Part shown: positions 1 through 31,254 of the stretch, in pieces
Layout of the letters: every line of letters starts with the position of its first letter
Position numbering within the stretch: position 1 is the first letter of the stretch
Assembly (NCBI GenBank): GCA_025924495.1
Contig: JAICIG010000025.1
Coordinates: forward strand, 1-31,254
DNA: 31,254 bases
Direction: 5' to 3'
Origin: Pirellulales bacterium
GTDB taxonomy: Bacteria > Planctomycetota > Planctomycetia > Pirellulales > JAICIG01
The notes under the pieces: model-generated
Seen by the model: the letters and a program-made list of their open reading frames with translations, nothing else
What the model was told of the DNA's origin: nothing
Database searches by the model: none
Translations under genes and position numbers: made by a program

Positions 1-159
1 AAGCTGCTTCCGGGCATGTATGCCGAGGTTCGGTTCCGTTTCCACCGCAATGCGCCGCCGCTGCTCGTACCGGGTGATACCCTCATTTCTACGAACTCCG
101 GAATGCAGGTGGCCGTCCTGACGGATGCCGAACTTGCAGGAGAGGAGACAAAGCCATGA
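1..159 (+). CDS. RND/HlyD-type efflux periplasmic adaptor, C-terminal end (partial)
   Basis: The open frame enters from the left edge and gives 52 residues before TGA at 157-159. The fragment starts KLLPGMYAEVRFRF, followed by PPLLVPGDTLIST and MQVAVLTD. This is the pattern of the last beta-barrel strand and start of the membrane-proximal domain of membrane-fusion adaptors, where '(R/L)PGM.(V/A).V' is followed by 'LLVP..AL' and '.V.V(V/L)'. Such proteins bridge an inner-membrane RND or ABC pump and an outer-membrane channel in the periplasm. The protein stops about 10 residues after the VAVLTD strand, so the usual membrane-proximal domain is nearly absent; a shortened C-terminus or a frameshift are both possible. 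The stop overlaps the next start as ATGA, which suggests translational coupling to the giant gene. Only the tail is visible, so the substrate cannot be inferred. Confidence 0.7.
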   Translation, partial: KLLPGMYAEVRFRFHRNAPPLLVPGDTLISTNSGMQVAVLTDAELAGEETKP

Positions 160-3100
160 CGCGTTGGATGTTGGCCTTGCGGATGTTCCTCGTGGCTTTG
201 CTCGTCCTTGCCGCCGGACAAGCGGCGCGTGCTCAGGATGATGCAGACGAAGCGCGCGAGCGGCAAATCATCGAGCGATTCATGACCGTGCTGGAAAAGA
301 ACCCGCGGCGCGGTACTGCACTGGATCGCATCTATGGCTATCACGTCGAACGCGGCACACTCGACAAGCTGGCGAAGACGTATCAAGAGCGGACCGCTCA
401 GGATGCCGACGACGGCGCCTCCTGGATGATTGTGGGCTTGCTCGAATCGCAGCGCGGGCATGACGCCGCAGCGGTCGCCGCCTTCCAGCAGGCCGAACGA
501 ACCGACGCCAAGAATTACCTGGCGTCCTATTATCTGGGCCAGTCGCTCGTGCTGGTCGGCCAACCCGAAGCGGCCGCCGCGGCTTTCGAGCGGGCGATCG
601 AGCGCAAGCCGCCGCCAGCGGAACTGCTGGAAGTGTTTCAATCGCTGGGCCGCGTCTACCAGCGAGCGCAGCGAAACGAGCAAGCATTGGCGGTTTGGAC
701 GCGGTTGGAAAAGCAGTTTCCCGACGACGCCCGCGTTCAGGAGCAAATTGCCTCGACGCTGGCTGAAGAAGGCCAGCACGCCGAGGCCCTGACCCGCTAT
801 CAGAAGCTGGCCCAGGCGACCAATGACCGCTACCGGCAATCGTTGTTTCGCATGGAGGCCGGGGAGTTAGAACTGAAGCTCGGCCAGACGGCCGAAGCCC
901 TGGCTGGCTTCGAAACCATGTTGGCCGATCTGAATCCGGATAGCTGGCTTTATCGCGAGGTCCGCCGCCGCATCGAAGAGGCTTTCTTGCGCAACGACGA
1001 TCAGGCGGGCTTGGCAAAATACTACGCTGGATGGTTGAAGAAACACGATGACGACGTTGACGCCATGGCCCGGTTGGCCCATACGCTGGCGGCACAAGGC
1101 CGGGTACCTGAGGCTCAAAACTGGCTGGAGAAGGCGATCAAGCTCGCCCCCTCGCGAAAAGAGTTGCGGCTGACATTCATCGAGCAGTTGGTCTACGACC
1201 AGCGCTGGCCCGAGGCGATCGCCCAGTACGAGGCGCTCGACAAAACCGATCCCGATAACCCCGATTACTTGCGCGAATGGGGGCAACTCGTTTTGCGCGA
1301 CAAGTCTCGCGACGAGGCTCAGCGCAAGCAAGCGGCGGCCAAGGTCTGGCGCCGGTTGGCGATCGCGCGGCCGAAAGATCCGCTGGCCGCCACGCAGGTA
1401 GCCGACCTGTTTCGCCACGCCGAGATGACCGACGAGGCGCTGGAACTTTACCGTCGCGCCGTCGAGCTTGATCCCGACTCGCCGCAGTACCGCGAGTATC
1501 TGGGCGAGTATTACCACACGCTCAAGCGGTCCGAAGAGGCGCTGACCACGTGGCGGGCGATCGCCGCCGGGCCGAACCGCAACGCCAAAAACTTGGCGCG
1601 GCTGGCGGAGGTGCTCTCGGGCTTTGGCTATCTGAAAGAAGCCGTCGACACGATGGGGCAGGCCTGCGAACTGGAAGAGGACGACTTTTCCAGGCAACTT
1701 GCCTATGCCGAGTTGCTCGGCCAGGACCGGCAGTTCGACAAAGCACTGGCCCAGCTCGAGATCGCCGAAAAGCTGGCCGGAAACGACGAAGAACACGAAG
1801 GCGTTTTGACCCAGCAGATCAAGATCTACGAAGGGGCCGAACGGCTAGCGGCCCAGATCGAGGCCTTGGGCCAGCGGCTGGAATCGGACGCGAAGGCCGG
1901 CGCCGGCGACTGGTACCGGCTGGCCCGGCTGCGCGAGGCGGCCCGGCAACTTCCTGAAGCGACGGCGGCCATCAACAAGTCGCTAGCGCTCGACGGCAAG
2001 TCGGCGCGGGCGCTTGGTGCGGCGGCAAGAATCGAGGAGGCTTCGGGCAATCTGCTCGACGCCGCGAACACCTATCGCAAGCTGGCGGCCATCGACCGTC
2101 GCTCGCGAACGCTTTACTTGACGGAAGTCGCCAAGCTCGAAGCCCGGCTCGGCCGCCGCGACGACGCGCTGGCCGCCGGTCGCGAACTGCTGGCCGCCGC
2201 ACCGGGCAACCCGGAGCATTACGAATTCTTCGCCGAGCTTTGCTTCCAGCTCGGCGAAAGCGAAGAAGGGCTGGAAACGCTGCGCCGTTCGCTGCGGGCC
2301 AACCCCAGCGATCCGAAGGTCTTGTTGACCTTGGCCCGCACTCTGGCCGACCGCTTCCGCACGGACGAGGCAATCGAGCTTTACTGGCGGGCCTTCGAGA
2401 AGGCGACCGAGCTGGAGCCCAAGCTCGACATGGTTTCGCGGCTGACGGAATTATATCTACAAACAAATCATTTCGATCGCTTGCTGGAGCGTCTGGAACG
2501 GCTGCGGCGCGAAGCCCGCAAGTCGCGCGAGCTGAGCATTTGCGTGGCGCAGGCATATCACGCCGCGGGCGATTATGGCACGGCGGGCCAGGAACTGGTG
2601 CGGCTGTTGTCGCAGAATCCCAGCGACACCCAGCTTTTGCAGCAGCTTTCGACGCTGATGGAAGCCGAGGGCGACCTGGACGAGGCGGCCAAGTATCAGC
2701 AGCAATTGGTCCGCCTGGCGCCTGGCAAAGAGACCGAAACGCGGCTGGCCTTGCTGTTGACCCGCAACGGGCAGACCGAAGAGGCCAGCGCCATCTGGCA
2801 GCGTCTGACTGAACGGGAAGAGGACCCTGAGAAGGTGCTCAGCGCCATTGGCAGCCTGATCAGCTCCGGCAAACTGGAAACCGCGCTTGCCGTGACCGAC
2901 CGCGCCTTGCGCGAGCGGCCCGACGATTGGGAAATGCTCTATCGCGAAGTGCAAGCCTTGGCCGCCGATAAGCCGCAAGAGGCGGCGGTCCGCTGCCGCA
3001 AAATCATGGCTTTGGACCGCAACGATGATGAGCTCAGTTCGGAAGCCAAAGCGCTGAAAGCGCGCACGGCCCGGCAACCCACGGGCGCCTCCTCTCGCCA

Positions 3101-6100
3101 GACGCCGCTCGTCGGCCAAATGCCGCAGGTGCAATCGCGAATTCAACTGATCTATCAGATTCGCGATGTCACAGGCTTGCAAGTTCGGAACTACTACGGG
3201 AACCAATCGCGGCTCTGGGCGCCGGGCGATTTCGGACAGGCGCGGATGGCGGCTCTGGCCTGGCTGTTGGCTTTCGCCGAAAAGGACGGCAAGCAGGACG
3301 CATTTCTCGCCGAACAAAAGCAGTCCCGCGACGAGGTGGAAAAGTCGGACGATGCCAGCCGCCGGCTTCGCGCACGATGGGATTGGTATTATCTGCAAGC
3401 CGTCCGGCAGGACTATCCGGCCATGTTCGAAGCTGCGCGAGCGCTGGCCGACGGTGACGATCCGTCGGGGCAATGGGTTTATCTGGCGTCGCTATCTAGC
3501 CGGACCGTAACGCCCAATCGCACGACGACGTCGCGCTCCGCCGGCGGCGGCGACGACGGCATCGAACCCCTGGCCGCCGACGAACTACAGCGGATGCTGG
3601 CCGCCTATCGCAGCCTCCGCAAAAAGCGGCCCGAGTTTTTCGCCCAGTCAGGCTACTACGGGCAGTTGGCGCTCAACAACGTGTCGTCGGAACTGCGCCG
3701 CGCCAAACGCACCGACGAGGAGCAGCAGATCTATGCCGAAGCGCTCGACGCAGTCGACCAGAGCGCGAGCATCGTCTCCATGCTGTCTTTCGCCGGCCAG
3801 CGCGGCGACGCGGCAAAAGCGATTGAACTGCTCGACAAGCTCGGCCGGCAGCACGGCAATCGCCGCGGTCCGATCGGGGCGAACTACTCGAGTTCGGTCG
3901 CTCAGGCTTTGGCCCAATTGATGGGCAAGCAGGCGGAAGCCAAGCAACATGCCGAAGTATTGCGGCTGTACGACCGCTACTGGGCCTACGTCTTGCAGCA
4001 GAAACGGGCTGCGAGCCGCCCCAGTTCGACTCGCCGCTCGAGCACGAACGCGAATTCGCCTTATTACCAGATCTATGGCGCATCGAATGCGACGAACGTC
4101 CGCATTTCTTTCCCGCTGCCTAACGATTATTTCGATGCGGGCGGCATCATGCTGTTGCGCAACGCGTACGAAATCTACAAACGCGACGACTTGCTGAGCG
4201 ACCTTTTGGCGCATCTGCGCGCGGCTGCGGCCGATCCCCAGCGTGGCGCGGACCGTATCTACCCGCAGTTGGCCGTGGCCTATGTCGAGTCGTGGCAAGA
4301 ATCGCCGCGCGAAGCAGTCGATGAATTCGCCCGGGCCTGTGAATTCGCACCCGACGATTTAGACCTGAAGCTCGAACTGGCCGAATTGTGCGAAACGAAC
4401 GGCGACCTGGAGGAGGCCTTGGAATTGGCCGACACGATCACGCCCTTGGATCAGACGACCATGCAGCGCCGCGAGCTGCTGGCCTTGCGCGTGGCAGTGC
4501 GCTCGGGCGGCATCGAACGGGCCAGGCAGGCGGCCGAGCGGCTGTTCGGGCTGCGGCTCGACGCCGAACTGCAGGTCGAGCTGGCCGCTCAGATGCGACA
4601 GTTGGGGATGCACGATCTGGCCGAAGCAGTGGTCTCTCGCGCTCGACGGCAGGCCGGCAATCGCACTGCGGCGCTGGTGGCGTTGATGTTGCAATATCAG
4701 GGCCAGAATCAGCCCGACGTCGCAGCTCAGGTGGCGCACCAGATCTTGCGCCGCGCCCCTGCTCGCCAGAACAATCTCAACTCCGGGCAAACCAGCGAAG
4801 ACGTCGCCCGCGCCCAAGCTATTCAGGTGCTGGCGCGGCTGGGCAAGCTCAAGGAGATGATCGAGCGGGCCGAGGCTCAGCTGAAGAACTCGCCCCACTC
4901 GGTGCAGATCCATCAGACGCTGGCGGAATACTACCAAGCGGCCGGGGACCGCAAAAAGAGCGTCGAGATGTATCAGCAGATGGCCGCTGCCCGGCCCGAC
5001 GACGCGCGGCTGCAATACCAAACGGCCCAGCAATTATCGCAAGCCGGCGATCCTGCTGCGGCCGTCGAACATTACGTCGCGGCGATCAAGAAGGAGCCGC
5101 GGCTGTTTCGCAACAATTATTGGCAGGTCGAACAAACCTTCCGGCAGGCCAAGAAGGAAGACGACCTGATCAAGCTGCTGGAAGAAATCGACCTGAAGTC
5201 ACTCGGTGATTACAACACCATCACCAACTTGATCCAGAACATGACGCGCACCCCCGAACAGCGCGCCCAGGCGATGAAATTGTTCAAAATGGCCTGGGAG
5301 GCGTTTCCGACCCAGCGCGACCAGCTCCTTGGCCGAATTTATGACAATCAGTTTTGGACGCTGCCAGAGGCTTACGGCTATGCCCGCGATGCGATTATCC
5401 CAAAAGCTGGCGTGGCGCCGGCCGACGCCTGGTCGGGAGTCGCCAGGGTGATGTCGTACAGCAGCGACGGCCGGGTGAACAGTCTCGTCACCCGCTTTTT
5501 GGACGCCGCCGCTCAGCGCAACGATTTGGAGTCCGTCGAGGCGGAATTGAAAACGGCCGTCAAGAACTTTCCGCAATGGACGGGCGGCAAGTTGCTGCTG
5601 GTGCTCGTTCAGACTCGTCGCGGCCAGCCGGATCAAGCTCGCGCCGCGATCGAGGAACTGCTAGCCAACCGGCGATCGCCGCTGCCTTCCTATGTTTGCT
5701 GGGTGGCGGGTCAGGAACTGGAAAACCGCGGCGAATTAAGCGACCTGGCGATAAAGCTTTATGAGAGCACGATCGACAACGCTGACGTGCGGCTCGACTA
5801 CAGTTACAGTCCGCTGAAACGCCTGGTCGGCATCTATCATCAGGCGGGCCGCGACGAAGAGGCTCGCGCACTGGTGCTGAAGTTGGCGAGGGACAGCAAC
5901 TACGACAATTACGATCCGAGTTACGCCGCTTATCAGCGAGTGGAAAACCGGACGGCGATCGGCCAACAACTGCTCGAATTAGGTTATGTCGCCGATGCTG
6001 CGAAAACCTATAACGATCTGATGGCCGACAAAGAATCATTCGAAATCTCGCAACAATTCGGCGGGCGGAACTACCAGCAGCAAGCCGAGCAAGGGCTGGC

Positions 6101-9100
6101 CAAGGCGATGCAAAACCTCAAGCCCGAGAATTTGCGCCGCACGATTGATTCACTTTTGAGTCCGCCCAAGGACGATGACCGAAACGGACCGGCCGTCGAT
6201 TTGTTGCTGATGGTGCAGCCGCGCGACCTTTCACGGGCCGAACTGACGAGCATGCTGGCCCGCGTGTTGAAGTCGGCCGAAGCGGATCCCAGTTCGCGCG
6301 CAAGCGCCAGGTCCAAGGCCAATGCGCTGGCCGGCGACTATCCGGGCGATTTCTCCGCGCAGATCGCCGCCGCACTGGCCGCGTTCGCCGGCGGCCAAGA
6401 AGACGAAGTCAATACGGCCGTCGAACGGCTGCAGAAGCTGGTTGCCGAGACGCCGCTGGAAGAGGTCGCCGAGGGCGACCGGCCCAACTCGCGTCAGCGG
6501 ACTGAGGCCGCACAGCAAGTAGGCCTCTGGCTGGTGGCCCGCGAGTGCCTGAAGCGAGAATCGCTTCGCCCAATGGGCGACCGACTCGCCGTGCGGGCCT
6601 TGCAGGCCGCTCGCCGGCAGCTCGATCCGATCTACGCGTTGGCCATGCTCCGCGAGCGAGGACAGGCCGAGTTGGACCGTGGCGACCGGGCGGCCGCCGA
6701 GCGAAGCTGGGGCGAAATGCTCAAACTCGTGCTGCCCGAACCAAGCGAGCCCAAAAACGAGCCCGGCAAAGCGGCTCGGCCGGCCCAGGGCGTCAAGAAA
6801 AGCGCCCGACTTGGCGTCGTCCGAGACGACGTCGCCGCCTGGCATCGACCATGGATTCCGCTCGCCGCGTCGTTGATGTTCTTCGCCGGCGACGCATCCG
6901 CGCAAATCGCCTTTGCCGAGAATGCCGTATTGATGTCGCAGCTCGCCTGGCTCGAACCGCTCGAGCGTCTTGAGGCGGCCGGCGCCGAGCGGCGGCCGCC
7001 TGTGTCAGGCGCCAAGCCGCCGCAGAAAACGTCGGGCTTGCCTGCCGCCACTCTTGAACAATTCGACCAAGCGCTGGAGATCGCCGCCTTGGCCGCAGAA
7101 CACGGCCTGCACGAGTTGAGCCTGCGAGCCATGAGAGACTCGCTGCGGCCCGGCCCGCCGGTGCTGCCAATGAAGGCCATGCAGCGCGGCGGTGTGAGGA
7201 TCGTTTCTACGTCGCCTTCCAACCGCTCGGGGGACGACCAAACGCAAATTGCCCAGCGCGTAGAAACCCGTCTCAGCCGGCTCGATGCCCTCTGGAAACA
7301 ACACGCGGCGCCGCCGGCCGACGTCTATCAGGCCCTGGCCGAGGCGGTGATGCCCCGGGGCCGCCCCGGGGAAATTCTGCTCTACGCTCCGCCATTGACC
7401 GTCGCCTCGCTCGGTCGTCCAATGAGCGCCGGCAAAATGCTCGCCGACTGGGCGGTGCGCGGCGAGTGCGCCGACCGGCTCCGCGAGCAGATTGCCAAGC
7501 GAATGCCGCAACCGTTGGCTCAATTGCCCGGTCACGTACTGCTCGCACAGCTCGCCTTGGCCACGGGCGACCGCCAGGCTGCTGCGGAGCATCTCGACTG
7601 GCTTCGCGAGCGGCTGGCCGGCGAAACCTTGCAAAACTCGGCTGAGCTGGCCTGCCACGCGGCGCTGCCCGCCTTGGACGATCCGGCGTTGGCTGCCAAG
7701 GCGTTGGGCATTGTCGAGGCGGCGGCCGCGAACCTTTCGGCCCAATCGCGACAGAACTCCAACGACGAGCCGGCAGCCAGCTTGCTGCTACTGGTGGCGC
7801 GCCATCAGTTGCGCACCGGCGCGGCCGAAGCGGGCCGCAAGACGTTGCAGAATTATCTGGCAGTCAGCCAGCAAATGAACGTTCGCTATTCGGGCGATTA
7901 CGGCGTGTACCGCCGCAAGCAGCAATTGGCCAAGGCGGCTTACGAATTTGCTGTAGCCAAACAGGTCGAAGACGCGCTCGACATGCTCGGGCAATACTCC
8001 GACACGACGATCGCCTCCAATTACGGGCAGATCGATGTGAGCCAGGCCACGGTCGCCTTGTTTCGCCAACTCGGCTCCATGCCCGCGGCGGAGCGTTACG
8101 AGAAGCTCAAGCAGTGGTCGCTACCGGCCAAAGACCGCAAAATCGTTCGACTGCTGGCAGCGTTTGTCCCCTACGAGAATCTGCCCGAGGCGTTCGCTGG
8201 CGCGGCCGGACTCGCGACCCCGGCCCACGCTACCGGCAATGTAGAAAGCACGTTGACCGCGCTGGTCGAGGCGGCGCAAGCGAGCGGCAAGCTTGAAGAA
8301 TTGGCCGCAGCGGCTCAGGCGGCGGTGAATGATCCGAACCAAAAGATCGAGAACGCCGGCGCGCTGGCCGTGCTCGTCGAATTGGCACAGGGACGGCCCC
8401 AGGAAGCGCGGCGCGCGGCCGAAGCCGTCAAAGCTCAGTTGTCCGAGAGCACTCCGCCCAAGGAAGATCGTGCGCAGCCGACTCGCTGGGGAGACTACCT
8501 GGCGGCCCGCGCCTGTGCGGTCAGCTCGGAGTTGAACGACCTGGGCGGCGAGTTGCTTAGTTCGATGCTCATCTACGCCCAACGGACGCAGGACCAGGCG
8601 ATGATCGCACGATTGCGGATTGACCTGGGAGAATTGGCGCTCAAGCGCTGCGGCGCCGAGCGGGAAGACCATGTGGCCCGATTGATTCCTTGGCAACCGG
8701 CAGTCTACCTGGATGCTTCCGCGCATCGCTCCGGCGCCGCCAAACCCTGGTGGGCCGCCGACGGTAAGCAGGCCGTGCACGTCGGCGGCGCTGCATCGGA
8801 TCACTTGGTCTTCAACTACCCGTTGACTGGCGAATTCGAAATCTCCGCCGATCTGCTCGACGGCGCATGGGGTGAAGCCAATCTCAGCTTTGGCGGCCTA
8901 TGTCTGGATGCATATGCCTTCTCCCAGAACGCCCTCGTCTATCCACCCGGCCGTCACGAGCAGCTTGTCAGAAAGGCGCCCTCGATTCGTTCGGGTGCAT
9001 TCAACCATTACCAAGTGCGCGTCGACCCCGGCAGCGTGCAGTTCCTGATCAACGGGCAAACGATCTATCGGGAGAAGGAGCCGAGTTCGGCCGCGCCGTG

Positions 9101-12100
9101 GCTGACGCTATTTACCAATCGCGAGCGGCGCACGGCGTTTCGCAACGTGCAGATCAAGGGCCACCCAAAGATTCCACGCGAGGTGCAACTCGTCGTCGGC
9201 GACCGGCTCGACGGCTGGCTGGCGAATTTCTACGGGGAAAGCCAGCCCGCCCGCATTTATCAGGGCGCGCCGAACGATAATTCGGGCGGCTACTATCGGT
9301 TTGGAAACCGAAGCTTTTACGACTACGACTGGCGGGCCGCCGACGGCATCATCCGCGGCGGCCGCGCGTCCGGGCTAGCCCCAGGCGCGCAAAGCCGCCT
9401 CTACTATATGCGACCGCTGCGCGACGGAGAGTCGTTGCGCTACGAGTTTCTCTACGAGCCCGGCGCAACACATGTCCATCCAGCGCTCGACCGCCTTGTC
9501 TTCCTGCTCGAACCGGACGGCGTGGCGCTGCACTGGATGACGGACGGTGAAGCCGACGCCGGCCTAGCCTCGGACAATGTCGCCTTCGAGTCGGCCAGGC
9601 GCCGCGGCCCTGGCCGGTTGCCGCTCAAGGGGAATGAGTGGAACGCGGTCGAATTGCGCCTCGCCGAGGGCGAGGTCGCGCTGAAACTCAATGGCGAAGA
9701 AGTCTATCGCCGGCCGATGGAAGCCAGCAACGACCGCTTGTTCAGCTTCTTTCACTTCAAAGACCGGACGGCGGTCCAGGTGCGGAATGTCCTACTCGCG
9801 GGCGACGATTGGCCGCGAGAGCTAAGCGAAACACAGCTCGCAAACCTGCTCTCGCCGATCGATCCCAAAGCAGACATTGACCCAGGCCGGCTGGCCGAAA
9901 TGCTGCTGGGCGAAGAAAATGTCTACCTCGGCACGTGGCAGACCTGGCAAGCTTCGCGATCGCTTCCGGCGGCCCAGCGATATGCGCTGCTGCGCGACTG
10001 GGTCTTGCCCGGCTCTGTCCATGGCTCGGTTGTGCGGATGTACGGCGACTTTACGCCGACCGACCCCGCGCCGCCCGTGGCGGAATCCGTAAGCGCGCCG
10101 TCGCCGCCGCTCGACGATGCTTTTCGCCGAGTGCATCATGGAGGCGACCTGGTCGGGCCAGCATTCGAGCTCGTCTCTATCGCCATCGCGTTAGGCAAGC
10201 TCGATGAACTTCGCGCAGAGGTCGAAGCGCGCGGGGCGCCAGACAAATATACCGAGCAGAGCAAAATGGCATTGTTGACGCTGATCGCCGTCGCGGCTGA
10301 AGACGACGAGCGGGCTCAGCAGTCGCTCGCGATGCTTTATCCGCTGGTAAAGAATACACCAAAAGAAGAAGCGGAACACCTGCGCTGGCCGGCGCTGGCG
10401 GCCGCCTGGGCGGCGCGTCAACGCCCCGCCTTGCAGCCGATTGCCCTAACCATGCTGAACCAGATCGCCGACGGGAGCCAAGGGACCGGCGCCCGCTGGG
10501 AGCGCATCTCGCGCCACCTGCGCGCCCGGGCGCTGCTGACCTCACGGCCGGATGGGAATGTCGCCTACGGAGCGCCGCTGGCGCTCAATCAATGGCGTGA
10601 GGCGAACCACCCGACTGCCTCCAGCCGGGGCAACGGGCATCCGAGGATGCACTGGCAGCATCGCCCCGGCGAGCTCATGCACTATGCGGGACACGACCAC
10701 GATTACGTCTACTTCGGCGTGCCGCTGCAAGGCGACTTTGAATTGGAGGCCGAGCTGACTACATTCGGTTGGCGCGAGGTGACGACGAGTTACGCCTCGC
10801 TTGCGTTCGGAGCCCTCTACGACCAAAAGAGCTACTGGTTATCGAGTTTTGAACGCACCCGCCCCAAAGGCGCCATTGCCCCGCCGCTTGAATGGCTGGG
10901 CCAGTGGTATCGCTACCGCCTGTCGGTTAAAGACGGGCAATACGCGGCGTTCGTCAATGACCGGCAAATTTTCAGTGAACGTCTGCCCGAACACCCCGAC
11001 CCGTGGCTGGCGTTTCATTGCTGGGGGCCGTACCTGGGCGAGGTGCGCCAGGTACGCATCACCGGCTCTCCCAGCGTCCCCGAGACGATCAACCTGTCGG
11101 CCGCAGCCAATCTCGACAGTTGGCTGGCAGAGTATTACGGGGAGTCGGTCGCAGGCGACAATGCCGCTTGGTCGAAGCGCGGCGAGGAGATTTTCGGACG
11201 CAAGTTAGCCGATGCCGGCGAAGGCGTACGCCAGAGCCTGCTCCAATACCATCGTCCGCTGTTCGAAGACGGCCAGATCGATTACGAATTCTACTACCAG
11301 CCGGGCGAAGCGGCCGTGGCGCCAACGCTCGATCGGCTGGCGCTGCTCCTCGAACCGTCGGGCGTCGCCGTCCACTGGCTGACCGACGCCCAGTACGATC
11401 GCACTGGCCTGACGCCCGACAACCGCGCGATCGAGCAACAAAACCGCCGCGGTCCCGCCGTGCTGCCGCTGAAAGAACACGCCTGGAATCAGGTCCGGCT
11501 GTCGCTCACGGCAGACACGATCTCGCTCCAGCTCAATGGCATGGAGATTTACCAGCGTAATCTGGAGCCGACGAATCAGCGCATGTTCGGCCTTTACCAT
11601 GACGCCGCAAACAGCGAGGCTCGCGTGCGCAACGTGATCTACCGGGGCGACTGGCCGAAGTCGCTCCCCGCGCTGGCTGACCAGGAACTGGCCGCATCGC
11701 CGGCCGACCGCGCTGTGCTCGATGCCAAGAAGCTGACGGCCCAATTAAAATTCGATTTTCGGGGCAATAAGCCGATTCCCGGCGAGTTGGCGCCCGTTCC
11801 CCAAAAAGCGGCAACCTTCATTTCCCGGTCAGGCGCCGGGGCCAAGATCGTGTTGCCTGTCGGACAAGAAAAGCCCAACGCGGTCGGCTATGAGACTCGC
11901 TTCCGGCTGCGCGGCGACTTTGAAATCGTTGCGACGTACAGCGCGTTGAAAACGACGCCCGCCCCTAAGGCCTTGGGACCAGGAATCGATTTGCATCTGC
12001 GGTTGGATGGCGCCGACACTCCTGATTTGATAATTGAACGCCGGCATCTTGAGGACGGCCGGCAGATCGCCGAGTCGTTTTTCGCTTTCGAACTGCCCGA

Positions 12101-12374
12101 AAAGCTTGGCCGGTCGATGTTGATTTCCGCCGACCCGGCGCCATCCGCGGCCGGAAAACTCAAACTCGTGCGGAAAGGTCCGGTCGCCTACTATCTTTTC
12201 GCCGAAAATTCCGACGACTTCCGGTTGATCTCCGAACAATTGGTCGGCGAAGCCGACGTCTTGCGAGCGCAGATCTACGGCCGCGCCTTCAGCAAAGACA
12301 GCGGAGTCGAGGTCATCCTCGAGCAGTTGTCGATTCGCGCCGAATCGTTCACAGCACCCGATAAGTCTCCCTGA
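156..12374 (+). CDS. Giant exported TPR-repeat protein with duplicated DUF1583-like beta domains (4072 aa)
   Basis: The start is supported by AGAGGAG at 141-147 and by a clear signal peptide (MTRWMLALRMFLVALLVLAAGQAARA, cleaved near residue 26). Residues about 30 to 2640 are alpha-helical with many TPR-like units (recurring A..Y...L...P.(D/N)). They are interrupted near residues 972-1050 by a non-TPR linker, and near residue 1300 by a Ser/Thr/Arg-rich low-complexity stretch. The last third alternates helical segments with Gly/Trp/Tyr-rich beta segments resembling concanavalin/LamG-type sandwiches, such as RLVFLLEPDGVALHWMTD and RLALLLEPSGVAVHWLTD. These resemble the planctomycete DUF1583 family, but I assign that from memory. 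A unit of about 630 residues occurs twice (from residues 2643 and 3271), and a third, partial beta domain closes the protein after about 3865. No catalytic motif is visible. A role as an envelope or extracellular protein scaffold is inference. Translation is probably coupled to the upstream adaptor gene, which it overlaps by 4 bp. Many antisense ORFs here are high-GC shadows. Confidence 0.93.
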   Translation: MTRWMLALRMFLVALLVLAAGQAARAQDDADEARERQIIERFMTVLEKNPRRGTALDRIYGYHVERGTLDKLAKTYQERTAQDADDGASWMIVGLLESQRGHDAAAVAAFQQAERTDAKNYLASYYLGQSLVLVGQPEAAAAAFERAIERKPPPAELLEVFQSLGRVYQRAQRNEQALAVWTRLEKQFPDDARVQEQIASTLAEEGQHAEALTRYQKLAQATNDRYRQSLFRMEAGELELKLGQTAEALAGFETMLADLNPDSWLYREVRRRIEEAFLRNDDQAGLAKYYAGWLKKHDDDVDAMARLAHTLAAQGRVPEAQNWLEKAIKLAPSRKELRLTFIEQLVYDQRWPEAIAQYEALDKTDPDNPDYLREWGQLVLRDKSRDEAQRKQAAAKVWRRLAIARPKDPLAATQVADLFRHAEMTDEALELYRRAVELDPDSPQYREYLGEYYHTLKRSEEALTTWRAIAAGPNRNAKNLARLAEVLSGFGYLKEAVDTMGQACELEEDDFSRQLAYAELLGQDRQFDKALAQLEIAEKLAGNDEEHEGVLTQQIKIYEGAERLAAQIEALGQRLESDAKAGAGDWYRLARLREAARQLPEATAAINKSLALDGKSARALGAAARIEEASGNLLDAANTYRKLAAIDRRSRTLYLTEVAKLEARLGRRDDALAAGRELLAAAPGNPEHYEFFAELCFQLGESEEGLETLRRSLRANPSDPKVLLTLARTLADRFRTDEAIELYWRAFEKATELEPKLDMVSRLTELYLQTNHFDRLLERLERLRREARKSRELSICVAQAYHAAGDYGTAGQELVRLLSQNPSDTQLLQQLSTLMEAEGDLDEAAKYQQQLVRLAPGKETETRLALLLTRNGQTEEASAIWQRLTEREEDPEKVLSAIGSLISSGKLETALAVTDRALRERPDDWEMLYREVQALAADKPQEAAVRCRKIMALDRNDDELSSEAKALKARTARQPTGASSRQTPLVGQMPQVQSRIQLIYQIRDVTGLQVRNYYGNQSRLWAPGDFGQARMAALAWLLAFAEKDGKQDAFLAEQKQSRDEVEKSDDASRRLRARWDWYYLQAVRQDYPAMFEAARALADGDDPSGQWVYLASLSSRTVTPNRTTTSRSAGGGDDGIEPLAADELQRMLAAYRSLRKKRPEFFAQSGYYGQLALNNVSSELRRAKRTDEEQQIYAEALDAVDQSASIVSMLSFAGQRGDAAKAIELLDKLGRQHGNRRGPIGANYSSSVAQALAQLMGKQAEAKQHAEVLRLYDRYWAYVLQQKRAASRPSSTRRSSTNANSPYYQIYGASNATNVRISFPLPNDYFDAGGIMLLRNAYEIYKRDDLLSDLLAHLRAAAADPQRGADRIYPQLAVAYVESWQESPREAVDEFARACEFAPDDLDLKLELAELCETNGDLEEALELADTITPLDQTTMQRRELLALRVAVRSGGIERARQAAERLFGLRLDAELQVELAAQMRQLGMHDLAEAVVSRARRQAGNRTAALVALMLQYQGQNQPDVAAQVAHQILRRAPARQNNLNSGQTSEDVARAQAIQVLARLGKLKEMIERAEAQLKNSPHSVQIHQTLAEYYQAAGDRKKSVEMYQQMAAARPDDARLQYQTAQQLSQAGDPAAAVEHYVAAIKKEPRLFRNNYWQVEQTFRQAKKEDDLIKLLEEIDLKSLGDYNTITNLIQNMTRTPEQRAQAMKLFKMAWEAFPTQRDQLLGRIYDNQFWTLPEAYGYARDAIIPKAGVAPADAWSGVARVMSYSSDGRVNSLVTRFLDAAAQRNDLESVEAELKTAVKNFPQWTGGKLLLVLVQTRRGQPDQARAAIEELLANRRSPLPSYVCWVAGQELENRGELSDLAIKLYESTIDNADVRLDYSYSPLKRLVGIYHQAGRDEEARALVLKLARDSNYDNYDPSYAAYQRVENRTAIGQQLLELGYVADAAKTYNDLMADKESFEISQQFGGRNYQQQAEQGLAKAMQNLKPENLRRTIDSLLSPPKDDDRNGPAVDLLLMVQPRDLSRAELTSMLARVLKSAEADPSSRASARSKANALAGDYPGDFSAQIAAALAAFAGGQEDEVNTAVERLQKLVAETPLEEVAEGDRPNSRQRTEAAQQVGLWLVARECLKRESLRPMGDRLAVRALQAARRQLDPIYALAMLRERGQAELDRGDRAAAERSWGEMLKLVLPEPSEPKNEPGKAARPAQGVKKSARLGVVRDDVAAWHRPWIPLAASLMFFAGDASAQIAFAENAVLMSQLAWLEPLERLEAAGAERRPPVSGAKPPQKTSGLPAATLEQFDQALEIAALAAEHGLHELSLRAMRDSLRPGPPVLPMKAMQRGGVRIVSTSPSNRSGDDQTQIAQRVETRLSRLDALWKQHAAPPADVYQALAEAVMPRGRPGEILLYAPPLTVASLGRPMSAGKMLADWAVRGECADRLREQIAKRMPQPLAQLPGHVLLAQLALATGDRQAAAEHLDWLRERLAGETLQNSAELACHAALPALDDPALAAKALGIVEAAAANLSAQSRQNSNDEPAASLLLLVARHQLRTGAAEAGRKTLQNYLAVSQQMNVRYSGDYGVYRRKQQLAKAAYEFAVAKQVEDALDMLGQYSDTTIASNYGQIDVSQATVALFRQLGSMPAAERYEKLKQWSLPAKDRKIVRLLAAFVPYENLPEAFAGAAGLATPAHATGNVESTLTALVEAAQASGKLEELAAAAQAAVNDPNQKIENAGALAVLVELAQGRPQEARRAAEAVKAQLSESTPPKEDRAQPTRWGDYLAARACAVSSELNDLGGELLSSMLIYAQRTQDQAMIARLRIDLGELALKRCGAEREDHVARLIPWQPAVYLDASAHRSGAAKPWWAADGKQAVHVGGAASDHLVFNYPLTGEFEISADLLDGAWGEANLSFGGLCLDAYAFSQNALVYPPGRHEQLVRKAPSIRSGAFNHYQVRVDPGSVQFLINGQTIYREKEPSSAAPWLTLFTNRERRTAFRNVQIKGHPKIPREVQLVVGDRLDGWLANFYGESQPARIYQGAPNDNSGGYYRFGNRSFYDYDWRAADGIIRGGRASGLAPGAQSRLYYMRPLRDGESLRYEFLYEPGATHVHPALDRLVFLLEPDGVALHWMTDGEADAGLASDNVAFESARRRGPGRLPLKGNEWNAVELRLAEGEVALKLNGEEVYRRPMEASNDRLFSFFHFKDRTAVQVRNVLLAGDDWPRELSETQLANLLSPIDPKADIDPGRLAEMLLGEENVYLGTWQTWQASRSLPAAQRYALLRDWVLPGSVHGSVVRMYGDFTPTDPAPPVAESVSAPSPPLDDAFRRVHHGGDLVGPAFELVSIAIALGKLDELRAEVEARGAPDKYTEQSKMALLTLIAVAAEDDERAQQSLAMLYPLVKNTPKEEAEHLRWPALAAAWAARQRPALQPIALTMLNQIADGSQGTGARWERISRHLRARALLTSRPDGNVAYGAPLALNQWREANHPTASSRGNGHPRMHWQHRPGELMHYAGHDHDYVYFGVPLQGDFELEAELTTFGWREVTTSYASLAFGALYDQKSYWLSSFERTRPKGAIAPPLEWLGQWYRYRLSVKDGQYAAFVNDRQIFSERLPEHPDPWLAFHCWGPYLGEVRQVRITGSPSVPETINLSAAANLDSWLAEYYGESVAGDNAAWSKRGEEIFGRKLADAGEGVRQSLLQYHRPLFEDGQIDYEFYYQPGEAAVAPTLDRLALLLEPSGVAVHWLTDAQYDRTGLTPDNRAIEQQNRRGPAVLPLKEHAWNQVRLSLTADTISLQLNGMEIYQRNLEPTNQRMFGLYHDAANSEARVRNVIYRGDWPKSLPALADQELAASPADRAVLDAKKLTAQLKFDFRGNKPIPGELAPVPQKAATFISRSGAGAKIVLPVGQEKPNAVGYETRFRLRGDFEIVATYSALKTTPAPKALGPGIDLHLRLDGADTPDLIIERRHLEDGRQIAESFFAFELPEKLGRSMLISADPAPSAAGKLKLVRKGPVAYYLFAENSDDFRLISEQLVGEADVLRAQIYGRAFSKDSGVEVILEQLSIRAESFTAPDKSP
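8082..9965 (+). repeat. Internal tandem duplication in the giant protein, copy 1
   Basis: Protein-level repeat inside the giant gene, residues about 2643-3270. It begins with the helical segment PAAERYEKLKQWSLP, runs through a helical stretch into a beta domain (GEFEIS... near 8829), then LDGWLANFYGES (residue 3018), and ends after the RLVFLLEPDGVALHWMTD and FRNV/VRNV strands. Copy 2 starts 1884 bp later. Corresponding points are spaced 628-635 residues apart. Confidence 0.75.
9966..11690 (+). repeat. Internal tandem duplication in the giant protein, copy 2
   Basis: Second copy, residues about 3271-3845, starting PAAQRYALLRDWVLP and matching copy 1 in order: helical stretch, GDFELE beta domain, LDSWLAEYYGES (residue 3653 against 3018 in copy 1), RLALLLEPSGVAVHWLTD and the VRNVIYRGDWP ending. 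The copies are clearly diverged at residue level, so the duplication is old. Confidence 0.75.
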
Positions 12375-12401
12375 ACGCCGGCCGACCGCTGCCTTTCGGC
12401 G

Positions 12402-12422
12402 CGCGGGGGGCATCGCCCCGCG
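12402..12422 (+). terminator. GC-rich hairpin after the giant gene, possible terminator
   Basis: CGCGGGG (12402-12408) and CCCCGCG (12416-12422) form a perfect 7-bp stem with a 7-nt loop, 27 nt after the stop of the giant gene. No clear T tract follows (TAGGTTAC), so intrinsic termination is uncertain. The position is right for a 3'-end structure. Confidence 0.4.
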
Positions 12423-12471
12423 TAGGTTACTGCCCACTGGGCTGAGCCAACTCGACTACATCGTCTAGAGC

Positions 12472-12849
12472 GTGATTCTCGATGACGATCCGTTGTTGTC
12501 GGCACGGTGCGACGTCGAGATCGCCGTTAAGCTGGTCGCTTACCTGCAATGTCCGGAGATGCTGGCCAAACTCCGGCAGCCGCCGACGTCGGCCAGCTGC
12601 GGCGTGGCCGGCTGAGCGGGGGCGCTGGCGGCCGCCGCTGAGGCTCTCGCCGACGTCCCGCCCTATGCTTCGCTGGTGCGGCAGTCAGCCGGCAACCAGA
12701 CCATCGCACGCCAGATGCGATCGTCGTGCGCTACGACGACGCAGTTCAACCGCGAGACGCGAGCGTCGAAATTGGGAATCGTGCTTTCCTCGCTGACTGC
12801 AGAGGCGCCGCCGAAGAATTTTCTGACGGCTCGCGCCGCTTACCATTAG
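12472..12849 (+). pseudogene. Possible decayed reading frame, unrecognised
   Basis: One frame from GTG at 12472 reads 47 codons with GC-rich third positions (VAYLQCPEMLAKLR and others), meets TGA at 12613-12615, then stays open for 77 more codons to TAG at 12847-12849 (including LADVPPYASLVRQSAGNQ). No ribosome-binding site precedes it. Codon use resembles neighbouring genes, which would fit a gene broken by one stop. I recognise no family, and GC-rich DNA often gives such frames by chance. Treat it as a weak candidate only. Confidence 0.2.
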
Positions 12850-13223
12850 GCGATGCGGCTCGCTGCATGCGGAATCAGGACGAGTTGCTGATCAGAAAAT
12901 CGCTGTACGATCACTTCTGGCAGCACGACCTCGTTCGACCTTTGCTTGAAGCGGGACGCGCAGCGGCGATCCGCTTTCGCGAACCCGTTACGCCACGGTA
13001 GCTGAACTCTGTGGGCTGTTTCATCCGCTGGCGAAGCGCAGCATTGCCTGGCAAAATCGTGCACGCGAAATTGCTTGGCGGCATGGAACTCGAGACTATC
13101 GGCAACTTGATCGAACGCCGCAATCTGCACGTTGCTCGTCGAAAAAAGCCCGAAATCGAGGAGGAAGTCTCGGCTTCCAGATTCCCAGATTCCAGCTCGT
13201 ACGGTGCCATTTCCATCTCCTGA
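12850..13223. other. Intergenic stretch without a supported gene
   Basis: Short ORFs exist on both strands (for example 13011-13223 + and 12846-13130 -), but none shows a recognisable motif, a ribosome-binding site or a hydrophobic segment. They overlap one another on opposite strands. I see no tRNA, riboswitch or insertion-sequence end here. Confidence 0.5.
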
Positions 13224-13278
13224 CTTCTGTCTCGCTTCCCTGTCTACCGTCTACTGTCTGCTGTCTACTTCTCTGTCA
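13224..13278. repeat. Short degenerate CTGTCTAC-type tandem tract
   Basis: The tract repeats variants of CTGTCTAC and CTGTCTGC (TGTCTACCGTCTACTGTCTG and similar) for about 50 bases, immediately downstream of the minus-strand GTPase gene and reaching into its stop codon. It is one-strand pyrimidine-rich simple sequence, with no coding value visible. Confidence 0.5.
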
Positions 13279-14268
13279 CGTATGTAGTTCCACAATGTCT
13301 TTGTCGTGCAAAATGTAATCGGCCTTGGCGACGCTGCCGTCGTGCATGGCGGCGCCCCAGACGCGGGCAAACTTGAAGTTCTCGGCCAGATCCTTATGGA
13401 CGAGGGCCGCGACATCGAGCACAGTGTCGCCGCGGCGGACGGTAAACGGACGCTCGAAGTCGGCGCTTTTGGCGGTTGGCAGCTTGGTATAGACGCGCAC
13501 GACGTCGAGCGCGGCAAAGATGGCGTTCCGCAGCGTTTCCAGCCCGTCGCCGCGCTGGGCGGAGATGACGAACTCCTGAAAATCGAGCGGGCAGAGCTCG
13601 TGCAGCAATTCGAGCCGCTCGGCGGCGCCGGGCACGTCGATCTTGTTCGGCGCAAGCAGCGTCTGCGTGTAGGAAATGCCGACGTCTTCTTCGTCCAGGC
13701 TCGAGGTTCTCGCCATCCGCGTCTTGGTGCCATTGAGGCGATCAAGCAGCTCCTGGAATTGCTCGATCCCTTCGTCGGCGCCGAGGTCCACCAGCAGCAC
13801 CGCGACGTCGGCGGCGCGGATCAGGCCTTGCATGTAGGGCTCGAGATAGTCGGCTGTGACGGGCGGCGTGTCGAGAAGCTGCACCATGACGTCCTCCCAC
13901 GGCATCATGCCCGGCAGAGGCGCGCGCGTGGTGAACGGATAAGGAGCAATCTCTGGCGTCGCTCGCGTGAGACTGGCCAGCAGTTGGCTTTTGCCCGCGT
14001 TCGGACCGCCGAGCAGAATCGCCGTGCCGGCGCCTTGCCGGGGAATGCGGACGCTATGACCCTTCTTGCCCGCCTTGCGCTCGACCTCCAGTTCCTTCTT
14101 GGCCTTGCTGATTTTCTGTTTCAGCTCCGACTGCAGCTTTTCCGAGGCCTTGTGCTTGGGCATCTCGCGCAGCATGACCTCGAGCCACTTCAGCTCCTCC
14201 TCGGTCGTCTGGGCGCGGCGATATTGTTCTTCCGCCTTGTGATATTGCGGGGTCAGGTTGGTGGCCAT
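13276..14268 (-). CDS. DRG/Obg-like GTPase with C-terminal TGS domain
   Basis: A 330-residue protein. An N-terminal Lys/Glu-rich helical region (1-75) precedes a G domain with G1 GGPNAGKS (87-94), a G2-type PFTT (111-114), G3 DTPP (133-136, where DTPG is usual), G4 NKID (208-211) and a G5-like SAQ (236-238). It ends with a TGS domain (about 255-330, with [17 protein letters not shown] and the closing D.D.VELH strand). This order is that of the DRG branch of the Obg superfamily, GTP-binding proteins tied to ribosomes or translation factors in archaea and eukaryotes; the bacterial role is not established here. An insertion of about 20 residues lies between G3 and G4 (about 180-200). The gene is convergent with the stretch downstream of the giant gene and divergent from the ROK gene, with about 250 bp of shared upstream DNA. 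I saw no convincing promoter pair there, only small GC hairpins (14322-14335). Confidence 0.88.
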
Positions 14269-14526
14269 GCGGGCAGCAGTCGCTCCGGAACAGGAAGAAT
14301 TGCCTGTAATTTAATGTGCCGGGCCGCAATCGGCCAGTTGCGCATCGGCGTGAGCCGCTTCGTCGGCACCCCCTGATAGCCATCTGCGGATTAACGGCGA
14401 GCCGTGCACGAGCCTGCTTGGGCTGCGTCATCTCCCTCTGACGCTCTCGAATCGATATGATTTCAAGGGGGGCTACGGTGAACCTGGAGCGGTGACGCTT
14501 CCAACGCGTTCGATGAGGCATTGGTC

Positions 14527-15615
14527 GTGAGCTACTTGATTGGGGTCGATATCGGCGGAACGACAACCACGCTTGCCGTCGGTAACGATCGAGGCGAGGT
14601 GTTGCATGTCGCCGGCCAGTTTGCCACGCGATCCGAACAAGGGCCGCAAGAAGTGACGCGGATCATCGCCGAGCAAGCGGTGAAGGCCGTGGAGTCGGCG
14701 GGCGGATCGATCGACGACGTGGTGGCCGTGGGGCTGGCCACGCCAGGGCCGGCCACCATGGATGGCGTGTTGCTCAAGTCCCCGAATCTTAACCCAGAGC
14801 AATGGGACAAGTTTCCGATCCGGGCGGAGCTGGAGCGAGCCTTTCAAGTCCGCCGCCCGGGGCTAGGCGTGCGTTATTTGGGCGATGGGCAGGCGGCAGC
14901 CCTGGGAGAATTTGCGATCCGCAGCCGGTTGATGAAATGGAAGCAAGCGGCAACGTTGCCTGACGAGCCCCTGTCTTCGCTGTTCATGGTCATCGTGGGG
15001 ACGGGCCTGGGAGGCGGGGCAGTGCAGGAAGGCAAGGTCGTTCGCGGTCGCGCGGGACGGGCCGGCCACGCCGGGCACATCTCGTTGCCGGTGGATGCGT
15101 TTCGCTACGAGCACGATCGCCAATTGCTGGTTGGCAATTCGTACTGCACCGCCGAGTCGGCGATCTCATTGACGGCCCTTACGCATCAACTTCCCTATCG
15201 GCTGTCGCTCGACTGCTGGCAAAATCACGCTCTGCAATCGGCGGCGGGTTCGGCGCGTGATAAAGCCAAACTCCTCCGCGGCCTGGCGGACGCCGGCGAT
15301 GCCTTGGCGCTCGAGCTGTTCGACGACCAGGCGCGGGCTTTGGGCATCGCGCTGCTCAACGTCAACTATCTAGGCGACTACGACCTGTTAGTTATCGGCG
15401 GCGGCGTCTGCGACCTGGCGCCCGCGATGCGAGACCGGTATATGCGGGGAGTTCTCGATTCGTATCGGCGGCACGCCTTGGATGGCTTTCGGCGAGACGT
15501 GGCCATCGAGTATTCCATCTGCGGCGACGACGCGCCGGCAATCGGGGCGCTCACATGGGTTTCCGCCGAGACGAAGTGCAACCTTGCGTTTCGCACATTC
15601 GAATCTGCATCATGA
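14527..15615 (+). CDS. ROK-family sugar kinase/regulator-like protein
   Basis: Starting at GTG 14527 gives 362 residues. It is preferred over TTG 14521 because GATGAGG (14512-14518) lies 8 nt upstream of the GTG but only 2 nt from the TTG. Visible ROK features: the phosphate-1 loop DIGGT (8-12); GLATPGP with LLKSPNL; GDGQAAALGE, whose Asp (about 120) matches the catalytic base of NDA..AALGE; and the GTGLGGG phosphate-2 loop (158-164) followed by GRAGHAGHI. The usual zinc cluster CxCGxxGCxE is degraded: only YCTAES remains after the GH motif. ROK enzymes phosphorylate glucose-type sugars with ATP in the cytoplasm. Without a DNA-binding domain this would be a kinase rather than a repressor, but loss of the zinc site leaves activity open. 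The next gene starts 15 bp after the stop on the same strand. Confidence 0.85.
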   Translation: MSYLIGVDIGGTTTTLAVGNDRGEVLHVAGQFATRSEQGPQEVTRIIAEQAVKAVESAGGSIDDVVAVGLATPGPATMDGVLLKSPNLNPEQWDKFPIRAELERAFQVRRPGLGVRYLGDGQAAALGEFAIRSRLMKWKQAATLPDEPLSSLFMVIVGTGLGGGAVQEGKVVRGRAGRAGHAGHISLPVDAFRYEHDRQLLVGNSYCTAESAISLTALTHQLPYRLSLDCWQNHALQSAAGSARDKAKLLRGLADAGDALALELFDDQARALGIALLNVNYLGDYDLLVIGGGVCDLAPAMRDRYMRGVLDSYRRHALDGFRRDVAIEYSICGDDAPAIGALTWVSAETKCNLAFRTFESAS

Positions 15616-15630
15616 GCCTTTGAGGCCAGG

Positions 15631-16674
15631 ATGAAACTAGCGATGCTTGCTTGTCATAAAGCCGCCGCGTTCGAGGCGCAATTCGCCGGCCTACTCTGTT
15701 CGATGATCCTGGGGGTCTGCTCAATCGCAGCGGCCGAGGAGCCTGCGACGTCCTGCTCGCAGGAAAAGGTGCGCCAGGCTGTCGTGGCGGGGCTGAAAAT
15801 TGTGACTGCGGCGGCGAAGAATTATCCGAGCAACCAGACCTGCTTCTCGTGCCATCATCAAACGCTGCCCATGCTGGCGGTCGTAGCGGCTCGCGAGCGC
15901 AAGCTGAACGTCAACGAAGAGCTGCTGCCGGCGCAGGGAGAGTTCACGCGGGCGTCGTTTCACGAAGACTTGGACGATCTCAAGCAGGGTCGCGGTATCG
16001 GCGGTCGAGCGATGACCGTCGCCTACGGGCTGTGGGCGTTGCGACTGGCCGAGCTTACACCCGATGAAACGAGCGAGGCCATGGCCGTCTACCTGCTCAA
16101 GACCCAGCATGACGACGGCCACTGGTCGAAACAAACCGTCCGCCCGCCGCTGGAAGACTCTAATGTCACCTGCACGGTATTGGCGGCCTACGGGCTGCAG
16201 AAGTTCGCCGCCGAGAATCAGCGAGCCGAAGCCGATGGGGCGATCAATAAGGCCAAGCGTTGGTTGGCCGAGGCAAAGCTCGAGAGTCAGGAGGACCGCG
16301 CCGCGCGACTGCTGGGCATCGGTTGGCTCGGCGGCGAAGAGACCAGTTTGGCCGCCGCCCGCGAACAGCTCTTGTCTGCGCAACGAGACGACGGCGGCTG
16401 GGGGCAACTCGATGAAATGCCCAGCGATGCCTACGCAACAGGCCAAACGCTGTTCGTATTGCAAGCGACCGGTCTTGAAACCTCGGCGGCCGCCTATCAG
16501 CGAGGCATGAGCTTCTTGCTGCGCTCACAGTGCGAGGACGGCTCATGGCGGGTCATTACTCGGTCGAAGCCGGTGCAGCCCTATTTCGACAACGGCGACC
16601 CGCACGGCAAGAACCAATTCATTTCAATTCCGGCCACCTGCTGGGCCGTCGCCGCTCTGGCGGCCGGCTCTTGA
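15631..16674 (+). CDS. Secreted terpenoid-cyclase-fold (squalene cyclase-like repeat) protein with CxxCH
   Basis: A 347-residue protein with a long N-terminal leader whose hydrophobic core is LLCSMILGVCSIAAA, with likely cleavage before EEP near residue 36. A CFSCHH sequence at 71-76 matches the covalent haem attachment motif CxxCH. It is followed by alpha-alpha toroid repeats marked by Q..DG.W motifs: QHDDGHW (about 159), QRDDGGWGQ (about 252) and QCEDGSW (about 300). These are the QW-type repeats of prenyltransferase/squalene-hopene cyclase folds. At about 350 residues it is roughly half the size of true hopene cyclases, and no DxDD catalytic motif is visible, so hopanoid synthesis is unlikely. 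A periplasmic haem- or metal-binding repeat protein is the better guess. The gene begins 15 bp after the ROK gene with GAGG at 15621-15624, so the two may be cotranscribed although no functional link is evident. Confidence 0.8.
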   Translation: MKLAMLACHKAAAFEAQFAGLLCSMILGVCSIAAAEEPATSCSQEKVRQAVVAGLKIVTAAAKNYPSNQTCFSCHHQTLPMLAVVAARERKLNVNEELLPAQGEFTRASFHEDLDDLKQGRGIGGRAMTVAYGLWALRLAELTPDETSEAMAVYLLKTQHDDGHWSKQTVRPPLEDSNVTCTVLAAYGLQKFAAENQRAEADGAINKAKRWLAEAKLESQEDRAARLLGIGWLGGEETSLAAAREQLLSAQRDDGGWGQLDEMPSDAYATGQTLFVLQATGLETSAAAYQRGMSFLLRSQCEDGSWRVITRSKPVQPYFDNGDPHGKNQFISIPATCWAVAALAAGS

Positions 16675-16750
16675 ACCGCCGCCCGGGCTGCATGGCGACT
16701 GAATGCTTTTGGCGATCGGTTGTCTAGCCTTAAGCGAATCTGGCCGGCGA

Positions 16751-17587
16751 TTAATCTCTGTTTTGCTGGCGATGCATCTGGAGAAGATGCTGCTCGTGTC
16801 CGGATGTGCCGCCGGCATTCATCGCCATGTTGCCGCCGTCCATGGGAATGATCGCGCCGGTGATCCATTCCGATGCATCTGATGCCAGCAGCACCGCGAG
16901 CCCCATGATATCTTTCGGCTGGCCGAGGCGGCCGGCAGGAATGCCGCGCAGAAATCGGCCCTCCAAGGTCGAATCTTCGTGCATGCGAGCGGTAAGGCCA
17001 GGATTAATGACTTGAGCCGGCGTGACGCAGTTCACGCGGACTCCGCGGTAACTCCATTCGGTGCTGAGTTCTCGCGTCATCTGAATGACGGCGCCCATCG
17101 CCATGCTGTAGGCAATATGTCCGCGACCGAGCGCCGTTGAACTGGCCAGCGAGCCGATGTTCATGATTGAACCGCGGCCCTGGCCAAGCATCCGCCGCCC
17201 GGCTGCCTGGCACATCGCAAAGCGGCCGACCACCAGATTTTGCAGTACACGGTGCAAGTCGGCGATCGTCAACTCTTCAGGCTTCGCCAGGTGCCCGTCG
17301 CCGGCGATATTGGCGAGAAAATCAATCCGGCCGAATTCAGCATCGACTTGTCGAAACAGTTCGGCAATGGCCTCCGGGTCGGAGACATTCGTGGCGGCGA
17401 CGATGACCTTGCGCTGCATCGCGCGCAGCGTTTCAGCCGTTGCCTCGGCGCCGGCAAGATTGCGGTCGACCAGCATGAGGTCGGCGCCTGCTTCGGCTAC
17501 GGCGACAGCAGTCGCCTGGCCCAATCCCTGCGCGGCGCCAGACACGACGGCAACTTTGCCAGAGAGATCGAACAGGCTTGTCGTCAT
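16751..17587 (-). CDS. Short-chain dehydrogenase/reductase with catalytic Lys replaced by Met
   Basis: A 278-residue classical SDR. The nucleotide-binding motif SGAAQGLGQ lies at 16-24, acidic Asp41 after strand 2 (LMLVDRN) favours NAD(H), the NNAG-equivalent NIAG is at 93-96, and the catalytic Ser region NIGS is at 143-146. Tyr160 is present, but the YxxxK motif reads Y-S-M-A-M, so position 164 is Met instead of Lys. The C-terminal PMDGG (249-252) is typical, followed by a tail of about 25 residues rich in Gly, His and Gln. Start ATG 17587 has AAGGA 6 nt upstream. The reaction would be NAD-dependent oxidation or reduction of an alcohol or keto group in the cytosol, but the substrate is unknown. 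Loss of the Lys, which lowers the Tyr pKa and binds the cofactor ribose, may impair catalysis. The gene is convergent with the cyclase-fold gene, with 76 bp between the stops. Confidence 0.88.
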   Translation of the reverse strand: MTTSLFDLSGKVAVVSGAAQGLGQATAVAVAEAGADLMLVDRNLAGAEATAETLRAMQRKVIVAATNVSDPEAIAELFRQVDAEFGRIDFLANIAGDGHLAKPEELTIADLHRVLQNLVVGRFAMCQAAGRRMLGQGRGSIMNIGSLASSTALGRGHIAYSMAMGAVIQMTRELSTEWSYRGVRVNCVTPAQVINPGLTARMHEDSTLEGRFLRGIPAGRLGQPKDIMGLAVLLASDASEWITGAIIPMDGGNMAMNAGGTSGHEQHLLQMHRQQNRD

Positions 17588-17994
17588 GGTTGATCCTTAT
17601 TGATTGACATGTCCTCTTCGATATCCATGCTTGCGAACGAGTAATCGGTAATAGCGATTTCCATCGTGCACCTGGTTCCCGAGAGCTTTATAGGGCGATC
17701 GCGAAATGCGACGAATAAACTCGATCTGGGTCGGCGCTGTCACGCGCCAAGTCGAGGATAGTGCTCGCCTACCGGAATTGCAGCCGAACGCCGCGGCCCG
17801 ATTTCGCCATGAGCATCTTGACTGGCGATTGTACTGCGCGGGCAGATCAAATCCACCAGAGACATCTAACCCTGTGAAAACCACTCAGGCGCCCAGCGGC
17901 GGAGGCGCCGTCCGGCGGGCGAAGTCGGCGGCTTCGAAGCGAAAACGCTGGAAATGTTTAAAAACGGCCGAATTGGCGGCGCAAAGATTGCACC
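17588..17994. other. Intergenic region with one nested hairpin
   Basis: This 407-bp gap lies between the divergent SDR (-) and DUF2585 (+) genes. ORFs here (17706-18086 + and 17597-17884 -) show no recognisable motif and are not called. The sequence 17720-17756 can fold as CTCGA...TCGAG enclosing GGCGC-TGTCAC-GCGCC (17733-17748). It may be part of a leader or a chance GC structure. No convincing -35/-10 pair was found. Confidence 0.4.
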
Positions 17995-18660
17995 ATGGCG
18001 CATCTCGTTCTGGGGCGCAGTTGCGCGTTCGTGGTTGCAAAGATGGTTGGATCGCTGAAAGCGAGCGGGGACTATCGGCCGAATAGCCAATCGGCGAAGC
18101 ACGACTATTTGTGGCCTTGCGTTGCGACGTTCGCTCTCCTGGCCTTGGTCGTCGCCCAGCTCCGTTGGGAAGGACGAGTTTGGTGGTGTTCCTGCGGCCA
18201 GGGTGATTTGTGGTGGGGAGACATCCATAGCGGTCATTGTTCACAACACTTCCTTGATCCCTACAGCTTCACGCACGTCTTGCATGGCCTCGTATTTTAT
18301 GGAGCGCTCGTCTGGCTCCTTCCGCGGCTGCGTTTTCCCTGGCGTTTGTGGCTCGCCCTCGCCCTTGAGGCGTTATGGGAGGTCATTGAGAATACCGAAT
18401 TCGTCATCGAGCGATATCGGACTGCCACGGCCGCCTTCGGCTATGAGGGCGATTCGATTGCGAACTCGCTCGGCGACATTCTCTCTTGCGCCGTCGGCGT
18501 GCTATTGGCTCGGTTTCTCGGACTGCGACGCGCTATCGCCCTGTTCGTGTTGATCGAGCTCGTTCTGTTGGCCTGGATCCGCGACAACTTGACGCTCAGC
18601 GTTGTGATGTTGGTTTGCCCTATGGAATCCATCAAGTCTTGGCAGGCGATGGGCGGCTGA
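17995..18660 (+). CDS. DUF2585 / UPF0314 family membrane protein
   Basis: A 221-residue polytopic membrane protein. After a hydrophilic N-terminus come hydrophobic segments near 41-56, 93-109, 117-130, 160-175 and 180-196. Conserved blocks typical of UPF0314/DUF2585 are visible: W.GD...G.CSQHF.D.Y.F.HVLHG..FY (about 73-102), ALEALWEVIENTEFVIERYR (123-142), GDSIANSLGDI (152-162) and the terminal IRDNLTLSVVMLVCPMESI..WQ (195-216). The family's biochemical role is unknown. The first Met is uncertain: ATG 17995 has no clear ribosome-binding site, and ATG 18043 (residue 17) would keep every conserved block. The gene stands alone, with an inverted repeat about 30 bp downstream. Confidence 0.85.
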   Translation: MAHLVLGRSCAFVVAKMVGSLKASGDYRPNSQSAKHDYLWPCVATFALLALVVAQLRWEGRVWWCSCGQGDLWWGDIHSGHCSQHFLDPYSFTHVLHGLVFYGALVWLLPRLRFPWRLWLALALEALWEVIENTEFVIERYRTATAAFGYEGDSIANSLGDILSCAVGVLLARFLGLRRAIALFVLIELVLLAWIRDNLTLSVVMLVCPMESIKSWQAMGG

Positions 18661-18690
18661 AAGTACAAAAGTGCCTAGCTAGTTCTAAGA

Positions 18691-18726
18691 GTTGCTGCCT
18701 GTCGTTTTGGCGGGGCATGCAGCAAC
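18691..18726. repeat. 8-bp inverted repeat after the DUF2585 gene
   Basis: GTTGCTGC (18691-18698) and GCAGCAAC (18719-18726) are perfect inverted copies separated by 20 nt. It lies 30 nt past the DUF2585 stop and could be a weak 3'-end hairpin. No T tract follows and the loop is long. Confidence 0.3.
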
Positions 18727-18758
18727 AATGCCTGCGGAGGCCGAAGTCGCCCCGTCAC

Positions 18759-18838
18759 GCTTTCGGCCCTAGCAGCAGGCAGGTAAGATAGATTCCGACG
18801 ACCTCCCGCCGGGCCTGGCCGCCATGAAAATCATCGCC
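18759..18838 (+). repeat. 80-bp leader block, copy A (upstream of DUF1592 operon)
   Basis: Aligns without gaps to 24820-24899, with 62 of 80 identical by hand count. It shares GGTAAGATA, CCGCC and GCCATGAAAATCA(T/C)CGCC, including an ATG at 18824 equivalent to the real start (24885) of the enolase-superfamily gene. Similarity ends a few codons after the ATG. A conserved TAAGAT (18784-18789), 17 nt after TTTCGG (18761-18766), could be a weak promoter. The block may be a shared promoter/leader or the stump of a lost paralogue. Confidence 0.65.
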
Positions 18839-18895
18839 GCTGGGTTCCGCGCTGCCCACCGTCAAAGGTTTCTCCGTAAAGTCGAGGCCCGATGA
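18824..18895 (+). other. 23-codon ORF in leader block A, possible leader peptide or gene stump
   Basis: ATG 18824 opens MKIIAAGFRAAHRQRFLRKV and three more residues, ending at TGA 18893-18895 and overlapping the ATG (18892) of the DUF1592-type gene. Its first codons match the start of the enolase-superfamily gene (MKITA). It could couple translation to the next gene or be a relic; expression is unproven. Confidence 0.25.
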
Positions 18896-21800
18896 TGACC
18901 TGCCTCTCCGGCCGGCAATCCGCTCAGACCCCCCTGCTCAACCGGGGCGCCGGATGCTGGCCGACCGGCCGCCGAGTTGCACGGCGCGCAGTCGTTGGTT
19001 GCATACTCTGGCCGGCGTTTGTGGCGGCAATCGCTCGTGCCGGCGACTTCGAGGCCGCGGCGCCGCTTATCGCCCGATTTTGCGCGGACTGCCATGGCGC
19101 CGATAACCCCGAGGCGCACCTGAACCTGGAACAACTGCGTGCACGGCCCGATTTCGCCGCGCAGTTTCGCACCTGGGAAAGAGTGATCGAGCGGTTGAAG
19201 GATGGGCAGATGCCGCCGCCTGAATCGCCGCAACCCTCTGAACAGGAGCGGGCGGATTTAATCGGCGCCGTCGCCCAAGGATTGAATTCGTACATCAGCG
19301 AGCATGCCGGCGACCCGGGTCGGGTTGTCATGCGCCGGCTGACGAGCGCCGAGTACGCTTACTCGATCGAGGATCTGACAGGACTTCAACTGATCGATGC
19401 ACGCGATTTTGTGAACGACGCCGTCGGCGGGGCAGGTTTTACGAATGCGGGCGAGGCGCAATTCATCGAAGACGCGGCCTTGGAGCGGTACCTTGAAGCC
19501 GCCAAGAAGACGGCAGCGCACGCGGTAATCGGCGCCGGGCCGCTCGCCTTTGATGCCGATCCGGGTATGACGGGAAGAGAACTGTCGGCCATTCGCCGAA
19601 TTCAGGAAATCTATCGGCGGCACGGCTTCCGTACCGGCGCCGGCGAAGGGGGCGAACCCTTTGGCCTGGAGCTGTATCCACAGGCGTTTTATGTCGCCTG
19701 GCAGTTCCGCCACCGAGAGCTCTTGGGGCAGCCCCAAGCCACGCTGGCCGATCTGGCACGTAAGAATGGACTCGAGCCGCGATTCGCTGAATACATCCAC
19801 TCCATATTGAGCGCGCCCGTCCATTCATTTCCAACGAGCGAAATCGTGGCGCCGTGGAAAGAGTTGCCCGGGCCCGCCGCCGCCGATGAAAGTGTTCGAG
19901 ACGCGTGCGGCAAGATCTATGAGCGCCTCCGCAACTGGCAGCACATGCTGGCCTCGGCCAGTTCCGATGAAGAAGAAGCTGCCGTGCTGGCCGACGGAAA
20001 TATCGAACTGACGAGCGAGCGATCGTTCAAGGCCACGCTCGATTGGCCTGACGATGCCCGATCCGCTACCTTCGAGCTTTCTGTATTGCCAGTGGCCAAA
20101 CGAGAAGCGAAACCGCTCGTCGTTTGGCGGAACGCGCGGATGCGATTTCGCCGCGACCGGAAATGGACGCGTTACCAGCCGCTGCGCGCTCTATTGTCTG
20201 CTGAAAGCGCCGCCAAGATTCAGTTTGGCCGCCATCCCGCGGCCGCCGAAATCGCGAAGAACGATTTTGTCCTTGGAAACGCCGACCAACTCGTGATGGA
20301 GTTTGGCGTTCCAGCCGGCGCGACAAGCGCACAACTGATTGTCGATGCCGTGCTGGACGCTAAGCACGGCGATGAATGCGTGGTTCGCTGCACCATTTCC
20401 GACGGCGCCAATCCGGGCGAAACGGCGGCGTCTACGGGAACTTACTCGGCGCTGCTGGCCGATGCCGGCGGCGAGACCTACCGCTGGTTGAAGCCCGGCA
20501 TCGAGGAGTTCGCGCGGCAACTGCCGGAAATCTCACACCGCGAGCCGGCGCCTTCGGACCGCGACCCGATTCCGGCGCCGTTCGATGGCACGTACAACTC
20601 GGCCGAGCGTAATCACTTTCATGCCAAGATCAAATATCACCGCGACGATCAGTTCCTCGTCCGATACTTGCTCGATGACGCGACGCGCGGCCGCCTCGAC
20701 CAGGCGTGGGCCGATCTCTTGACGTCGTGCGACTACTACGATGAGTTTTATGGCGTGGTCGCGCGGAAGTATCAGTTGCCCGCCGATTGTCGGGTAGCCG
20801 ATTTCGACGCGACTTGGATCGCGAGCCTGCCTGTCGAGCCTCGGGTCTTCGTCGAACGGTTACATAACGATTGCCTCGCCGCGCAGCGCGCGCTTGCGGC
20901 CGCGGCGCCGCAGCACGTCGAGCAGGCTTTGGAGTTTGCCGAGCGAGCATGGCGGCGCCCTTTGAAGGCGGCGGAACAGGACCGGCTGCGGGCGTTTTAC
21001 GCGGGGCCTCGGCAGAATAATCAGGTTGACCACGAGCCGGCCCTGCGGCTGCTGCTCGCTCGTATTCTCGTCAGCCCCGCGTTCTTGTACCGCTACGAAG
21101 CGCCGCCGCCGTCATCGGACGCGGCGCCGTTAAGCGATTGGGAACTTGCTGGCAGGCTGAGTTACTTTCTCTGGTCGTCGATCCCCGACGATGAGCTGCG
21201 CCAGGCCGCGGCGACCGGGCGTTTGCATGATTCCGAGGCGCTGGTCGATCAGGCCCGACGAATGCTCCGCGATCCCAAGGCGCGCCGACTGGCCGCGGAG
21301 TTTTTTGGGCAATGGTTCGGCTTCTATCGCTTCGATCAGTATCGCGGCATCGACGGCGCCCGATTCCCCGAGTTCGGCGATTCGCTCAAACAGGCAATGT
21401 ACGACGAGGCGGTCTCGTTCTTCACGTACATTGTTCGCGAAGACCGTCCCGTGAGCGAAATGCTGTTTGCGGATTACGTCTTCGCCGACGTCCAGCTAGC
21501 GCGGCATTATGGACTTCCGGCGACGGATGCTGAGAGGCTCGTGAAAGTGGACGGAACCGGCCAATACCAGCGCGGCGGTCTGCTGCGATTGGGCGCCGTT
21601 CTGACTGTCACCTCGGCGCCGTTGCGGACCAGCCCTGTCAAGCGAGGCGATTGGATCCTGCGGCGCGTGTTAGGGACTCCGGTCCCGCCACCTCCTGCCG
21701 ACGCGGGATCGATTGCGGCCGACGATGTGCAAGCCGATGGCCAGACGCTGCGCCAGCGGCTGGAGACGCATCGCCGCAACGCGACGTGCGCGAACTGCCA

Positions 21801-22194
21801 CGCACGAATCGACCCGCTGGGGTTCGCGCTGGAGAACTACGATACCATCGGCCGCTGGCGCGAGCGATACCGCAACGATCAGCCGATTGACGCCGCCGGC
21901 GTGTTGAATGACGGCGCCGAGATCTCCGGCCCGGCCGGATTGCTTGGCTATTTAAAAGAGCACGAGCAACAATTTCATCAAACGCTTAGCGCGCGGCTGC
22001 TGGGGTATGCTTTGGGCCGCGCGGAGCTAGCTTCCGATCGGCAGCTTCTGAACGATATGGCCGGCGACCTGAAGCGAGGCGGCAAGTTTTCCGATCTGGT
22101 CGCGCGCCTTGTGTCGGGCAAGCAATTCCGCTATCGGCGCGGAAACGAGCCAACGTCCGAAACTGTTTCGCCCCGAGCGGGAGAGCAACCATGA
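18892..22194 (+). CDS. Planctomycete multidomain cytochrome protein (DUF1587/1595/1592/1588/1585)
   Basis: A 1100-residue exported protein. The leader contains [25 protein letters not shown] (about 27-51). A c-type cytochrome-like motif C64ADCH68 begins the planctomycete cytochrome segment. Further domains recognised in order are DUF1587 (about 147-205, [17 protein letters not shown]), DUF1595 (about 677-737, [19 protein letters not shown]), DUF1592 (about 743-873, [18 protein letters not shown]), DUF1588 (about 893-993, [22 protein letters not shown] and a second haem-type C966ANCH970) and DUF1585 (about 1027-1083). A long insert at about 300-650 includes a beta-rich part. The family is expanded in Planctomycetes and is always paired with a secreted DUF1552 partner; a role in extracytoplasmic redox chemistry is inferred from the two CxxCH sites. 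It overlaps the DUF1552 gene by ATGA, so the two form an operon. Start ATG 18892 has GAGG 6 nt upstream. Confidence 0.93.
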
Positions 22195-23549
22195 ACATTC
22201 GTGCGACGAAGGCTGCAACACGATCGCGTCGAGGATTCTTGCGCGGCTGTGGCGCCACGCTCGCGCTTCCCTGGCTCGAATCGCTGTCCTGGGCCGCCGA
22301 ACCATCCGACCGGCCAGCAGGTGCGGCGGACCGACCGCCCGTCCGGTTCGCTTGCCTGTTTTTCTCCAACGGCGTCGAGCCGGCTCATTGGCGCGCCCAA
22401 GGCGAAGCCGGCCAAATGAAGATTGGTCCGGGGCTGGAACCGATGCAGCCCTATCGCGAAGACATGATCTTCCTCCGCGGGCTGTACAATGAGCAAGCGG
22501 CGGAGCACAAGAGCGCGCATCTCGGCCGGGCGCCGAATCTTCTGTCCGGCGCCTGGGTCAGCACCCAGCAGAGCGAAATCCGCGTCGGCAAAACGTTCGA
22601 CCAGGTATTGGCTCAGACGATCGGAAAACAGACGGCCGTCCCTAGCCTGGTGTTAGGCATCGAACCGACCGAGTTGCGGCTGGAAGACGGGCTGTCGATG
22701 CTGTACGGCTCGAACATCTCTTGGGCCACCGATACGAAGCCGGCGACCAAAGAGATCTATCCCGCCCGCGTTTTCGATTTGCTGGTCGGCAATGGCAAAG
22801 GACGTCAACTGGACCGCAGCATCCTCGATGAGGTGCTCTCAGACGCTCGCGACCTGAAACGCCGCGTCAGCCGCTCCGACGGCGAGAAGTTGGATGAGTA
22901 TCTCGAGTCGGTACGCAGCATCGAGACACGGATTGCGCGCGCCGGCGACGATGGCCGGCTGGAAGGCTGGCGGCCGACTTTGACGAAGCCGAACATGGCG
23001 CGCCCGGGCGATCCGCTGCCGCAAGACATTCCCCTTCACATGCAGTTGATGCTGGATCTGATCGTGCTGGCGTTTCAGATGGACAAGACGCGGATCGCCA
23101 CGTGCATGTTGAACAACGATCTCTCGCAGATGAACTTCGGCTTCCTGGCAGGCGTGCACGGCAGCCTCCATCTCGATCTGACCCACAACGGCCGCGATCC
23201 GGAGCTGGAGGCGATGTACCTGAAGACGAACCAGTTCCACGTCGCGCAGTTTGCTTACCTGGTCAAACGTTTGAAGGCGATCAACGAAGGCGAGCGGACA
23301 TTGCTCGATAACTCGGTGCTGTTGTGCTGCTCGAATCTGTTCGATGGAGATAAGCACCAGGCCGACGAGATGCCGATGCTGCTGGCCGGCCGCGCCGGCG
23401 GACGTCTGAAAACTGGCCGCGTACTCGACTACCTTGCGGCCGGCGACGAGAACCGCCGAGCTTGCAGCCTGTATCTGTCGCTGATGGACTTGATGGGCTC
23501 GCCCCAGCGCCAGTTCGGCGATGCCGACAAACCGCTCGCGGGCCTTTGA
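22191..23549 (+). CDS. DUF1552 family Tat-exported protein
   Basis: A 452-residue protein with a twin-arginine leader SRRGFLRG (12-19) and hydrophobic stretch [17 protein letters not shown]1552 hallmarks are [11 protein letters not shown], a ..FLRGLYNEQ....HKSAHLG....LLSG block, SLVLGIE, and a C-terminal [16 protein letters not shown] and [24 protein letters not shown]. Ribosome-binding site GGGAGAG (22179-22185) lies 5 nt before ATG 22191, which overlaps the stop of the DUF1592-type gene (ATGA). In Planctomycetes this protein is the standard partner of the DUF1592-type cytochrome protein. The fold resembles that of DUF1501/alkaline-phosphatase-like proteins, but the reaction is not known. 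It is convergent with the isomerase gene, 61 bp between stops, with only a 5-bp GC hairpin between them. Confidence 0.93.
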
Positions 23550-23610
23550 TAAGGTCCGAGAATCCGTATTCGCCGCTATGCGGTTGCGGCCGTGCCGTCG
23601 GCTGCTGGCG

Positions 23611-24696
23611 TTACAACCCGAGCGTTGTCCGCGCGTACGAAAGACTGGCCGCGATATTGGCGTCTTCCAGTTCTACCTGTTTTTCCAGCGGCAGCGAACT
23701 CACTTGCTGCAGATGGTCGGCGCCATGCGACCGCACGAACTGCAATGTCCGGGCCAGGTCACGGCCGGGCACGGCTGGCATCGTCGCCCAATAGGGATCG
23801 GTCAGACAGGGAACCTTGAGCGGATCACGAGTGATCAGCTCCAAGGCAAAGGGGATGCCCGGTTTGGCCCTCTTGAGGATCTCGACCATTCGCTTCAAAT
23901 CGAAACAGCCGGCGCCAAGAGGGATGTCTCCCAGCAGGAAGCCCTCTTCGTACTCGCGCACCGCCTGATCCTTGAGATGCACAGTGAATGCGAAAGGCGC
24001 AAGTCGCTCGACGGTTTCGATCGGATCCTCCAACAGCGCGAAGCTGTTTCCCGTATCGACACAGGCGCCCACGAACTCGCTGCCGATCTCGTCGAACAGC
24101 GCGACTCGCTCGTCGAGCCGCTGGTCCTTGTGGTTCTCCACGGCGAGCCGCACTCGATTTTTCTCGACCACTGGAAGGGCCCGCTGGAGCATCTTCTTGC
24201 CGCGGGCTTCGTATTCGCGAAACTCGGCGAGCGATTTGAACTGCTCGTAGCGCCGCCCTGGCATGATGACCGTCCGGGCGGCCTGCACGCCGACTTCGGC
24301 CGACGTGTGAATTTCGGCTTCGAAACGCGCAAGGTCCTCTTCGTCTTTCGGCGCCGCGACGATCGAATCGATGAACAGCGAATGCTCGCCCGCGTAATCT
24401 CGCAGCTTGCCCGCGGCGTCCGCGTCGAGAACTCCCAGGCTAGCCTGCATTCCGCCGGCGCCGAGCTCTTGGCAGTGCTTCAAGAAGGTCAGCGGCTCGA
24501 ACAGGTCGATGCTCGCATTCTGGCGCCGCAACCACTGCCGCCGGAATCCACAATCGTAAGCGACGAGCCCCAGGCCCGTCGCCTGCGGTTTTTGCGCAGC
24601 AAATATATTCTGCCAGGAAGGAATCGCCGCAACCGCGCCCGCTCCTCCCAAGCACCGCAGGAACGAACGTCGGTCGATAGATTGTCGCTTAATCAT
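23611..24696 (-). CDS. Tat-exported xylose-isomerase-like TIM-barrel sugar isomerase/epimerase
   Basis: ATG 24696 gives 361 residues and a twin-arginine leader DRRSFLRCLGGAGAVAAIPS (8-27). An upstream in-frame ATG at 24816 would bury the leader behind 40 residues and is rejected. The body is a xylose-isomerase-like (AP endonuclease 2 superfamily) barrel with four candidate metal ligands in the expected places: Glu187 (LAVENHKD), Asp214 (GACVDTGN), His240 (TVHLKD) and Glu286 (ALELITRDP). Relatives isomerise or epimerise ketoses, inositols or oxidised sugars with Mn2+ or a similar metal. Export by Tat fits a folded metalloenzyme acting in the periplasm. The gene is divergent from the enolase-superfamily gene, sharing 188 bp of upstream DNA, with a TATAAT box 27 bp before the start. 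The substrate is not deducible from sequence. Confidence 0.9.
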   Translation of the reverse strand: MIKRQSIDRRSFLRCLGGAGAVAAIPSWQNIFAAQKPQATGLGLVAYDCGFRRQWLRRQNASIDLFEPLTFLKHCQELGAGGMQASLGVLDADAAGKLRDYAGEHSLFIDSIVAAPKDEEDLARFEAEIHTSAEVGVQAARTVIMPGRRYEQFKSLAEFREYEARGKKMLQRALPVVEKNRVRLAVENHKDQRLDERVALFDEIGSEFVGACVDTGNSFALLEDPIETVERLAPFAFTVHLKDQAVREYEEGFLLGDIPLGAGCFDLKRMVEILKRAKPGIPFALELITRDPLKVPCLTDPYWATMPAVPGRDLARTLQFVRSHGADHLQQVSSLPLEKQVELEDANIAASLSYARTTLGL

Positions 24697-24723
24697 AGAA
24701 ATGCGCCTGCAAAAGTCGCCGAC

Positions 24724-24729
24724 ATTATA
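24724..24729 (-). promoter_or_regulatory. Consensus -10 box for the isomerase/epimerase gene
   Basis: On the minus strand this reads TATAAT, a perfect -10 hexamer in otherwise GC-rich DNA, 27 bp before ATG 24696. That implies a leader of about 20 nt. No good -35 is visible at 16-18 bp. Confidence 0.4.
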
Positions 24730-24819
24730 ACTGCCGAGATCGCCACGCGTCTGCCCTACCCGGCTGATTTCTAGCGGTCGTCTCCCTCCGCAACCGGCCC
24801 ATGCGACGCGCGGCAAGTT

Positions 24820-24899
24820 GCTTCCGGCCCAAGCAGCCGGCCGGTAAGATAAGTCGCGACCGCCTTCCGCCAGGTTTGTATGCCATGAAAATCACCGCC
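24820..24899 (+). repeat. 80-bp leader block, copy B (upstream and start of enolase-superfamily gene)
   Basis: Gapless match to 18759-18838. It covers the 5' leader, the ATG at 24885 and the first five codons. TAAGAT (24845-24850) with TTCCGG 17 nt upstream (24822-24827) sits where copy A has TAAGAT and TTTCGG, so the block may hold a promoter. It also supports ATG 24885 as the real start of the gene. Confidence 0.65.
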
Positions 24900-25967
24900 A
24901 TCGCGATCACGGTTGTTGAGATTCCACAGACGGCGGTGATCGCTCCCTACCGTTCGCACGTGCGCAGCAGCTCGACGACGCGCAGTGCGATCGTGCGACT
25001 GGAAACGAATACGGGGCTGGTCGGCTGGGGCGAGTACAACGTGAACTTTCTCGAGGGAGTCAACGCCAGCCGCACGCAGGCGGAAGCCGCGGCTTGGCTG
25101 CTCGGCCGCGATCCGCTGAATGTGGCGGAGTTTCATCGCACTTGTCCGCTAGAAACGCGGCTTAAGTCGGGTATCGACATGGCGATGTGGGATCTCCGCG
25201 GCAAGGCGGCGGGCCAGAGCGTGGCAGTGTTGCTGGGCGGCGTCATCCGCCCGCAAGTCGAGCTGGCGGCATGCATGGGTATTCAATCGTACGAGCGCGC
25301 CGGAGAAATGGCGGCCTATTATGTGGAGCAGGGTTTCAGCACGCTCAAGACCAAGGCCGGCGCCGACATGCAAGAAGACCTGGCCATGGTGCGCGGGGTG
25401 CGCGATGCCGTCGGCAATCGCCTCAAGCTGCGAATCGATCCGAATCGCGCTTACACGCCCCAACAGGCGGCGGAGTTAGCCCGGCGGCTCGAAGAATACG
25501 ACTTGGAGTATCTTGAGCAGCCGATACCGGCCGAGCCGCTCAGCGATGCGGCCTGGCTGCGGCGCCAGTCGCGGACGCCGCTTGCACTCAACGAAAGCGT
25601 CACCGATCCGGCCAGCGTGTGGCAGATTCTGCGAGAGGACGCCGCCGCGTTCATCCTGCCCGATACGCCGCAGGCCGGCGGCATTGAGCCCTGTGTGAAG
25701 ATCGGGCACGTCTGCGAAGCGGCCGGCGTGCCGTGCATTATGCACTGTGGCCACGATCTCGGTCCCAAGACGGCTGCCATGGTGCACGTCGCTGCCGCCT
25801 GCCCGGCGTACAGCCTGGCCAACGACAGCACTTACTATGGGCTGGTCGACGATGTTTGCGTCGAGCCGCTGCCGATCGTCCGCGGCAAGATTGCCGTGCC
25901 GAGCGGACCGGGTTTGGGGATCGAATGCGATCCGGAAAAGCTGCGACGGTACGCGGTGGCCGAATGA
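24885..25967 (+). CDS. Enolase-superfamily (mandelate racemase/muconate lactonizing type) enzyme
   Basis: Start ATG 24885 (MKITAIAITVVEIP) is chosen over ATG 24801: it gives the usual N-terminus and a normal length of 360 residues, and lies in the leader block shared with 18759-18838. The N-terminal capping domain (1-125) contains VGWGE at 46-50. The barrel carries the catalytic KxK (Lys155-x-Lys157, LKTKAG), metal ligands Asp185 (RIDPNRAY), Glu211 (EQPI) and Glu237 (LNES), and His287/His290 in MHCGHDLG near the position of the catalytic His of dehydratases. The enzyme abstracts a proton alpha to a carboxylate using Mg2+, so a sugar-acid dehydratase or a racemase is expected. Its stop is 16 bp from that of the convergent MFS gene, and the nearby transporter and isomerase support a carbohydrate role. 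Confidence 0.93.
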   Translation: MKITAIAITVVEIPQTAVIAPYRSHVRSSSTTRSAIVRLETNTGLVGWGEYNVNFLEGVNASRTQAEAAAWLLGRDPLNVAEFHRTCPLETRLKSGIDMAMWDLRGKAAGQSVAVLLGGVIRPQVELAACMGIQSYERAGEMAAYYVEQGFSTLKTKAGADMQEDLAMVRGVRDAVGNRLKLRIDPNRAYTPQQAAELARRLEEYDLEYLEQPIPAEPLSDAAWLRRQSRTPLALNESVTDPASVWQILREDAAAFILPDTPQAGGIEPCVKIGHVCEAAGVPCIMHCGHDLGPKTAAMVHVAAACPAYSLANDSTYYGLVDDVCVEPLPIVRGKIAVPSGPGLGIECDPEKLRRYAVAE

Positions 25968-25983
25968 GACGGATCTGTTGGCA

Positions 25984-27288
25984 TTATGACCCTGCCGGGG
26001 TCGCTTCATCGAGCCGACGCGATGGATTAATGCCGAGCCAGCAGAGCGCCGAGGCGACGTAGACCGCGGCAATCAGCCAGAAAACCGTCGACCAGCCGTA
26101 GTCCTGCTTGACGGCGCCAATCACAGGTCCGGCCAGGAAACCGCCCAGGCCGCCGATCGTATTGACCATGCCGAAGACTTTGCCCGAGGCGCGGCCGCCG
26201 ATGTCAGTGACAGCGCCCCACAAGGTCGGCAGGCTCCAGTCGGTAAAGAACTTGGCGAACGCCACCACGACCATCATCCAGCGGCCGTCGTCCAACGAGA
26301 GGCTGGCGGCGATCAAGAAAGCGGCCGTGAGTTTGCCGGAAAGGCCAACGGTCATGCGGCCGAAGCGGAGTTTGCCTGTACGGCGGATGATGAAATCATT
26401 GAGCATGCCGCCTGCGGCGCCCCCGAGCGCGCCGGCCCATAACGGAAGGCTGGCAAAGACGCCCATCGCGCCCTTGGTCAAGCCTTTTTCCTCTTCCAGA
26501 AAGAGAGGAATCCAATAGACGAACAAGATGTCGGCGAACGTGCTGGTAAAGCTTTGCAGCATCATCAGAGCCAGGCTGGCGAAGACCGCAGGCGGCGCGC
26601 GTCGTACGGCAATCGTGGCTGGTTGGGCTTCGGAGCAATCATGGTCGCCGATTAATTGCCGCTCGGCGGCGTTGGTCTGTGGGTGCACGTTGGGACTATC
26701 GCGCAGAATCATTCGCAAAGCCGCCGCCAGCAGTACGCCGGCGATTGCGATGGCAAGGAGCGCCGCGCGCCAGCTGAGCTGCATTTGGTACATCAGCACC
26801 GTACCGATCAAAAGCGGAGCGCAGGCGCCGCCGATCCGGCCGGCGGTGACGCCAACCAGCCCTTGCACTGTTGTTCGCACATCGAGGGGAAACCAACTGC
26901 GAGTGATCTTGCTCAGGTTTGGATAGGCGCCGGCTTGCATTACGCCGAAACCTATTCTGACGGCGGCGAATGACCAGAATCCGCGCGCCAGCGCCGTGGC
27001 GCCGACGGCGGCAGACCAACCCAAGGCCATCAGCGGCAACACGGCCGCAGGGCCGAAGCGATCGCCTGCCATACCGGTGGGAAGCTGAAAGGCGGTATAG
27101 GCCGCCTGGAAGGTTGAATCGAGCCAGCCAAGCTGCGTGTCGGAAAGCTGAAACTCCTGTTTGAGCTCCTTCTTGATCACTCCCCAACTATAGCGATGCA
27201 CATAGAGCATCGAACTCGTCAGACAGGCGAGCGCGAGAATGATCCAGCGAATTCTCGTGGGCCGTTCGACAAAGGAGGACTGATTCAC
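25984..27288 (-). CDS. MFS transporter, anion:cation symporter (sugar-acid) type
   Basis: A 434-residue protein with about 12 hydrophobic segments in two halves. The first half begins IRWIILALACLTSSMLYVHRYSWGVI and contains the MFS loop GMAGDRFGPAAVLP (about 72-85). A hydrophilic central loop runs from about 200 to 235, and the second half begins ...SFTSTFADILFVYWIPLFLEEEKG. The LG.LDSTF.AAYT.FQ.P.G signature and the R-W/Y-N-terminal context match the ACS family that imports hexuronate, glucarate or galactonate with protons. The start is GTG (27286-27288), with GAGGG 5 nt upstream on the minus strand. It lies 96 bp downstream of the sialidase-fold gene on the same strand, so the two may be cotranscribed. 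It is convergent with the enolase-superfamily gene, whose likely sugar-acid substrate it could import; this pairing is inference. Confidence 0.9.
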   Translation of the reverse strand: MNQSSFVERPTRIRWIILALACLTSSMLYVHRYSWGVIKKELKQEFQLSDTQLGWLDSTFQAAYTAFQLPTGMAGDRFGPAAVLPLMALGWSAAVGATALARGFWSFAAVRIGFGVMQAGAYPNLSKITRSWFPLDVRTTVQGLVGVTAGRIGGACAPLLIGTVLMYQMQLSWRAALLAIAIAGVLLAAALRMILRDSPNVHPQTNAAERQLIGDHDCSEAQPATIAVRRAPPAVFASLALMMLQSFTSTFADILFVYWIPLFLEEEKGLTKGAMGVFASLPLWAGALGGAAGGMLNDFIIRRTGKLRFGRMTVGLSGKLTAAFLIAASLSLDDGRWMMVVVAFAKFFTDWSLPTLWGAVTDIGGRASGKVFGMVNTIGGLGGFLAGPVIGAVKQDYGWSTVFWLIAAVYVASALCWLGINPSRRLDEATPAGS

Positions 27289-27384
27289 GCGAGCCCTCGT
27301 CCTTACAGCGGCACCCTTTCCTCGGACGACTCATTGGGAAGGCTTTCAGTCGGCCGATCATTGGCTCTAGGATTGTACTTCCAG

Positions 27385-28488
27385 CTAACGGAAGAGGATA
27401 AACTGGCCGTCGTTGCTGACGAGGCCGGCGGCGCCGTTGCCGGAACTCTTAGCAGAGCCGGGGCGTCCGATCGGGCGAGCCCGCTTGTCGTATAATTGCC
27501 ACCCTAACTGTGAATCTTTTTTCCAGGCTACCAACGTGTCGCCATCGCGATTTGTGAGAGCCAGCAGGCCGGTGCGCATGCCGCTTGCTCCCGGCGTCTT
27601 GACCTCGCCCGGCGACAGCGCCTCGCCATCGCGATCGAGCCGAGCGAAATAAATCTGGCCCTGTGTGGGCCAGGCGGCCACAAATCCCTCGGGCGTCGCC
27701 GAAATCGAATAGTACGTCATCGGGCAAGAATCGGTCTTCCAAGGGGTGCTGCTGACTTGCCTGCGCGTGACTTGATTGCGGCGCTGATCCCAGAGCGCCA
27801 AAAACATATCGCGATTATCGTCCGTTTCTTCGCGGTACAAGATGGCGAGTCTTCCGTCTGCTGCATAGGTGCAAGCGGTTGTGCAACAGTTGCACGGGTT
27901 GAAGGAGGCGTCGATCTCCACGGCAGGTTCGAACGACGTTCCGTTGTCGTGCGAGACATTGGCATAGAGTTTGTCCGACAGCCAACAGGCGCTGACGTTA
28001 CCTTGATCGTCGGCGGCGAGCGAGAAGCCCTCGCTGGGTTTGTGATTGATGTTTTGCACCGGAGTGAAACTTTCTTCGCCCGGGCCGAGCCGCGCGTAGT
28101 AGAACCCCCATTCTTCCTTGGGCAACTTCAGTTTCCAGGCGTTCGTGCCCATCGCCACGTGGACCCGGCCATCGGCGCCCACCGCAAGATCCCAGCTAGT
28201 GAATTCCAACCCCGGCTTTTGCGACGTGCGATCGACAAGGGGAATGGCACGGCTGAAGGTCTTGCCGTGATCAGTCGACCGCGCATACTGCGGTCCCCCG
28301 GGCGAATCGCAAAGCAGGTGCATGGCGCCGGCAGAATCGCACCTCGCTGCGATGGGCTGGCAATTGTGCGGAGCCGCGAGGGTGATAATGCTCTTCTTGC
28401 CGTCGCCGGCTTTTGCCGCCGTCGCCGACAGCCAACCGAGGTTGATCAGAACAATGGCAAATATCATTCGCTCGGTTTTGGCCAGCAT
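27385..28488 (-). CDS. Exported sialidase-fold (BNR/Asp-box) protein
   Basis: A 367-residue protein with a signal peptide (hydrophobic IFAIVLINLGWLSATAAKA, cleavage near residue 27; Met8 is an alternative start). Two Asp-boxes (S.D.G..(T/S)F) are visible: STDHGKTF (71-78) and SHDNGTSF (179-186). These mark six-bladed beta-propellers of the sialidase/neuraminidase superfamily. A Cys-rich loop CNCC (199-202) with Cys206 and Cys255 is unusual and could form disulphides or bind a metal. The Arg triad of true sialidases cannot be confirmed by eye, so glycan hydrolysis is only possible; many planctomycete relatives are non-enzymatic propellers. It lies upstream of the MFS gene on the same strand. 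Two hairpins, 28620-28660 and 28677-28707, separate it from the small membrane gene upstream. Confidence 0.85.
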   Translation of the reverse strand: MLAKTERMIFAIVLINLGWLSATAAKAGDGKKSIITLAAPHNCQPIAARCDSAGAMHLLCDSPGGPQYARSTDHGKTFSRAIPLVDRTSQKPGLEFTSWDLAVGADGRVHVAMGTNAWKLKLPKEEWGFYYARLGPGEESFTPVQNINHKPSEGFSLAADDQGNVSACWLSDKLYANVSHDNGTSFEPAVEIDASFNPCNCCTTACTYAADGRLAILYREETDDNRDMFLALWDQRRNQVTRRQVSSTPWKTDSCPMTYYSISATPEGFVAAWPTQGQIYFARLDRDGEALSPGEVKTPGASGMRTGLLALTNRDGDTLVAWKKDSQLGWQLYDKRARPIGRPGSAKSSGNGAAGLVSNDGQFILFR

Positions 28489-28619
28489 GTAAGTCTCCGT
28501 CGTTTCGAACAGCGCGCCGCGGCGGCCGGCGTGGTTACAGGACCATCGAGCACATCGAGGATCATCATACGCCAGTCAGCGCACGATGCAAAATCTTGCT
28601 GGGCAATGGAGAGTGACCG

Positions 28620-28660
28620 GTCGCCGGATAGGCAGATTGCACTATCCTGGGGCCGGCGAC
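28620..28660. repeat. Long imperfect hairpin between the small membrane gene and the sialidase-fold gene
   Basis: GTCGCC (28620-28625) pairs with GGCGAC (28655-28660), and GGATAG (28626-28631) with CTATCC (28642-28647). The apical part can extend by GCA/TGC. A 7-nt bulge (28648-28654) interrupts one side. The function is unknown; it may be part of a 3'-end or leader RNA structure. Confidence 0.45.
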
Positions 28661-28676
28661 TCGCCGCATCGGAAAC

Positions 28677-28707
28677 CTGGCCGCGACAAAGTTCTCTTCG
28701 CGGCCAG
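28677..28707 (-). terminator. 10-bp perfect hairpin, probable terminator of the small membrane gene
   Basis: CTGGCCGCGA (28677-28686) and TCGCGGCCAG (28698-28707) form a perfect 10-bp stem with an 11-nt loop, 20 nt after the stop of the minus-strand gene at 28728. On the minus strand the stem is followed by GTTTCC, so the U tract is short. Position and strength favour a transcript end or 3' protection. Confidence 0.55.
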
Positions 28708-28727
28708 AGACTCGCCCGTTGTCCCGG

Positions 28728-29063
28728 TTATCGCCAAAAACAGCAGACGGCGAGAAAGATGGCGGAGATGCTGACGGCCAGACCGAATGCGCGAGGATGG
28801 CGCAAGGCATAGTGGTCGACGTCAAATCGCCAGTCGAGGCAGGCGACAATCCGGCTGGTATCGATCCAACGGCCGCCCTGCTGCGCAAGTGCCTTAAAGC
28901 AGCCCGGGCTCACCACGGCAATCAGACCGCAAATTGCGGAGAAGATCAGGATCGTCATCACGAGCGGCTGCCAGATCATCGAAACCGTTGCCATGACGGA
29001 CGACGACCAGTTCGCCGCTGCGAAGCCCATGTCGCCAAGCAATTGAATGCGCATTACGTCCAT
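28728..29063 (-). CDS. Small two-helix membrane protein, predicted riboswitch-controlled
   Basis: A 111-residue protein with two hydrophobic helices, LVMTILIFSAICGLIAVV (about 34-51) and the C-terminal AFGLAVSISAIFLAVCCFW (about 92-110). A polar middle segment, SPGCFKALAQQGGRWIDTSRI..CLDWRFDVDHYALRHPRA, lies between them. I recall a similar 'SP..F..L...GG.WIDTS...LD.R.DID.Y.L.HSR' pattern in planctomycete proteins of unknown function, but cannot name the family. ATG 29063 has GCAGG about 6 nt upstream; Met24, Met29 or Met36 would also keep the helices. About 190 nt upstream on the same strand is a c-di-GMP-I-type riboswitch with its own promoter, so expression is probably set by a cyclic dinucleotide. 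No catalytic residues are evident. A role in envelope or surface behaviour is inference only. Confidence 0.7.
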   Translation of the reverse strand: MDVMRIQLLGDMGFAAANWSSSVMATVSMIWQPLVMTILIFSAICGLIAVVSPGCFKALAQQGGRWIDTSRIVACLDWRFDVDHYALRHPRAFGLAVSISAIFLAVCCFWR

Positions 29064-29151
29064 ATCTTGCCTGCTGAAAGCACGCGAGTCTGTTGAACTG
29101 CAGAGTGAGAAAATTCAGCGTAGAGGGCCGATGGAGGGAACTCGAGGCGGG

Positions 29152-29174
29152 GCGCCGCCGCACGGCAGCGGCGC
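29152..29174 (-). repeat. Strong GC hairpin between riboswitch and its gene
   Basis: GCGCCGC (29152-29158) and GCGGCGC (29168-29174) form a 7-bp GC-only stem with a 9-nt loop, in the leader of the small membrane gene about 90 nt before its start. It could belong to the expression platform or act as an attenuator. No U tract follows on the minus strand, so intrinsic termination is not obvious. Confidence 0.4.
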
Positions 29175-29249
29175 AGGTACAGCGATGGAAAACCAACGGA
29201 CGAGCATTCATCGGCGCCGCAACCGCCTCACAAAAAGGCATTTCAGGTT

Positions 29250-29336
29250 GCAACTTCGGCAGCCTGGCGAACTCGGTTCGCGAGTCCCATGGCTTTGCGT
29301 CCCGATCTCACGATCGGTTTGCCTTTATCGATTTGC
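29250..29336 (-). promoter_or_regulatory. GEMM / cyclic-di-GMP-I riboswitch aptamer
   Basis: On the minus strand the RNA reads, in order, AAAGGCAAACC, a stem CCGATC-GTGA-GATCGG with a GNRA tetraloop (29302-29317), the hallmark GGGACGCAAAGCC (29291-29303), a second stem GGACTCG-CGAAC-CGAGTTC (29269-29287) and AGGCTGCCGAAG. Closing pairs GCAA/TTGC (29333-29336 with 29250-29253) and TCG/CGA make a P1-like helix. This is the c-di-GMP-I (GEMM) layout: two conserved purine-rich joints flanking a GNRA hairpin, beside a second hairpin that normally carries the tetraloop receptor. The aptamer, about 87 nt, lies 187 nt upstream of the small membrane protein gene. A T5 run follows at 29232-29236, with an AGGC/GCCT pairing that would compete with the 3' side of the aptamer, so the on/off mode is undecided. 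Specificity for c-di-GMP rather than the 3',3'-cGAMP variant class was not settled by eye. Confidence 0.88.
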
Positions 29337-29338
29337 TC

Positions 29339-29367
29339 GCGGCAGCGAGGCGTCGCCTTACTGCCGC
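29339..29367 (-). other. 5' hairpin of the riboswitch transcript
   Basis: GCGGCAG (29339-29345) and CTGCCGC (29361-29367) form a perfect 7-bp stem that can continue inside with AGGC/GCCT. It begins at about the predicted transcription start, 7 nt after the -10 box, and ends 2 nt before the aptamer. It would cap the 5' end of the RNA. Confidence 0.5.
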
Positions 29368-29373
29368 AAAGGA

Positions 29374-29402
29374 TATCTACGTCGCAAAGCGACATCGGTC
29401 AA
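29374..29402 (-). promoter_or_regulatory. Predicted promoter of the riboswitch and small membrane gene
   Basis: On the minus strand TTGACC (29397-29402, five of six matches to TTGACA) and TAGATA (29374-29379) are 17 bp apart. Transcription would start near 29367, just before the 5' hairpin and about 30 nt before the riboswitch. The -10 is weak, but the spacing and placement fit. Confidence 0.5.
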
Positions 29403-29552
29403 ATACCGGACGCTCGCTGAACTACACGCTGCGCAGGCGTTCCGTCGACTGGGTTTATATCAAGCTTGCGGAAGGTAGCGGCGCGGCCGAGGAATGCCCT
29501 GCTTTTGCGGGGAGGAGCCTCAATTGTGAACTAGATTCAAAGGTGGCGGACC
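29403..29552 (+). other. Leader region of the HD-GYP gene with a small hairpin
   Basis: CCCTGC-TTTT-GCGGGG (29497-29512) forms a 6-bp stem with a T4 loop. It is directly followed by a strong Shine-Dalgarno-like GGAGGAG (29511-29517), which serves only GTG-AAC-TAG at 29526-29534, a two-codon frame. The true gene start is at 29553 with AAGGTGG. No convincing plus-strand promoter was found. Confidence 0.35.
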
Positions 29553-30548
29553 GTGAATGTTCCAGCCTTCGCCAGGGCAGCAGCACTGATGAAAGACGTC
29601 TTCCTTCCCAGCCAGATTGTGCCTGTCGCGGTTGAGTCGATTCGGCCGAACGCGCCGCTCGATTTCGATTTGTTTATGCTGGCTGGCCGGAAGCAAACGC
29701 CCGTGCTGTACCGGGAACATCATTATCCGATCGAAGCCGCCGATATCCGCTCGCTGAGCGAAAATGGCATCGAAACACTGTACATCGCCGAGCGCGATTC
29801 CGCCGCGTACGAGCGCTACGTGCGCGAATGGGTAATCCCCGATCGGGCGATCCCGGCGGCCGAACGCTACAAGATTCTGCGCGATATTTCCCGAGCCAGT
29901 TTCTTGCAGGCCCTGCAAAGCGATTGCCCCGCCGCAATGGTGCAGAACGCCATGCGGATGGGCGAAGAAATCGTCAATGCGATCTGCGACGACGATGTCG
30001 TGCTTGTCGATTTGTTCAGCGTGATGAAGCACGATTACTGCACGTTCATGCATGCCACGAATGTCTGTGCCTATTGCCTGGCACTTTCCACGGCGCTTGG
30101 CATGACGGACCGTACGGCGCTGATCACTATCGCCGTCGGCGCCTTGCTGCACGACATCGGCAAGCGCAAAATTCCGGCGGCAATCCTCAATAAGCCCGGC
30201 AAGCTGACCAAACGCGAATTCGAGCAAGTCAAACGACATCCTCAGGACGGTTTCGAAGAACTTGCCGAGCGGACTGATTTGGGCTGGGGGCAGCTGATGA
30301 TGGTGTACCAGCACCACGAGCGTCCTGATGGGCAAGGCTACCCGGTCGGCATTGAACAAGATGAGATCCATCCTTGGGCCGAGGTTTGCTCCGTGGTTGA
30401 CGTCTTCGACGCGCTGACCAGCGAGCGCCCCTACCGCAGGCCGATGCCGGCGTCGCGCGCGCTGGAATATCTGCAGAGCAAAGCGGGAACACAATTCAAC
30501 GCGGAGATCGTCCAATGTTGGATTCGGGTCATGACCCAAAGGCGCTGA
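29553..30548 (+). CDS. HD-GYP domain cyclic-di-GMP phosphodiesterase
   Basis: GTG 29553 is preceded by AAGGTGG at 6-7 nt and gives 331 residues; ATG 29589 (Met13) is a possible alternative. The N-terminal domain (about 15-100; FLPSQIVPVAVESIRPNAPL and ..ADIRSLSENGIETLYI) resembles the DUF3391-type regulatory segment often placed before HD-GYP. The catalytic domain has His167, the metal pair in H200-D201-IGK204, KPGKLT (215-220), His229, HHERPDGQGYP (254-264) and DVFDALTSERPYR (283-295). All signature residues of an active HD-GYP enzyme are present. The enzyme hydrolyses c-di-GMP, via pGpG to GMP, in the cytoplasm. No transmembrane helix or receiver domain is seen. The PilZ gene overlaps its 3' end by 34 bp, and a riboswitch for the same class of messenger lies 217 bp upstream on the opposite strand. 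Confidence 0.93.
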   Translation: MNVPAFARAAALMKDVFLPSQIVPVAVESIRPNAPLDFDLFMLAGRKQTPVLYREHHYPIEAADIRSLSENGIETLYIAERDSAAYERYVREWVIPDRAIPAAERYKILRDISRASFLQALQSDCPAAMVQNAMRMGEEIVNAICDDDVVLVDLFSVMKHDYCTFMHATNVCAYCLALSTALGMTDRTALITIAVGALLHDIGKRKIPAAILNKPGKLTKREFEQVKRHPQDGFEELAERTDLGWGQLMMVYQHHERPDGQGYPVGIEQDEIHPWAEVCSVVDVFDALTSERPYRRPMPASRALEYLQSKAGTQFNAEIVQCWIRVMTQRR

Positions 30549-30961
30549 GCGACTGGGTCGCTGCGTCCACCTGCAAAGTCGAACTGCCGGCGACCTGGCA
30601 GGATTTTTTCAATGAGACCGGTTTGACGCCGACGTATTCCGGCGACCCGCGCCGATTTCCCCGGTACCGCGCGCCAAATAAGGCGGCCCTGGAGTACCGG
30701 CAAACCCTGCCCGGTAAACCGCGGCCTTCGGGCTGGCACGGCATTTATGCCAAGGATATTTCGCGCGAAGGGTTGGGCTTCCTGCATAGCGAGCAGCTTT
30801 ATCCACGCGAGCGAATGCGAATCGTTTTATCGGATGGCATTCCGCGCGTGGTCGAAGTGGTTCATTGCCGCCGCGTTCAACGCCTTTGTTATGAAATCGG
30901 GGCCAGATTCGTCGCCGACGTCAAAGGGCTGCCCCCGGCGAGCAGGGCGCAAACCGGCTGA
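30515..30961 (+). CDS. PilZ-domain cyclic-di-GMP receptor
   Basis: A 148-residue protein starting at ATG 30515, inside the last 34 bases of the HD-GYP gene and with GGAG about 9 nt upstream, so translation is likely coupled. PilZ marks are the arginine motif RRFPRYR (46-52) and D81-I-S83-R-E-G86 of the (D/N)xSxxG motif, followed by beta strands (ERMRIVLSD, PRVVEVVHCRRVQRLCYEIGARFV). Both c-di-GMP-binding motifs appear intact, so ligand binding is likely. The N-terminal 45 residues are a short extension without a recognised domain. The protein is probably a cytoplasmic effector that binds c-di-GMP and alters a partner such as a surface, polysaccharide or motility machine; the partner is not visible. 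It is convergent with the DUF1501 gene, 34 bp between stops. Confidence 0.88.
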   Translation: MLDSGHDPKALSDWVAASTCKVELPATWQDFFNETGLTPTYSGDPRRFPRYRAPNKAALEYRQTLPGKPRPSGWHGIYAKDISREGLGFLHSEQLYPRERMRIVLSDGIPRVVEVVHCRRVQRLCYEIGARFVADVKGLPPASRAQTG

Positions 30962-30995
30962 AGCGGAAGGCCGGGATGCGCGCTGGCGCAGGGCA

Positions 30996-31254
30996 TTAGC
31001 CGAAGAGCGGATCGATTGGTTTGCCTAGCGCCACGGAATGAGGTCTGCCGAGCGGATCGCGTATGCGGCTCTCGGCGGGAATTCCCAGCGCCTGGTAAAC
31101 GGTCGCGGCAATATCCTCGGGCGTCACGGGATCTCGCGCTGGATAGGCCGCAAAGCGGTCGGACGCGCCGTAAACAGCGCCGCCACGAATTCCGCCGCCT
31201 GCCAGCAACACGGTATAGCAGTGCGGCCAATGATCGCGTCCAGCGGCATCGGCG
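30996..31254 (-). CDS. DUF1501 family protein, C-terminal part (partial)
   Basis: The frame runs off the right edge; 85 residues are visible. Reading toward the stop they include AGRDHWPHCYTVLLAGGGIR, GGAVYGASD, a VTPEDIAATVYQALGI block and DPLGRPHSVALGKPIDPLFG. This is the standard ending of planctomycete DUF1501 proteins, secreted members of the alkaline-phosphatase-like fold usually encoded beside DUF1549/DUF1553 cytochrome proteins. In the visible part, GRDHW holds a His found at the metal site in this superfamily. A GTG inside the frame at 31209-31211 is not taken as a start because similarity continues upstream of it to the edge. Confidence 0.88.
   Translation of the reverse strand, partial: ADAAGRDHWPHCYTVLLAGGGIRGGAVYGASDRFAAYPARDPVTPEDIAATVYQALGIPAESRIRDPLGRPHSVALGKPIDPLFG

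What the first reader, a model, noticed from the sequence alone, without database searches (positions are those of the whole stretch)
29250..29402. c-di-GMP-I-type riboswitch with its own promoter and 5' hairpin on the minus strand
Seen directly: GGCAAACC, a GNRA-capped stem, GGGACGCAAAGCC, a second stem and a closing helix in the order of the GEMM aptamer, in 87 nt. Upstream, TTGACC-17-TAGATA places transcription start at the base of a 7-bp hairpin. Known: GEMM-I RNAs bind c-di-GMP, and a variant class binds 3',3'-cGAMP. Inference: it controls the small membrane protein gene at 28728-29063.
Basis: partly seen in the sequence, partly recalled or inferred. Interest (0 to 1): 0.8.

Follow-up and report, generated by a model that had tools for sequence, protein, structure and literature searches.

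The report
Cyclic-di-GMP riboswitch beside c-di-GMP genes
A stretch of RNA before a small membrane-protein gene in a planctomycete-like bacterium looks like a standard sensor for the signal molecule c-di-GMP, and that protein resembles the membrane part of enzymes that make c-di-GMP, so the bacterium may use it to feed back on its own signal.

Summary
Rfam finds one riboswitch aptamer, 29332-29254 (minus), 69.7 bits, E 9.2e-15. Promoter (29402-29374) and 5' hairpin (29367-29339) are there as described. Rfam's best label is c-di-GMP-I-GGC, but the three ligand-contact positions are the canonical G20/A47/C92, so I file it as an ordinary c-di-GMP-I (GEMM-I) aptamer, neither a GGC variant nor a cGAMP type. 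The class is common in related genomes (169 of 396); 93 of 157 examined copies (window included) precede Flp pilin genes by pattern. The window's target differs: the 111-aa gene downstream (28728-29063) is a two-TM protein whose relatives form the membrane part of GGDEF diguanylate cyclases in 7 of 18 loci; 3 more stand-alone copies lie beside a GGDEF or HD-GYP gene. An HD-GYP phosphodiesterase gene lies divergently at 29589-30548. A hairpin (29254-29216) overlaps the P1 strand and carries an SD-like stretch; 10 relatives share it. Best reading: c-di-GMP controls a stand-alone cyclase membrane module, a feedback device. Sign, level of control and ligand are untested. The riboswitch is a new member of a known kind; the target is the interesting part, seen so far at one locus.

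The parts
29374..29402 (-). sigma-70-type promoter TTGACC-17-TAGATA
   Evidence: sequence; TTGACA-17-TAGATA at a similar distance in L247 and similar boxes in other relatives; not listed by the stricter scan
29339..29367 (-). 5' hairpin at the predicted transcript start (7 WC pairs + 1 U-G, inner GGCG/CGCC stem)
   Evidence: fold z -4.28, 0 of 200 shuffles as good, for 29337-29367
29254..29332 (-). c-di-GMP-I (GEMM-I) aptamer; G20 = 29323, A47 = 29296, C92 = 29259
   Evidence: cmscan RF03167 69.7 bits, E 9.2e-15; contact residues from the sequence, Vc2 numbering recalled, residue roles as in passages of PMC9049102 and PMC11218506
29333..29336 (-). P1a 5' strand GCAA
   Evidence: pairs with 29253-29250
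29250..29253 (-). P1a 3' strand UUGC, shared with the next hairpin
   Evidence: overlap of 4 nt with the hairpin
29216..29254 (-). hairpin GUUGCAACC...GGUUGCGGC with SD-like GAGGCGG (29229-29223) on its 3' side; candidate expression platform
   Evidence: fold -18.6 kcal/mol, z -4.05, 0 of 200 shuffles, for 29215-29256; hairpin in the same register in 10 relatives, 9 of them with AUG after it
28894..29211 (-). possible leader ORF starting at the AUG after the hairpin; probably not a normal gene
   Evidence: ORF; codon score -0.107, between off-frame (95th percentile -0.17) and coding (5th percentile 0.21) values
28728..29063 (-). target gene: 111-aa two-TM protein, stand-alone form of a membrane module of diguanylate cyclases
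   Evidence: homologs; profile match to GGDEF N-termini prob 99.5, E 9.3e-23; hydrophobic stretches 34-52 and 92-110
28671..28707 (-). hairpin after the target gene (10-bp outer stem), possible transcript end, poor U-tail
   Evidence: fold -20.3 kcal/mol; in context z -1.39, 17 of 200 shuffles as good; not listed as a terminator
29589..30548 (+). divergent HD-GYP gene (c-di-GMP phosphodiesterase class II; GTG start at 29553 possible), with HDIGK and HHERPDGQGYP
   Evidence: Pfam HD_5 3.1e-26; full-length relatives to 73% identity; start by alignment with relatives

Best explanation
A transcript starts near 29367, carries a 5' hairpin and a canonical c-di-GMP-I aptamer, and then a platform hairpin whose 5' arm shares UUGC with the P1 closing helix. 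When c-di-GMP binds, P1 is held, the lower part of the platform hairpin cannot close and the purine-rich SD-like stretch is freed; without ligand the hairpin hides it. The regulated gene is 28728-29063, a stand-alone copy of a two-TM module that elsewhere forms the membrane part of diguanylate cyclases. With the divergent HD-GYP phosphodiesterase this makes a c-di-GMP feedback locus: the level of the signal sets the amount of a membrane partner that could pair with, and tune, cyclases or the phosphodiesterase. Shown by computation: aptamer, contact residues, 5' hairpin, platform hairpin, homology of the target, the HD-GYP gene. Inferred: ligand binding, translational control (about 0.6), the ON sign (about 0.6), action of the protein on cyclases. 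The confidence given is for the core: a c-di-GMP riboswitch that regulates the 111-aa gene; rival 1 shares that core.
For: Aptamer: (E 9.2e-15). Contact residues: G20, A47, C92 in the window; in 157 aptamers incl. the window, A47 = A in 154 by pattern and 3 by eye, C92 = C in 157. Platform: 15 of 157 loci have CAACC within 14 nt after the aptamer; 11 (window included) have GCAAC in register, those 11 have a complementary arm, 10 have AUG 1-7 nt after it. P1a helices keep pairing with changed letters (GCAA/UUGC, CAAAC/GUUUG, UGCGAAC/GUUCGCA). Target: of 18 loci of the protein family in sampled genomes, 7 are fused to GGDEF, 1 lies before a GGDEF gene, 2 lie after an HD-GYP gene; profile comparison E 9.3e-23. 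c-di-GMP-I riboswitches before genes of c-di-GMP turnover are known (passage of PMC7266159).
Against: No close relative of the whole locus could be fetched, and none of the 17 loci of the protein family scanned with Rfam has a riboswitch, so control of this family by a riboswitch rests on one locus. 190 nt separate aptamer and start codon, and the AUG next to the platform hairpin (29211) opens another frame. With P1 forced, the model frees the SD-like stretch of the window only slightly (unpaired 0.20 against 0.00), pairs the AUG more (0.03 against 0.38), and lies 13.8 kcal/mol above the hairpin fold; of the 8 loci that could be computed the SD stretch is freer in 6, equal in 1 and less free in 1, and the AUG is less free in 5 of 7. 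GAGGCGG is a weak SD match. L160, L162 and L164, three of the ten loci that tie the family to c-di-GMP enzymes, are among the weaker family matches (E 6e-10 to 2e-8).
Confidence: 0.72

Rival explanations
1. Same riboswitch and same target, but control is at transcription: an intrinsic or Rho-dependent terminator in the 190-nt leader is formed or prevented by the aptamer.
For: Long leader; a weak terminator-like site at 29131-29115; in some relatives a downstream strand GCGUCUCG..CUCGCG plus U-run pairs with the aptamer core, z -3.5 to -4.3 in L253, L257, L270, L275, L283 and p 0.02 in L266, L269.
Against: The window shows no such strand (p 0.64); terminator-like sites in the region are no more than chance (2 found on both strands, 1.4 expected).
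Confidence: 0.25
2. The riboswitch controls a leader peptide from AUG 29211 (or another short frame), and the 111-aa gene is regulated only indirectly or in the opposite sense because the frames overlap.
For: The AUG after the hairpin is present in 10 of the 11 loci with this hairpin; in L175 and L269 the frame runs into the main gene.
Against: Codon score of the window frame is -0.107, below the coding range; lengths and sequences of the leader frames differ among relatives.
Confidence: 0.15
3. An altered-specificity GEMM variant: c-di-GMP-I-GGC or a cGAMP riboswitch.
For: Best Rfam label is c-di-GMP-I-GGC; in 17 compared places of 8 relatives RF03167 has the better E-value in 16.
Against: The RF03167 consensus has G where the window has A47 (alignment); by bit score the general model RF01051 is higher in 12 of the 17 places; G20 is G, whereas cGAMP types have A there (recalled).
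Confidence: 0.05
4. The transcript serves the divergent HD-GYP gene (shared promoter region, antisense effect) and the small gene is incidental.
For: The HD-GYP start is only about 190-220 nt from the predicted transcript start.
Against: The riboswitch transcript runs away from HD-GYP and does not overlap it; the small gene is real and of a c-di-GMP-linked family.
Confidence: 0.04

Closest known systems
c-di-GMP-I riboswitch (GEMM-I, Rfam RF01051)
   Same: Architecture, GNRA loop, G20/A47/C92, short P1
   Different: Its target: stand-alone membrane module of diguanylate cyclases. I saw no such target in the listings of searches (listings only; held library only)
c-di-GMP-I-GGC (RF03167)
   Same: Scores over its gathering cut-off
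   Different: Has A, not the model's G, at the A47 position
Vc1 and Bc1 riboswitches (PMC4744006, PMC11218506; passages read)
   Same: c-di-GMP-I with a long leader: Bc1 up to 220 bp between aptamer and start codon, Vc1 a 5' UTR of 225-244 nt in all
   Different: Bc1 has two clear terminators and acts on transcription and translation; Vc1 has no apparent terminator or anti-SD; the window has a P1-overlapping hairpin with an SD-like arm
GGDEF diguanylate cyclases of related genomes with an unnamed N-terminal membrane region
   Same: The target matches that region (E 9.3e-23)
   Different: The window protein has no GGDEF domain

Membership tests
c-di-GMP-I riboswitch | Covariance-model match over the curated cut-off | tested here: met
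   Match in the c-di-GMP-I clan over cut-off, E 9.2e-15; RF01051's own score for the window is not shown by the tool
c-di-GMP-I riboswitch | Ligand-contact residues G20, A47, C92 | tested here: met
   29323 G, 29296 A, 29259 C; numbering recalled
c-di-GMP-I riboswitch | Binding of c-di-GMP | not testable with these tools
   needs in-line probing
c-di-GMP-I-GGC | G at the A47 position (meaning of the name is my reading of the model consensus; original paper not held) | tested here: not met
   A in the window and in the 156 relatives examined (three by eye)
cGAMP riboswitch (GEMM-Ib) | A at position 20 (recalled) | tested here: not met
   G at 29323
Translational (SD-sequestering) riboswitch | SD hairpin mutually exclusive with the ligand-bound helix | tested here: inconclusive
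   Overlap of 4 nt in the window, 0-4 nt in relatives; model accessibilities mixed
HD-GYP phosphodiesterase (neighbour) | HD domain plus HHExxDGxGYP (motif recalled) | tested here: met
Diguanylate cyclase (target) | GGDEF domain | tested here: not met
   No Pfam or NCBIfam hit in 28728-29063; only the membrane region is shared

The most novel reading that the evidence does not exclude
In this planctomycete lineage c-di-GMP controls, through a riboswitch, a free-standing copy of the membrane module of diguanylate cyclases, which pairs with cyclases (or with the neighbouring HD-GYP enzyme) and resets their activity: a membrane-subunit feedback device for c-di-GMP of a kind I have not seen described.
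Probability: 0.3. Interest if true: 0.68.

Novelty: new member of a known kind. Interest (0 to 1): 0.47.

Why it matters
The survey suggests that in this planctomycete order a c-di-GMP-I riboswitch stands before many pilus and surface genes, and the window links the same sensor to an unnamed membrane family found on diguanylate cyclases, which makes a feedback hypothesis directly testable. In the listings of searches I saw no paper on planctomycete c-di-GMP riboswitches; two papers hold all three words of one search but were not opened. It also warns that the Rfam label c-di-GMP-I-GGC should not be read as an altered ligand in this group.

Tried and rejected
The GGC label as an altered-ligand variant: rejected on A47; bit scores favour RF01051 in 12 of 17 compared places, E-values favour RF03167 in 16 of 17. 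cGAMP type: rejected on G20. Anti-aptamer terminator in the window: tested, p 0.64; over the 157 loci p of 0.01 or less occurred in 7 and of 0.05 or less in 10 (about 1.6 and 8 expected), so it holds only for a subgroup with a shared sequence. Pairing of the P1 5' strand with downstream sequence: window p 0.49, although 12 of 157 loci reach p 0.01. Search for GGDEF and HD-GYP motifs around the riboswitches rang only in the window, but it is a weak control: the window's motif lies about 1 kb upstream on the other strand, and only 33 of 156 relatives had 1.2 kb upstream to search. First codon-score run had the leader frame off by one; corrected. Closest relatives of the HD-GYP (60-73%) are proteins of public contigs I could not fetch; 396 genomes of the order and 119 of one family gave relatives to 47% only. 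RNA scan of 20 loci around HD-GYP relatives (L118-L134, L001, L002, L005; the other HD-GYP loci were not scanned): 0 matches. Family-level searches around two small-protein hits gave nothing new. A second profile (A5) in the same 396 genomes gave the same 17 places. No structure prediction was run. The inverted repeat in the promoter spacer was not followed. The paper that defined the GEMM variants is not held.

Full report
CHECK. cmscan over the whole window finds a single match over any cut-off, RF03167 c-di-GMP-I-GGC at 29332-29254 on the minus strand, 69.7 bits, E 9.2e-15, full length. The promoter TTGACC-17-TAGATA is at 29402-29374 and the 5' hairpin at 29367-29339, the latter with z -4.28 (0 of 200 shuffles as good). 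The strict promoter scan did not list the promoter. A comparable TTGACA-like box with 16-18 spacing lies within 150 nt upstream of 14 of 36 aptamers with enough flank (window included), against 2 of 36 in a control stretch; the other 121 relatives were left out for want of flank. L247 has TTGACA-17-TAGATA at a similar distance.

WHOSE DNA. No whole genome is held for the window. The neighbouring HD-GYP protein has full-length relatives at 60-73% identity, of which the two that carry an organism name are from Pirellulales MAGs, so a Pirellulales-like planctomycete is likely.

WHICH APTAMER. Papers name G20, A47 and C92 (Vc2 numbering) as key contacts, and one calls A47 conserved in all class I aptamers (PMC9049102 passages; PMC11218506 passage). 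The window has G at 29323, A at 29296 and C at 29259. The RF03167 consensus has G at the A47 column (alignment), which I take to be what GGC means; the defining paper is not held. I gathered 156 further aptamers: L081-L088, L089-L117, and the other listed matches as L166-L284; the table was cut, so weaker matches were not examined. With the window that makes 157. A47 is A in 154 by pattern and in the other 3 (L085, L240, L251) by eye; C92 is C in 157; G20 is G in 154, A in 1 (L264), and G by eye in the 2 that the pattern missed (L185, L192). In 8 genomes RF01051 and RF03167 hit the same 17 places; RF01051 has the higher bit score in 12, RF03167 the better E-value in 16. So I read the GGC label as a matter of model fit, not of the binding site.

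HOW COMMON, AND BEFORE WHAT. RF03167 matches 169 of 396 genomes of the order of G001 (133 over the cut-off); G001 is the genome of L001, titled Pirellulales, and the tool does not name the order. By sequence patterns, the first recognised gene after the aptamer is a Flp pilin in 93 of 157 loci, another class in 14 and none recognised in 50, the window included; several of those 50 look TadE- or TadG-like or like surface proteins by eye. These classes were not checked with Pfam.

THE TARGET. The ORF 28728-29063 (111 aa) has two hydrophobic stretches, 34-52 and 92-110, no Pfam or NCBIfam hit and 16 homologs by profile, on contigs of at most 7,081 bases. Its codon score is 0.209, well above off-frame values (95th percentile -0.17) and at the low edge of coding ones (5th percentile 0.21). 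A profile of 17 members found 17 loci in 16 of 396 genomes. In 6 of them (L157, L158, L159, L161, L163, L165) the match lies at the N-terminus of a protein with a GGDEF domain (Pfam E 6e-42 to 2e-46). In L162 the small gene is followed on its strand by a GGDEF gene. In L160 and L164 it follows an HD-GYP gene. Six lie beside a RecG-type helicase gene (L150, L152-L156), and L149 and L151 have other neighbours. A class-wide search of 258 genomes found 5 with a match, 4 of them seen before; the new locus, L298, again has the module before a GGDEF domain. In all, 10 of 18 loci tie the family to enzymes that make or break c-di-GMP; L160, L162 and L164 are among the weaker matches. Profile comparison of the family (no fused member in it) with the six GGDEF N-termini gives probability 99.5 and E 9.3e-23 over 88 columns. 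None of the 17 loci scanned (about 1.5 kb flank, less in some; L298 not scanned) holds a c-di-GMP riboswitch. The combination is so far seen once.

THE PLATFORM. Directly after P1 comes UUGCAACC...GGUUGC. The 29215-29256 stretch folds with z -4.05, 0 of 200 shuffles as good. In 11 of 157 loci, window included, GCAAC stands in this register; those 11 have the complementary arm and 10 have AUG 1-7 nt later. Four further loci with CAACC nearby are not in the register; one of them, L205, also has a complementary arm but no AUG. I found this group by the motif, so it is not a blind test. z-scores of the 50-nt stretch vary (mean -1.2 for the 11, -0.9 for the other 146), so the support is conservation and register rather than stability. 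P1a pairs are kept with changed letters in relatives; the automatic search put 8 of 11 near the expected register, the other 3 (L248, L257, L275) pair there only by eye. P1a and the hairpin share 4 nt in the window, L247, L250 and L275, 0-3 nt in the rest. Forced-state folding is mixed: in the window the SD-like stretch is slightly freer with P1 formed (0.20 against 0.00) but the AUG is more paired (0.03 against 0.38), and the P1 state is 13.8 kcal/mol less stable; of 8 loci that could be computed (3 of 11 failed) the SD stretch is freer in 6, and the AUG less free in 5 of 7. So exclusivity is suggested, and the sign is a judgement (ON about 0.6).

NEIGHBOUR. Divergent to the riboswitch lies an HD-GYP gene, 29589-30548, with HDIGK and HHERPDGQGYP intact. 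A motif search found no such gene near the other riboswitches, but most of those had too little upstream DNA for a fair comparison.

READING. A canonical c-di-GMP-I riboswitch most likely governs a stand-alone form of the membrane module of diguanylate cyclases beside a c-di-GMP phosphodiesterase, which suggests feedback on the signal. c-di-GMP-I riboswitches before c-di-GMP genes are known in general (passage of PMC7266159). In the listings of searches of the held library I saw no report of this target or of planctomycete c-di-GMP riboswitches.

Noticed in passing
L081-L117, L166-L284: In the sampled order the same riboswitch class stands before Flp pilin genes in 93 of 157 loci by pattern, suggesting c-di-GMP control of Tad pili.
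   Followed up: partly
L253, L257, L266, L269, L270, L275, L283: About 36-40 nt after the aptamer a conserved GCGUCUCG..CUCGCG-like strand, mostly followed by a U-run, is complementary to the aptamer core (CGCGAG..GACGC), with a matching change in L269; looks like a terminator that needs the unbound aptamer.
   Followed up: partly
L264: Aptamer before a Flp pilin has A at the G20 position (AAAAGC), a possible cGAMP-type specificity.
   Followed up: no
24 loci, e.g. L089, L091-L093, L103, L105, L112: GGCCTGC within 45 nt upstream of the aptamer and its complement GCAGGCC within 200 nt downstream occur together in 24 of 157 loci (upstream motif in 29, downstream in 38): a possible long-range pairing around the aptamer.
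   Followed up: partly
G334:C84 92301-92376 (-) and 93257-93332 (+): Two divergent c-di-GMP-I aptamers about 880 nt apart.
   Followed up: no
window 29381-29393: Inverted repeat GTCGC-TTT-GCGAC inside the promoter spacer; could be an operator or chance.
   Followed up: no
window 156-12374 (+): A 4072-aa ORF; its first 1281 residues hold TPR repeats, the rest was not scanned.
   Followed up: no
window 18892-23549 (+): Protein with PSCyt1, DUF1592 and DUF1588 domains followed by a DUF1552 protein.
   Followed up: no
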